The notes beneath the pieces are model-generated. The model had not been told where the DNA came from and ran no database searches. It saw nothing but the letters and a program-made list of their open reading frames with translations. From NCBI RefSeq assembly GCF_026151205.1, contig NC_087081.1:3787246-3851245 (forward strand): a stretch of 64,000 bases of DNA, in the 5' to 3' direction. This DNA comes from Bolinopsis microptera (taxonomy: Eukaryota > Ctenophora > Tentaculata > Lobata > Bolinopsidae). Made by a program: the position numbers and the translations under genes. Each line of letters opens with the position of its first letter. Within the stretch, counting starts at the first letter, position 1. This document shows positions 1-64,000 of this stretch, one piece after another.

Positions 1-1385
1 CCTTTGAAAAAACTCGACAGTCTGTTTAACAAAACATCTTTATAAAGTAGATACCTTTTGTACGTGGGCTTTGTTGTTTTGTGAAGAGTAAAGTGAGAGA
101 GAAAGGGCACAAGCCACAAAGAGAGGAGAACTAAATATGAATTCCGCACTTTACTCTTTTACTAATTACTATGGATGAGCGTCGCTGTGACTGGGAAATA
201 TTTACTGTATATATCACCACGCACATGCCAAAAAGGCTGAGGAAAGTCAATTAACTCTTGGAGAATTGGAGTAGGTTCTAGAAGAAATGATAAAGCTGCA
301 ATCTTTCACGAATAAAAAAATATTTACAGTTCTGGTGAATAACAACCGGTGAATAACAACCGGTGGATAACAGTGTACGTGCACGGTGGATGGCCAATGA
401 GCTGCTGTATCCAGTGTAGGGCTTGATTCGTCAGGACTCATGATTTTGCTATTAAATGTAGACTTTGCTTTATTTTTGTGGGTGCCATGACAAATCTAGG
501 TTATCTAGGTTATCTAGCACGATCTAGAATTTACATTTACTTTCCTGTCTCATAAGCTTTGGCATTGCGAATACGGAATCTTACGGTTTATGAAATCTCA
601 GTTATACAATAAAGTATAATCTGCAGGTAAATGTCTTTTGGGAAGTGGTGACTGGTGAATTGTGGCTGAATGTTTTGTAAAGTTTCTGGTCGTGATATGC
701 TGAAACTGAAGAACATTCCAAGAACGTGTTTAAAACTTTTCAGAAAGATTTTCAGAAAGATTTAACCGGCACTGTAGTTCCTTAAATTCAGTGGATAAGA
801 TATGTCTTTTCAGGGACGCAACCTTAGCATCGTTGGTCTGACGTTCTTCCAGACTTACTTTATATCATTTATTACTTGTTTAATTACTCGACATGCTCGT
901 CTAAGCTAAGTGATCACACACAATATGATCACACACTGAATAATCCCTGAAACACAATAATTAGGTCTCTCCGGGAACATCCCGTCGCTTTTGGTCCCCT
1001 TTGCGACGTTTCCAAAAGCTTGTAAATAAGAATGAAGTTGAAAGAGACTTTGAAAACAAGGAAGGATTTTTTCGATTTATAAGCGGTTATATCTTCTTCT
1101 ACTAAACCTGGTCTAGTCCATTGTTGGACTGGAAAGCGGAAAGGTTTGAAAATACGTCCCTTAAGTCTGGTCTATAATTAATAAACCGCCACAGAAGATA
1201 AGTATGAACAAGATTTTCAGTATCCAATAAATACTTTTAGTTTTAATATGGTAAACCAAAATTCCGGGCACGTGCACTTAGCATGTCAGGTACGCGATTA
1301 TGGAATAGTTTCCCTACTATGTAAATCCACATCGTCTACAAACTTAAAAAGATTATTTTCTAAACTAAACGGCAATTATTTTCAG
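1..1385. other. No recognised gene
   Basis: I see no convincing coding exon here. A short direct duplication (GTGAATAACAACCG) lies near 341-366. Earlier exons of gene A could be present but cannot be recognised. Confidence 0.5.
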
Positions 1386-1461
1386 CAAATCGAACAGTGG
1401 TGTAAAGCGCCGATAAAACGGAAACACGTACGAGAAAGTGACCCATACGATTGGGAGAAAG
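1386..1461 (+). CDS. Candidate upstream exon of gene A
   Basis: It is bounded by a good acceptor (ATTTTCAG) and donor (AAAG|GTAAAT). It encodes 25 codons containing EQWCKAPIKRK and ESDPYDWEKG. Its phase-1 end joins in frame to the exon at 4180. The open frame extends upstream to about 1248, but the acceptor suggests coding begins at 1386. It could belong to a different gene. Confidence 0.4.
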
Positions 1462-4400
1462 GTAAATTCTTTAACTTATTCAAAACTTATTACATTGTTA
1501 AACATTGCTTGTAATCCTACTTCAGCTTTAGCTTCTGTATTCAACTTTCAGCTACACTTTTTAAATTTCGATATACCCTAGACGTACTTCCCTAAAATTA
1601 GATTATAACTTTCCTACATTATTAAGTTATTAGATTGCGACTTTCCTACATTAATAAGTTATTAGATTGTTACTTTTTAAGTGTTTTAACACAATAATAC
1701 GTGGAATGTGGTTCCAAGCAGTCAACTCAGAGATCTATATAATTTAATTGGATTGCCCTGAACCAATATTGCTCCCAGCACTATCATCTAATGACTGCAA
1801 ACAAGATCACCATATCAATAAACCTGTCACTTAGCCAATATAACACATGTGACCAATATAACACATGTGACCAATATAACACATGTCACATGTCACACTG
1901 TCACAAAATCGACACATTATATAGTGGACATTAAACTAGAACAATCATGACGTCACCAAGTCCAATAAGTTTAACTTTAATACAATACAATACACAACAA
2001 TATTGACTAAATATTGGTAAGCAGATATATTCCATGATTCATCTCACTCCAATATCACGTGACTTTAACATGCGGGACCTTGCTTACTACAATGTGTAAC
2101 TGTCACAGAATGCCATCTTGTATTGGGATAGATATCGTGTACTTAAGCCCCCACTATACTGTTATTGCTGTCACTTTTGTGGAGTACTCACTTTAGAAAT
2201 GGACCTCAGCGAGCGAGGTTAGATTGTGTTTCTGGTGAGAGTGAGTGTCACGTGACACAGGGAGTGTCACGTGACACAGGGAGTGTCACGTGTTAAAATA
2301 TGCGTTATTCTGACCCTTGTGTGCGACATAAAGGGAAGATGGAGATAAAACTGGTGCAAAATGTGTGCAAAAGACTCTGCGCGAGTTGGAAGCTCGAAGG
2401 CAAAATTTGTAAATTTGTAATGGAATGAAGAACCAATAAATGAGCTGCTTACGTTCCATTATGTTATTATTATATTATATATATATATTATTTCCTGTAA
2501 ACCTTATTTCACTTATCATAATTGATAAGTCTAGAAGTCTAAAAATTATCAGTTGTAAGGACCAGTACAGAGTCAATGAAGTTTCAAAATCTAAAGTTCA
2601 AATGTAACAAACCCTGAAATAGACTACTTCTAATTCATTATTCCATCGCATCCTGTTAACTTTTCACTTATTTCATTTGATCTGCAATTAGAATGTTCAT
2701 TTTTATCAACAAGTTTCTTTGGTTAAACCTAACGGACAGCTATGGATTGCCAAGTTATATATCCATTCTAATTCCGGATCTGTCTACTGAGGGTTAGTGT
2801 GTTTAAGTTCCGGAATTAGGATGGATCGATAAGCCATTCCATAGACTAGTTGTCTGTTAGGTTTAACCAATAATAGACAGTAAATATTACTGAGGTATTT
2901 CCTAGTCGGTAACCCCGCAATCTATTGCCTAAACTCCGACTAATCCCGGACCAAATTAGAACATAACCAGCTGTACATTATATTAGTAGAGTTAGTATGA
3001 ACTATGACGTAACTATGACGTAACTATGACGTAACTGTGACGTTCTGCATAATCTCACATAGTCACATCATCTTATCCCCAGAAAAATTTTCACTTCTTT
3101 CGAGTTAATCTGATCCGGAGTTCTGGTTGCAAAAGTTTCAGTAAAATTTTAACCTGTGTAGACTTGTTTTTGAGTCTCGAACAACATAGTTTTTGACACA
3201 TTGCAGCCTCTCGAACAACATAGTTTTTGACACATTGCAGCCTCTCGAACAACATATTTTTTGACACATTGCAGCCTCTCGAACAACATAGTTTTTGACA
3301 CATTGCAGCCTCTCGAACAGCATCAGCCTACTTGTCTGGTTGTCGTGATATATTGCCTTATATGGGATAATTGTTAAACGTTTAAATGGTAACATAATAT
3401 AGTAAAATGGTTAAGGTTTTCCAAGAATTCTAATATTTAGGTCAAAGCTTCAAAGGGGGTTAAAAATATCATTTTTCTATTTTTAACGTATTTGAGAGAC
3501 GAACAAGAAGGAAAAAACGCGTCAAAATCTGACATTCCGTTCCTGAGATATTGTGCGCCAAAGTTTGAGGTATACCTGTATAGTAGTAAATAGCAAAACT
3601 TAAACTTAAAAAAGGTAAACCTCAACTTTAAAAAAGACTGGCTACTCCATTGTTCTTGAAATACAAGGTTTTAACATTTTTTCCCCTACAGTTTTCCCCT
3701 ACTTGTTTGTCTTCAGTAGCTTTATCACATATAATATGTTAAAACTAGATAAATAATATTTACCCCCCCCCGGCCCCCCGTCCTTTGGTATTTATATCTT
3801 TAACATGTCCACGTAGACAGCATTTCAACTTCATTTAGTAGATACAGCTATAGATTCTAAATTTATAACTATTCGAGCTTTTAATTTAGAATTAAAACAA
3901 GTACTTATTATGGAGCCGAGTGTGGACTATGTTATCGTAAATTTAACCTCCTGGAAAAATTAATCCCTAATTAATCTCAACCTAATTAACCTCAACCTAA
4001 TTAACCTTATTAAACTAATTAACCTAATTAATCTCAACCTAATTAACCTCAACCTTATTAACCTCAACAAGATTAACCTAATTAACCTAATTAACCTAAT
4101 TAACCTAATTAACCTAATTAACCTAATTAACCTCTTGAACCTAATTAACCTAATTAACCTAACCTCACTCCTCCCTCAGGTTGCGGGGACGGAAGTCTCA
4201 CCACCACCACGACCACTACTCCCAACTTGGTGCCTGATAATGTTAAGGAGAAATGTAACTCCCCCTTCACCGGCTCTCCTGTGTATGTCTTTGTAACATT
4301 TTATTGTACTCCTTCATAAATATAGATCATAGTCTCACCTTCATTTCTAACCGGTCCCCCACTAAGTCAGTGGATGGTAATACAACTTATTTTGTGGTAA

Positions 4401-7400
4401 ATTTAACTATGTAGTTACGTTTTGGTTAAGGTCAATCATTTTGATGTTATCGTATTAGTTTGTTGCTCAATTAGCTAATTAGCCAGTTATTAGCCAGTAT
4501 CTTTAGTCAGTCTGTTAAGAGTGTGTTGAATCTGTAATCTAGTCAGGACGCGGGTAAACACAGACGTGACAAAGTGAAACTACCACATTCCAAACATTCC
4601 AAACATCGCAAATCAACTGACACTAAAAGCATCAGAGAAGGGTGTGGCTCCCCCGGACCCGCTGATGTACCTTACGAAAAACTAACTGACAAACAGACAG
4701 ACAAACATACGAGCAGACAAAGTGGAGCTGAAGATGTAGAACATGGTGTTATCAAAGTAGAGGTTGTCAAATCAAGACCCGCCAGACATAGCAGATCTGC
4801 TGGAAAATCTAGAGATAGGCACCGGTCAAAAGGGAAAGGAAAAGTTACAGGTGCAGGAAAGAAAATAACAAAAGAAACTAGTAAAGATCTTAATAATAAA
4901 GAAAACGTTGTAATTAAAGATAAAAATAGGAGGGAACCGATCGTTTTAGATTTATTCGAACCAACCAGAGCAGCAGAGGATAAAGTAGAGGCACCAATTA
5001 GGGAGCAGAAAGTAGAGGCACCAATTAGGGAGCAGAAAGTAGAGGCACCAATTATGGAGCAGAAAGTAGAGGCACCAATTAGGGAGCAGAAAGTAGAGGC
5101 ACCAATTATGGAGCAGAAAGTAGAGGCACCAATTAGGGAGCAGAAAGTAGAGGCACCAATTAGGCAAGTCGAGCAAGTAAAGCCAAGAAATAAGGAAAAA
5201 GTTGCCAAAGCTAAAGAAGGGAGTATAGAAGATCATAAACCAAAGGTGAAAACTAAAGAGAGGTCAAAAGAAGTTGTTATTGTGGAGAAACCAAAAGTAC
5301 GTGAAAAAGACAGGGATAGAGAAAAGGAGAGAAGGAAGAAAAAGGAGGAAGAAGCTTTGGAACAAAAAAAGAAGAAAGTTGAGAAGATGAAGAGAAAGGA
5401 GAAGGAGAGGAGGAAGAGAAAAGATAGAACTTTAGAAGATATCTCGCCCATGCAAGACATTTCACCTACACTACAGGTGAACTAAAGTGTCCCCTCAATG
5501 TCCACATTTTAGTTTTTAAATGTGTAAAATGGATAAAAGTTGATAATTGGATGATAATATTATTGATCCTGTATCAATCCTGTTCGAGTTCAGGTACCTT
5601 CAACAGACTCTGGCACAAAGCCAAACAACACTGACAAACTAACGAACAAACAAACAGACAAACTGAAGAACAAACAAACGGACATGTGTTCCGAGGTTGC
5701 AGTTCTCAATAAAAAAGACAATTAGTGAGGTTTAGAAAATAGCACGTATTAGTCAGGTGTTAGTCAGGTGTTAGTCAGGTGTTAGTCAGGTGTTAGTCAG
5801 GTGTTAGTCACGTAATGTGATGTGAAATGTATCCGTGCTCCTCACTGATTCTCTGTTCTCTAATGCTACTGTTGTCAATCTAGCCCCCGCTCCCAAATAT
5901 TGCACTTTTTCCACCTTTTCCACCCTCGTATAGAGCCCCCCTCCCCCTAGTTTGGTATAATCACTGCTGAATCTGTCTTTGTCCTCCGCTGTACCCACTA
6001 AATTATTTACCTTCCACAGAACTCTGAAAACAATTGTTTGTTTTCAGGGGGCAGTATAGTCACGTGACACTTTCTGTGTAGCAAACCGTTTGTTATTGTC
6101 ACGAAGTGGTGTTGCTTTTTGTGATAGAGTGTAAAATTATATTTTTGTTATAGAGTGTAAAATTATTTCATGTAAGCCAAGCTGTACTGACTGTGACTGC
6201 TTTAAATCACATGTCTGCCGTCACACATCACACACTTTTCATTCCATCAAATGCATTTTTCGCATATTTTTAGATTTGGATGTGCGGTATTTCCGGCCTG
6301 AAAAGAGCTCGGCTGTTATTTGTTTTAACAGATTACTCTAGTGATGAATCTAGCAGCTAATTAACCACATGGTCACGTGATATATGTCCTTATATGGGCA
6401 TCACGTGGGCTGCCACGTGATGCCCATATAAGGACTACCTAGAAACTACCTGGTCGGGCAGCTAGCATTATAATATAGCTGTGTACTAAATACTTCCTGT
6501 GTGTATCAGTGTATCAGTCAATATTTACTAATATAATTGTGCGCTTTGTTACGCCAAGTCCTGGTTTATTATACATTCCTGGGGTTTATTATACATTCCT
6601 GGGGTTTATTATACATTCCTGGGGTTTATTATACATTCCTGAGGTTTATAATGGTGGAACAAGATTTAACAGAATATTAAACAGAGTTGCCATGTGCCAG
6701 CAATTGTATCTTGATCTCCCGATAAATTACTGAAAAAGGATCTGAACTCCTAACCACCAACTATCAAACTATGGAATTAGGAACAGATCAGCTCACATAA
6801 CTCTAGTGATCATCAGCATGATCATTTTATTTAGACAACATTCTGATCTGTTCATGGTTTAATCGAACCAGTTAGTTCGAAGTTTTTCTGTAATGAAATA
6901 TTTGTGTCTTGAACCAATTACCTACCGTCTTTTAAAAACTTATAGACGGAAGCTTAGAGACGATAATGCAAATACCGTAGACTCCAAAACTTGAGTCGCT
7001 TTTTGCATTTGTTACCATATTATGTTAGGAAATGGTAGCACGATGATAACAGAGCTTCATACTAAAGGGAAATATGTATAAAGTGTGGTTAAACTAGGCA
7101 AAACTGCAGATAAACCTCCACGTAACCCATAGTTACCGATAGTAACCCATTGTCTGCATTCCTCATATATTCCTAACATTCTTGTACCTGATTTGTAAGT
7201 GGCTGCTGATATGGTCTCCCTAAATGTTCCCAGACCAGACATTACACGTAGAGGGATGTAGAACAGATCTGCTTAAAATATTCCTGGTTTCGGCCAAATT
7301 AAGATGTTCATTATTCTTGCTGTACAATAATATGATGTTCGTGGCTGGTTCTGGAGTGTTTCATTTCTGAGATATTTTTAATACCACTAATTATTTTCAG

Positions 7401-10400
7401 GGAGCTGGGCAGTGGAGAAAAGGACGGGGAATCGGATGGGAAGGAGAACAAGAGAAAGGACAGACGTGAGCGGGATGCGGGCGACGCTCACCGCCCGCCC
7501 ATGCATCCTGACTCTAAAGTTCGGAACAAACAAGCAAGACGAACCGACCAAAACGGCAAACATTCAAATTATAAAAATTCTCAAGCCTCAATATACAAGC
7601 CTTCTGACGCTGAGCACATCGACAAGGCAGACGCCAGCTGCACAAAATTCATCAACGAACCAGACATGGATTCAGAACAATCGGGCGACCACGTCCTGAA
7701 CCTTCAGAACATCGAACTGGAGGAAGCGGGCGTCGCTAACCACGGTAAATATCCAAAGCACGGTCACCAAGTGGCACAGCACGCTGCTACTGGGGTGGCA
7801 CAGCACGCTGCTACTGGGGTCGATCATACCGACCTCCGCAAACAATCTAATGTCGATCTTGATAAGCTTATGAACGAGATTGATTCCCTTAAAGTAGCCA
7901 TTTGTGACATGAAGGACAAGAGACGAGACTCTAGGGTCGTCTCGGATGAAAAATCTCGCAGTAATTCTTCCGGGGACAAGAAGAGCGACAGTTCCTCTCG
8001 GAAGAGAAGGAAAAGCAAAGAACGGAAGAAAAGCAGTGAGCATGCCGAGCAAAGAAGGACTATATTGTTTGAGGGTGCCGGCACTTCAAACGGCACATCC
8101 TCCGCCCTGCACAGATCTGGTGCGGGTGGTGACTTCGCTCCGAAGCTCGCCCCCCACCGGGCACTTGTAAGCACTGAATCTAACAACTCGTCGTGTGACA
8201 ATCCCGTGATACACTTATACCCTCAGCCTCCACCCGGAAGAGCGGCAAGGATATGCGTAACGGCTAGGTAAGCGAACGAGGGGATCCGCGAGCGAGAGTA
8301 GCGAGTGAGTGAGTTGGTCATCGTTGTGGCATTTTGTTCATATTGCTAGATGTAAAGTGCGTAATGCATGCGCCGCTCCGCCCAGGATCATTGCCACCAC
8401 GCCCCCTCATATCACTTTGCAGCATTTATTTCATCTCATGATAGCTGAAAATTCTTGTCAAAATCCTTTATGATCAGCTAACTTATTTCAGTAACACAAT
8501 TACCAACTTGAAAATCAAAACATCAACCCTCTGTTCTCCTGAAAGGTTAATTCATTCATAATATATACCTTGTAACCTCGGTAACTTTGGTAACGCTGGT
8601 AACCATGGTAACCTTGGTCACCTTGGTAACCTTGGTCACCTTGGTAACCTTGATAACCCTGTTAACCCGGTGAACTGGTAACCATGGCAACCTTGGCAAC
8701 CTTGGTAACCTTGGCAACCTTGGTAACCTTGGTAACCTTGGTACCCTTGGTAACCTGGTAACCCTGGTAACCTGGTAACCTGGTAACCTGGTAACCCTGG
8801 TAACCTGGTAACCTGGTAACCTGGTAACCATGGCAACCTTGAAAATACTGTTTGACACTTGGCTTCCCCGCATTAATCACAAAATAGTTGTATATTCGCT
8901 AAACAGTTCATGTAACGCATTTATTTTTAGAACAAGTATATTATAAAACATTGGTTATAACATGCTTATTCTCAATTATCTGGTATTGCACGCAGCATCC
9001 TTCAAATTCAAGGATTGGATGCGATGTAGCTAATTGGTGTGGCTAAACGTTTGCAAAACACATGACGGGGGTGGTTTTACTGTACATATTAGTGTCTACT
9101 AGTTGTAGTAGTAGTGTGTCTCTAAAGTTGTTTAATCGCCATGAAAAATTATATTGTCTTAAGGTTATTATTATGTGTTAACTTTGCATTAGTGATAAGA
9201 CAGAGACTGATTGAAGTATTTTTAGTTATAACTTTATAAAACATCCTAACATGGGATATGGAGCATATCCCTGGATCGCTTTACTTACCCTGACATTATC
9301 AACTTATCAACTTATCAACTCCAGTTGAAACTAAGACAGTAAGACGGGTCATAAAGTGTGCTGTGTTTAATAGGTACTGAAAGCACACGTTACTGATCGG
9401 TTACTGATCGGTTACTGATTGGTTACTGATTGGTTACTGATTGGCTACTGATTGGCTACTGATTGGTTAGCTGGATCTATTTCAATATTTAGATTTATAT
9501 TCAGGAATCAGGGGAATAAAGGATTACTAACTATGAGGAGTCCAACATTTTTATGTACTAATTCGTTTTGTGAGATAGCGATAAAGCACAGTCTAGGTCT
9601 TCATTGTATTTCATATAAGTAAAGTTTAATAGACCAAAAGCCTTCCAATTATATACATCATGGCGCGTTTTAAACCGAAAAAGTCTGCTTGCATTCCTGT
9701 AAACTTTCTGACATGCATATTTCGTAGGATTATAAAGTTTAGCAGATGCATCTTTAAAATAGAGAAGAAGTGAGGTCTTCTTGACGTATGTGATCCAAGC
9801 TAAAATTAACTAAAATTTACTCCAAAGAATCATTATTAAAGGAAATTTACATCATGAAAGTAATAAAGTGCAGACAATGTGTTTCATGTTGTATAATTAG
9901 CCTTCTTAAAGTGGGCTCACGTTAGTTTCACGTTCTAGGGACCAATACCTACTTTCCACCATTTTAATTGCGCAGTAGACGGAGATCGAGAGTAGCTAAT
10001 TAGCTTACAATCTCCTCTTCTTTATATAAATTATATGTAATCTCCTCTTCTTTATATAAATTATATGTAATCTCTTCTTCTCAGTGTAAGAAGATTATAT
10101 TGTGTTATATAAGTAAGGTAGCACGCGGAAACGTCATGTATTAAAGTAGTAGTAGTCCTGGAGGGGGATTTGTTTTAAAGTAGTCTGATAATTGTGTACA
10201 CTACAAAGGGTCAACCTCCGGATAATTCCACCGCTGTAGGATCAATATTTTTTGGCAAGTTTTATGAATATATTGTGGTGACGAAAATTTCATGGTAGAA
10301 TTTAAAGTGGATTGTGTTGCCCATATTAATCGCATGAAAGTGCTAAAAAATGCGTACAATTCACCAAGATAAATGAAAAGAAAATGAATTGAGTGCCGAA

Positions 10401-13400
10401 AATAAAGTCGCACGGAGACATTGGCACACGATGTTTTCCAGCTCCTCAATTATGTGAAATATGTGAAATATGTGAAACAATAGAAGTTAAATAGTTTTAA
10501 GAGTTTAAGAGTCTTATCGTCGAACCAAAACATTCCAACCATACTAATCGTTCAATTACAGTGGTTTTTTGGTTAGTAATCTGACCAGATAAGCGATGAT
10601 ACATGATTTTTGTGTGATGAAATAATACGTTACGGAATACAATTAAACAACATAAACCTTGCCAAAAGTTAAAATCATGTGGTAAAGTAAACAGGCGATA
10701 AATATAACGATTACAGTTTCATTATAATCGCTTATATGATATCATAATATGCCTTGTTTATCATTATGTAATATTTAGGAAGGTTATGAAAGTTTACAGG
10801 CTCGACTAGAAGGTATTCGTTAGGTATATCGTATAATAATGACGGTGTACAATTAAGCAGACACGCCAATTATTTAAGTCATAGTGCTTTTTAAAATGTG
10901 ATCACTGTGACGTCATCAATATCACGTGACGTCATCAATATCTGATACTGTCTACTTACAATTCGTATAACAAATTTAAAAACGTAATATCTTGAGAAAT
11001 ATGTAAAGTATTCAACGCAACGTTTAAAAATAAATAAGTAGCTAAATATTTTTAAATATGTGAAGAAGTGAGATGTTGTTACGTATGTGGCCCATTGCAG
11101 GATAACCTTGGCAACCATACTCAGGTTTTATAGTTTAAAGTAAACCTGCTGTTAAAGCAGTGGCGTAACGAAGGGACCCTATCCAGGTTGGCATTTATTT
11201 GACGTATATTAAACATATAGACTTCTTTGTAGTACATTTCTATTAAAGTCAAATGAATAAAAAGGTTTTCTCAACTTTAACATCCGGGAATATGTATTTG
11301 GCTCGCCCTACTCCCAAGAGTAATGTACAATACGTTAAAAAGGCAGACGTTTTAGTTGTATACCATGGATAAGAAAGTTGTATTTAGGGCGGATCCGGGA
11401 CTCTACGCCGTAAGACTCTGCGTTGTAAGACCCTAACCCTAACCCTAACCCTAACCCTAACCCTAACCCTAACCCTAACCCTAACCCTAACCCTAACCCT
11501 AACCCTAACCCTAACCCTAACCCTAACCCTAACCCTAACCCTAACCCTAACCCTAACCCTAACCCTAACCCTAACCCTAACCCTAACCCTAACCTTAACC
11601 CTAACCCGCCGTAGGGTCTCACGCCGTAGAGTCTTACGCCGTAGAGTCCAGACCCCCAATATAGTCAATATAATATGATACATGAATAATGAATATGATA
11701 CATAAATATGATACATGAATATGATATAACGATACTTACTTTAGGTACTTTAGGTTGGTTTGGCAGGGATTGCTTCTGGACAACAGTAACTAGTACGTCC
11801 TCCATTCCGCCTCTGCAGGGAGAGCAGGTCCAGCTTCTTAAGACGGTCCCAATAGTCCAATTGCTGACAACCTAAGATACGGCGAGTGTAGTTCCTCTGA
11901 ACATTTTCAATTGCTTCTATATCGGTGATTTTGTTGGGGTTCCAGACCGGGCAACAGTATTCTAGCCTGCTCTTACCATTGTTTTGAAAAGGGTGAGCAT
12001 CAGGAAAGGTGATCTGTCACTGAAGACACTGAAGACCCACGATGCCATTTTCTTAGCAGTTTTCAGCATCTGATGGATATGGGGCGTCCATGAGAAGTCA
12101 TTTGAGAGGAGTACTCCAAGGTCTCTGACTGTTTGCGTTGGTTCGATAATTTCCCCGTTTGTTGAGCTGTAGCTGTAGTCTTCGTTGGAGAAGGGGAGTT
12201 CTCTCAATAGCAGGGATTTATTCAGGTTGTAGTTGATAACTTCAAATTTGGTTTCGTTTAGCTGCATGTTATTTTGCAGGGCCCATTTGATGACATTAAA
12301 CAGATCTTCTTCAAGCAAACACCTTGCTACTAAATCAGTAATCTTGCTTATAAGCTTCGTGTCATCAGCAAAGACCTTTCCAAGAGCAGTTAATAACGTG
12401 TCCAGTTGGTCATCTATATACAGAATAAACAAGATTGGACCTAACACAGTTCCCTGTGGGACACCACTTATCACAATCTGGAAGGACGACTTTTCTCCTT
12501 CGACGACCACTGTCTGCCGGCGATTCTTTAAGAACTCAGCAAGCCACTGTAGAGTTTTGCCCGAGATGCCGTAGCGTTTGGCTTTAGCTAGAAGAATGTT
12601 GTGATCTACTTTGTCAAACGCTTTGGCGTAATCCAGGTATATAACATCCACTTCATCGCCACTTTTGAGGGTCTTCAGAATATTGTCTACATGGTCCATA
12701 TATACTATATGTAGTGATTAGGCTCAGAGTTTTAGGAAACATTAAGATATGCCCAAGATAATTGCGTTTTCCTATTGCTATATGTCCAAATAAAAGACAG
12801 TTGGATATTAAAAGGCCACTGTAAGCGTTTAAATAGACGAACAAGCCATTTTCGCCAGAAAGCAGCTGGTAAACGTTAACTTTATCTCCTGACCACATAC
12901 CTAACCAAGCATTAAAATCCGCGAATAAATGAGGCATTTTATTCATTCACAACTTCGTCAATACCCCGCATTACTCTTAATTACCTTAAAAGCTATCTTT
13001 AAATTAAAATAGAAGTGTGAGTACCTATTTGTTTAACTAATCCAGACGCATATTCATCATTTCCTGGTGGTTAAAGCAAGCCAGTCATTCTTTTAAGATT
13101 GAAGTGTGTAACTATTGTGTTAATGAATTAACAACCCATTTTAAGTAAACAGATATTCGTCAAAAAATCTTCGCCACAGAAAAAGCTTGCTCATTGCTGA
13201 TGCTGTGTCAATTGTTTTGCTCTCATATTGTTTAAAATACAAATGTAACGACTAATTATTATACTTGAGTATTAAACGGAGTCCACCCACAGGGCTCAAT
13301 TAAATTGCGGAAAATTTTACGGACCGCGCGTCATCGATTTCTGCTGAGAAATGCTTTACTGTAAGCAGTGAGTGTAGTGTTTGAAGTGATCAAATGCGCG

Positions 13401-14929
13401 CGCACTTTCGTTCTATTTCATGCACGAGAGGCGTTTTTAACAATTTAATTTGACATAACTCGATAAAACTGCGATAATTAATTGATTAATGCATTTCATC
13501 AATTTGCGATGAAATAGGTTTACTTGTAGAACAACACAAGGCAATTTTTTTAGAAAACCCCGGGAATTTTGTTTGCTCACAACAGCTTGGCGAGCATGTT
13601 AATTTTTACGTGCGATAAACAATTATCAAGCTTTAATTTGATCAATAATCAAACTTTATTAATTCAAATCGGTTGTCCAGTACCCTAGAAAACACATAAC
13701 ACATTTTTAAATTGATGGAATTACAGTTCAAAACCTTTCGGAATTATACTTTTAGAACAACGTACTACTAACACCTTCACAACTACTGCAACATCAACAA
13801 TCACTTTTGTGATGTGCAACGTTGTAAGAGTCGAAATTCATGCTTCAGCTAAAATATAAGTGTATTAAAGTCTATGATAACTGATGGGGACTGACCTTGG
13901 GTTATTGCTATATTCAATATTTTCCACAAAATTGTCCTACCCAAATCATGTTTCTGACATTTATAACACGATTTATAATACCAAATTACAACCAACACTC
14001 AGTTAAATGACGTACATTTTAGATACCGGGGTGCGAATTCAGACAGACAAACATATAGACAGACAGAATCCTATCAGACCAAAAAATAAGCATAGACAGA
14101 CCAAGTTCTAGGTTTCGTAAAGAATTGTCAAACTATGAAACCACATCCCATTTCACATTTTATCCATTAAAAACTGTCAAAATTCCATTTCTTTTCTAGT
14201 CACGCCATAGTCACTAGCATAAATAATTCAGAAAATATTTATCATTCACATGTGAGAAAATACCGAATGTGTGCCGTGCGACATTGTCCGATTTCAGTGC
14301 GACATTATTGTTATTTTTGTCGGAATAACTCTTTTATCATGATTAGCTATAAAATGTTCTTTCTTTGATTTTAGCTCCCGCCTCCCATACCACGTATCTG
14401 GACGCATTAGGTATGAAAAATTTAAGTCAGTAGTGGAATTTGTGGAATGTTATGTTTCTTAGCGTGTGTTTTCTTTAATCTCACCATGTGGTTGTTGAAT
14501 TGTTGACCAACTTTTAAACTTTACCCTTACTTTATTCTTGAATTCAGACAGATTTGATTAATGTTTTATGTTTGTCGTATTGTTGATAAATGGTGAGAAT
14601 GTGTTTGTGAACTCTTTTTTTTTCTCTCTAGGCTTGCTGCATGTTAAGTGATGTTATCGCATTTAAGATAAGATTCATCCTGACTATAATTCTAACCAAG
14701 TACTTAATTACACTACTTAATTTAATTACACTACTTAATTTACTACTTTGCTGCCGATATATTATGACAATGCTTTTATTGAAGTCCACCTTGTAGAATT
14801 AAGACATTCACAAGTCAAATCAGTTTCTAACATTAACATAATTATGAGCATAATTCCAATCTTATTCGTTCCAACAGGCGACGAAGATATATAGTTCCTT
14901 CCCAGAGTTCGGTTACTGACGAAAGGTGA
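1386..14929 (+). CDS. Gene A: charged, low-complexity, multi-exon protein of unknown function (5' end not found)
   Basis: Gene model by splice sites and phase. Exons: 1386-1461, 4180-4282, 4543-5476, 5594-about 5685, 7401-8267, 14375-14410 and 14878-14929. Each junction is phase-compatible: phase 1 after 1461, phase 2 after 4282, phase 0 after 5476, phase 2 after 5685 and 8267. The 5594 exon needs a weak donor (AT|GTGTTC). The C-terminus reads VSGRIRRRRYIVPSQSS and ends at TGA 14927-14929. The protein is dominated by Lys, Arg, Glu and Asp, with KKKEEE-type runs and SRKRRKSKERKK-like basic clusters, so a disordered nuclear protein is plausible. No catalytic domain is visible and I do not recognise the family. 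A start codon and upstream exons are not identified, so the N-terminus is missing. Transcript evidence is needed for the first and fourth exons. Confidence 0.55.
2719..2870. mobile_element. Short fold-back MITE-like element
   Basis: About 152 bp with terminal inverted repeats. The left end reads TTGGTTAAACCTAACGGACA and the right end is its approximate reverse complement (TGTCTGTTAGGTTTAACCAA). No coding capacity. The class is unknown. Confidence 0.6.
3176..3320. repeat. 34-bp tandem repeat, 4 copies
   Basis: The unit starts CTCGAACAACATAGTTTTTG, and copies begin at 3176, 3210, 3244 and 3278 with a partial fifth at 3312. The minus-strand open frames across it are repeat artefacts. Confidence 0.85.
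3961..4165. repeat. TAATTAACC-type array next to an acceptor
   Basis: Irregular tandem copies of AATTAACCT run up to about 14 bp before the pyrimidine tract and acceptor at 4179 of the second gene A exon. Confidence 0.8.
4180..4282 (+). CDS. Gene A exon (Thr-rich)
   Basis: The acceptor is TCCCTCAG and the donor GT|GTATGT. It encodes CGDGS followed by seven threonines and PNLVPDNVKEKCNSP. Phase 1 in and phase 2 out fit both neighbours. Confidence 0.5.
4543..5476 (+). CDS. Gene A main exon 1: Lys/Glu-rich with 9-residue repeats
   Basis: 311 codons between the acceptor AATCTAG at 4542 and donor CAG|GTGAAC at 5476. It opens QDAGKHRRDKVKLPHSKHSK, continues through a DKQTDKHT segment and a basic SRDRHRSKGKGK region, then seven copies of KVEAPIREQ (some IMEQ) encoded by a 27-bp tandem repeat at about 4982-5166. 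It ends in a long Lys/Glu/Arg segment likely to form a charged helix. No known domain is seen. The minus-strand open frames here are shadows of the biased composition. Confidence 0.65.
4982..5166 (+). repeat. 27-bp coding tandem repeat, 7 copies
   Basis: It encodes KVEAPI(R/M)EQ. The unit is exactly nine codons, so copy-number changes keep the frame. Confidence 0.9.
5594..5725 (+). CDS. Gene A exon or alternative last exon
   Basis: The acceptor is GAGTTCAG. In phase 0 it encodes VPSTDSGTKPNNTDKLTNKQ and then KNKQTDM. A weak donor at about 5685 gives phase 2, as the next exon requires. If not spliced there, the frame runs on to TAG at 5723-5725, close to an AATAAA, which would suit a short isoform. 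Confidence 0.4.
   Translation, partial: VPSTDSGTKPNNTDKLTNKQTDKLKNKQTDMCSEVAVLNKKDN
5738..5812. repeat. 11-bp tandem repeat (TTAGTCAGGTG)
   Basis: About six copies directly after the putative short-isoform end of gene A. Confidence 0.8.
5813..7400. other. Gene A intron
   Basis: No coding exon recognised. It contains a long perfect palindrome (6386-6435) and a 20-bp repeat at 6556-6640, with unit GGGGTTTATTATACATTCCT in about four copies. Confidence 0.5.
6386..6435. repeat. Perfect 23-bp inverted repeat with CACGTG arms
   Basis: Arms at 6386-6408 and 6413-6435 are exact reverse complements around a four-base GCTG loop. Each arm contains TCACGTGG. RNA or cruciform folding would be strong. 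Confidence 0.9.
7401..8267 (+). CDS. Gene A main exon 2
   Basis: The acceptor is TTATTTTCAG at 7400 and the donor AG|GTAAGC at 8267. The first base completes a codon, then ELGSGEKDGESDGKENKRKD. The 289-residue segment contains two tandem AQHAATGV copies (7790-7836), a possible short coiled segment (LDKLMNEIDSLKVAICDMKD) and a strongly basic Ser-rich cluster (SSSRKRRKSKERKKSS). It ends in a Pro-rich HLYPQPPPGRAARICVT stretch. No recognised fold. Confidence 0.65.
8576..8838. repeat. GGTAACCTT/GGTAACCTG array
   Basis: Degenerate 9- to 10-bp units of GGTAACC. Some junctions read GGTAACCATGGCAACC, which matches the RFX X-box consensus. All open frames across it are repeat artefacts. Confidence 0.85.
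9390..9470. repeat. 11-bp tandem repeat (GGTTACTGATT/C)
   Basis: About seven copies, with the last ones reading GGCTACTGATT. Confidence 0.8.
10008..10085. repeat. 30-bp tandem repeat, about 2.5 copies
   Basis: The unit includes AATCTCCTCTTCTTTATATA. It lies within a gene A intron. Confidence 0.75.
10905..10950. repeat. GTGACGTCATCAATATCAC repeat, two copies
   Basis: The unit is the reverse complement of the one found three times at 14979-15030. Each copy carries a palindromic TGACGTCA (CRE-like) core. Confidence 0.8.
11399..11647. repeat. Interstitial telomeric array (CCCTAA)n with inverted flanks
   Basis: About 29 almost perfect CCCTAA units at 11431-11607, with one CCTTAA variant. The left flank (from 11399) carries GACTCTACGCCGTAAGAC. 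The right flank carries GTCTTACGCCGTAGAGTC, an inverted near-copy of a 15-bp motif. The vertebrate-type telomere motif is widespread in animals. Confidence 0.9.
11750..12699 (-). pseudogene. Non-LTR retrotransposon (LINE) reverse transcriptase fragment
   Basis: The minus strand encodes the core of a reverse transcriptase. It shows YLDYAKAFDKVDH (catalytic block A), SGVPQGTVLGPILFILYIDD (block B) and FADDTKL (block C, the FADD active site). The C-terminal part (RLEYCCPVWNPNKITDIEA, then RRILGCQQLDYW) continues in another frame after a one-base deletion near 11962 and ends at TAA 11750-11752. The endonuclease domain and the N-terminal part of the RT are missing, so this is a 5'-truncated, dead CR1/Jockey-like copy. 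Family assignment is by motif only. Confidence 0.9.
14375..14410 (+). CDS. Gene A penultimate exon
   Basis: A 36-bp exon between TTTTAG and AG|GTATGA. It joins in frame on both sides and encodes SSRLPYHVSGRI. Confidence 0.6.
   Translation, partial: LPPPIPRIWTH
14878..14929 (+). CDS. Gene A last exon
   Basis: The acceptor is TTCCAACAG. It encodes RRRYIVPSQSSVTDER and stops at TGA. The 3' UTR that follows holds three GATGACGTCACGTGATATT units (14979-15030). A candidate poly(A) signal AATAAA is at 15721-15726. Confidence 0.6.
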
Positions 14930-14978
14930 AACCACGCACCCGCAACCACTGCCTCAGACTAAAACCACGCGTTATTTT

Positions 14979-15030
14979 GATGACGTCACGTGATATTGAT
15001 GACGTCACGTGATATTGATGACGTCACATG
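14979..15030. repeat. 21-bp repeat with palindromic GTGACGTCAC core, three copies
   Basis: Units of GATGACGTCACGTGATATT lie about 50 bp after the gene A stop codon, so probably in its 3' UTR. The same unit occurs inverted at 10905-10950. Confidence 0.85.
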
Positions 15031-15986
15031 GATGATAGGTCTGCTGGTGACTCAGAGATGTTCATGATGAGTCTGCTCAGATTGATGAATTATAACGATG
15101 TTGTATATTTAATTTTGTACATGTTTTTTGCTAATATATCATAATATTTGCTAATGATATATATGAAGTTAAATTATTAATGAGAGCCCCCCGGACTGTA
15201 TTTAATGTTTGCCGCCTTGTTTTTGTTTTTTATTGCTGCTCTTGGAAGTTAAAGCTTTTTTTCTGTGACTGCCTAGCTGTAAATATATAATACTGTAGGA
15301 ACCAAAAGTTAAATGTAAATTTTTGGCTTAATTAAGGTAGAAAATTAAATTTACGCCTTTTGAGAGAACCTGTTATGAGTAAAATTTAATTTTCTACATG
15401 AATTATTGTGATTTTATGATTATAGTATTGAGGGTAAATTAGTGTACTACTCTAGTACTAGTAGAGGATATTCGCTTAGCCGAGCAGTAAATTTGGGATT
15501 TAACAATCGTAAAACCAATGCAATCAAATTATTGCATTCTTCATCATTCCTTAAAATATACCCAAATTTCGACATTAATCCCGAAAATTGATTGATCATA
15601 ATTTTAATCAAATAGTATGCTGGATAAATTAATCATTCGTCCTGTTGCTAAAAGTAAAGAATTTCCATTTATTTCAAAAAGATTCATGGCTGAGGAACTG
15701 TTTGGCTAATTTTATATGTAAATAAATTCTTGATGAAAACCATTTTGTAAATATTATAATGATGCATACATAAAGATCTATAAATAATTTATTTGAGATT
15801 TATTTTATCAGATGCCTGTTAAAAATGGTCGGAATGAGGTTCTTATATTATGCCTTTGCCCTTTCTTGACATCCGACTCAAGGCTGCAATATATTTTCCT
15901 GTCACAATAATATATGATATTATAATTATAACAACAACAAAATAATAACAATCACAACTAACTATACAGTAGTCGTATTACAATGC

Positions 15987-16488
15987 TACCTTAAGACCGA
16001 CAAATTTAGTCTACCATAAATTAAGGCAAACTTTTGACTAAAATTGTTGTAAACCAAATTTCATGAGACTAAATTTTTCGTCGACTAATTTTAAAGCAGA
16101 CCAAAATTTCAGTAGAGCAAATATGACATGAATATTATTAAGCTAAAATTGTTTATAATTAATATATGACATCACCGTTCGTACTGCACAAAACCGTACC
16201 AAAGTCATATTGCACTTAGAGCTCCTTTTGGACATTACATTTTTAATCGATCCATCCCAATGCATGCTCTGTTGAACAGCTGAAGGATCATATCGACATA
16301 AACTACGTAGTACCGACAAAAATAGTAAAGTCGAAAAAGGGTGAAAAGGACCTGAACAGTGTACTGAAGAACTTAGTGATACAGATTCACAAACTCTGGA
16401 TCTGATGTTATTGAAACTCCTGAGTAATGCATTGCAGCTTAATCTGTAATGCTCAGACGGGGTAGACTAAATTTGTCGTTCTTAAGGT
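15987..16488. mobile_element. MITE-like element with 29-bp terminal inverted repeats
   Basis: The left end begins TACCTTAAGACCGACAAATT and the right end is its near-exact inverse (AATTTGTCGTTCTTAAGGTA). No coding region. Degenerate copies of the terminal motif appear at 16590-16640. Confidence 0.65.
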
Positions 16489-18589
16489 AAATGGAATGGA
16501 AAATGGTCTCGAAAAGTTGAAAAATGTGACTAAAACTGTTGTAGATTAAAAATTTGCGAAATTTGTGACTAAAATTATGGTAACCAAAATTATGGTAACC
16601 AAATTTATTGTGAACCAAATTAATTGGCCCTAAGGTATTAGAAAAAAAACTGCATGATGCACGTCTTTGTAGCGCATTACATACAACGAGGCGAGCATTT
16701 TACAAATAAACGGTTTGACACTTGAAGCACAGTCGAGAAAAGGCAAATCAAAGTAATAATTGCTACAATATAAGGATTATTTGTGGGATAACCACTCTGT
16801 CTGGGATGATAACACGTTCGGAGATTATTCTAAACGCTTTTGTGACTTAGATAAGATGAACGTTATGTTTTGTACAAATAATAATCAGTATTGCTGTATG
16901 TAGGTAGATGTTAAAGTGTTGACTTCTTTGTCGAGAACTTTGCAAATTATATGTGAATTGTTGAATTACGATCTAAAGGATTAGCTCGATTTTAAGTCTG
17001 CGTTTTAATTCTTTTTTATAACTGAAAACAATTATCATAAAATCTTCTAATGGGCCATCCATAAATTACATCCAACAATTTGGTTGATTTTCAATTTCAG
17101 ACCCCCATACCGTCATGATTGTCCACTTAAGTCGGAAATTTTGAACCCCCTCCCACTTTGGACGTCCATCAGAGTGATCAGGATCAGGGGTCTCTTCGTT
17201 AATTAAGCTAACACTAGTAATACAACTCTTATAGTTTAAATAGAACTCTTATAATACTAGTATAGGCTGAAGGCTCGATGTATTTTTGAAAGCTGATTCC
17301 GCGGCGAAAACCGAAATCAAACTTCCAGCAACTCAATTGTGTCATATGCCATCTATACTCTATAGTTGACTGACTTATTGGTTTCTGGAGAAACATTCTT
17401 TTGAAAATGGGACAAGAAATGGCAGAATATGATTTGTCAGCATTTTTTCGGCAATTTTCATGACTTCCGGTACCTCAATTTGGTCGCATATCATTCTCAG
17501 TTAACTGGAAAGTTTCCTTACTTGCTCCTTCATAAACCACCCATTTAACAACAGCTAATTGGACACTAACTACCACCCTTATCCCGAAATACTATGTATC
17601 GACCCGAAAGCAACCCAAAGAGATTTTTATTACCTGAGGACCCCAGGCTATTATGTTCATTAACATAATAAATAAAGATTTGGCGGAATGACAGGCTGAG
17701 CGCGGCCCAGTAAGATTTTTACTGCATGTGATTGATGTAATTAATCGAAACTTATTACAATTCGTAAGCCGTGAATAAATGGGAAAAGCGAGCGACTGAT
17801 TTCATTCTCGGTATCATTTTGCATTTGCGGACGGTTATTCAAATTAATATCATTTAATTTTGTTTGGGAAAGAGAGACACTGGCAGCGGTCCACTCTACC
17901 CAATTATGGGTTTTGGTCAAATTAATAATCTAAATTTACTGTGATATGGTTGATGATGACGGCTCGATAAAAAAGATTTTAGCCTATCTGAATCTCCAGT
18001 GTCATGAGTCAGCTATAATTATATAACAGTTCGGAGGACTCCAAATAGTTTGCCTAAGTTTTCAGAAGTCACAAAACGAATCCCCCAACCCTATCACATA
18101 CCTTATGTCTTTGATAAACCATCGGATTGTGACGATTTTTCTAAACTTCACCATATTTCATATTATTACGGTGAAAATATAATTATCTTAACTCCATGAT
18201 GAAGCCCTGATGGTTGATTAGGCAGTATTTTAGGGTATTAAACCTGCTTCACTCCGGGTAACAAGTCGCATACAAATAAGAAAATTCCCTTCTCCACTTA
18301 CCCTTTCTGGACTGTTCATTCCAGGAATGAGATGGTTGTAAAAGTGGTGCACATTAATAAAAATCTCAATTAGGTCTATAAATTTATAAACTGTTTACTT
18401 TTAGAAAAGTCCAAATTGCACTCTTCTTCATTTACATTTGTTTGGGGACTGGTTTGACGTTTACTGTTACAAATATAATATCTGTATTACATAATCATAA
18501 TTATCATAACACATAAATAGATCTTAAATAAAATATTCTGCACCACCCACCAATTTCATGGCCACTTCCTAACTACTTTATTTAAAGGT

Positions 18590-18855
18590 AATTGTTACTG
18601 TTTTTTGAGGTCATTGTAACTGTTTTTAAAGTTATAATTGTTACTGTTTTTAGTGGTTATTGTAACTGTTTTTAAAGGTATAATTGTAACTGTTTTTAGT
18701 GGTTATTGTAACTGTTTTTAAAGGTATAATTGTTATTGTTTTTAGTGGTTATTGTAACTGTTTTTAAAGGCATACTTGTAACTGTTTTTAGTGGTTATTG
18801 TAACTGTTTTTAAAGGTATAATTGTTACTGTTTTTAGTGGTTATTGGAATTGTTT
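18590..18855. repeat. TAACTGTTTTTAAAGG array
   Basis: Alternating copies of TGTAACTGTTTTTAAAGGTA and TGTTACTGTTTTTAGTGGTT, forming a compound unit of about 46 bp. Confidence 0.8.
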
Positions 18856-19317
18856 TGCGAAGCGGGTTGGACGTGGCACGTAGCGCTCGCGGGTGATAGT
18901 GATACTCGTAAAATATTTGTTCCAACTCGGCGCGCGTCTTGGTAGGTTATAAATCTATAAGCATCAAAACGAGATGTTAACAAACTTCGTGCAAAATTTA
19001 GTTCAAGTTTATGACATCACTAGTTCAAGTTTATGGCATTGACATCACCTATAATTGGTGCTACACTGTACTTAAGGATTCCCACCGCCACGCACCCACC
19101 GTACCCGTACAGCCAGCTGTTAGATTTATACCGTTTATTTTAATATGTCTGACGCATATGATTATGTATGATGAACGAATAGGAGCAAAAATAAATGCGA
19201 TTACATGCGTCCGATGGGTTCGATATGAAACGGTAAACCTTAAATCTGCGAGTAGAAGGGAAATACAACGTCTGTCAACTCAGATCTATTGATGTTTCTG
19301 ATTCAGATTAGAGCCGG

Positions 19318-19432
19318 CCCCCTAGTCGACCTGACACGTTGCCTCACGCGTACGTGACCTAGTCGACCTGACACATTGCCTCACGCGTACGTGACCTAGT
19401 CGACCTGACACGTTGCCTCACGCGTACGTGAA
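19318..19432. repeat. 37-bp GC-rich tandem repeat, three copies
   Basis: The unit includes CCTAGTCGACCTGACACGTT and GCCTCACGCGTACGTGA. It is much more GC-rich than its surroundings. Confidence 0.85.
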
Positions 19433-19549
19433 ATGTTGTTTCTCCGAATGTTTGGCCGCTAATTCTCACCTCTAGAGCCAGAGGACATAGTTAGACGTTT
19501 TCGTTCAGAGGAAAATGGTTATTTAAAGATGTAGAGAAATCTTATCGAT

Positions 19550-21024
19550 TATCATAGTCTGCCTAATATAAAACCAACGTACAGGAAGTTTCAAAACGAA
19601 GTGTTAAATGACAAAATTACAACTGATAAAAGAAAATTCTGGAACTTCCAGTTCAATTTCAAATTTTGGGAGATATCACTTCACACTTTTTAATTTCTTG
19701 TTTAGACCGGTTTTTTAATTAAAAACCTTACAAAGAATGTAACCAAGGACAAAAACCGGACACTGTCCAAGACTTCGAATTAAGCTATTTTTTCTTGTTC
19801 TATCATCATTTATTTATTATTTTTCTTTTTGTTGTCGACTCCATTGTGTATATCTATTATCGGCAGGATATGAGTAATTCAATTGAACTAGAAGAAAATG
19901 GTAACGTGAGTGATAATGCTACAGCCCAAGCTGAACCAGATTACAATGCCAGATCCAGGATCCAGGAATCTTGTAAGAAAATAAGCCCCTTTCTCATGGT
20001 ATGCGGTGCAGGACTGTTATTCAGTACCCAAGCATTACTCTCCAAGCTTATGCCTATACCTCCTGGACAATATGTTTTAACTTCAGCCACATTCAATATC
20101 CCATTGTGTCTCGTCATCTGCTTTTATTCTGGAGTTGATGTGTCTCCTTTGAGTATCAGAGAAAACAGGATGTGGTTTTGGGGCAGAGTTGTCCTCGGGG
20201 GAGTAGCGTCAGGAGGTAAGATTCTTGTAGTAAGGAACATGGATATTGGTGATGCTACAGCTATCATATTCTCTGCTCCCATTTGGGCAGGTTGTTTGGC
20301 TAGAATAATTCTTAAAGAAAAGTACACCATCATCAATTTATTTGCCACAACATTTGGTTTAATTGGAATTGTTCTAGTAACAAAGCCAGGTATTCTATTC
20401 CCGGACAAGGATGGTGGAGGAGAAAGTTCAGTACCATGGGCATGTGCGACTTTAGGAGTCTCAGTTATTGCTGCCGTGTCCTATGTTTGTGTTAGAGGAG
20501 CAGGTCAAGCCGTACATCCAATGAAATTTGTACTCTACACGGCGTGTGTTGAATTGGTTTGTGGTTTTGTAACCAACCCAATTATGGGACAATCTCTAGT
20601 ATTGCCCCCTTGTGACTGGGTAAGAATTGCGTTGGCATTGTGTGGTGTAGGAGCAACCTTGGCAAATGTTTTGATTGTAAGGGGACTATCTCTTGAAAAC
20701 TCTGGGCCTGCTTCCTTAATGAGGAACTGGGATATTGTTTACGCGTACATTTTCCAGATTATCTTCTTCAAGATCACTCCTGATTGGATCAGTCTTCTTG
20801 GGGCAGGACTAATCGTGAGCACAGCTCTTCTTCAAGGGATTGATAAACTCTTTAATATTTCCTGTGGTATACAATTCTAAAACTTTTGATATTGTGGGAA
20901 TTTATGAATTACAACCATTATGTTTTGACTTACCATCATTTGAGTATCGTAATTTGTAAGATATGAATTTTCGATTTGTTTACCTTTCTGTAGGAAGCTT
21001 CCTCCGACCAGAATCCAACTTCTA
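19550..21024 (+). repeat. Tandem segmental duplication, copy 1
   Basis: Matches 21640-23094. The shared segment begins near the CCAACGTACAGGAAGTTTC motif and ends at CCAGAATCCAACTTCTA. It carries the whole transporter gene with both flanks. Confidence 0.85.
19870..20880 (+). CDS. EamA/DMT-family transporter, SLC35G-like, copy 1
   Basis: Single-exon gene of 336 residues from ATG 19870. The in-frame sequence before it has no ATG. After a polar N-terminus rich in Glu, Asp and Asn come about ten hydrophobic segments, starting PFLMVCGAGLLFSTQALLSK and ending LGAGLIVSTALLQGIDKLF. These form two EamA-type halves. The first half carries GGKILVVRNMDIGDATAII and FGLIGIVLVTKPG; the second carries ANVLIVRGLSLENSGPASLM. 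This pattern is typical of the SLC35G (TMEM20/22) branch of the drug/metabolite transporter superfamily, whose substrates are mostly unknown. Length fits the family. It is nearly identical to copy 2 downstream, apart from the first 35 or so residues. Confidence 0.88.
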   Translation: MSNSIELEENGNVSDNATAQAEPDYNARSRIQESCKKISPFLMVCGAGLLFSTQALLSKLMPIPPGQYVLTSATFNIPLCLVICFYSGVDVSPLSIRENRMWFWGRVVLGGVASGGKILVVRNMDIGDATAIIFSAPIWAGCLARIILKEKYTIINLFATTFGLIGIVLVTKPGILFPDKDGGGESSVPWACATLGVSVIAAVSYVCVRGAGQAVHPMKFVLYTACVELVCGFVTNPIMGQSLVLPPCDWVRIALALCGVGATLANVLIVRGLSLENSGPASLMRNWDIVYAYIFQIIFFKITPDWISLLGAGLIVSTALLQGIDKLFNISCGIQF

Positions 21025-21639
21025 GCACCTCAATTGTGTCATATGCCATCTGGAGAAGAATTCGGTAAAAACTGTGATTTTTCGGTCGGGGAAATTTTGT
21101 CTTCAAAAACTGAAAATGGGACAAAAAATGGCAGAATGTGATTTTTTGATTTTTTCGGAAATTTTGACTTCCAGTACCTCAATTTGATCTCATACCATCC
21201 TCAGTTAACTGACTAATTCGTCACTGGGTAAAAATTCCATCAAATCCGGCAAATTACTGTACAGAAATCAGAAATGTTCACATAACACATTTGAAAATGG
21301 GACAGAATTTGTAAAATATGAATTTTCGTTTTGTTAAACTTTCGAAAGGAAGCTTCCTCCGACCGGAATCAAACTTCCAGCACCTCATATGTGTCATATG
21401 CCATTTATAGTTGACTGAGTAATTGGTTTCTGGAGAAAAATTCAGAATCTGGACCAACAGTCACCAGTTCTGATCACTTCTGTACGATACTTAGACATTT
21501 TTGTTGAGAGGGAGATGATTTCCCAGTAGATGTGTTAAAATCCCACTGCTTCATGATGTATAGCTTACATTTATGACACAGTTACGTACAGTAGTGCTTG
21601 TATAATATAGGACTCAAGGCAAGTTTGTACTTTTATTTA
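21025..21639. repeat. Spacer with dispersed repeat family
   Basis: Contains two degenerate copies of a unit with CACCTCAATTGTGTCATATG, GAAAATGGGACAAAAAATGG and AAGCTTCCTCCGACC. Related copies lie at 17285-17490, in the flanks of both transporter genes, and inverted near 42045-42130. Confidence 0.7.
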
Positions 21640-23094
21640 ATTATCCTAATCTGCCTATAACCAACGTACAGGAAGTTTCAAAACGAGGTGTTAAATAACC
21701 AAATTACAACTGATAAAAGAAAATTCTGGAACTTCCAGTTCAAACTTGGGAGTTATCACTTTTTAATTTCTTGTTTAAACCGGTTTTTTAAAATAAAAAA
21801 CCTTACAAAAATGTAACCGAAGACAAAAAATTAAAATTATCGAAGACGTCAAATTAATTTATTTTTGCTTTTCCTATTATCATTTATTTATTATTTTCAT
21901 TGTCGACTCCATCGTGTATATCTATAATCCAGGAAATGAGTTATTTGATTGAAGCTGATGATGAAGTGAGTGATATTGCTTCAGCCTCAACTCCTTTGCT
22001 GCAAGCTGCACCAGATAACATCACCAGATCCGGGGAATCTTGTAAGAAAATAAGCCCCTTTCTCATGGTATGCGGCGCAGGACTGATATTCAGTACCCAA
22101 GCATTACTCTCCAAGCTTATGCCTATACCTCCTGGACAATATGTCTTAACTTCAGCCACATTCAATATCCCATTGTGTCTCGTCATCTGCTTTTATTCTG
22201 GAGTTGATGTGTCTCTTTTGAGTATCAGAGAAAACAGGATGTGGTTTTGGGGCAGAGTTGTCCTCGGGGGAGTAGCGTCAGGAGGTAAGATTCTTGTAGT
22301 AAGGAACATGGATATTGGTGATGCTACAGCTATCATATTCTCTGCTCCCATTTGGGCAGGTTGTTTGGCTAGAATAATTCTTAAAGAGAAGTACACCATC
22401 ATCAATTTATTTGCCACAACATTTGGTTTAATTGGAATTGTTCTAGTAACAAAGCCAGGTATTCTATTCCCGGACAAGGATGGCGGAGGAGAAAGTTCAG
22501 TACCATGGGCATGTGCGACTTTAGGAGTCTCAGTTATTGCTGCCGTGTCCTATGTTTGTGTTAGAGGAGCAGGTCAAGCCGTACATCCAATGAAATTTGT
22601 ACTCTACACGGCGTGTGTTGAATTGGTTTGTGGTTTTGTAACCAACCCAATTATGGGACAATCTCTAGTATTACCCCCTTGCGACTGGGTAAGAATTGCG
22701 TTGGCATTGTGTGGTGTAGGAGCAACCTTGGCAAATGTTTTGATTGTAAGGGGACTATCTCTTGAAAACTCTGGGCCTGCTTCCTTAATGAGGAACTGGG
22801 ATATTGTTTACGCGTACATTTTCCAGATTATCTTCTTTAAGATTACTCCTGATTGGATCAGTCTTCTTGGGGCTGGACTAATCGTGTGCACAGCTCTTCT
22901 TCAAGGGATTGATAAACTCTTTAATATATCCTGTGGTATAGAATTTTAAAACTTTTGATATTGTGGGAATTTATGAATTACAACCATAATGTTTTGACTT
23001 ACCATCATTTGAGTATCGTAATATGTAAAATATGAATTTTCGATTTGTTTACCTTTCTGTTGGAAGCTTCCTCCGACCAGAATCCAACTTCTAA
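21640..23094 (+). repeat. Tandem segmental duplication, copy 2
   Basis: Partner of 19550-21024. Its similarity to copy 1 ends at ACTTCTA near 23094, exactly where the dispersed repeat begins in copy 1. Confidence 0.85.
21936..22949 (+). CDS. EamA/DMT-family transporter, SLC35G-like, copy 2
   Basis: Single exon of 337 residues from ATG 21936. From ESCKKISPF to the stop it differs from copy 1 at only about four residues (GLIFS for GLLFS, VSLLS for VSPLS, IVCTA for IVSTA, CGIEF for CGIQF). The N-terminal tail (MSYLIEADDEVSDIA, then STPLLQAAPDN) is quite different. Same ten-segment EamA architecture and probably the same transport role. Both copies are intact with no stop or frameshift, so both may be active. 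Confidence 0.88.
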   Translation: MSYLIEADDEVSDIASASTPLLQAAPDNITRSGESCKKISPFLMVCGAGLIFSTQALLSKLMPIPPGQYVLTSATFNIPLCLVICFYSGVDVSLLSIRENRMWFWGRVVLGGVASGGKILVVRNMDIGDATAIIFSAPIWAGCLARIILKEKYTIINLFATTFGLIGIVLVTKPGILFPDKDGGGESSVPWACATLGVSVIAAVSYVCVRGAGQAVHPMKFVLYTACVELVCGFVTNPIMGQSLVLPPCDWVRIALALCGVGATLANVLIVRGLSLENSGPASLMRNWDIVYAYIFQIIFFKITPDWISLLGAGLIVCTALLQGIDKLFNISCGIEF

Positions 23095-24075
23095 ATTATA
23101 AAAAAGTGAGGAATAGAATTATAGCTTTATACTTTTATAGTAAATGAAAATATTTTTTGGCTGCTGATTCCATCTGTACATTGATTTATCGCGAAAATAT
23201 TTTCCCTCGGATGATTTGACAGAAACCCAATGTCTCGTCATCATACTTTGAAAAAAGATACATACATTTTGAACTTTTGGAATTTCTGCCAAAAATTAAA
23301 ATTTTAGGAAATTGAAAGTTGTTTCTGTAACCACATTGTTGGTATATAACTGGACTAATGTTATGGTTACATGTTCGTGATTATACAGTTTTACTTGTTA
23401 AATGTCTATTTCTAACGATATAATAATAGTCAAAAAGACAAAAGTATTACGTACGTATTCGACAGTTAATATTATATACTGTATATTGTATGTAATAATA
23501 TAAGTTATATTATATGTAAGTAATTCGAAAAGATTTTGCTATAATCCCAAAATTCATGAATACATGGCTGATAAAATATGATAATACATTTATCAAAAAT
23601 TAAACCTATAAATCTATTTGTTTATTTTTTCCTAAATATATAAATCAGTGGGCAGTAACTCCCGTCGGCATGTTTTGTATGTTCTGCATGTCCTGCATGT
23701 TTTTATCTGAAGGACAATGTAGTGACTCAGTGGGGTTACCGTTTTGTTCTGCCATACCCAAAGCTGCACTCATCCTCCGACCCTCCTTTCCCTTCGCACA
23801 ACAGTTACCCCTCATTTCTCTCATCTGGGATTATAAAAACACGTGATGACCTTATAAGGGATTATAAAACCACTTGATGACCTTATAAGGGATTATAAAA
23901 ATCTGTTGATTATTAAATGTTGAAAAACAACTTTTGAACGTTAGAGTAAGATTTAAATAAGGCTAGAATAAAAATAAGAATATTAATTTAAAGGTATTGC
24001 AACCTTATACGGTAATCTATAACAAGTTATATATTTAGAGATCTAGGTTAACTTGAGTTGTAAATATATCAAAAA
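23095..24075. other. Region between transporter copy 2 and the GPCR
   Basis: No gene seen. About 2.4 copies of a 33-bp unit (GGGATTATAAAAACACGTGA type) lie at 23828-23908. On the minus strand an AATAAA at 23621-23626 is a candidate poly(A) signal for the GPCR, about 450 nt after its stop. Confidence 0.5.
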
Positions 24076-27000
24076 TCAATGTTTTACCGTCCCCCAAGAT
24101 TCCAATGCTGCTTTGAGGTCTGGCTGGCCATTGAACCATTGTCGCAAGGTATTATGAATAACATCCAGCACATCAGAGTAGAGAATTGGGTTTAAAAATG
24201 AGTTTATAGGGAGGAGGATGATTGCGGCGTAGGGGTACATTGCTGTAGCGTCCGCAACACCGGCAAAGTGGAGGATTGCTGAGGAATTGGTTTTAAATTG
24301 CTATCGTCAGATCCGAATTTGAGAAATACAAAAAATCGTTTAATAGATTCTACGTGGAAATATTTAAAACACTACCAAAATGTTATCGAAATACGTGGAT
24401 AAAGCTTCAAAACTGAAATTTCATTTTCACTACATTTACTGACATTTAAATTTTTGTTTGATTGTAATTTCTGTTTGGATGCAGAATTATTATTAAAAGG
24501 TTTGACTACCCAATTAGCCAATTACCACCCAATTACTACCCAATTACCACCATATTACCACCCAATATATCCTCACCAGAAGTACAAACGGGAACCCAAC
24601 AGCAGAAATCCACCACTATTAGCCTCGCTATCTTCTTCTGCAGGGTATTGCTCATACGACTTTTCTTGCTGCTCCTACTTCGGGACGACACCTGGATATG
24701 CAATTGATTATGCGATTATGTAATTATGTAAATAATTATTCAATTAATTTGGTAATTATTTGTGTAATTAATTATGAAGGGTGGTCTTGGTAGGATGGGC
24801 CAGATGAGGGGTTATTTCAGATCATAAAGTTAACTCATGTTATTTTCTTTATAAATCTACTTTTACTTTCAAGTTTAACTTAATGGTCAGTCCAGGCGTT
24901 TATACACTGTTTCAAATTAAAGAACAAGATTCCTAAGTATCATATCAATTTCCGCGACCTTGTTCTAACACAACAAACCTTGTAAGTAAGAATATAACTG
25001 CCCATGATGTACAAGAAGGTTGCAAAATCAAACATCATGATGAAAAACGGGTAACTCCAGTTCAGATCCGCGGTGGTTGTGAAGAGCTTCGGTAGGCAAA
25101 CACCGTGTTTGGAATAATAACTCATAGGCCTCGGCCATTCCGTGGCTTTAGGCCAGATTTCCCTGAAAATAGGTTAGATTTATTATATTTTAGTTTAGTT
25201 ATTGAAATTGTTTAGATTTATCATATTTTAGTTTAGTTATTAAAATAGGTTAGATTTATTATATTTTAGTTTAGTTATTAAAATAGTTTAGATTTATTAT
25301 ATTTTAGATATTAAAATAGTTTAGATTTATTATATTTTAGTTTAGTTATTAAAATAGTTTAGATTTATTATATTTTAGTTTAGTTATTAAAATTGTTTAG
25401 ATTTATTATATTTTAGTTTAGTTATTAAAATTGTTTAGATTTATTATATTTTAGATATTAAAATAGTTTAGATCTACATATTATATTTTAGTTTAGTTAT
25501 TAATTCTATTATCATATTTTAGTTTAGTTATTAATTCTATTCGAGAAGTTGACGGTTCAAGATCTGCCGAATAACCTACCGGTCACGTGATAATTCTCAA
25601 TTCTTTTTTAAAAAAGTAAGAAAAAAGTAAGAAAATAAGAAAATAAGAAAATAAGAAAATAAGAAAATAAGAAAATAAAAAAATAAGAAAATAAGAAAAT
25701 AAGAAAATAATAAAATAAGAAAATAAGAAGATAAGAAAATAAGAAAATAAGAAAATAAAAAAATAAGAAAATAAGAAAATAAGAAAATAAGAAAATAAGA
25801 AAATAAGAAAATAAGAAAATAAGAAAATAAGAAAATAAGAAAATAAGAAAATAAGAAAATAAGAAAATAAGAAAATAAGAAAATAAGAAAATAAGAAAAT
25901 AAGAAAATAAGAAAATAAGAAAATAAGAAAATAAGAAGATAAGAAAATAAGAAGGTGACGATCAGATCTCGTTACAAAGACAATACGCCCAAAAGTGCTG
26001 TCCTACTCTTTAATAGTTTGTGTATTTTTGCCTGATCACCTGGTAAGAGTTATGAGAGTTGACCAAGAAGTTGCGGAGTTGATAACTGAAGAGTTGTGGT
26101 AGTGCCTGAGGAACATAACGTGCGCTGCCCTGCTACCATCTGAAGTTTACAAGATATCATTTGAAGTTTACAAAATAACTTCTGAAGTTTACAAGATAAT
26201 ACCAAGATTCATCTGGAGTTTACAAGATAATACCAAGATATCATCTGGAGTTTACAAGATAATACCAAGATTCTTCTGGAGTTTACAAGATAATACCAAG
26301 ATATCATCTGGAGTTTACAAGATAATACCAAGATATCATCTGGAGTTTACAAGATAATACCAAGATATCATCTGGAGTTTACAAGATAATACCAAGATTC
26401 ATCTGGAGTTTACAAGATAATACCAAGATATCATCTGGAGTTTACAAGATAATACCAATATATCATCTGAAGTTTACAAGATAATACCAAGATATCATCT
26501 GGAGTTTACAAGATAATATCAAGATATCATCTGGAGTTTACAAGATAATATCAAGATATCATCTGAAGTTTACAAGATAATACCAAGATATCATCTGAAG
26601 TTTACAAGATAATACCAAGATATCATCTGGAGTTTACAAGATAACATCCGAAGTTTACAGGATTTTACCAGTAATGAACCAAGTTTTTAGGGCCGGGGTT
26701 ATCGGTTAACTAGAAATTATCAAATATAAGATAATTAATAAATTACTGAAATATAAATTAGTTACCAAGTAGGATTGGATTGTCAGTGTAGTGGTACTCG
26801 TCAACAAAGTAGTCATGTAAACCAGGGAGAAGAGGAGTCAAGGCTAGAGCGCTGGACAAAGCCCAGAGGGTGAGTGAGATCAGGGTACAACCTGTAACCG
26901 CTTTAAACCTGGTGAATAACCGCTTATAACATGGTGAATAACCGCTTTAAACCAGGTCTATAACCGCTTTAAACCTGGTGAATATAGCCGCTTTAAACCT

Positions 27001-28834
27001 GGTGAATAACCGCTTTAAACTTGGTGAATAACGGCTTTAAACCTGGTGAATAACCGCTTTAAACCTGGTGAATAACCGCTTTAAACTTGGTGAATATAGC
27101 CGCTTTAAACCTGGTGAGTAACCGTTTTAAACCTGATGAGCAACTGCTTTAAATCTGGTCATTCAAATTTAGATCGTCGGTTTGCAGATTTGAACGAACG
27201 AATTTGCCAACAAATGTTTTATTACAAGTTCACTAGTGAAAGGCTGGTCACTTAAAGCTCGATATTACCTCGGTTACCTCTGTTACCTTTGGTTACCTCG
27301 GTTACCTCTGTTACCTTGGTTACCTTGGTTACCTTGGTTACTTTGGTTACGTACCTGGTTGTGTCAGTGGAGTGAGGTCGGACCACAATCATCATCCTGT
27401 AAGTGGACAATACTCCCAGACTCATAACGGAGGTCTGGACGGAGAGGACCGAGAGAACGCCCAACATCTGGCACATCCGTGATAACTTCCACTCTGTAGC
27501 TTCCAGGCAATAGTGTCCTTTCTGCGGGAGCAACGTGATGGAAAAGTTTTAAACAGGTTAAAGCCAGTCTAAACCCTGGCTTCATAACACGAAGGCCTCG
27601 TTTTAATTAGTCGTGAATTCCATTTTGTAGCTTTCAAGAAGCTTTCAGTATAATGTAGGGAGAATATTATGTGACTTTTGTTTGCCAGCTAGAGGTTTAT
27701 AATCCCGGTCATCAAATGTTCTACATATGCGCATCTGGTTACCTTGGTTACCTTTGGATAGCCAATACACTTTTGGACAAAAGACACATAATTTCGGCCG
27801 AAGTTCTACCCCAACCCCCTAAAACATCCTCATCCAATTCAATCTGGGAGCCTTAGAGCCTGGCAGCTAACAATTGCATTGTCTACAGGGTAGCTTCATA
27901 GGTATCACCTGATTAAACTGTAGTGCAGAGTTACTTTTAATATGATGATATTAAATTGAAAATTCGTGCATTGCATGGAATGAGGATATTACCACGAGAA
28001 GTTTATCGTATAAATTTCAACAAAAGACAGGTAGAAATTAACATAAACAAGTTCAGGCGGGTTTACGTTTAGGATGGTAGTCCTGTTACAAAATCAAAAT
28101 TATCTTGTGATCGGAAATTTAGTGTGCTTCAGAAAATCTAAGTTGAATATTTGGGATATTTTTATTAAAACCGCATAACATTCTATGAACATTCAATAAC
28201 TGTCTCTGATACGACTCAGTGCCAATAATTTAAGAGGTTCTGATATGGCTAGAAACAAGTGTTCTGCAATGGTTACCAATGGTTACCAGTGGTTACCAAT
28301 GGTTACCAGTGGTTACCAATGGTTACCAGTGGTTACCAATGGTTACCAGTGGTTACCAATGGTTACCAGTGGTTACCAATGGTTACCAGTGGTTACCAAT
28401 GGTTACCAGTGGTTACCAATGGTTACCAGTGGTTACCAATGGTTACCAGTGGTTACCAATGGTTACCAGTGGTTACCAATGGTTACCAGTGGTTACCAAT
28501 GGTTACCAGTGGTTACCAATGGTTACCAGTGGTTACCAGTGGTTCCACTACAATTGACCGATCGAACCAAAAAATCACTGTCACGTGTCAAAAAAAGTAT
28601 GCCATACCTCCCACCACAATCCACATCTATTAATTAACTAATTGATAATTAAACAAGTGAGATAATTAACTGATAAAGTTAGTTAAACAAGTGAGATACC
28701 TGGATTTCGTCCATGGTACCAAGGCTGATCAGGTAAACACCCATCAGGAAGTCGGCGGAGGCCAGGTTGATAATCAATTGTTTGTTTATCAGTGCTACTG
28801 TTGTTATCTTACTGTCCGTTTTCAATGTTCGCAC
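24076..28834 (-). CDS. GPCR exons 14-19: TM2 to TM7 and short tail
   Basis: Exon 14: loop 1 and TM2 ([20 protein letters not shown]). Exon 15: [20 protein letters not shown] and STYRMMIVV (TM3 and the DRY region). Exon 16: TM4 ([20 protein letters not shown]). Exon 17: HGVCLPK in extracellular loop 2 and TM5. Exon 18: basic loop 3 and TM6 ([14 protein letters not shown]). Exon 19: TM7 ([20 protein letters not shown]) and a short tail ending TVKH before TGA. Cysteines KLSRMC (TM3 start) and GVC (loop 2) could form the conserved class A disulfide. TM3 has TYR in place of DRY. Confidence 0.82.
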
Positions 28835-31800
28835 CTACATTCGAGTTCATCAATGAGGATGAAATTATTGGAAAAATGTTATACTCATGATATTGATGCT
28901 TTCGCGCCTGTCACAAAGTTCATTTAAAGATTAGATGTTATAATCAACGACTTCGGTCTGTTAATTGCGACATCGTTCATCACAGTAAAGCCGTAATAAT
29001 GTGACTCAATCGTGTTACTGCGTTATGTTTACCGCATATAGAATGATAAGGAAGATTCCCAACAAACTTACCGCGAATAGAATGACAAGGTAGTTTCCCA
29101 ACAGACTTACCGCGAATAAAATGACAAGGAAGTTTCCCAACAGACTGGCTAGCCCCATGATCCAAACTAAGCCCCTTAGGATGGGGTTAGCGATGATGTG
29201 CTGGTCATCAGAGAGCAGATCCAGGTTACAGTGCTGGCATTCGTCGGAGTTATCGTAACAGTTCCTCCGACCATCACACACCAGGTGCTGGCTTATCTGA
29301 AGTTTTATTCGTTATTGTTTAGTTGGGACTCGGATCAGTTGCTTCTTGGTTACTACTTGGTTACTTCTTGATAATCCCATTACTAAAATCATGAGAAGAG
29401 GTCGACGTATTTCGTATTGTTAATAAGTTAATAAAGAATAAAACAAAGAAAATGAAAGTTGACAGGTTTACATGGTAAGGAGGAGCTGAATTGCAGTAAA
29501 AGAATTGAGAACAGTTCCTCTCGTCCTCTCCGTTAGGACAGTCAAGAGTTCCATCACACACAGCAACAGGTGAGATGCAGGTCCTATCCTCGCTGTCGTA
29601 GCAATCAAACCCAACCCTACAAAAAGGGGTGTTAGTTAGATATCTTGTTAAACTAACTAAAACCCACCCTACAATAAGGGGTGTAAAGTTAGATATCTTG
29701 TTAAACTAACTAAAACCCACCCTACAATAAGGGGTGTAAAGTTAGATATCTTGTTAAACTAACTAAAACCCACCCTACAATAAGGGGTGTTAGTTAGATA
29801 TCTTGTTAAACTAACTAAAACCCACCCTACAATAAGGGGTATTAGTTAGATATTTTGTTAAACAAACTAAAACCCGCCCTACAATAAGGGGTATTAGTTA
29901 GATATCTTGTTAAACTAACTAAAACCCACCCTACAATAAGGGGTATTAGTTAGATATCTTGTTAAACTAACTAAAACCCACCCTACAATAAGGGGTATTA
30001 GTTAGATATCTTGTTAAACCAACTAAAACCCACCCTACAATATGGGGTATTAGTTAGATATCTTGTTAAACTAACTAAAACCCACCCTACAATAAGGGGT
30101 ATTAGTTAGATATCTTGTTAAACTAACTAAAACCCGCCCTATAATAAGGGGTGTAAAGTTAGATATCTTGTGAACATATAAAAATATAATTGGGTTCTTG
30201 ATTAGTGGACTGGCAGAATTGATTAAAGTTTTCCCCTACGCCCCCACTTACTCAAAAGAGAGAAGGCCGTATTTGTACCCTCTACAACCACACTTAGACT
30301 CATTATACTTGTTCCCCGCTCCACATAAGTGAGCACAGTAATCCGGGACTGATTCTCCGCAGGAATCCGCACATTCGTCCTGCATTAATCAAGTTAATTG
30401 AGTAATATTACAAATTCAAATTCTCCCTTAAAATTCAATTACTAAACTCATTTTTACTTTAATTAAAAACATATTCAGTTATATTAATTATTATTAATTA
30501 TGATTATCACATCAATTATTATTAATTATAATTATCATATTAATCATGATGAACGTACCAGTTTATCATGGACATCCCCGACACCATCACACAGCAGAGA
30601 TTGCGGTACAGATTCCCGCTCTACTCGTTCTATTACCATCCCACTGTTAAACGATACACTGTACCTGGTACAAGATACAGTAATACCCCACTGTTAAACG
30701 ATACACTGTACCTGGTACAAGATACAGTAATATCCCACTGTTAAACGATACACTGTACCTGGTACAAGATAGAGTAATATCCCACTGTTAAACGATACAC
30801 TGTACCTGGTACAAGATAGAGTAATATCCCACTGTTAAACGATACACTGTACCTGGTACAAGATACAGTAATATCCCACTGTTAAACGATACACTGTACC
30901 TGGTACAACATACAGTAATATCCCACTGTTAAACGATACACTGTACCTGGTACAAGATACAGTAATATCCCACTGTTAAACGATACACTGTACCTGATAC
31001 AAGATACAGTAATATCCCACTGTTAAACGATACACTGTACCTGGTACAAGATACAGTATTATCCCACTGTTAAACGATACACTGTACCTGGTACAAGATA
31101 CAGTAATATCCCACTGTTAAACGATACACTGTACCTGGTACAAGATACAGTAATATCCCACTGTTAAACGATACACTGTACCTGGTACAAGATACAGTAA
31201 TATCCCACTGTTAAACGATACACTGTACCTGATACAAGATACAGTAATATCCCACTGTTAAACGATACACTGTACCTGGTACAAGATACAGTAATATCCC
31301 ACTGTTAAACGATACACTGTACCTGGTACAAGATACAGTAATATCCCACTGTTAAACGATACACTGTACCTGGTACAAGATACAGTAATATCCCACTGTT
31401 AAACGATACACTGTACCTGGTACAAGATACAGTAATATCCCACTGTTAAACGATACACTGTACCTGATAAAAGATACAGTAATATCCCACTGTTAAACGA
31501 TACACTGTACCTGGTACAAGATACAGTAATATCCCTGTACCTGGTACAAGATACAGTAATATCCCACTGTTAAACGATACACTGTACCTGGTACAAGATA
31601 CAGTAATATCCCACTGTTAAACGATACACTGTACCTGATACAAGATACAGTAATATCCCACTGTTAAACGATACACTGTACCTGGTACAAGATACAGTAA
31701 TATCCCACTGTTAAACGATACACTGTACCTGGTACAAGATACAGTAATATCCCACTGTTAAACGATACACTGTACCTGGTACAAGATACAGTAATATCCC

Positions 31801-34800
31801 ACTGTTAAACGATACACTGTACCTGGTACAAGATACAGTAATATCACACTGTTAAACGATACACTGTACCTGGTACAAGATACAGTAATATCCCACTGTT
31901 AAACGATACACTGTACCTGGTACAAGATACAGTAATATCCCACTGTTAAACGATACACTGTACCTGGTACAAGATACAGTAATATCCCACTGTTAAACGA
32001 TACACTGTACCGGGTACAAGATACAGTAATATCCCACTGTTAAACGATACACTGTACCTGGTACAAGATACAGTAATATCCCACTGTTAAACGATACACT
32101 GTACCTGGTACAAGATACAGTAATATCCCACTGTTAAACGATACACTGTACCTGGTACAAGATACAGTAATATCCCACTGTTAAACGATACACTGTACCT
32201 GGTACAAGATACAGTAATATCCCACTGTTAAACGATACACTGTACCTGGTACAAGATACAGTAATATCCCACTGTTAAACGATACACTGTACCGGGTACA
32301 AGATACAGTAATATCCCACTGTTAAACGATACACTGTACCTGGTACAAGATACAGTAATATCCCACTGTTAAACGATACACTGTACCTGGTACAAGATAC
32401 AGTAATATCCCACTGTTAAACGATACACTGTACCTGGTACAAGATACAGTAATATCCCACTGTTAAACGATACACTGTACCGGGTACAAGATACAGTAAT
32501 ATCCCACTGTTAAACGATACACTGTACCTGGTACAAGATACAGTAATATCCCACTGTTAAACGATACACTGTACCTGGTACAAGATACAGTAATATCCCA
32601 CTGTTAAACGATACACTGTACCTGGTACAAGATACAGTAATATCCCACTGTTAAACGATACACTGTACCTGGTACAAGATACAGTAATATCCCACTGTTA
32701 AACGATACACTGTACCTGGTACAAGATACAGTAATATCCCACTGTTAAACGATACACTGTACCTGGTACAAGATACAGTATTATCACACTTTCGAGCCAA
32801 ATTTGGCAGGAAAGCAGAATTGATATTACATGCCCCGATGGGGAGCACTGGCTCTCACCCGGGGGCATGAAATATCAATCAGTTGCTCAGAGAGAGTCCG
32901 ATATTCCCATAGGAACAAGGAGCCCACTCTCAACAACTGTTCTACTACTGTGAGGTACTGATTTAAATAAAGATTTAAATCAACAACCTGAAGTAGTCTA
33001 TGACCGTAAATGCAATGATCAGATAAACTTTCCAGATTCAGGAAAAATACATATTTATACCTTGTTTTAAAAACATTTCCTTGCGTTTGAGATGTGTTAA
33101 GCAAAATACAATTTTTTGTTGTAAAACTTTTTCAAGCTGTTGCTTTTTTACTGCACTTCATAGTTCAAAACCTAATTAGGCTTCGGATGATGAAACAAAG
33201 TAAAAACTCCCTGGTCTGTACGAGTTTCAAGCGACTTAAGGTTACTGAAAACGAGATCAAAGTTTACAGGCAGACTTGAAAGTTGCACAAAGTTTTGGTA
33301 CTTGTCAGCGATACAATCAATCAGGCTCATTAATTTCCTTAATCGCTTACTTGAAATTAAAAAGGAAGTATCATAACAAACTACAGTCACCCTCACAAAA
33401 AGTAGTAAACACAGAAACGATGTTTGATCTATTCGAAGGAAGAAAACACACAAAACAATAATCTTGGTGTCAAGTAGTTATATTTGAAAGAAAATTATTG
33501 TCAAGAATTGATAAAGGGCTGGTCAGCAAATCATAACGTAATAAATTGTGATACATTACGATATGGGATCATTCGCATATTAATTTAGCCACATTTCAGC
33601 CATTTCAGACCTCACTTTTAACCCCCTCTGATCCCTTCTGTGAGCCATATTCCATATAGAAATTGTGCAGAAATTATACTAGGCTTTTCCAAACCGGCTT
33701 CCCCTAGAATGGCTTGCGGAATTCGTGGCTGATATATAAAGAGACTTATAAATTCTGTACAATAAAGAGCGAAAATTCTATCCCTGCACCAGTTTTAACT
33801 GAAGTTTAGTTAGTGCAATAAAAACATTCTATAAAATTTATTATGTATATAAAGATATCAAGGGACGAATGGCGTAACTTAATCCGCTATAATCCGGTTA
33901 TAAATTGGTCTGGTCGCTGGGGCAAATTTAGGTCCGATGATTGATATGCTGCCATTCTTTAGACCAATTCAATATTGCTAACAGTACGGGTGAACTGCCT
34001 GGCAATGACCAGGGTGGTTATAAAAGGCTGGTGAAGTGCGTTCTAAAATGGTATTACCAGGCCGATTATCGGGCTATTAAGTCAAGAGTTACTTTCATAA
34101 ACAATACTAAAGAGTACGGATGTCTGATATTAAAACAATCTAGAGTTGTATTGAAGAGATACATTATATTACGGCTGTTCTGATAATTTCTAGTGAAGCA
34201 AATAATGGCAAGATGAATATAAGCAGACTATTATAATACTCGATAAAATTCAATAAAAGTCAATGATTACAAGTTCCAGTGATAAATCATTCTGAAATAA
34301 CAGACAATCAAGACGGGCGATAATATTGTTGATATATGAATTAGGGCGTGTAGTACAAGTACAACATGAACAGTTGAAAATTTGGACTTATGAATAGACA
34401 ATCATGGCGCCACAGCCCAATTCAAATATAACAACCAGGAAATACTATCACCTTATCGCAGATTAGTATTACATGATAAGGACTAGGATGTAATCAACAC
34501 TAAAACAGATGTTCTATACATTATACATCTTCAGTTTTAATGACTCAAAATATATCTAATAGAAATAAAGTATAAGAATCACCTCACATCGATTGATATG
34601 CAGGAAATAATTTATGATTAAAATACGCGCTCGTGGTGGAATATTCTAGAATGCAATAAGTACAAGACCCATAGGCGTGAATATATTGATATTCGATGCA
34701 CTACGTATCAATAAAAAGCAAATTGGGCGCGGCATACAGCATTCACTGTGTCATAAATGTGGGAACGTGAGATCCTAATTTTACGTATTGTATCTTCGAT

Positions 34801-37800
34801 ATCTGAAATACTAACTTATCGAGAGCTATATATATAGCTTGGACATTATGAACATAAATAAGTTCAACATGTCTAGTTTTGCTTTGGTGAGATTTATAAC
34901 TAACGTTTGATCAAATTCTGCTTTCCCGGCCAAATTTGGCTCCAAAGAAAGTGTGATAAAACATTTATCACATGCCTTCTCATGCGATATCAACATTTTC
35001 AAAACTCGGCAAGCCTCGTGATTGAAAATGTCGATATAACCCTCGGCAAGCCTCGGGAATTATCGAAACTTTCGCTAACTCGGCAAGCCTCGTGGGCGAA
35101 AGTTTTGATATCGCATGAGAAGGCATGTGATAAATGTATAATATCCCACTGTTAAACGATACACTGTACCTGGTACAAGATACAGTAATATCCCACTGTT
35201 AAGGGGGCCTACACCAAAACAGTGGTTTTGTACTGCCGTCCAGACCAAATGACCTCATAGTCATAGGCAGTTTAGTGACCTTCTAGCGCACCGTTTCCAC
35301 ACCAAAAAAAAATCATTTTGAGAATACTTATTTTTGTAATCGAGCATTTCCTGGTTAAGAGTGCAATTTTCGGAAAAAATAATTTTTTGGTTGAGACGCT
35401 ATAAGGCGCAGTTTTTTTCTTTCTCCCATAACTTCAAAGGGAAGCATTTTAAGGTGTTTTGTTGTTCATAACTCATATATAAATGTGCTAGTTGCGGTTA
35501 TTTTGCGCCCTTCAAAATGTCACTAGCACATTCCTATCAAAATTTTAGAAAAATCAGTAAATATTAAAAACGAAAAATGTGCCTAAATTTGTTGTTTGGC
35601 TTTTGAGGTCCAATAGATCTGAAGATAAATGAGTAAAAACATTTTTGAGGGCATCAAAAACTGCGCTAGAATTCAGAGAACAATTTGATGTCAACCATCA
35701 AATCAATCCGATTTTCCCTGACTGACTTTTTGTTAAAATAAGCCTGAAAAGGACAATTTTAGCTTTTTGACTTTAAAAATTTATAACACACCAGGCTTTT
35801 TAGATACGATATCAAGATTTTACACACACCTTGACATAGATGTGAATAAACGGTGAGCAAAATTTCAACCCGATACCGCAAGTAATGATTAATTTATAGC
35901 GTCTCAACCAAAAAATAATTTTTTCCGAAATTGCACTCTTAACCAGGAAATGCTCGATTACAAAAATATGTATTCTCAAAATGATTTTTTTTGGTGTGGA
36001 AACGGTGCGCTAGAAGGTCACTGAACTGCCTATGAGGTCATTTGGTCTGGACAGATTTGGTGTATGCCCGCCCCCTTAAACAATACATTGTATACCTGGT
36101 ATATAAGATACAGGGCTTAGCATGCATGTAACATGCATATTGTAAACAAACAAACCTCCAATTACTGGTAAGTTGGGGTTTTACTGTTAATTTCTATGAT
36201 AAGTCGAACAATCGGAGTAGCAATCAAATTGTTTTAATGAGTTTTTGGTTATAGCTTTTTTACCATTTTAGTGGCTAGTTTTATTTTTTAATGAACTGGC
36301 TAGTTTTATTTTTTAATGAACTTGCTGTTTAACCTTTTGAAAACATAACAATTAGAGAAATTTAATTTTGAATAAAAATTGTTGAGCTTCATTGCAGAAA
36401 ACGTACCCCCACTGAAAATCAGTACAGTTCCGTTCATCTTCAGCGTGTAGACAGTCCACAACATTATCACATAGCTTATCTCTAGTGACCCACTGTCCGG
36501 GTGTCTCCGTGCAGTTGAATCCTTTCCATTGGCACACCTGCAAGTGTATTTAGATAATATTAATATTACTAAGTAGATATATATCTACTTAGTATTTATA
36601 TATAATTTATATGTAATATATATATATATATATATATATCTACGTAGCTATTATATATAATAGCCCCTATATAAAAGCCCCTTGAGGGTTCATTTTAATG
36701 CAAATGTCCGGTCAAACAACGTCTGACAAGGTAGATAATATTAATGAACCAATTAATCAAGTTTAATTTATGAATTCATTAATCCCACCCCGCAGTAGCA
36801 GCACAGTTCCACTAGGGATTTGACACTAGTGTGATAATATACAAATATAAAGTATATAATCAGAATAAACTTATCAGACATGGTCTCCAAAAGAGTATTT
36901 CCTAGGATGCCATATTCTTCCACGGTGCTTTTAAAAGTAATAATATCACAGAATACATTTACCCATATTTAATTCATAAAATTAGCAGCTACGATAATAC
37001 CTTTGAAAATATTTGTCACCTACAGATAACTTGTGACAAACAACATGAAAAATAAAACGATAGATAACGTATCAAAAAACTGACAAAATAAAGTAACAAA
37101 TAAGGTAACAAATAAGTTAACAAATATAACAACTCACCCCATAAAGCTCATCATTCCCATCCCTACAATCCTCCGTCCCATCACACAACTTATCTTCATC
37201 GAACCAGCTGACAGTACCATTATTACCATAGCAACTGAACCCCCGGCTAGTATCACAGTACATTTCATCCAACCAGTCACCGCAGTGGTTCACCCCGTCA
37301 CACAGAGTGGAGCCGGAGATCCAGCTTCCTTCAGAGCACCTGGTGGGTGGTAACTTTAGTGCTTCCTTCAGAGCACCTGGTGGGTGGTAACTTTAGTGGT
37401 TCCTTCAGAGCACCTGGTGGTGGTAACTTTAGTGGTTCCTTCAGAGCACCTGGTGGGTGGTAACTTTAGTGTTTCCTTCAGAGCACCTGGTGGTGGTAAC
37501 TTTAATGTTTCCTTCAGAGCACCTGGTGGGTGGTAACTTTAGTGCTTCCTTCAGAGCACCTGGTGGGTGGTAACTTTAGTGCTTCCTTCAGAGCACCTGG
37601 TGGGTGGTAATTTTAGTGCTTCCTTCAGAGCACCTGGTGGGTGGTAACTTTAGTGCTTCCTTCAGAGCACCTGGTGGGTGGTAACTTTAGTGTTTCCTTC
37701 AGAGCACCTGGTGGGTGGTAATTTTAGTGTTTCCTTCAGAGCACCTGGTGGTGGTAACTTTAGTGTTTCCTTCAGAGCACCTGGTGGGTGGTAACTTTAG

Positions 37801-40800
37801 TGTTTCTTTCAGAGCACCTGGTGGGTGGTAACTTTAGTGCTTCCTTCAGAGCACCTGGTGGGTGGTAATTTTAGTGTTTCCTTCAGAGCACCTGGTGGGT
37901 GGTAACTTTAGTGTTTCCTTCAGAGCACCTGGTGGGTGGTAACTTTAGTGTTTCCTTCAGAGCACCTGGTGGGTGGTAACTTTAGTGTTTCCTTCAGAGC
38001 ACCTGGTGGGTGGTAACTTTAGTGTTTCCTTCAGAGCACCTGGTGGTGGTAATTTTAGTGTTTCCTTCAGAGCACCTGGTGGGTGGTAACTTTAGTGTTT
38101 CCTTCAGAGCACCTGGTGGTGGTAATTTTAGTGTTTCCTTCAGAGCACCTGGTGGGTGGTAATTTTAGTGTTTCCTTCAGAGCACCTGGTGGTGGTAATT
38201 TTAGTGTTTCCTTCAGAGCACCTGGTGGTGGTAATTTTAGTGTTTCCTTCAGAGCACCTGGTGGGTGGTAACTTTAATGCTTCCTTCAGAGCACCTGGTG
38301 GGTGGTAATTTTAGTGTTTCCTTCAGAGCACCTGGTGGGTGGTAACTTTAGTGTTTCCTTCAGAGCACCTGGTGGTGGTAATTTTAGTGTTTCCTTCAGA
38401 GCACCTGGTGGGTGGTAACTTTAGTGTTTCCTTCAGAGCACCTGGTGGTGGTAATTTTAGTGTTTCCTTCAGAGCACCTGGTGGGTGGTAACTTTAGTGT
38501 TTCCTTCAGAGCACCTGGTGGGTGGTAACTTTAATGTTTCCTTCAGAGCACCTGGTGGTGGTAATTTTAGTGTTTCCTTCAGAGCACCTGGTGGGTGGTA
38601 ACTTTAGTGTTTCCTTCAGAGCACCTGGTGGGTGGTAACTTTAATGTTTCCTTCAGAGCACCTGGTGGTGGTAATTTTAGTGTTTCCTTCAGAGCACCTG
38701 GTGGGTGGTAACTTTAGTGTTTCCTTCAGAGCACCTGGTGGGTGGTAATTTTAGTGTTTCCTTCAGAGCACCTGGTGGGTGATAACTTTAGTGTTTCCTT
38801 CAGAGCACCTGGTGGGTGGTAACTTTAGTGGTAACTTTAATGGTAACTTAAGTGGTAATTTAAAAAATCATAACATTGTGTTGTTAATTAATCTTGAACA
38901 CAATGTAAATTAATTGTAATGTCCACCAGGGACTGTGTGAGCAGTACTAACAATCTACATGACATTAAATAACAAACTAACAGGGTATATTGTAAAGCTA
39001 CCCCGTCCACATCTCACATGTTCCCAATACTGTGCGCTTTAGTAAGATTACCCCAGATTACCCCAGATTACCCCAGATTACCCCAGATTACCCTAGATTA
39101 CCCCAGATTACCCCAGATTAAGGTACAAAAGATTAAATATGGCAGGAGGCCTTGCCAAGGTGTTGTAAGTGAGTGTCTTCAGCTCTAAAGTGAATGAACA
39201 GTTAAATTTTTTACACTTTTAATAATGTCAGTAAAGGTTTAGAACGGAAGATTAACAGATAATTAACATATTATTATATGTTAATATTACAGATCAGGGA
39301 TTAATATTGTCTCTTACTTGAAGGTAGATTCACAAGGTTCGATCTCGTCTGAATTATCAGCACAGTCCTTTACCCCGTTACAAACATCTTTGGGGTTTAC
39401 AACCTGAGGTGATTTTAGCTTTATCTGAGTGAATCAAACAACAATATTGATTAAACAAAGATCATTAAAATCTATTGATCAAAAGGAAGCTCGCAAAATT
39501 GTATATCACTTGGCCTTCAGAATGAAAACTTTCCACTCAGAATATAAAGTTTGGAATTAAAGGTTTTTAAAAATTTTATTCAGATTTCAATGCTTGAAAT
39601 TTGAATGAAAGAAAGCTTAGAAAATAAACCTGCCACTTTTCCTCGGAGCAGAGAAAAGTTCCCGGACAGTAGATGTCCTCAGTGTTCCCCACACACACGG
39701 AACCTTGTCCATCACACACGTGTTTCTTACCCGCGCAAACTGCTCCTTCCTGAAATATTTCCTTCAAGTGCGTTTCTTGCAACTGTGTATTAACCGTGTG
39801 TCAACCAATAACCTTGTGCAAAGTGTTCGTTCCCTTACCGTGCGTTAATACCATCGATAAATTACCGAATTGCCTTCCTTGTGTTTGACTACCTAAAAAG
39901 CTCTTTCCAATGCTAAATTATGCAGTTTTGCAGTTTCGGGCTCCGAAACCTGATATAAAGGACCCAGTTGTGCGATAGGTGTATTTTAGTTTAGGTACAT
40001 ATTATTATTTAAGAATTGGATTATATTGAAATTTAGAATAACTTTAATCTTAATATGTAATCACGTTCTAATCCTAATGAAGTAATTGCTCAGTAGTATT
40101 TATATAGTTTATATGTTGTTTGTTGTAAATTATCATGAGTCATCTTCACCTCAAATTGTACCGTTTAGATTCCATAGTTTCAGCACCTCAAATCATATAA
40201 GTTCTCATTTCCCAGCAAATAGTTTCATACCTGTCATTAAGTTCTGTAGACGCATGTCACTTCAACCAATAAGCTTCACTTAATTAATTAGTCATCCTAT
40301 CAGGCCTATTTCATTTATTCACGTGACACACCATCCCATTTATAATCTTCCGCTTTAGTTCACCTTGTTGAAAGAGTTTGTCACCATTAGTCTGCTTACT
40401 CCTAAAATCATTCCTCTTTCATGTCACATGACCATTCCTCACAAGTTTTAGATTCACGAGTCATGATATAGTTTTGAAGATTCAGTTCTGTGGATTACCA
40501 TTTTAATAAGTTTATATTTTTCATTCTCTTCCGCAAAACTCTTTATTTAAAGTCTTTTATTTGTAAACCTACCACTAAGTCGAGCAGCTAGGTACACTAA
40601 GTGTGCACTACACAGAGAACCTGAAGGGTTTTCAGCCCTCTACTATATGAAATGCAGGTAAATGTGCTAAAGCGAACTATAATAATATTATCGATGATAT
40701 TATTAATATTAATATTAATATTAATATTAATATTAACATCAATATTAATATTAATATCAATATTAATATTAATATCAATATTAATAAATAAATATTAATA

Positions 40801-42743
40801 TTAATATTAATATTAATATTAATATCAATATTAATAAATAAATATTAATATTAATATTAATAATATTATTATAAGTGATAGTATTAATGATATTATTAAT
40901 ATAACTTACGTGGGGGGAATTAGAAGATGGTTGACAATAACGACTACCCTCACACCCACACTCATCCCACCCGTCGTTACAGTCGTTACTGCCATCACAC
41001 ACCTAATTGTTGTTGAGGATAACGCGGATCGAGCAATAGATACTTAGTATGCTAGCCAAGAAATATGAACTATTTTTCATGATCACGCAAGGAATTCTGG
41101 TAGTCAATAACTTCACCGTGGTTAATGTGCAGAGAGAAACTTTTATACAGGAGAAGATGGGAACTAAAATGTATTTTGAAGTGTTGTGCTGGTAGGCAAA
41201 TCTGTTTTTGCTGTTCAAATATTTTATATACATAATTGACTTATGTTATAATTATATAATACTTGTTTCTAACCTGATGCTTGGATAGGATTTTGTTCAT
41301 ATTTGGACACACCCGGAAACTGCCACAGTCCAGTCCGGTCCTAGAACCAATAGTGATCTCCTGGCATTCTCCGCATTTCTGAAATAGTTGACAGTGATTG
41401 AGTGGTGAAACACAGAACCAATAGTGATCTCCTGGCAATCTCCACATTTTTGAAATAGTTGACAGTGATTGAGTGGTGAAACACAAAACCAATAGTGATC
41501 TCCTGGCATTCTCCGCATTTCTGAAATAGTTGACTGTGATTGAGTGGTGAAACACAGAACCAATAGTGATCTCCTGGCATTCTCCGCATTTCTGAAATAG
41601 TTGACAGTGCAAGTGATTGAGTGGCGAAACACAGCTGACAGCTCGATGGAATTCCACAGAGCTGTGTCGAGCTTGTTGTAGACATGGTAACTATGGTATG
41701 TAGTCTTGGTTATCATAGAATCAGAGAAACTGATAGCATTCAGGTTCCAGTGCTCACCAATCTTCAGTTCCAAAAAGAGATTTTGGAAGATTTTTGAAGA
41801 GGAGATTTTCTGCCGTCCCCTATACCGGAATTTCGCGGTTTCGACTGAAATTTTGACCAGTGACCAATCAGTGAGGTCTGTGAGAGTGACACGTCGCCAT
41901 CAAGGTACTGGAAGCAGTATATCCGGAGAAAACTTTGATGAAATGGAAATTTTGAATATGTCCTAACGGTAGGACATATTCAAATTTCAGCTGTCCTCGA
42001 CCCAAATCTCAATGTTTTGACTGAATTTGTCTTGAATGATCATCTTACAAGGTCATTGGGGACGGCACAAGACACGATTGAGGTACTCGAAGTTCTATTC
42101 CCAAATAAAGCTTTGATAAACGGAAAATCATCAAAATATAAAAAAGATCAGTCAGTTCAAGATACGTACTTGTTTAGCAGATACACAAAGAGTGAGATTC
42201 TTCGGAGCCGTTCTGCACATATCATCATCAGCCCTGTGAATAAGAAAATTAGTCGGAGTTAGAGTCGGAGTTAGAATCGGAGTTAGAGTCGGAGTTAGAG
42301 TCGGAGTTAGAGTCGGAGTTAGAGTCGGAGTTAGAGTCGGAGTTAGAGTCGGAGTTAGAGTCGGAGTTAGAGTCGAAGTTAGAGTCGGAGTTAGAGTCGG
42401 AGTTAGAGTCGGAGTCAGAGTCGGAGTTAGAGTCGGAGTCGGAGATTCGCAAGGATTCGAGATTTTAGCGATACAGAAAAATAGTAAATGTAATAATTTA
42501 CAATTTGAACTTACAGGCAATCACACTCTGACCCAGTGACACATTCACTGAAGCATAAGAACCGGTTCGAAATCACTGCAAAAGTAATTTGAATTTAACA
42601 ATAAAGAATCATATAAATTTAAGTAAAAATTTACTTAAATACCCAATTTTGGCGTTATATTCTGGTACCTAGTTAACAAAGTATTCATAAAATAAAAGAA
42701 GCTACTCACTGACAATAAAGATAATAACGTTTGTTGATGACAT
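24076..42743 (-). CDS. LDLa-repeat rhodopsin-like GPCR (GRL101/relaxin-receptor-like), 19 exons
   Basis: Exons in order: 42743-42710, 42575-42515, 42233-42170, 41378-41274, 41002-40910, 39749-39630, 39403-39318, 37339-37138, 36537-36407, 30643-30559, 30379-30252, 29616-29472, 29296-29111, 28834-28700, 27521-27355, 26891-26766, 25162-24979, 24691-24577, 24278-24076. Total 2370 nt, a multiple of three. Signal peptide [20 protein letters not shown] is split over exons 1 and 2. About nine LDLa domains follow, then a seven-helix class A domain with [13 protein letters not shown] (TM2), STYR in the DRY position, and NPILY (TM7). It should sit in the plasma membrane and signal through G proteins; the ligand is unknown. 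Known GRL101 and relaxin receptors carry leucine-rich repeats between LDLa and TM1; I find none here. All junctions are in phase except around the TM4 exon, which is off by one on both sides. Confidence 0.82.
24513..24560. repeat. Short AATTACCACCC-type repeat
   Basis: Four to five degenerate units close to the exon 18 donor at 24577. Confidence 0.6.
25166..25550. repeat. About 37-bp AT-rich array at the exon 17 acceptor
   Basis: Units of TTAGATTTATTATATTTTAG followed by TTTAGTTATTAAAATAG, about ten copies. The array starts within a few bases of the acceptor of exon 17 and the unit shares its AGGTTAGATTTATTATA context. Confidence 0.85.
25608..25955. repeat. (GAAAATAA)n array
   Basis: About 40 units of the 8-bp motif AAGAAAAT with few variants. 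One strand is purely purine with T interruptions. Confidence 0.9.
26150..26665. repeat. 32-bp array, about 15 copies
   Basis: The unit contains TCATCTGGAGTTTACAAGAT and AATACCAAGATA. It lies in the intron between exons 16 and 17. Confidence 0.9.
26892..27140. repeat. 22-bp array at the exon 16 acceptor
   Basis: On the minus strand the unit reads GTTTAAAGCGGTTATTCACC. The true exon 16 acceptor reads GTTTAAAGCGGTTACAG, so the array appears to derive from the acceptor region. About eleven copies. Confidence 0.85.
27270..27353. repeat. GGTTACCTT array at the exon 15 donor
   Basis: Units of GGTTACCTTGGTTACC run into the donor of exon 15, which reads CCAG|GTACGTAACC on the minus strand. Confidence 0.8.
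28266..28545. repeat. 20-bp array GGTTACCAATGGTTACCAGT, 14 copies
   Basis: Nearly perfect units in the intron between exons 14 and 15. All three plus-strand frames stay open across it, which explains the spurious GYQWLP-type proteins. Confidence 0.95.
29030..29145 (-). repeat. 39-bp unit containing exon 13 end and its donor, three copies
   Basis: On the minus strand each unit carries the SLLGN(F/Y)LVILFA codons followed by a GTAAGT donor. Only the first copy is needed for the exon; the other two lie in the intron as intact decoy exon ends. Confidence 0.85.
29111..30643 (-). CDS. GPCR exons 10-13: membrane-proximal LDLa domains and TM1
   Basis: Exon 10 holds a degenerate LDLa ([13 protein letters not shown]) that lacks its first cysteines and the usual DC. 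Its acceptor lies in the first unit of the 47-bp array. Exon 11 has a Cys-rich linker ([18 protein letters not shown]). Exon 12 encodes [11 protein letters not shown] and [17 protein letters not shown]. Exon 13 encodes [15 protein letters not shown], then [20 protein letters not shown] and TM1 ([15 protein letters not shown]). The LDLa-to-TM1 step is direct, with no leucine-rich repeats. The end of exon 13 with its donor is present three times in tandem. Confidence 0.8.
29617..30175 (-). repeat. 52-bp array carrying the exon 12 acceptor, about 11 copies
   Basis: On the minus strand the unit reads CACCCCTTATTGTAG|GGTGG, matching the real acceptor CACCCCTTTTTGTAG|GGTTG. There are no distinct spacers, so this is a minisatellite and not a CRISPR array. 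Confidence 0.9.
30640..32781 (-). repeat. 47-bp array carrying the exon 10 acceptor, about 45 copies
   Basis: On the minus strand the unit contains GTATCGTTTAACAG|TGGGAT, which is the acceptor and first bases of exon 10 (30643). Units are highly homogeneous, with a few GGTAC/GATAC and CCGGG variants and one shortened unit near 31535. Further fragments at 35141-35202 and 36076-36115 show that the array was split by transposon insertions. Confidence 0.92.
32782..34958. mobile_element. 2.2-kb element with terminal inverted repeats inserted in the array
   Basis: The left end reads TATCACACTTTC then GAGCCAAATTTGGC and GGAAAGCAGAATT. The right end carries the same motifs inverted (AATTCTGCTTTCCCGGCCAA, then GAAAGTGTGATA). 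The interior has no recognisable transposase, so it is a non-autonomous or decayed DNA transposon. Confidence 0.7.
34961..35137. mobile_element. 177-bp fold-back MITE
   Basis: Long inverted arms starting ACATTTATCACATGCCTTCT and ending in its inverse (AGAAGGCATGTGATAAATGT). The middle repeats ACTCGGCAAGCCTCG about three times. Confidence 0.75.
35199..36079. mobile_element. TTAA-flanked 873-bp element (piggyBac-like MITE)
   Basis: Flanked by TTAA at 35199-35202 and 36076-36079, the target duplication used by piggyBac-type transposases. Ends are GGGGGCCTACACCAAA and its imperfect inverse (TTTGGTGTATGCCCGCCCCC), and about 200 bp of inverted similarity extends inward. The TTAA lies inside a unit of the 47-bp array, which proves insertion after array formation. 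No coding region. Confidence 0.8.
36080..36406. other. Intron 9 remainder
   Basis: A decayed 47-bp unit, then AT-rich sequence with a duplicated GGCTAGTTTTATTTTTTAAT. No gene seen. Confidence 0.5.
36407..42743 (-). CDS. GPCR exons 1-9: signal peptide and LDLa domains 1-6
   Basis: Exons 1-3 encode the signal peptide and a Cys-rich lead segment ([18 protein letters not shown]). LDLa cores with the typical CDG..DC...DE..C spacing are [15 protein letters not shown] (exon 5), VCDGQGSVC with a changed spacing (exon 6), [14 protein letters not shown] (exon 7), [17 protein letters not shown] and [14 protein letters not shown] (exon 8), and [17 protein letters not shown] (exon 9). The acidic residues of the calcium cage are mostly kept, so folded calcium-binding modules are likely. 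Exons 4 and 8 start inside tandem arrays that repeat their own acceptor. Confidence 0.8.
36550..37137. other. Intron 8
   Basis: AT-rich, with a (TA)n tract at 36610-36640 and inverted ATCTACTTAG motifs. No coding exon seen. Confidence 0.5.
37340..38835 (-). repeat. 37-bp array carrying the exon 8 acceptor, about 40 copies
   Basis: On the minus strand each unit reads TTACCACCCACCAG|GTGCTC then TGAAGGAA, which is the exon 8 acceptor and the first 15 or so exon bases. A 36-bp variant lacking one G (GGTGGTGG) is interspersed. Spurious frames on the plus strand come from the repeat. Confidence 0.93.
38836..39317. other. Intron 7
   Basis: No exon seen. It contains a 10-bp array (AGATTACCCC, seven copies) at 39048-39120. 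Confidence 0.55.
39750..40699. other. Intron 5
   Basis: AT-rich without recognisable exons. I see no repeat array at the exon 6 acceptor. Confidence 0.5.
40690..40905. repeat. (ATTAAT)n microsatellite at the exon 5 donor
   Basis: Imperfect ATTAAT/ATCAAT hexamers that begin right after the donor GTAAGTTATATTAATA of exon 5. Confidence 0.85.
41340..41630 (-). repeat. 71-bp array carrying the exon 4 acceptor, four copies
   Basis: On the minus strand each unit has ACTATTTCAG|AAATGCGGAG followed by the codons of [12 protein letters not shown], then about 35 bp of intron. The copy nearest exon 4 is the functional one; the rest form decoy exon starts. Confidence 0.9.
41631..42169. other. Intron 3
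   Basis: No exon recognised. It includes an inverted copy (about 42045-42130) of the dispersed repeat found near the transporter genes; both give a DTIEVLEV reading. Confidence 0.5.
42246..42445. repeat. 12-bp array GAGTTAGAGTCG at the exon 3 acceptor
   Basis: About 16 copies ending 13 bp from the exon 3 acceptor. The open frames (SDSN or TPTL repeats) are artefacts. Confidence 0.9.
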
Positions 42744-45299
42744 TGAACCCTTGATCTACAAAACAATTAGAAACAGTTAATTGGTGTGGGTTCTGTCGGA
42801 GAGGCAAAGCATATTTTGCTGACACGTGACAGAATGGACACGTGACAAATGGCACGTGACAGAATGGAAATTTACAAATCAGCTTCGAATATTGACCAGT
42901 CAAACCACTGAATATAACTCAAACTGTCACTAAATGGTGACACTAAATATGCGTTATCTCTCCGCCAGCACCCGCACCTACAGACACATGGGTAATGAGG
43001 AGAGTGATGTTTCGCTAGTTGGAATTTGGATACGCAAATCTCAATTTATTGGATCCACTACCATGATTTAAGGTGAACACGCGGATTATTTAAACCAACT
43101 TTCGACAATTTTGCCGTGCTTGGTTTGAATTAGCGACTTTTCAGGGTCAATCTGGTAGTAAGAGAAAACAAAATAAAAGGGAAATATAAAAAAATGAACT
43201 GATAAAACCCCTTTTTGGCCGCGCTGCATTTCAACTAATGAGGATATCATTCGCAACTTTAAACAGTTTTAATTAAATAAGCTGTGCGTGAAGGGTGTGG
43301 TAATCGACATAACCATCCCCTCTCTCCAGGCCGATCGATTTTTATTCGTGTCTAGTCTAAACTATAACACTTACAGAAACAGTTTACTTTGATTCCCTTG
43401 CTCAAATCTCCACCCTACCTCCATCTTATCCATTAAATGAACCTTCCAATAAATACTAATGGCTGCACCAATTGTCAAAGATCGCCCTTCCAATCAGGCG
43501 ATGCAGAAAGGGTGTGGTAATCGTCACAACCCCCCCCCCCCCCCCCCCTGGCTAGACTGATTGATTATTATTCGCGTCTAAATGATCCAATAAAGAACTG
43601 TAACACCTAGAAGTATAAACAGTTAGAGTTTACTTTGATTTAATTGCTCGACCGTTTACTCGTTTTAATCGCCCATTTGTGGGCGTTTACTTTCTACTTC
43701 ATTAACGTGGTATGCGGTAGAATTAAATGTTAAAGTGGTTAACATTTACTTTCATAGCCTGACAAAAACGTAATTATAAGTAGATCAAATAAAAGAAGTG
43801 AGTTCAGTATTACCTCGCTATAATACACGCAATAATAGCGCTTTTTTGACTTAATGTTGGATTTTATCCACGGGAAAATCTAGATTAACCTTACATTAGT
43901 CTATATAAAACTAAAAACAGCCTTTGCCTGGCATCGAAAAGAAAATAGTTGATGTGTCAAATGAAATATAAGTAATAAATTTTTCAATTTAAGTAATTGT
44001 CTCACGTTGCGAGCTCAACTATTTTAAATAAATGTCCCCCAAGTCCCCCAAGTCCCCCCTAGCCGGGGCCGAGCCGCTTTGTGGTTTTGGAGGGAACATG
44101 CGTGTCAAGCCAAGCATACAACGTCTGGAAACTTTAAGTTAGTTATACATATGAATACCAGCACAGGATAAACCGCCGCTCCAGTGGTCCTTTAAACTGA
44201 CTGAGTATTACTATTAAGTAAATGCTACAGTTACCTGCAACACCACTTGCAATATCTTCACTGTTCATTATTTTTACCACGTTAAGCGATAAAGCTGCAC
44301 TAATCGGAATCCATTTACCACATACACGAAGTGAATTTTTCCGGAAATCATTATTGAAGTTAGTAATATGCATCATAAAGTCGTGGTTTGATCCGATTGT
44401 CACGATATTCTCATTGTCATATATGTTCCAACATTATTTATTGACTGGCGAATAAAAACGGTAAAGGTTATCAGTCAAACTTAACAAGATGATCCACTGG
44501 GGGCCGGACATTCATTTGTAAATCGAATTTTTTGTCCTCAGCAGGCTTCACATAGTAATCTAGATCTAGAAATAAAACATATATAAATTACGGCAACATT
44601 TTCCAAAAAGTGCAACACCGCACTTGCTCAAAATTCCAACAAAATTTGTATGTTAAAAATTTGTATTTTAGCAGTTTTTTTCAAATTCGACTGTGACGAT
44701 TCATAATAATAAACTACTTTTAATCGATTGAGCAGTCAAAAATACATCCAGATTAATAGAATTCATAATTCTAATGTATCAAACAGATAATCCCAAGGAA
44801 ATTTCCTTAAAAGTATCGCACAAAACCAGTGGCGTAACGTTGCCACTTGCCTGTATGTAAGAAGAATACAGTATTGACTTATTGTTAGCTCAATCTGTTC
44901 GGAAGATCATTGCATCAAAGCTTAAGAGCCACACGAACTATATGAAATATTTGAAACTGTCTCTATGTACTTATATAATGACCCCCTGTGAAAATTGCAA
45001 TTTATTGTCGGGCTCGTACACCGTCCGTACGCGCAATCAAATCACGATAATTAGCTATAGCTCTAGCTCAATATCTCCACTAGGAGCAGGTAGTTTAGAC
45101 ATAACAAAACCTTGCCTTCACGCTAGTTTCAAATATTAAACTTCAGCGCGCATATCGTTAATCTTAGCTTTATAGGAGGTATTCTGTTATAATAGGAGGG
45201 TACATGACTCTATTACTTTGTACTTTTGTAAGACGGTGAAGCAGAGCGGTAAGATTTTGCAGTGCTGAAGAAGCTCGACAATGGTGGTGCAGCGATCAG

Positions 45300-45320
45300 C
45301 ATAGTTACCATAGCAACTAT
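45300..45320. promoter_or_regulatory. Candidate RFX X-box (GTTACCATAGCAAC)
   Basis: Matches the RFX consensus of two inverted half sites with a two-base spacer. No gene start is known nearby, so function is uncertain. Confidence 0.25.
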
Positions 45321-45984
45321 GGCGATCAGGGTTCTTGAATACTGTTCAAATTGGATCAGATGCCAACCCTAGCTATATGAGGATAATGTCAATAATGTGT
45401 CGTATCGGGATATAAAAACGTACATAATATTAATTGTGAATGGGATAATTTAAAAATGTCATTATAATAGCCGGGAAAAGTTAAACTGGACCATATTAAA
45501 CATGACTTGGTTCTAAAACTGATATTATTCCTGGTTACCAAGACAACTTACTCCATTCCCTGACTAAAGGTCCTTTCCCTCCCCATTGTTAGACCCAGTC
45601 TATTGAATATACCTTTGAATTAAGACCACAATTAAGGCACGCATATAGTTACTTGAATAGCACTAAACTTATATAGTTACTTAAATTAACGCGTTCTTAA
45701 GAGGGTGTACTTTTCTTTGGTTAATTGTCTATATATTCAGTATTACAGACAATGTCAATAGTAAGATAGCAATACCACGGAATCCTCAATCCTACGAAGC
45801 AAGCCATCCGGCTCTTTGCTAAAAGTTCTATAATTTGATATATTCGGTTCGATACTCAGAAAGGAAGCGAGTGAGGTAAAGAGTCTGTTGGATGAAAAAC
45901 TTCATTGTTTCTCAAACCATTTCCGTACAGGTTGAATTAAATTGTGGTTGGGAAGGAGTTTAGATGGGTGAGCAATACTGGGGC

Positions 45985-46195
45985 ACTTAGGTTAAGGTTA
46001 AGTATTGAAATAATAAGGTTAAGTATTTGAATAAGGTTAAGTATTTAAATAAGGTTAAGTATTTGAATAATAAGGTTAGGTATTTAAATAAGGTTAAGTA
46101 TTTGAATAATAAGGTTAAGTATTTGAATAATAAGGTTAAGTATTTAAATAAGGTTAAGTATTTATATAATAAAGTTAAGTATTTAAATAATATTA
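45985..46195. repeat. AAGGTTAAGTATTTGAATAA array
   Basis: About ten units of 17 or 20 bp alternating one and two AAT triplets. The frame KYLNNKV is an artefact. Confidence 0.85.
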
Positions 46196-46924
46196 CACTA
46201 AGTTCCGACTAATAAATGTTAAAGTATGTTGACTATAGCACTACCCCCCCCCCCCCCCCCCCCTCTCTATCGCACTACCCCCTCTGCACTGAGAACTATT
46301 TTTGATCTTTAAAATATGTTTCAAATTCAGTAGGTAACATGATCTACCGCTATTTGAACATTGATGATAAAAAATTGAGATGACCAATGGTTCTCAAACG
46401 TTAAGCTCAACAGCGCCCATGCATCTCTAAATGCATCAAAGCTTGACTAGTGACTACTGATCTGAATGTCAAGCTTTGGTGGCAATGAATAACACCATGG
46501 CAATGCACCATGGCAACACCACGCACAGCACTCATATTGGATCAGTACAGAGGAGGAGTGGGTCTAACATATGTTATCATAAAAAAGTGGTGGCCCCCAA
46601 TAATCACAACAAAGCTGCCAGCATGCTGAACACATGTTGAACATATGTTAATCATGAAATTTCCAGACAGTGTCCCCTGACACTGCCCCAGAACTCGCAC
46701 AATAGCAAGTCAGGAAGGTGTCCGGTACATAAGCTAATAAACTAGACCAGTACACGTGTGGACAAGTACACTGCTAGTACCTCAACAACTGTCGAGGTGA
46801 TCGAGAAAGATTAATGAAGGAGCAGCGGGGATATGGAGGGAGGAAGACCAGTGCGCTGGCGTGGAAGGAAAAATAGTTACGGACGGAAACATTGATTGCT
46901 AATGAAATTAAATCAGATCTTAGC

Positions 46925-47545
46925 TTGGGTCACGTGGTTTACTGGTAGTAGATATCACGTGGTTTATTGGGGTCATGTGGTTTACTGGTAATGGTAGATA
47001 TCACGTGGTTTATTGGGGTCACATGGTTAACTGGTAATGGTAGATATCACGTGGTTTATTGGGGTCACATGGTTAACTGGTAATGGTCGATATCACGTGG
47101 TTTATTGAGGTCACGTGGTTAACTGGTAATGGTAGATATCACGTGGTTTATTGGGGTCACGTGGTTTACTGGTAATGGTAGATATCACGTGGTTTATTGA
47201 GGTCACGTGGTTTACTGGTAATGGTAGATATCAAGCGGTTTATTGAGGTCACGTGGTTTACTGGTAATGGTAGATATCACGTGGGTTATTGGGGTCACGT
47301 GGTTTACTGGTAGTGGTAGATATCACGTGGTTTATTGGGTCACGTGGTTTACTGGTAATGGTAGATATCACGTGGTTTATTGGGGTCATGTGGTTTACTG
47401 GTAATGGTAGATATCAAGTGGTTTATTGAGGTCACGTGGTTTACTGGTAATGGTAGATATCACGTGGTTTATTGGGGTCACGTGGTTTACTGGTAATGGT
47501 AGATATCAAGTGGTTTATTGAGGTCACGTGGTTTACTGGTTATGA
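46925..47545. repeat. 46-bp array with two CACGTGG boxes per unit, about 13 copies
   Basis: The unit contains TAGATATCACGTGGTTTATT and GGGGTCACGTGGTTTACTGG. Most copies keep both E-box-like CACGTG palindromes; some have CATGTG or AAGTGG. Confidence 0.9.
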
Positions 47546-49296
47546 ATACTAAATGAAATGACAACGTGATACAAATATCTGATTGGTGGGATGGGTGTCT
47601 AGTGATATTGCAATAGAATTAATGGAGATATCTTTAGATCAGGCCAGGAAAGAGTTTGTTGTATCTTGATATTTTATTTACCAATATCATCATCATCATC
47701 AAATTGTAAGAGCCTATTTTGCATTTTTGTGTTATTACGAAATCGTCGAACCTGTTTTCCTGTAGGATACTGAACAAAAACCACGAAAAACTTCAATGGT
47801 TACTACACAAAACTTCTCGTGAAAGCAAATAATTTACATGGCAAGGATCATCCGAACCTTGGTCAAATCTTTGGCAACCCGCCAACCAACTGCAAACCTC
47901 CCGCAAGTTGTCCGTGTCAGAGGGCTTATTTTGCTCCCACTAAATCGATCGCCTCAATTATTATACATTCTTGTGAAAATACCCTGCCTGAGGGTATGAA
48001 AGTAATCCAAATCGGTGTATTTTTGGACGCTGATTTCGAATCGCCCCTTGGAGAGTTATGGGCAAAAATCTGTTTTGGTCACGTGACCTTGAGATAAAAA
48101 TTCATATCTGCGATGTACAGTGTGCTACACGCTACGGTCAATCGACAATCGTGCTGTCTCAAAGATTTCGATTGAGGATCAACCAAAGTAAAAGTAAGTA
48201 CTAAGACAGGCCTTCAGCACGTTCCAATAACCTGAACTGACTGATCAGACCTTTGCATCAACTCTTCGACTTACTATATATATACTTACTATATTATAAG
48301 ACAGCTGCAATTAGTGAAATTACGAAATTTCTACTTGCTTACTCGACACTGTCTAACAGCTAACTCTAGCCTTTCCAACCAGTATATAGTTAACATCTTA
48401 CCAATTACTATGAAGTCGAGAGATTGTCGAAGACCGAATACGTCACTGCGCCAATCGTGGGTCTATAACTCTATTAGAGCCTCTTTTATCATGCCAAGTA
48501 GTGTGAATTGAAACACCGCGGTGAAATGAAGCGCTTAGCAAATTAAAAAAGTATTTGTCATCGTGATTCGATCTTCTCAACGATTAATCATATAAATCCT
48601 TTTAGTCTATAATCGATAGACGCGGTGACAGAACCTGACAGGGAGATATAGAATGAAATAAAGGATGATAATAACTCTACACTGTCACGTGACTTTTTTA
48701 ACCCGTTCTCTAACTGACCCTGAACGGCTATTCGAAACTTTGGCCCTCTAATCTGATCCCAACACTAATCCTAACCCAATCCCTAACAAAAGCATATGCT
48801 GAAACCTTAACGAGAAATTAGACCAACTTCCTTAATCCTTATAATTAATTATACGATCATATCACGTGATCGAGAGAGTTTTTCGCCGATATCTCGCCAG
48901 GGGAGCATTTTAACCCTATATGTCATGGGGGTTGATTCGGAATCAGCGTCCGAAAATAGCTCGATTTTAATTGGTTTCGACTTTCGGGGACCAAGTGTAA
49001 AGTGATTTATAAGCACGCTCGAGAGATAAAAGTAAAATTTGAACTTGGAGGCTTATTACTTTGTGGCTAATTCACGCTACATAATATATACCCCTGATTT
49101 TATCTGCACCCAACAAATCTGAACTATTTCCATACCTCATAAAGTCTTAACCATCTTAAACTGCTTCTCAAGAAATAAACCCGGAGCGCTCGTCAGAGTA
49201 GAGCTATCAAGTTTTAAAATGTCTTAATGGTCGCTATAGTAGATCAGCCAACAAATCGACCAGTTGAAGACTGAGTACTGAGTAGTAACGGAATTT

Positions 49297-49608
49297 AAAT
49301 TTGGAGACGCCATCACGCGTTAATCTCGCGTTAATCTCGCCGTAATCACGCGTTATCCAGTTTATTCATGTGACTAAGCAATTATTCATATTAAGGTATT
49401 TATTTCTCGACGCGAAGTGCTCGACAGGTACTATATCTTGGGAAGCAGTTGGTAAAGACTTTGTGAGCTATGGATGAAATCAGCGGCATGTTTACATATT
49501 AATTACGTCTCGCAAAACCCTCGACAGGTCCTCTTAAAACCTAATGCTAATGTCAAATGTAATTAAATAAAGAGGATAACGCGTGATTACGGCGGAGTCT
49601 CCAAATTT
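49297..49608. mobile_element. 312-bp MITE-like element
   Basis: Ends AAATTTGGAGAC and GTCTCCAAATTT. Inside, CGCCGTAATCACGCGTTATC on the left matches its inverse on the right. The left side also has a duplicated CGCGTTAATCT. Confidence 0.6.
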
Positions 49609-51004
49609 TAGTAATTACGATGAGCTTCATGCATAGTGAGTGGCTTGAAGTTGACGTTTGAATATATTTTATAAAACGTATGTCAAGTTTAACATATGGT
49701 GTATGTGAGTATGTGGACTGTGGAGTTGGATCACCACCGTACATTGTATGCTTGGAATCACTGTCCCGCTCAGAGAAGCTCGAACTTTCAGAAATGTGTT
49801 ACTTTTAGGCGGCGGTCAAAATTAGTCGGCGGCAGAATAACACGTATTCTCGCTAGCATAATTTCGATTTGCAAAGCTATGTCGAGCTTCAGAGTCCAAC
49901 TCGACATAATATATGAAATGAAAATTTCAATGAAGATTTTGCACGAGTCTCGCTGCATAGTGCATATTCACCGCTTAATAATGCCGTCAACTGTCAAATG
50001 AAATCCTTTATGAAGGTCTAGGGCCAGGGGACCTAATAATCTCAGACCCGTCAACATGTTATAATTATTAAGCTTGCAGTGTTGACCAATCAAAACGTTC
50101 AAAATGAAAGGTCTCAAACCAAGTATGGTTCCCCAGATCAATAGTCTATATATATATATATACTAACATAAAGCAAATCACGTGTAAACGGTATCACGTG
50201 GTGTGCTTTATGATACCAATCAATTCGCCATAAAACCGTGCAGAACAAAGACTAGTAAATGAAAGCATTTATAGCAGTCTGATCACAGAGCAGTTATCAT
50301 ATCATGGGTCTTCGAACATTCGAAGCAAATAATGTTATAGTTCATGCAAGAAATTTCGCCGTGCACTGTGACAGCTTATTGAAATCCAAGAAGACGGGAG
50401 ATCAACGAAGGGTTCTAATTATCATTTAGGGATTATTTTATATTATTAATTATAATAATAATTATTATTAACAGGATCATACAGTATAGTAATAGAATCT
50501 ACCGTGGCAAAAATATCTTCACACCGTAAACTGTGCAAAGTGGGATTGACTGAACTAATTTTATTAGTTATGTGTGCCAGCTTTGGGCCGATAGAGCATC
50601 GATTATAATTTGAGAATGCTTTAAATTAGCCACTTTTCACCCAAAACGTTTTTACTGGAGGGTGCTATAATTTTCGCTCGTTATTTCGGCGGAAACTCCC
50701 GAAGACAGAATATGGAAAATTTGTATCTGAAAATCTGAAGATTTCCCAAAATCTTTTGTAATTTTGGTAATTTTCTTTTGTCATCCACAGCTGTCAACTC
50801 GCTATAAAATTATGTCAAAATTGAAAAATCTCAGTTTATAGGAATTCGAAGTCCTCAGGAAAACATATTTCTCCTACAATCTTGTTAGATTACGTGCAAC
50901 ACACCCTGATAAAGACATAGCAGGTCAGGCACATGACTCACATATATTAAGTTACCATTCTCTTATCGGGTGTCACTGCCGTGCTCACACGCTAGGTACG
51001 TCAC

Positions 51005-51115
51005 GTGACCTCGCAGCGCCCACGTGCCCTCCTTCAAGCGCCCACGTGTGACCTTACAGCGCCCACGTGTGACCTTTCAGCGCCCACGTGTGACCTTTCA
51101 GCACCCACGTGACCT
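51005..51115. repeat. 20-bp array CAGCGCCCACGTGTGACCTT, about five copies
   Basis: Each unit has a CACGTG core. It lies about 370 bp upstream of the EF-hand gene start and could act as a cluster of bHLH-type sites, though this is unproven. Confidence 0.85.
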
Positions 51116-51316
51116 TGACGTGGTTTTCTGGAGGGTACAGACAAGCTTATCGGGAGAGTGTCTGATTACAAGCAAACATTCTGGTTATCTGATTTTTCAC
51201 TTACAAAATTTAGTCTGCATTTTTTACGTGCCGGGAGAAACCCGTTTATCTTTGTTTTTCTGATTCGTGAATTAAAATTTATATAACATTTGTTTTGGAA
51301 TATGGTTTTATTTTTT

Positions 51317-51324
51317 TATAAAAT
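51317..51324 (+). promoter_or_regulatory. Possible TATA box of the EF-hand gene
   Basis: TATAAAAT lies 165 bp before the start codon at 51482. The context is AT-rich, so the match could be chance. Confidence 0.25.
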
Positions 51325-51481
51325 AGTTTAACATTTATTTTAGGCTGTTAGTGGTCTCGTAAACTAATTGTGTTCAGTTTAATGTAATAACCGTCCATGC
51401 ATGCTTATAGGTTTGGAACTTTTAAGTAGCGTTTTGCTGACAATACTCATTTCATCTCTTCTCCTTAGTAACTGTTTGAAA

Positions 51482-54400
51482 ATGAGAATTATAATCTTGG
51501 CACTTTGTACGATCGGGGCAGCTTTTGCACACGAAGAGCTTTTATCCAGAGAAAATGAACCAGTAAGCATTTATATTTGAACGAATTCAAAATTTTCAAA
51601 AACTGTTTTTTACAACAAACATTTGTTAGCAGTTCGAAAATAATAATGCAGTATCATTTCCACTGAGAAACATTAATTTATCAAATTAGTTGATGATATC
51701 AATATATTATCTACAATGGTATTATCTCGGATGATAATTGTTTTTTTGCAGGATCCCAGAGAATACATGCCCTTCAAGATGCCAGGTGAGTTTCTAACAG
51801 TAAAACATTTACAACCATGTGTAAAGTTTGTAATTTAGTATATATAACTACGTATAATATGGTACTAATATTATCTAACTATAATTAATCAATAATTAAT
51901 TAATATAGTGTAGTAGATCTGCATTTAACTGATAAACTAGCTGGAACAGCTCATAATTAGATATTGCACCAATAATTAGAGTTGATGGTGAGCAAAGTAA
52001 TAAGGTATACAAATAGCAATTGTTCAAGAATAGTTTCGCGAGCTAATTATAACTGCTGGTAAAGTACACAGTTGTGATTTAGCTCCAAAACAGCGTTAAA
52101 GCAAAATCAGCCGATTTTATACGACTGAGTTATGGCATAAACCAATGAATTTATGCTACGTACGATAAATTTATTGGTTTATGCAACAACTCAGTCGCTA
52201 AAACGATTCGTACCTTAAAACTTAAAAGGCAGTAAACAGCGTTGTTTCGGTTCCGAAGAAAGAATTTACAAAGATAACCCAATTACACTATCACATTGCC
52301 ATGATAAACGCAGAGTTTCAAAGAAATTCGTTCAGAGTAACTTGACTAACCAACAAAACGTTTAGTTTTGGTTCTGAAAGAAGAAGGTGTATAATAAATA
52401 TGCGAGCTATTATAATATTAAGCATGAACTGATGAACGGTTATTCAGTTATTGTCTCGCCAAAAGGCGCATTTGTGTTCATTATACTAATATAGCGACTA
52501 CGAGCTTCGGAAAGCAATTGAGTCGTTCTTTGGTAGTAAAACATACTTTGATCGCAGACTACTCTGCTGAACCAGACGAACCACTATGAAGCGGATATCA
52601 ATTTCTTAGATGTATTATACCCTCATCTAATTAATTAATTAATTAATCAATTAAATGATTACCCAATTAACCCCCCTCAGCGATGATAAAACACGTGTGT
52701 GAGAGCATGAGATGGTTCCTAGAGCAACAACGGGAGAGCAGACCCAGAAACGCTTTACAGCTATCTCAGTTGTTTGTTGAGGAATTTGATAGCAACGAAG
52801 ACGGGTGTATTTCTGGAAATGAGATAAGGTAAGGACTAACGAAGACGGGTGTATTTCTGGAAATGAGATAAGGTAAGGACTAAGGATGCACTGTAGTTAA
52901 ACCTTTATTTTAGTTTAATCCCCGCCATATTCAACTAACGTTCAATAAAACAGATATTTAAAAAAACAGATTTATCTTCTATGTAATATAAGTCACAGGT
53001 TTATCATGACGGTTACCCTTCATGTTTAAAACACTAATTAATTAATCAATTTAATAATTAGGATTATTAAACTTATACATATCACTATATTAATTAAACT
53101 TATACATATCACTGAATGTGATATGTAAAAGGGTTAATATAGAATCAAGTTTAAATTTGTCTGAACAGGGTAAAGTTGACAATGAAATTCCCAAAATCCA
53201 ACACCTAACAATATCCACTCGCTTTCACATCCTCATACTCTATCTCTCCAGAAGAGATGTTTAGACTTAACATTCCCTTTGCAGTTTTTTCGAATATGCC
53301 GTTAATGTTCCATCTCTTAGCCTCGAGCAAGCGCGACCTTGCACTATCACGCCTTCTCTTTTCAGTGTAGCCTACTCCCTTCTGGTCATTCAGAGCACGC
53401 GCATGTGTCACTCTCACATCAGCACAAAGGGCAACTTTCATTCCAGCTGCTTTGAGTCTGATAAATATATCCTTGTGTTCGCTTGTCATGAGCTCAGGAT
53501 CCCAGCCCCCTATATCCAATATCTCCCTCGTTCGAGCCAAAAACACGTTGGAACTTATTTCACATCTCACACAATCTGGGTGGTCTGGAATCGTTTGATT
53601 GACAAAAGTGCAAGCATGATGGTAAAAGCCAAGTTTTGGTTTTGACTTATGGTTTGAGTTAAAATACCCAAATTGGAAGTACCCAGTGAATTTGGTACTC
53701 CCACTGTACGTGGCTGAAGCAACTGCGGCGTCAGTGGTGTCCAGTATTGCGACTAATTTGTCGAGTTTTGTGTCTTCATTAAATTTGATATCGTCATCTG
53801 CAAGGAAGAAATATTTTGTTTTGACCTGCAAAATAGCAAGATTTCTTCCTTGTGAAATACCAAAATCTTCGTCGCTGCTCACTATGTAACGCAATAACGG
53901 ATACTCTGCCATTTGTTGAAGAACTTCTTCAGAATAATCATCAGGTCCATCGTCGTATGCAACAATCGGAATGTCGAACCCCAAACTGTCTCTCACTGAT
54001 TGAGCCAGACGAACTATACTAGGTGTGGCCTTCTTGCTGTTTTTACTGCAACTGTAACACATTCCCAAAGTTTTGTGCATCTGTTCATCTGGCGAAGTGG
54101 GAGAAGGTTTACAGGCTCCCTCTTGTTAAGCCCACAAGATCTGAAGTCACATGAGCTATTTGGAGCTGCAACAGCTCCCTTCATCAATTTTCTGTCGTTT
54201 TGGAAAAATGTTTCCTCCATCGGCAATATTCGTGAGGCTTCTTTATCACAAACGGTCAGTCCAATAGGTACATACAGACAAGGAATTTTTGTAACATTGG
54301 AATTTATTTTGAATATTGGTGTGATACACAGCTCTTTATTTTCCATAACGTGCTTTAGGTAAAACTGTCCATTTTCGTCCCGTGTAAAGAACGATCCTGT

Positions 54401-57400
54401 GACATGCGAGCAATCAACAAGATTCAAGAATACAGCTGTTTCTTTAGTTTCGTAGCTCACACATCCTCCAGTCTTCTCGTAGATCAGACGGTTATCTGTC
54501 GTTAAACTGAAAGCCTGCTCTATATTTGGATCACAGAACTGAACACTCAGCTGTTTTCCGTTTTTAGAATCGATACACCTACCTCCATACCATAATCTTA
54601 GTCTATGATTACGGAGCACATAATCGTCTTTATGAATTTTTGCACCTTCGTTTAAAGAACTTGCGTTTCTTGTTGCTCCAGGAGAATTATTCACCCTTTT
54701 TACAATTTGTATATGGCTTGTGAGCGTAGTTCCTTCTGTAATTCCACGTTTCATAGCAAAGTTAGTAACGAGCATGAGCAGAGATACCATAGCCAAGAAC
54801 AAGCAGACTAGCAGTTGTGACGAGGAGAATCTAGATGGTCTCAACATTAAAACAGATTCCTGTATGAGCTTGTGTCAATTTAAAGAATCAAAAAGTATCT
54901 CATTTGTATCAAATCTATCTCAAAAATGCAACAAGCCGAAATCAAATCAATTTCGGGGTCCAGGGAAGAAGATGAACTTATCGGGAAACTATTTAAAACA
55001 GAGTGTGTAAAAGTAAAGGAATATGCGAACAATTCCAAACAGTGAGCAAACAAAGGGCGAAGATATTTGTATATGGCTTTTGTGAGCACTGAGCTGTGAG
55101 CGTTATCTCTTCTTTACTTTTGTGAGCGTTATCTCTTCTCTTTTGTGAGTTGTGAGCGTTATTTCTTCTCTAATATCTTAATATCACGTCTCATGCCAAA
55201 GTTAGAAAGGAGCATGAGAACCATCATCAGGATTGACAAACAGACCATATTGATAAAGAGACATGGTTTCAACATTAAAACTGAGTCCTAGACAGGACTG
55301 TATTATGTGATGAATTAGGAAATATTAAAGCATCTGATAAGTCGTTACAAATTCTTTTTATTTTGAAAACGAAATTTGTGCAGGGCTCTTTTTATCAACA
55401 GCTAGTTGTTATGACTCAAAGTAAGACAATTATCAACCTTTTCAGTGAAAGAGCGATTGAGTATAAGATTATAAAGCGTATTATAGCGCCTAATTATTCA
55501 ATTAACGATCAAAACAAGAAATCGGTCAAAATTATTGCCCTGCAACACACATGATTAAACAGCAGGTCTATCCGGGGTTGGGATAGTTTGAGGTGACCCT
55601 AAGGTCTCTTCTTCAGTAACTCTAAGCCACACTGTACCAAGACACTACACTAGTATACAAAATATTAAAAATGGCACTAAAACATGGTAAACAATAGCAA
55701 AATTATAATACCGCAATATGGTGGACGCATTAAATTAAGATATCACGCTGTTCCATGCTGGTTGAGGGTCTTTGTCTGATCTCCTTGTAGGTTGAGATTC
55801 TTTGTTTGATCTCCTTGTAGGTTGAGATTCTTTGTCTGATATCCTTGTAGGTTGAGATTCTTTATTTGATCTCCTTGTAGGTTGAGGTTCTTTGTCTGGT
55901 TTCCTTGTAGGTTAAGGTTCTTTGTCTGATCTCCTTGTAGGTTGAGGTTCTTTGTCTGATCTCCTTGTAGGTTGACGTTCTCTGTCTGATCTCCTTGTAG
56001 GTTAAGGTTCTGTGTCTGATCTCCTTGTAGGTTGAGGTTCTGTGTCTGATCTCCTTGTAGGTTGAGGTTCTTTGTCTGATCTCCTTGTAGGTTGAGGTTC
56101 TTTGTCTGATCTCCTTGTAGGTTGAGGTTCTTTGTCTGATCTCCTTGTAGGTTGACGTTCTTTGTCTGGTGTCCTTGTAGGTTGAGGTTCTTTGTCTGAT
56201 CTTCTTGTAGGTTGAGGTTCTGTGTCTGATCTCCTTGTAGGTTGAGGTTCTTTGTCTGATCTCCTTGTAGGTTGAGGTTCGTAAGTTGAACACGGTAGAC
56301 ACATTCACATAGTATTAATACTAATATTACTTTGAGATGAGTATAGTACCTCAAATTTGTTGGTAAACAATTTGAAGAGGGCGGAACAAAGAATTTTGAT
56401 CGATCAAATTTTAATCAAATTTTCTAATCTTAAAAACACTGTGCTGATTACTAAAAAGCTTGATTGTTGAACTGGAGAAATTAACAAGAAATGCAGTTGC
56501 ATTTCTTGAGTGGATAATAAAATTTTTTCAACAAATCATCGGAGATAATTATCTGTTTATTACAATTTACAGAGTGTGGATACATATAAAATCTACTGTA
56601 GAATTTCAAACTCACTTGAAGGAAGACTATAAATAACAAACAAAAGTCACAGTAATCAGACGTATTCAGAATATTGCTGAATTGTCATTTGAAAATAATG
56701 TACAGCCCAATCAAAATATAGCGATCATATTGAATAAAAAATGGAGATTATATTAAAACCAATATCACTCACCGAATCTAGTGATTGCGTTTGTTTGTCC
56801 CTCTTACCCAATATCAAAAATATTACAATACGTGATTGAAATAACAGTAGAGCAACATGTTCCTCGTGAGCATACAACTTTCATAAAAGGTCTTTATATG
56901 AAGTTTAGTTGTTGGTGGTTTAGTTGTTGTTGGTGGTCGGAGGAGGGCTAATAACTCCACGTGTGACCACATACGTGTGTCCATGGTAACAACTACAGAT
57001 CACGTGTCTCCATGGTAACAACTACAGAAATGCCTAATGAAGCAATATCTCTCGGTACCGTGTTTTATACTCACAGGTTGCACAGTCATCTTCATGACAT
57101 ATATCAACTATTCACGTTGAGACTGATCGTGAGCAATTTAATTGCTGAACAAGCATAATATCCTGTAGATATTGAGATATTCAGAGTCGCACATATCAAG
57201 GTTTGATGAATCATGGAGGTTAGAAAGTTCTGCGGAGGTTAGAAAGTTCTGCGGAGGTTAGAAAGTTCTGCGGAGTACACCCACTCCGTCATTAAAGTCC
57301 TAGTTTTATTCTGCGGAGTGAATTTTATGGAATAAAGTTAGTATTTTATAACGTTAACTCAATGATTTTATTCGTTGTCCACTCACAACTCCAATCTCAG

Positions 57401-60400
57401 ACTATGTGAAGTAGTCTAGACTGATCTACGACATGAACCATCTAACTTGAATCAAATCTTTATGGTTTCATAAATGCAATATTTCATCAAAATTATCACG
57501 AATATTATATAGTTATATAATATATATATACAACGTTAATAAAGAACTGCTAGTATTATCTTAGGCTGGAGTAATTATTATCTCATCGCGTTTCTGAATC
57601 GGACCCTGAATATAAAAGTGAAGGATAACCTTACGGTGGAATCACAAAACTATTTTTTTAACGATTATAAAACTGCCATTCCCTCATGGTAGTGACTAAA
57701 AAGTGAATTATAAAGTTCGATTAGATAAAATCGAGCACTATAGTTACAGTTAAACTAATAGTGTTAGTATTTATTATCTCATTCTAAAGGTTAAGTCAGT
57801 TCAAATTCCACTTTTGCTCTTTGAAAAGTATGCACCCGGAATCTTTTGCACTTTCACATTTAAAATTTCTTACTTTCTCAGCGAAAGAATAAAAGTTAAA
57901 AAGTGTAAAAGTTTGGAGGTGCGCACTACGCAGGTTAATCTAAAGTTATCTATCGAGTAATTTTAAAAAATGGAGTTTCAAATTGGTTATACTATAGAAA
58001 ATAATTAAGCTGTTTACTTTATGCATGCACTGATGAATAATTTGTGATGAGTATTAGAGGCGTGAGCTAGCCGGCTAAGCCGGCTTAGCCAGCCGATCGA
58101 AATTGCCGGCTTAGCCAGCCGATTGCCATCGGCTAGCCGATCGGCTAACACATTTTCAGCAGTTATCACTTATCTATACTTCAGGCCGGGAATCTAGACG
58201 GCATGTAAAAAAATTATACCATGATCGACTTTAGAGATAAATTTCATAAATTTCAGAAAAAGTACGTACGTGCGCAAATTAAATTGTATTGTACTATGTA
58301 CTCAAAAACTTTCTGTCCAAGATGGACACTCTTAGATATTGGAAATGTCGTAGTGATACATTGCCCCTTCTTTCAAAATTAGCATGCGCTATATTTTCGG
58401 TTCCTGCATCCGCTGCTGATGTGGAAAGAACATGGTCAGCAGCAGGGCTGACTGTAAACAAGAGGAGATCAAAGATCTCATCAGACAATTTAAAAGCCAT
58501 TCCCTAGCAGGAACCCGTGAAATATAACCCTAAACGGTGTCAAGACTCAAGATACTGAAATAATTATTACTTATTTAATTGGCGTTTTTGACACCACTTG
58601 GGGGTCCAAATTTTCGGCTCTAAAATCATTATTCCTCGGCCAATTTTTTATTTTTTCATGCTGATTTGGAGGATATTAAAGCATTTGACCCAGCCAAAAA
58701 AGTTTCAGTTGTATATCTTTTACGGTTTTTGCAGAAAGTTGCGTTAAAGTCGATGCCGTGGTGTCAGTAAAATGGCACAGATATATATATATATATATAT
58801 CGTCTCGCTTTATATATAGTAAGATTAATCGTAACAGAGATATTTTTTAAACTTTCATAAGTAAATTAGAGATTGACTCTGACCAGTGAGAATTTCCTAA
58901 CTTATTATTAACTAACTTATTATTATTGAAGTTATGAATTATGAAATTGCCTTACTCGGGATTATTACGACGGGTTTATTAACGACCGGTTAAAATATGG
59001 TTCGGGAAAAATATGGCGAAATTGCTCAAAACCCACCACATTTTCCCGGTCGCCATTTTACCAGTGTCCAACCTTTCAATTTTAGATTCAAAAATTTTGT
59101 CTCAGATGTAAATTTCCTTATTAGAGAGAAGCAAGTTTAGAAATTTTCGCATTGCTAAAACTTGTGAAACAAGTCGAATTATCAATAATTGTTGAAAGTA
59201 GACAGAAATAATGACTCGTGGTTAATCAAACTAGATGGAAAATAATTTTTAACATTTGAAGCGTAACAACCAGATCGATATTAAGATAAAGGGAGAGCTG
59301 TTTCAGTTTAGTCTTCCAATAAGTTGTAATCATCTTCGTTATCTTCATCTGGATCATCCCTTTCGTCAGTTTTAATTAATTCAAGTTTTAATTTAACTGT
59401 TACTTTTACTTTGAGTCTTATTTCATTATGTAGAGATAGTCAATACCTAAGAAATTAAAAATTGGCCTATTTAAATCAAATTTGACAATAAGGATATATG
59501 ACAAGAATTGGGCAAAAAGGTGAATTTTTTGCAATTTTAGCCAAATGAAGTCGAAAAACCTACAACAAGTGTCCCAATAGTCTTCTTTAGTGAATATAAG
59601 ACAACGATTAAAATATGAGCACCCATACCCCTTGGGAACCCTAAAAGCTGAGTAGGCGGGTTTATTAACGACCGGTGAAAATGTGGTTCGGGAAAAATAT
59701 GGCGAAATTACCCTAAACCCACCACTTTATCCCGGTCATAATAATCCCGAGTAAGGTGTATCACTTGTTACCTTCCATTTCAAGTTTTGCCCTTAAAATC
59801 GACATAAAGTATAAAGAAACATAAAGTATAAGCCAATCAATTTTAATACAAAATAGTAATATTAGCAAAATAAAAATGTTTGGTACAATATCTGACATTA
59901 GGATCTGGTAATCCCATTCCTAGTTTTAGCCGGCTTAGCCGGCTAGCCAGCCGATTTTTTCTCTTAGCCAGCCGATTGCCGTCGGCTAGCCGGCTCACGG
60001 CTCTAATGAGTGTATACTGCTTTTGTTGTTTGGTTGTTGTTGCTGTTGCTGTATAGCTTCTTTGTCACCTCGTTTTCATGCCTCTATGAAGCTATGACTA
60101 CTTCTATAACAATTGTAAGATTCATTACTTCATTACTTTGGGGTGACTGCAGCTACCAACCAACTGCTCACGTGTATTTTTCTCACAACTATTCTTTGTA
60201 ACTTAACTCATTCACTGAATTTTAATTGATCCAATTTTCTAATTTTTAATACAGTCTCAGTGTATTAAAAATTTGTCAACAAATAAAAGTTACTTATATA
60301 CGGTGTTCATGAGACCCCAACTTTAAGGGGTCCAAGTAATTGCAGTTTACCGTGAGAAAGTAGGAGATCAGACAAAGCATCAGCATGGAACCCATGGCAA

Positions 60401-63400
60401 CCTGTTAAACCAGAATATTTAACATAGATTTAGTGTATTTAGTGTGGTGGTAGATTACTGGGGACTATATAATTCAGCCGTAATAATCTATCAATATCAT
60501 GATCGGCCATTCATGACAGCGAAAAACAAAACATAAGTTAGTTATTATTATTGTATTAACTGAGCCGTACCGGCGTACCCTAGAGTCTAACAATTACACT
60601 AGTGGTTAAAGTTGTGTACAATCTTACAGTGATTATCAGAGAATCACAACAGATAAATAAACCCGCCGTTATCGCGTGAGGTCTACTTTGTGATATTCAG
60701 TTGACCAAAAAAACAGTGGAACAAATCCAATTATCTTCTTCCTTTGTTTGCTCACTGTTTGGAAATGTTCGCATATTCCTTTACTTTTACACACTCCGTT
60801 TTAAATTGTTTCCTAATAAGTTCATCTGCTGCCCTGGGGCCTGGACAACGAAATTGATTTGATTTCGGCTTGTTGCATTTTTGAGATAGATTTGATACAA
60901 ATGAGATACTTTTTGATTCTTTAAATTGACACAAGCTCATACAGGAATCTGTTTTAATGTTGAGACCATCTAGATTCTCCTCGTCACAACTGCTAGTCTG
61001 TTTGATCTTGGCTATGGTGTCTCTGCTCATGCTCGTTACTAACTTTGCTATGAAACGTGGAATTACAGACGGAACTACGCTCAGAAGCCATATACAAATT
61101 GTAAAAAGGGTGAATAATTCTCATGGAGCAACAAGAAACGCAAGTCCTTTAAATGAAGGTGCCAAAATTCATAAAGACGATTATGTGCTCCGTAATCATA
61201 GACTAAGATTATGGTATGGAGGTAGGTGTATCGATTCTAAAGACGGAAAACAGCTGAGTGTACGGTTCTGTGATCCAAATATAGAGCAGGCTTTCAGTTT
61301 AACGACAGATAACCGTCTGATCTACGAGAAGACTGGAGGATGTGTGAGCTACGAAACTAAAGAAACAGCTGTATTCTTGAATCTTGTTGATTGCTCGCAT
61401 GTCACAGGATCGTTCTTTATACAGGACGAAAATGGACAGTTTTACTTACAGCACGTTGTGGAAAATAAAGAGCTGTGTATCACACCAATATCAAAGATAA
61501 ATTCCAATGTTACAAAAATTCCTTGTCTGTATGATCCTATTGGACTGACCGTTTGTGATAAGGAAGCCTCACGAATATTGCCGATGGAGGAACAGTTTTT
61601 CCAAAACGACAGAAAATTGATGAAGGGAGCTGTTATAGCTCCAAATAGCTCTTGTGACTTCAGAGCTTGTGGGCTTAACAAGAGGGAGCCTGTAAAGCTT
61701 CTCCCACTTCACCAGATGAACAGATGCACAAAACTTTGGGAATGTGTTACAGTTGCAGTAAAAACAGCAAGAAGACCACACCTAGTAGTTCGTCTGGCTC
61801 AATCAGTGAGAGACAGTTTGGGGTTCGACATTCCGATTGTTGCATACGACGATGGACCTGATGATTATTCTGAAGAAGTTCTTCAACAAATGGCAGAGTA
61901 TCCGTTATTACGTTACATAGTGACCAGTGACGAAGATCTTGGTATTTCACAAGGAAGAAATCTTGCTATTTTGCATGTCAAAACAAAATATTTCTTCCTT
62001 GCAGATGACGATATCAAGTTCAATAGAGACACAAAACTCGATAAATTAGTCACAATACTGGACACCACTGACGCCACAGTTGCTTCAGCCACGTACAGTG
62101 GGAGTACCAAATTCACCGGGTACTTCCAATTTGGGTATTTTAACTCAAACCATAAGTCAAAACCAAAACTTGGCTTTTTCCATCATGCTTGCACTTTTGT
62201 CAATCAAACGATTCCAGACCACCCAGATTGTGTGAGATGTGAAATAAGTTCCAACGTGTTTTTGGCTCGAACGAGGGAGATATTGGATATAGGGGGCTGG
62301 GATCCTGAGCTCATGACAAGCGAACACAAGGATATATTTATCAGACTCAAAGCAGCCGGAATGAAAGTAGCACTGTGTCCTGATGTGAAAGTGACACATG
62401 CGCGTCCAGGGAAAAAAGCAGTCAAAGGAGTAGGATATAGTGAAAAGAGAGGCGTGGTAGTGCAAGGTCGCGCTTGCTCGAGGTTAACAGATGGAACATT
62501 CACGGTTTATTCGAAAGAGGTGCAAAGGGTATGTTAAGTCTAAACAGCACTTCCGGAGAGATGGAATTTAAGGAAGTTAAAATACGAGAATTTTGTTAGG
62601 TACTGGTTTTGAGGAACTTTGAATAATTGTCAAATAAAATGATTAAGTTAAATTAAGTTAAATTGCTACTTTATTATATATCTGCGCAACATTTTTCATA
62701 TATTATAACAATGAACGTGCGGAATAAATATGATGGTTGATTAAATATGTTATTAACATTGCATCAAAAATAACTCAGCAAAACATGTTTATTTTACTTT
62801 ATCAACAATAACTACTGTAAAATCCCAATTGGCCAATGGCCGTACACCTCTGTCCCCTACTATTTTATTTTCCCAAAGTGTTCGGTAAATTGGGGCTTTA
62901 TTGTACAAGACCAATAACAGATGCTAATTGGGGTAATTTTTGGGCTGGGGAATATGTTCTACATTCAGTGTTTCAAATTGTTTTGTTCAGTGCAGTAGCC
63001 TTGGCTGATCAATTAGACAGTTAGCAAATAATTTGAAACATGACAATTTATAATTTTTGACAATCATAATAAGCATTTATAAAGTTAATTTGTCAAAATC
63101 TCAGTTGATATAGAAAGAGATCATTATTCCAGAAATAAAATAAATTTAAAAAAGTAATAATAAAAATTTCCAAAAATCAGTTTGTTACCATAACAATCGA
63201 TCAAACTAAGGCCGCCAAAATTAGGGCCAGTAAGTCATACAAAGTAAATCGTACTTTCGGACATTCAGACTTTTCTACATTCACACTTTCAGTTTCACAA
63301 CTTCGCACTTTCTCTTTCACATAAAAAGCTAACTCGACCTGGCCTTTTCAGAGATATTGCAGCAAGATTCAGAGGAAATCTGGCAGGATACCGGACAATA

Positions 63401-63471
63401 TTCCAACATGTACTAGATGAGAACAAAAGTGGGTGTGTTGAAGCTGAGGAGCTCAACTCTCTTGTTCTAGG
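51482..63471 (+). CDS. Secreted EF-hand calcium-binding protein (3' part beyond window)
   Basis: Exons 51482-51562, 51752-51785, 52681-52828 and 63352-63471, all with GT-AG sites and matching phases (0, 1, 2). The start MRIIILALCTIGAAFAHEEL is a clear signal peptide with likely cleavage after AFA. The mature part has DPREYMPFKMP, then an alpha-helical segment (RWFLEQQRESRPRNALQL) and EF-loop 1 DSNEDGCISGNE. Exon 4 has a linker and EF-loop 2 DENKSGCVEAEE. Both loops have the acidic residues at positions 1, 3 or 5 and 12 needed for calcium. Each has Cys at loop position 7. Intron 3 is 10.5 kb and contains two glycosyltransferase copies. After the donor at 63471 the gene continues outside the window. 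Confidence 0.75.
52790..52882 (+). repeat. 44-bp duplication of exon 3 end plus donor
   Basis: The segment AACGAAGACGGGTGTATTTC and GAGATAAG|GTAAGGACT occurs twice in tandem, so the EF-loop codons and donor are present twice. Using the second donor would add 44 nt and shift the frame. Confidence 0.9.
53205..54847 (-). pseudogene. Glycosyltransferase copy A, broken by a 2-bp insertion
   Basis: Homolog of the gene at 60957 in opposite orientation. ATG at 54847 gives 277 codons to a TAG at 54014-54016, where an extra TA (CTAGTATAGTT against CTAGTAGTT in copy B) shifts the frame. The catalytic half continues in the other frame to TAG at 53205. The C-terminus (RRRDSARSRLLEAKRWNING and a Ser/Glu-rich end) appears intact and probably shows the original ending. 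The DDD motif (FFLADDDIKFN) is present. Because the break falls before the catalytic domain, no active enzyme is expected unless transcripts are edited or spliced around it. Confidence 0.85.
54848..55070. repeat. 5' flank of copy A, inverted match to 60735-60956
   Basis: The similarity extends about 200 bp upstream of both start codons, so the duplication was of DNA with flanks and not by retrotransposition. Confidence 0.8.
55159..55275 (-). pseudogene. Relic of a third glycosyltransferase N-terminus
   Basis: A 38-residue frame starting MLKPCLFINMVCLSILMMVL and ending NFGMRRDIKILEKK matches the membrane anchor of copies A and B (MLRPSRFSSSQLL..., NFAMKRGI). Nothing beyond the anchor is recognisable. 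Confidence 0.55.
55276..58054. other. Intron 3 of the EF-hand gene, between transferase copy A and hAT element
   Basis: No gene recognised. It contains the 30-bp array (55750-56285), a pair of CCATGGTAACAACTACAG repeats at 56980-57030 and three copies of GGAGGTTAGAAAGTTCTGC at 57213-57273. Confidence 0.5.
55750..56285. repeat. 30-bp array, about 18 copies
   Basis: The unit contains TTGTCTGATCTCCTTGTAGG and TTGAGGTTCT. Since 30 is a multiple of three, several minus-strand frames stay open. One reads NLNLQGDQTK repeats after a hydrophobic stretch, but it has no ATG. Confidence 0.92.
58289..58507 (+). pseudogene. hAT transposase C-terminal dimerisation domain fragment
   Basis: Encodes LPLLSKLACAIFSVPASAAD followed by VERTWSAAGLTVNKRRSKIS, the hAT C-terminal signature (hAT-C, normally A.S...ER.FS.AG). 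It then meets a TAG. The rest of the transposase, including the DDE catalytic region and zinc finger, is not recognisable, so it cannot be autonomous. Confidence 0.85.
58951..59757. mobile_element. Possible nested inverted-repeat element in the hAT
   Basis: The sequence CTTACTCGGGATTATTACGA at the left is the inverse of ATAATAATCCCGAGTAAG at the right. Just inside, both ends carry GGGTTTATTAACGACCGG followed by GGTTCGGGAAAAATATGGCG as a direct repeat. No target duplication is clear. Confidence 0.5.
60014..60956. other. Intron region and 5' flank of transferase copy B
   Basis: No separate gene seen. The last 220 bp match the flank of copy A in inverse orientation. TATA or initiator sites for copy B are not evident. 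Confidence 0.45.
60957..62537 (+). CDS. Glycosyltransferase copy B: type II membrane, ricin-like lectin plus GT domain; C-terminus frameshifted
   Basis: Open frame of 526 residues from ATG 60957. Residues 10-32 form a membrane anchor (LLVCLILAMVSLLMLVTNFA), as in Golgi type II enzymes. Residues about 70-210 resemble a ricin B-type lectin unit (GGRCIDSKDGKQLSVRFCDP, then a second GGCVSYETKE element). Residues about 250-490 look like a GT-A catalytic domain similar to beta-1,4-N-acetylgalactosaminyltransferases (B4GALNT type): GISQGRNLAI, the DDD metal-binding motif in FFLADDDIKFN, and GGWDPELMTSEHKDIFIRLK. Likely role is GalNAc or related sugar transfer; acceptor unknown. Compared with copy A, a one-base deletion (GAGAGGCG against GAGAAGGCG near 62450) replaces the last 40 or so residues; the homologous ending lies at TAG 62597-62599. 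It may still be active if the tail is dispensable. Confidence 0.75.
   Translation: MLRPSRFSSSQLLVCLILAMVSLLMLVTNFAMKRGITDGTTLRSHIQIVKRVNNSHGATRNASPLNEGAKIHKDDYVLRNHRLRLWYGGRCIDSKDGKQLSVRFCDPNIEQAFSLTTDNRLIYEKTGGCVSYETKETAVFLNLVDCSHVTGSFFIQDENGQFYLQHVVENKELCITPISKINSNVTKIPCLYDPIGLTVCDKEASRILPMEEQFFQNDRKLMKGAVIAPNSSCDFRACGLNKREPVKLLPLHQMNRCTKLWECVTVAVKTARRPHLVVRLAQSVRDSLGFDIPIVAYDDGPDDYSEEVLQQMAEYPLLRYIVTSDEDLGISQGRNLAILHVKTKYFFLADDDIKFNRDTKLDKLVTILDTTDATVASATYSGSTKFTGYFQFGYFNSNHKSKPKLGFFHHACTFVNQTIPDHPDCVRCEISSNVFLARTREILDIGGWDPELMTSEHKDIFIRLKAAGMKVALCPDVKVTHARPGKKAVKGVGYSEKRGVVVQGRACSRLTDGTFTVYSKEVQRVC
62600..63351. other. End of EF-hand intron 3
   Basis: AT-rich, no gene seen. The open frame at 62836-63024 shows no recognisable domain. 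Confidence 0.5.
63352..63471 (+). CDS. EF-hand gene exon 4
   Basis: The acceptor is CCTTTTCAG and the donor TAG|GTGAGA. It encodes DIAARFRGNLAGYRTIFQHV followed by the second calcium loop. An imperfect copy of its end (AGAAGTGGTTGTGTTGAGGC) lies in the next intron at 63513-63546. Confidence 0.75.
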
Positions 63472-64000
63472 TGAGACTTTGTGTAACCATGGGTAACCAG
63501 GTAACCAGGTAACAGAAGTGGTTGTGTTGAGGCTGACAAGCTCAACTATAGATATAATATCATATAAGTATTATGTATATATTATATATCTCGCAAATGT
63601 AAATAAAGGTGAAGACCATCACAACCTGACTATTTGAAGCAATTGTCCGAATTCTTGACCGGTAAACTATAATGACCGAGGAAAAAAACTACATGTAAAA
63701 TGTTTCAATTTTAAAACCGTTTACCGGCCTCCTGCTCCGGAGCAAATGGTTTAACCATACTACTTTGTTACCTTGTTACCTGGTTACCTGGTTACCTTGT
63801 TACCTGGTTACCTGGTTACCTTGTTACCTTGTTACCTGGTTACCTGGTTACCTGGTTACCTGGTTACCTTGTTACCTCGTTACCTGGTTACCTGGTTACC
63901 TGGTTACCTGGTTACCTTGTTGCTGCTCTGAGTTGTGATTAAATACCAGGTACTTAACCAAAGGGCAACTTGTCTACGCTAAATGTACTAGAGTAATACC
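63472..64000. other. Intron 4 of the EF-hand gene with GGTTACC array
   Basis: Holds a degenerate duplicate of the exon 4 end and, at 63760-63920, a GGTTACCTGGTTACCTTGTT array of about 20 units. The next exon is beyond the window. Confidence 0.6.

Follow-up and report, generated by a model that had tools for sequence, protein, structure and literature searches.

Tandem arrays across splice junctions of a ctenophore LDLa-7TM receptor gene resemble amphioxus mirages in their anatomy

Why do so many splice junctions of a single gene lie inside, or directly against, tandem repeats, and how could such repeats have come to hold coding bases? The question is raised by a receptor gene of Bolinopsis microptera (assembly GCF_026151205.1), within a stretch of 64,000 nucleotides of contig NC_087081.1 that was analysed as a whole and is called the window here. 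An earlier note on this DNA had described minisatellites seeded on the junctions of the gene, and had proposed that duplication across intron-exon borders generates arrays of decoy splice sites in what could be a recurrent process. In our exon-by-exon rebuild the gene is complete on the minus strand at 24076..42743, with the ATG at 42743 and the stop at 24076, and it comprises 20 exons and 19 GT-AG introns with a stop-free frame of 835 residues; the exon numbering and the gene ends were the same as those given before. In Pfam, with E values up to 1 admitted, the protein matched Ldl_recept_a in seven stretches and 7tm_1 and nothing besides, and no leucine-rich repeats were found between the LDLa modules and the 7TM part. 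The best-scoring solved chain was relaxin receptor 1 (RXFP1), at 71.7 bits and with an alignment running from TM1 to TM7. LDLa modules and a rhodopsin-type 7TM part are thus shared with the RXFP1-like LDLa-LRR-7TM receptors, whereas their leucine-rich repeats were absent from the window receptor in the Pfam scan. The gene is an intact LDLa-7TM receptor gene. Elsewhere the window holds an inverted pair of very similar genes, presumably glycosyltransferase-like, at 53205-54874 (-) and 60930-62537 (+), the minus copy of which is spread over two frames. The ORFs at 19723-20880 and 21858-22949 are likewise very similar to each other, and we take them to be SLC35G-like.

A single-exon (intronless) paralog of the receptor is present on C1, and its alignment has 0 gap columns in 21 at 7 of the 19 junctions (2, 8, 14, 15, 16, 18 and 19, each numbered after the exon upstream of it) and one or two at junctions 4, 12, 13 and 17. 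The remaining eight junctions have at least three gap columns and all lie within the variable N-terminal half, and therefore the paralog is no help there; for the junctions of the 7TM part its alignment lends support to the gene model. The start of exon 16 falls within a unit of its array, and the Phe-Lys that its opening codons encode is also present in the paralog. The end of exon 13 is the first donor of its array, which is the only donor that fits the alignments with RXFP1 and the paralog. Exon 17 was also considered as a spurious exon, and this was ruled out because the paralog has the same stretch in line. In a genome-wide search the 7TM part of the receptor gave 103 matches, all 103 on C1-C13; 101 of them span most of the 7TM part in one frame, and 99 of these are stop-free. 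LDLa-7TM receptors thus apparently form a very large intronless family, from which the window gene stands out by its many introns. The listing is biased towards unbroken matches (exons of the window gene itself are absent from it), so that intron-bearing relatives may be hidden.

The 19 introns contain 22 merged tandem arrays, which occupy 7318 of 16160 intron bases (45%). As listed in Table 1, 15 of these arrays reach a junction, and 15 of the 38 junctions lie inside an array or within 20 bp of an array end, namely the acceptors of exons 3, 4, 8, 10, 12, 16, 17 and 18 and the donors of exons 5, 8, 10, 13, 14, 15 and 19. Exons 1, 2, 6, 7, 9, 11 and 20 have no array within 20 bp, in line with the earlier description of exons 6 and 7 as array-free. 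Six arrays carry 6-36 exon bases, over the acceptors of exons 4, 8, 10, 12 and 16 and the donor of exon 13. All five junctions previously listed as embedded are among them; among the five listed as merely abutting, the exon 3 acceptor and the exon 5 and exon 15 donors proved to be so, whereas the exon 16 acceptor is really embedded and the exon 17 acceptor lies inside its array by 3 bases. The exon 18 acceptor and the donors of exons 8, 10, 14 and 19 had not been listed and join them here. The array of exon 10 is split by an insert of ∼2.35 kb at 32791-35138 of the window, and its detached end beyond the insert is identical to the array units. At eight of the 15 junction matches no exon bases lie inside the array, and these abutting arrays may be mirages (a term explained below) whose junction copies have decayed, or perhaps ordinary intronic arrays that happen to lie near.

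Table 1. Positions of the arrays at junctions of the receptor gene (window coordinates) and of the copies of a ∼797-bp element
Feature	Position	Strand	Unit and copies	Exon bases or distance	Exon
Array before exon 3 acceptor	42251..42439	-	12 bp x 15.8	17 bp before acceptor	42233-42170
Array over exon 4 acceptor	41343..41609	-	71 bp x 3.8	36 exon bases	41378-41274
Array after exon 5 donor	40679..40901	-	6 bp, AT-rich	8 bp after donor	41002-40910
Array over exon 8 acceptor	37326..38862	-	37 bp x 41	14 exon bases	37339-37138
Array after exon 8 donor (weak)	37086..37126	-	12 bp x 3.4	11 bp after donor	37339-37138
Array over exon 10 acceptor	30638..32790	-	47 bp	6 exon bases	30643-30559
Detached end of exon 10 array	35139..35202	-			
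Array after exon 10 donor	30482..30544	-	28 bp x 2.1	14 bp after donor	30643-30559
Array over exon 12 acceptor	29607..30171	-	52 bp x 10.8	10 exon bases	29616-29472
Array over exon 13 donor	29029..29146	-	39 bp x 3	36 exon bases, coding TM1	29296-29111
Array after exon 14 donor (weak)	28644..28698	-	17 bp x 3.2	1 bp after donor	28834-28700
Array after exon 15 donor	27265..27350	-	9 bp	4 bp after donor	27521-27355
Array over exon 16 acceptor	26895..27159	-	22 bp	14 exon bases	26908-26766
Array at exon 17 acceptor	26137..26663	-	∼32 bp	3 exon bases	26139-26040
Array before exon 18	25166..25541	-	38 bp	ends 3 bp before exon 18	25162-24979
Array after exon 19 donor	24505..24566	-	33 bp x 2	10 bp after donor	24691-24577
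∼797-bp element, copy in villin intron array	L013 1419-2215				
∼797-bp element, copy	L009 5508-6295				
∼797-bp element, copy	L010 2653-3431				
∼797-bp element, copy	L020 3870-4674				

The association of arrays with junctions in the receptor gene is beyond chance. When the arrays were clipped to the introns and re-placed at random, a mean of 4.01 fell within 20 bp of a junction, compared with the 15 of 22 observed, and none of 5000 placements reached this number; with a laxer null, in which the arrays could be shifted as far as 36 bases into the exons, the mean rose to 7.68 and 1 of 2000 placements reached it. Eight of the 15 arrays that do not cross a junction lie near one (mean 2.16; 0/5000), and so do 4 of the 8 with a score of at least 100 (1.1 expected; 27/5000). 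Rotation along the gene gave a mean of 2.56 of the 38 junctions against 15 (5/5000). Counted over all 22 arrays, those that cross a junction (7) did not exceed the lax within-intron null (mean 4.9; 351-402/2000), and at a score of at least 100 their number was borderline (52-64/2000). Because the gene was chosen for its arrays, these chance figures hold for the receptor gene only.

One explanation would be that the introns are simply rich in arrays: minisatellites would arise anywhere and fill the introns up to the constrained splice sites, and their ends would come to lie near junctions by packing. The arrays do take up the 45% of intron bases given above and fill most of several introns, and outside the receptor gene the excess at junctions is small. 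Packing is, however, already built into the within-intron nulls, which still fail. We also sought the first or last 25 bases of each exon inside its own intron, with scores compared with those of the gene's other exons, and the own exon was refound well above the others only for the starts of exons 4, 8 and 16 and the end of exon 13 (local scores of 50, 32, 29 and 40 for exons 4, 8, 16 and 13, against 19, 17, 15 and 20 for the best other exon). The overlap of 6-10 bases at exons 10 and 12 is too short for this comparison; at exon 17 the overlap is 3 bases. The duplicated exon bases at exons 4, 8, 13 and 16 need a duplication across the border, which argues against packing, and we consider packing unlikely, though it is the strongest of the alternatives.

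We therefore turn to the reading that we prefer, namely that the exon-bearing arrays are mirages, born in situ by duplication across an existing exon-intron border and then enlarged, to which we give a probability of about 80%. Mirages are amphioxus minisatellites that span intron-exon borders, as described in PMC3087553 and PMC3902484; the original report is Canestro 2002 (PMC117041). Each junction of the receptor gene has its own unit, which carries the splice site and unique bases of the exon that it adjoins, and the protein frame stays intact despite the arrays. When 15 of the arrays were compared with 314 kb of sequence, 13 matched nothing except at their own location; of the two others, one matched its own detached end and one (AAAATAAG) a simple repeat on C3. 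In the genome-wide unit search, which among the arrays covered the one at exon 8, its first 175 bases matched nothing outside that array, in a DNA search that skips very common words. Units with their own exon's bases, together with 13 of 15 arrays unmatched in 314 kb, make birth in situ well supported. An origin of the units from a dispersed mobile element was also considered, and found no support in the 314-kb search or in the genome-wide query with the exon 8 array. Diverged edge copies have been reported for an amphioxus mirage; here, among exons 8, 10, 12 and 16 (exon 4 has three copies only), divergence was clear at exon 12 (3, 3 and 3 differences in the first three copies against a middle mean of 1.0), slight at exons 16 (2.0 against 0.83) and 8 (2.0 against 1.17), and reversed at exon 10 (0.67 against 1.38).

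The copies contain many potential splice sites. Among junction-like copies the AG is kept in 2/3 at exon 4, 29/29 at exon 8, 44/44 at exon 10, 7/7 at exon 12, 4/7 at exon 16 and 15/17 at exon 17. When copies were scored with splice matrices built from the gene's other junctions, scores at least as high as that of the true acceptor were reached by 28/29 copies at exon 8, 43/44 at exon 10, 13/17 at exon 17 and 2/3 at exon 4, and by 0/7 at both exon 12 and exon 16; the true acceptor of exon 10 itself scores poorly (-2.1). All 10 GTs in the array at the exon 15 donor score at least 2, and none is as high as the true donor. The array at exon 13 has a unit in frame, and its later copies hold further donors.

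Birth of a mirage would start with a short segment across an existing exon-intron border being tandemly duplicated in place, after which slippage or unequal exchange would enlarge the array. In the manner of exon definition, splicing would then choose the copy that leads into the whole exon and its downstream donor, and the decoys would be tolerated, since the site nearest the exon remains in use. Moreover, the true copy, held by selection, could be a lasting putative seed able to reseed its array, so that junction arrays would outlive arrays deeper in the introns, which could explain the junction excess. This excess may come from a bias in birth or from survival, and we favour survival combined with decoys tolerated under exon definition. 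A far wider proposal, that junction-seeded birth of minisatellites is an old recurrent process of animal genomes, found at its densest so far in this ctenophore gene, with the selected splice junction as a lasting template that sustains the array and with the copies also serving, in some genes, as spare splice sites tuned by copy number (stepwise lengthening of TM1 by 13 residues via the exon 13 donors would be one case), seems to us improbable.

Arrays might also be seeded by a repeat-prone motif that resembles the donor core (GGTAAC), with splice sites affected since they contain it. GGTTAC/GTAACC is indeed the most enriched hexamer of the array units (12 of 123 units from the window and the C1 sample, about 1.5 expected), but most arrays lack it, and in the receptor gene those with exon bases lie for the most part over acceptors, which makes this explanation quite improbable. 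In the same 123 units CACGTG occurs in 7, against 0.6-1.1 expected.

A further proposal reverses the order of events: exon segments with AG-GT would have been duplicated again and again, and the introns would be the product. A potato gene is a published instance of such intron gain, the idea has been put forward for amphioxus mirages as well (PMC3087553), and at least 99 relatives of the receptor have the 7TM part in one stop-free frame. The introns themselves do not bear this out: the end of the own upstream exon beats all other exons in the last 200 bases of the intron in 4/19 cases, by a margin of at most 2 points, and the start of the own downstream exon beats the others in the first 200 bases in 1/19. 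In addition, the intron-rich window gene scores higher with RXFP1 (71.7 bits) than the one intronless paralog tested (54.1 bits), and this greater nearness suggests that the introns are old. We regard intron gain as very improbable, and take the arrays to have been laid on old introns, which they probably did not make. That the arrays are selected, with copies serving as alternative splice sites or splicing enhancers, as in stepwise TM1 lengthening by the exon 13 array, could be read from the second donor copy at exon 13 (scoring 9.1 against 8.1 for the true donor) and the in-frame 39-bp unit, and is highly unlikely because the homologs fit only the first donor and none of the units of the six acceptor-crossing arrays (71, 37, 47, 52, 22 and 32 bp) is a multiple of three.

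We then ask how far border duplication extends beyond the receptor gene. Arrays cover 8.8% of a 200-kb C1 sample taken unseen, compared with 19% of the window. The window also holds an interstitial telomere-like repeat at 11430-11607 ((ACCCTA) x 29.7) and arrays of 27- and 30-bp units in open frames (peptide repeats of 9 and 10 residues) at 4982-5164 and 55760-56280. Junctions in the C1 sample and in a 50-kb C3 sample were taken as high-scoring single exons from a home-made exon finder, with a splice model trained on the receptor gene and a coding model trained partly on C1 ORFs; one villin exon border in the C1 test was set by hand. Chained gene models from this finder were set aside, as doubtful small exons had been chained, some of them inside arrays. 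In C1, 5/130 junctions lay near an array end against 3.0 by rotation (562/3000 reach it), 5 against 1.7 for arrays scoring at least 100 (97/3000), and 4/94 against 2.2 with a stricter exon threshold (536/3000); in C3 the count was 1/27 against 0.54 (1290/3000). Two myosin stretches (17.1 kb) contain 12 arrays, none with duplicated exon bases when the junctions were read by eye; one array starts about at a donor and another 7 bp after a donor. In one of the pieces examined, L034, two adjacent copies of one myosin-head exon lie at 3012-3203 and 3255-3485 (profile positions 105-167 and 102-167), possibly as mutually exclusive exons.

Three of the five junction matches in C1 fall in one villin/gelsolin-like gene, and the other two, at 11212 and 99620, are candidates. 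In the C1 sample the junction at the start of the villin/gelsolin exon 41047-40961 (CACTATCAG|GGTTCTCAC) lies within an array that takes in 9 exon bases, and a solved villin aligns gap-free across this junction. Array sequence fills the preceding intron from 19 bp after the donor and runs on into these 9 bases; it is interrupted by a ∼797-bp element that has terminal inverted repeats and, subterminally, TGTCAATTAA arrays. Four copies of this element are present in 200 kb (Table 1); the copy in the villin intron has an apparent 8-bp target duplication (GTCCTGAA), and by rule of thumb we take the element to be hAT-like. Judged from this alignment, the villin/gelsolin gene provides a firm second mirage verified by homology, and the process is therefore not confined to one gene. 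Border duplication yielding arrays of decoy sites, as proposed in the earlier note, is thus supported in two genes. In favour of recurrence, no fewer than seven arrays with exon bases arose separately, six of them in the receptor gene and one in the villin gene. The expected enrichment of array ends within 20 bp of splice sites holds likewise for the receptor gene (15/22 against 4.0); in the regions sampled outside it the excess is weak or absent, and the receptor gene is an outlier.

The earlier note knew of no named system with these features, yet the anatomy matches that of amphioxus mirages, apart from the uneven edge divergence given above. According to PMC3087553 and PMC3902484, mirage units of 10-72 bp occur in Adh3 and of 150-160 bp in globins, and PGBD5 and troponin C are further cases (PMC3902484). 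The globin mirages (BflGb6 and BflGb9) lie at 5′ and 3′ borders and have AG/GT signals in many copies; regular splicing is reportedly undisturbed, and length and somatic instability are described (PMC3087553). The six receptor arrays likewise have units with intron and exon bases of one border, five at acceptors and one at a donor, with AG or GT in many copies, and we file them as mirages on the strength of this anatomy. They differ in density, since the cephalochordate cases, as far as these sources go, involve one or two borders per gene, compared with the ctenophore gene's six arrays that bear exon bases and its 15 borders, out of 38, inside or within 20 bp of an array. They differ also in what is known of them: amphioxus mirages are described there as splicing-neutral, length-variable and somatically unstable, whereas the window arrays are known from the sequence of one assembly.

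Other systems share fewer features. The internal tandem repeats of human segmental duplications (PMC2812944) are also minisatellites at exon-intron boundaries, and they alter gene structure; they are defined by copy-number differences between recent paralogs and come with transcript evidence, whereas the receptor arrays are defined by sequence. In the potato gene, duplication across an intron-exon border likewise supplied splice signals, but as one duplication with a new intron, in contrast to the long arrays without sign of a gained intron here. CeRep25B of C. elegans (PMC4039745) is a minisatellite over-represented near splicing regions and near alternative exons; it is a named repeat with regulatory motifs, whereas the receptor arrays are copies of the local junction. 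Junction-spanning minisatellites already have a name in amphioxus; a literature search of open-licence full texts found none in a ctenophore.

The home-made exon finder placed exon calls inside arrays of the receptor gene, which is a warning that exon borders are hard to annotate in such genomes. With mirages in Bolinopsis microptera, the process would span both the cephalochordates and an animal lineage that is among the deepest-branching. An intact gene with six exon-bearing arrays offers a natural test bed for splicing past acceptors that number in the dozens and match the true ones in score.
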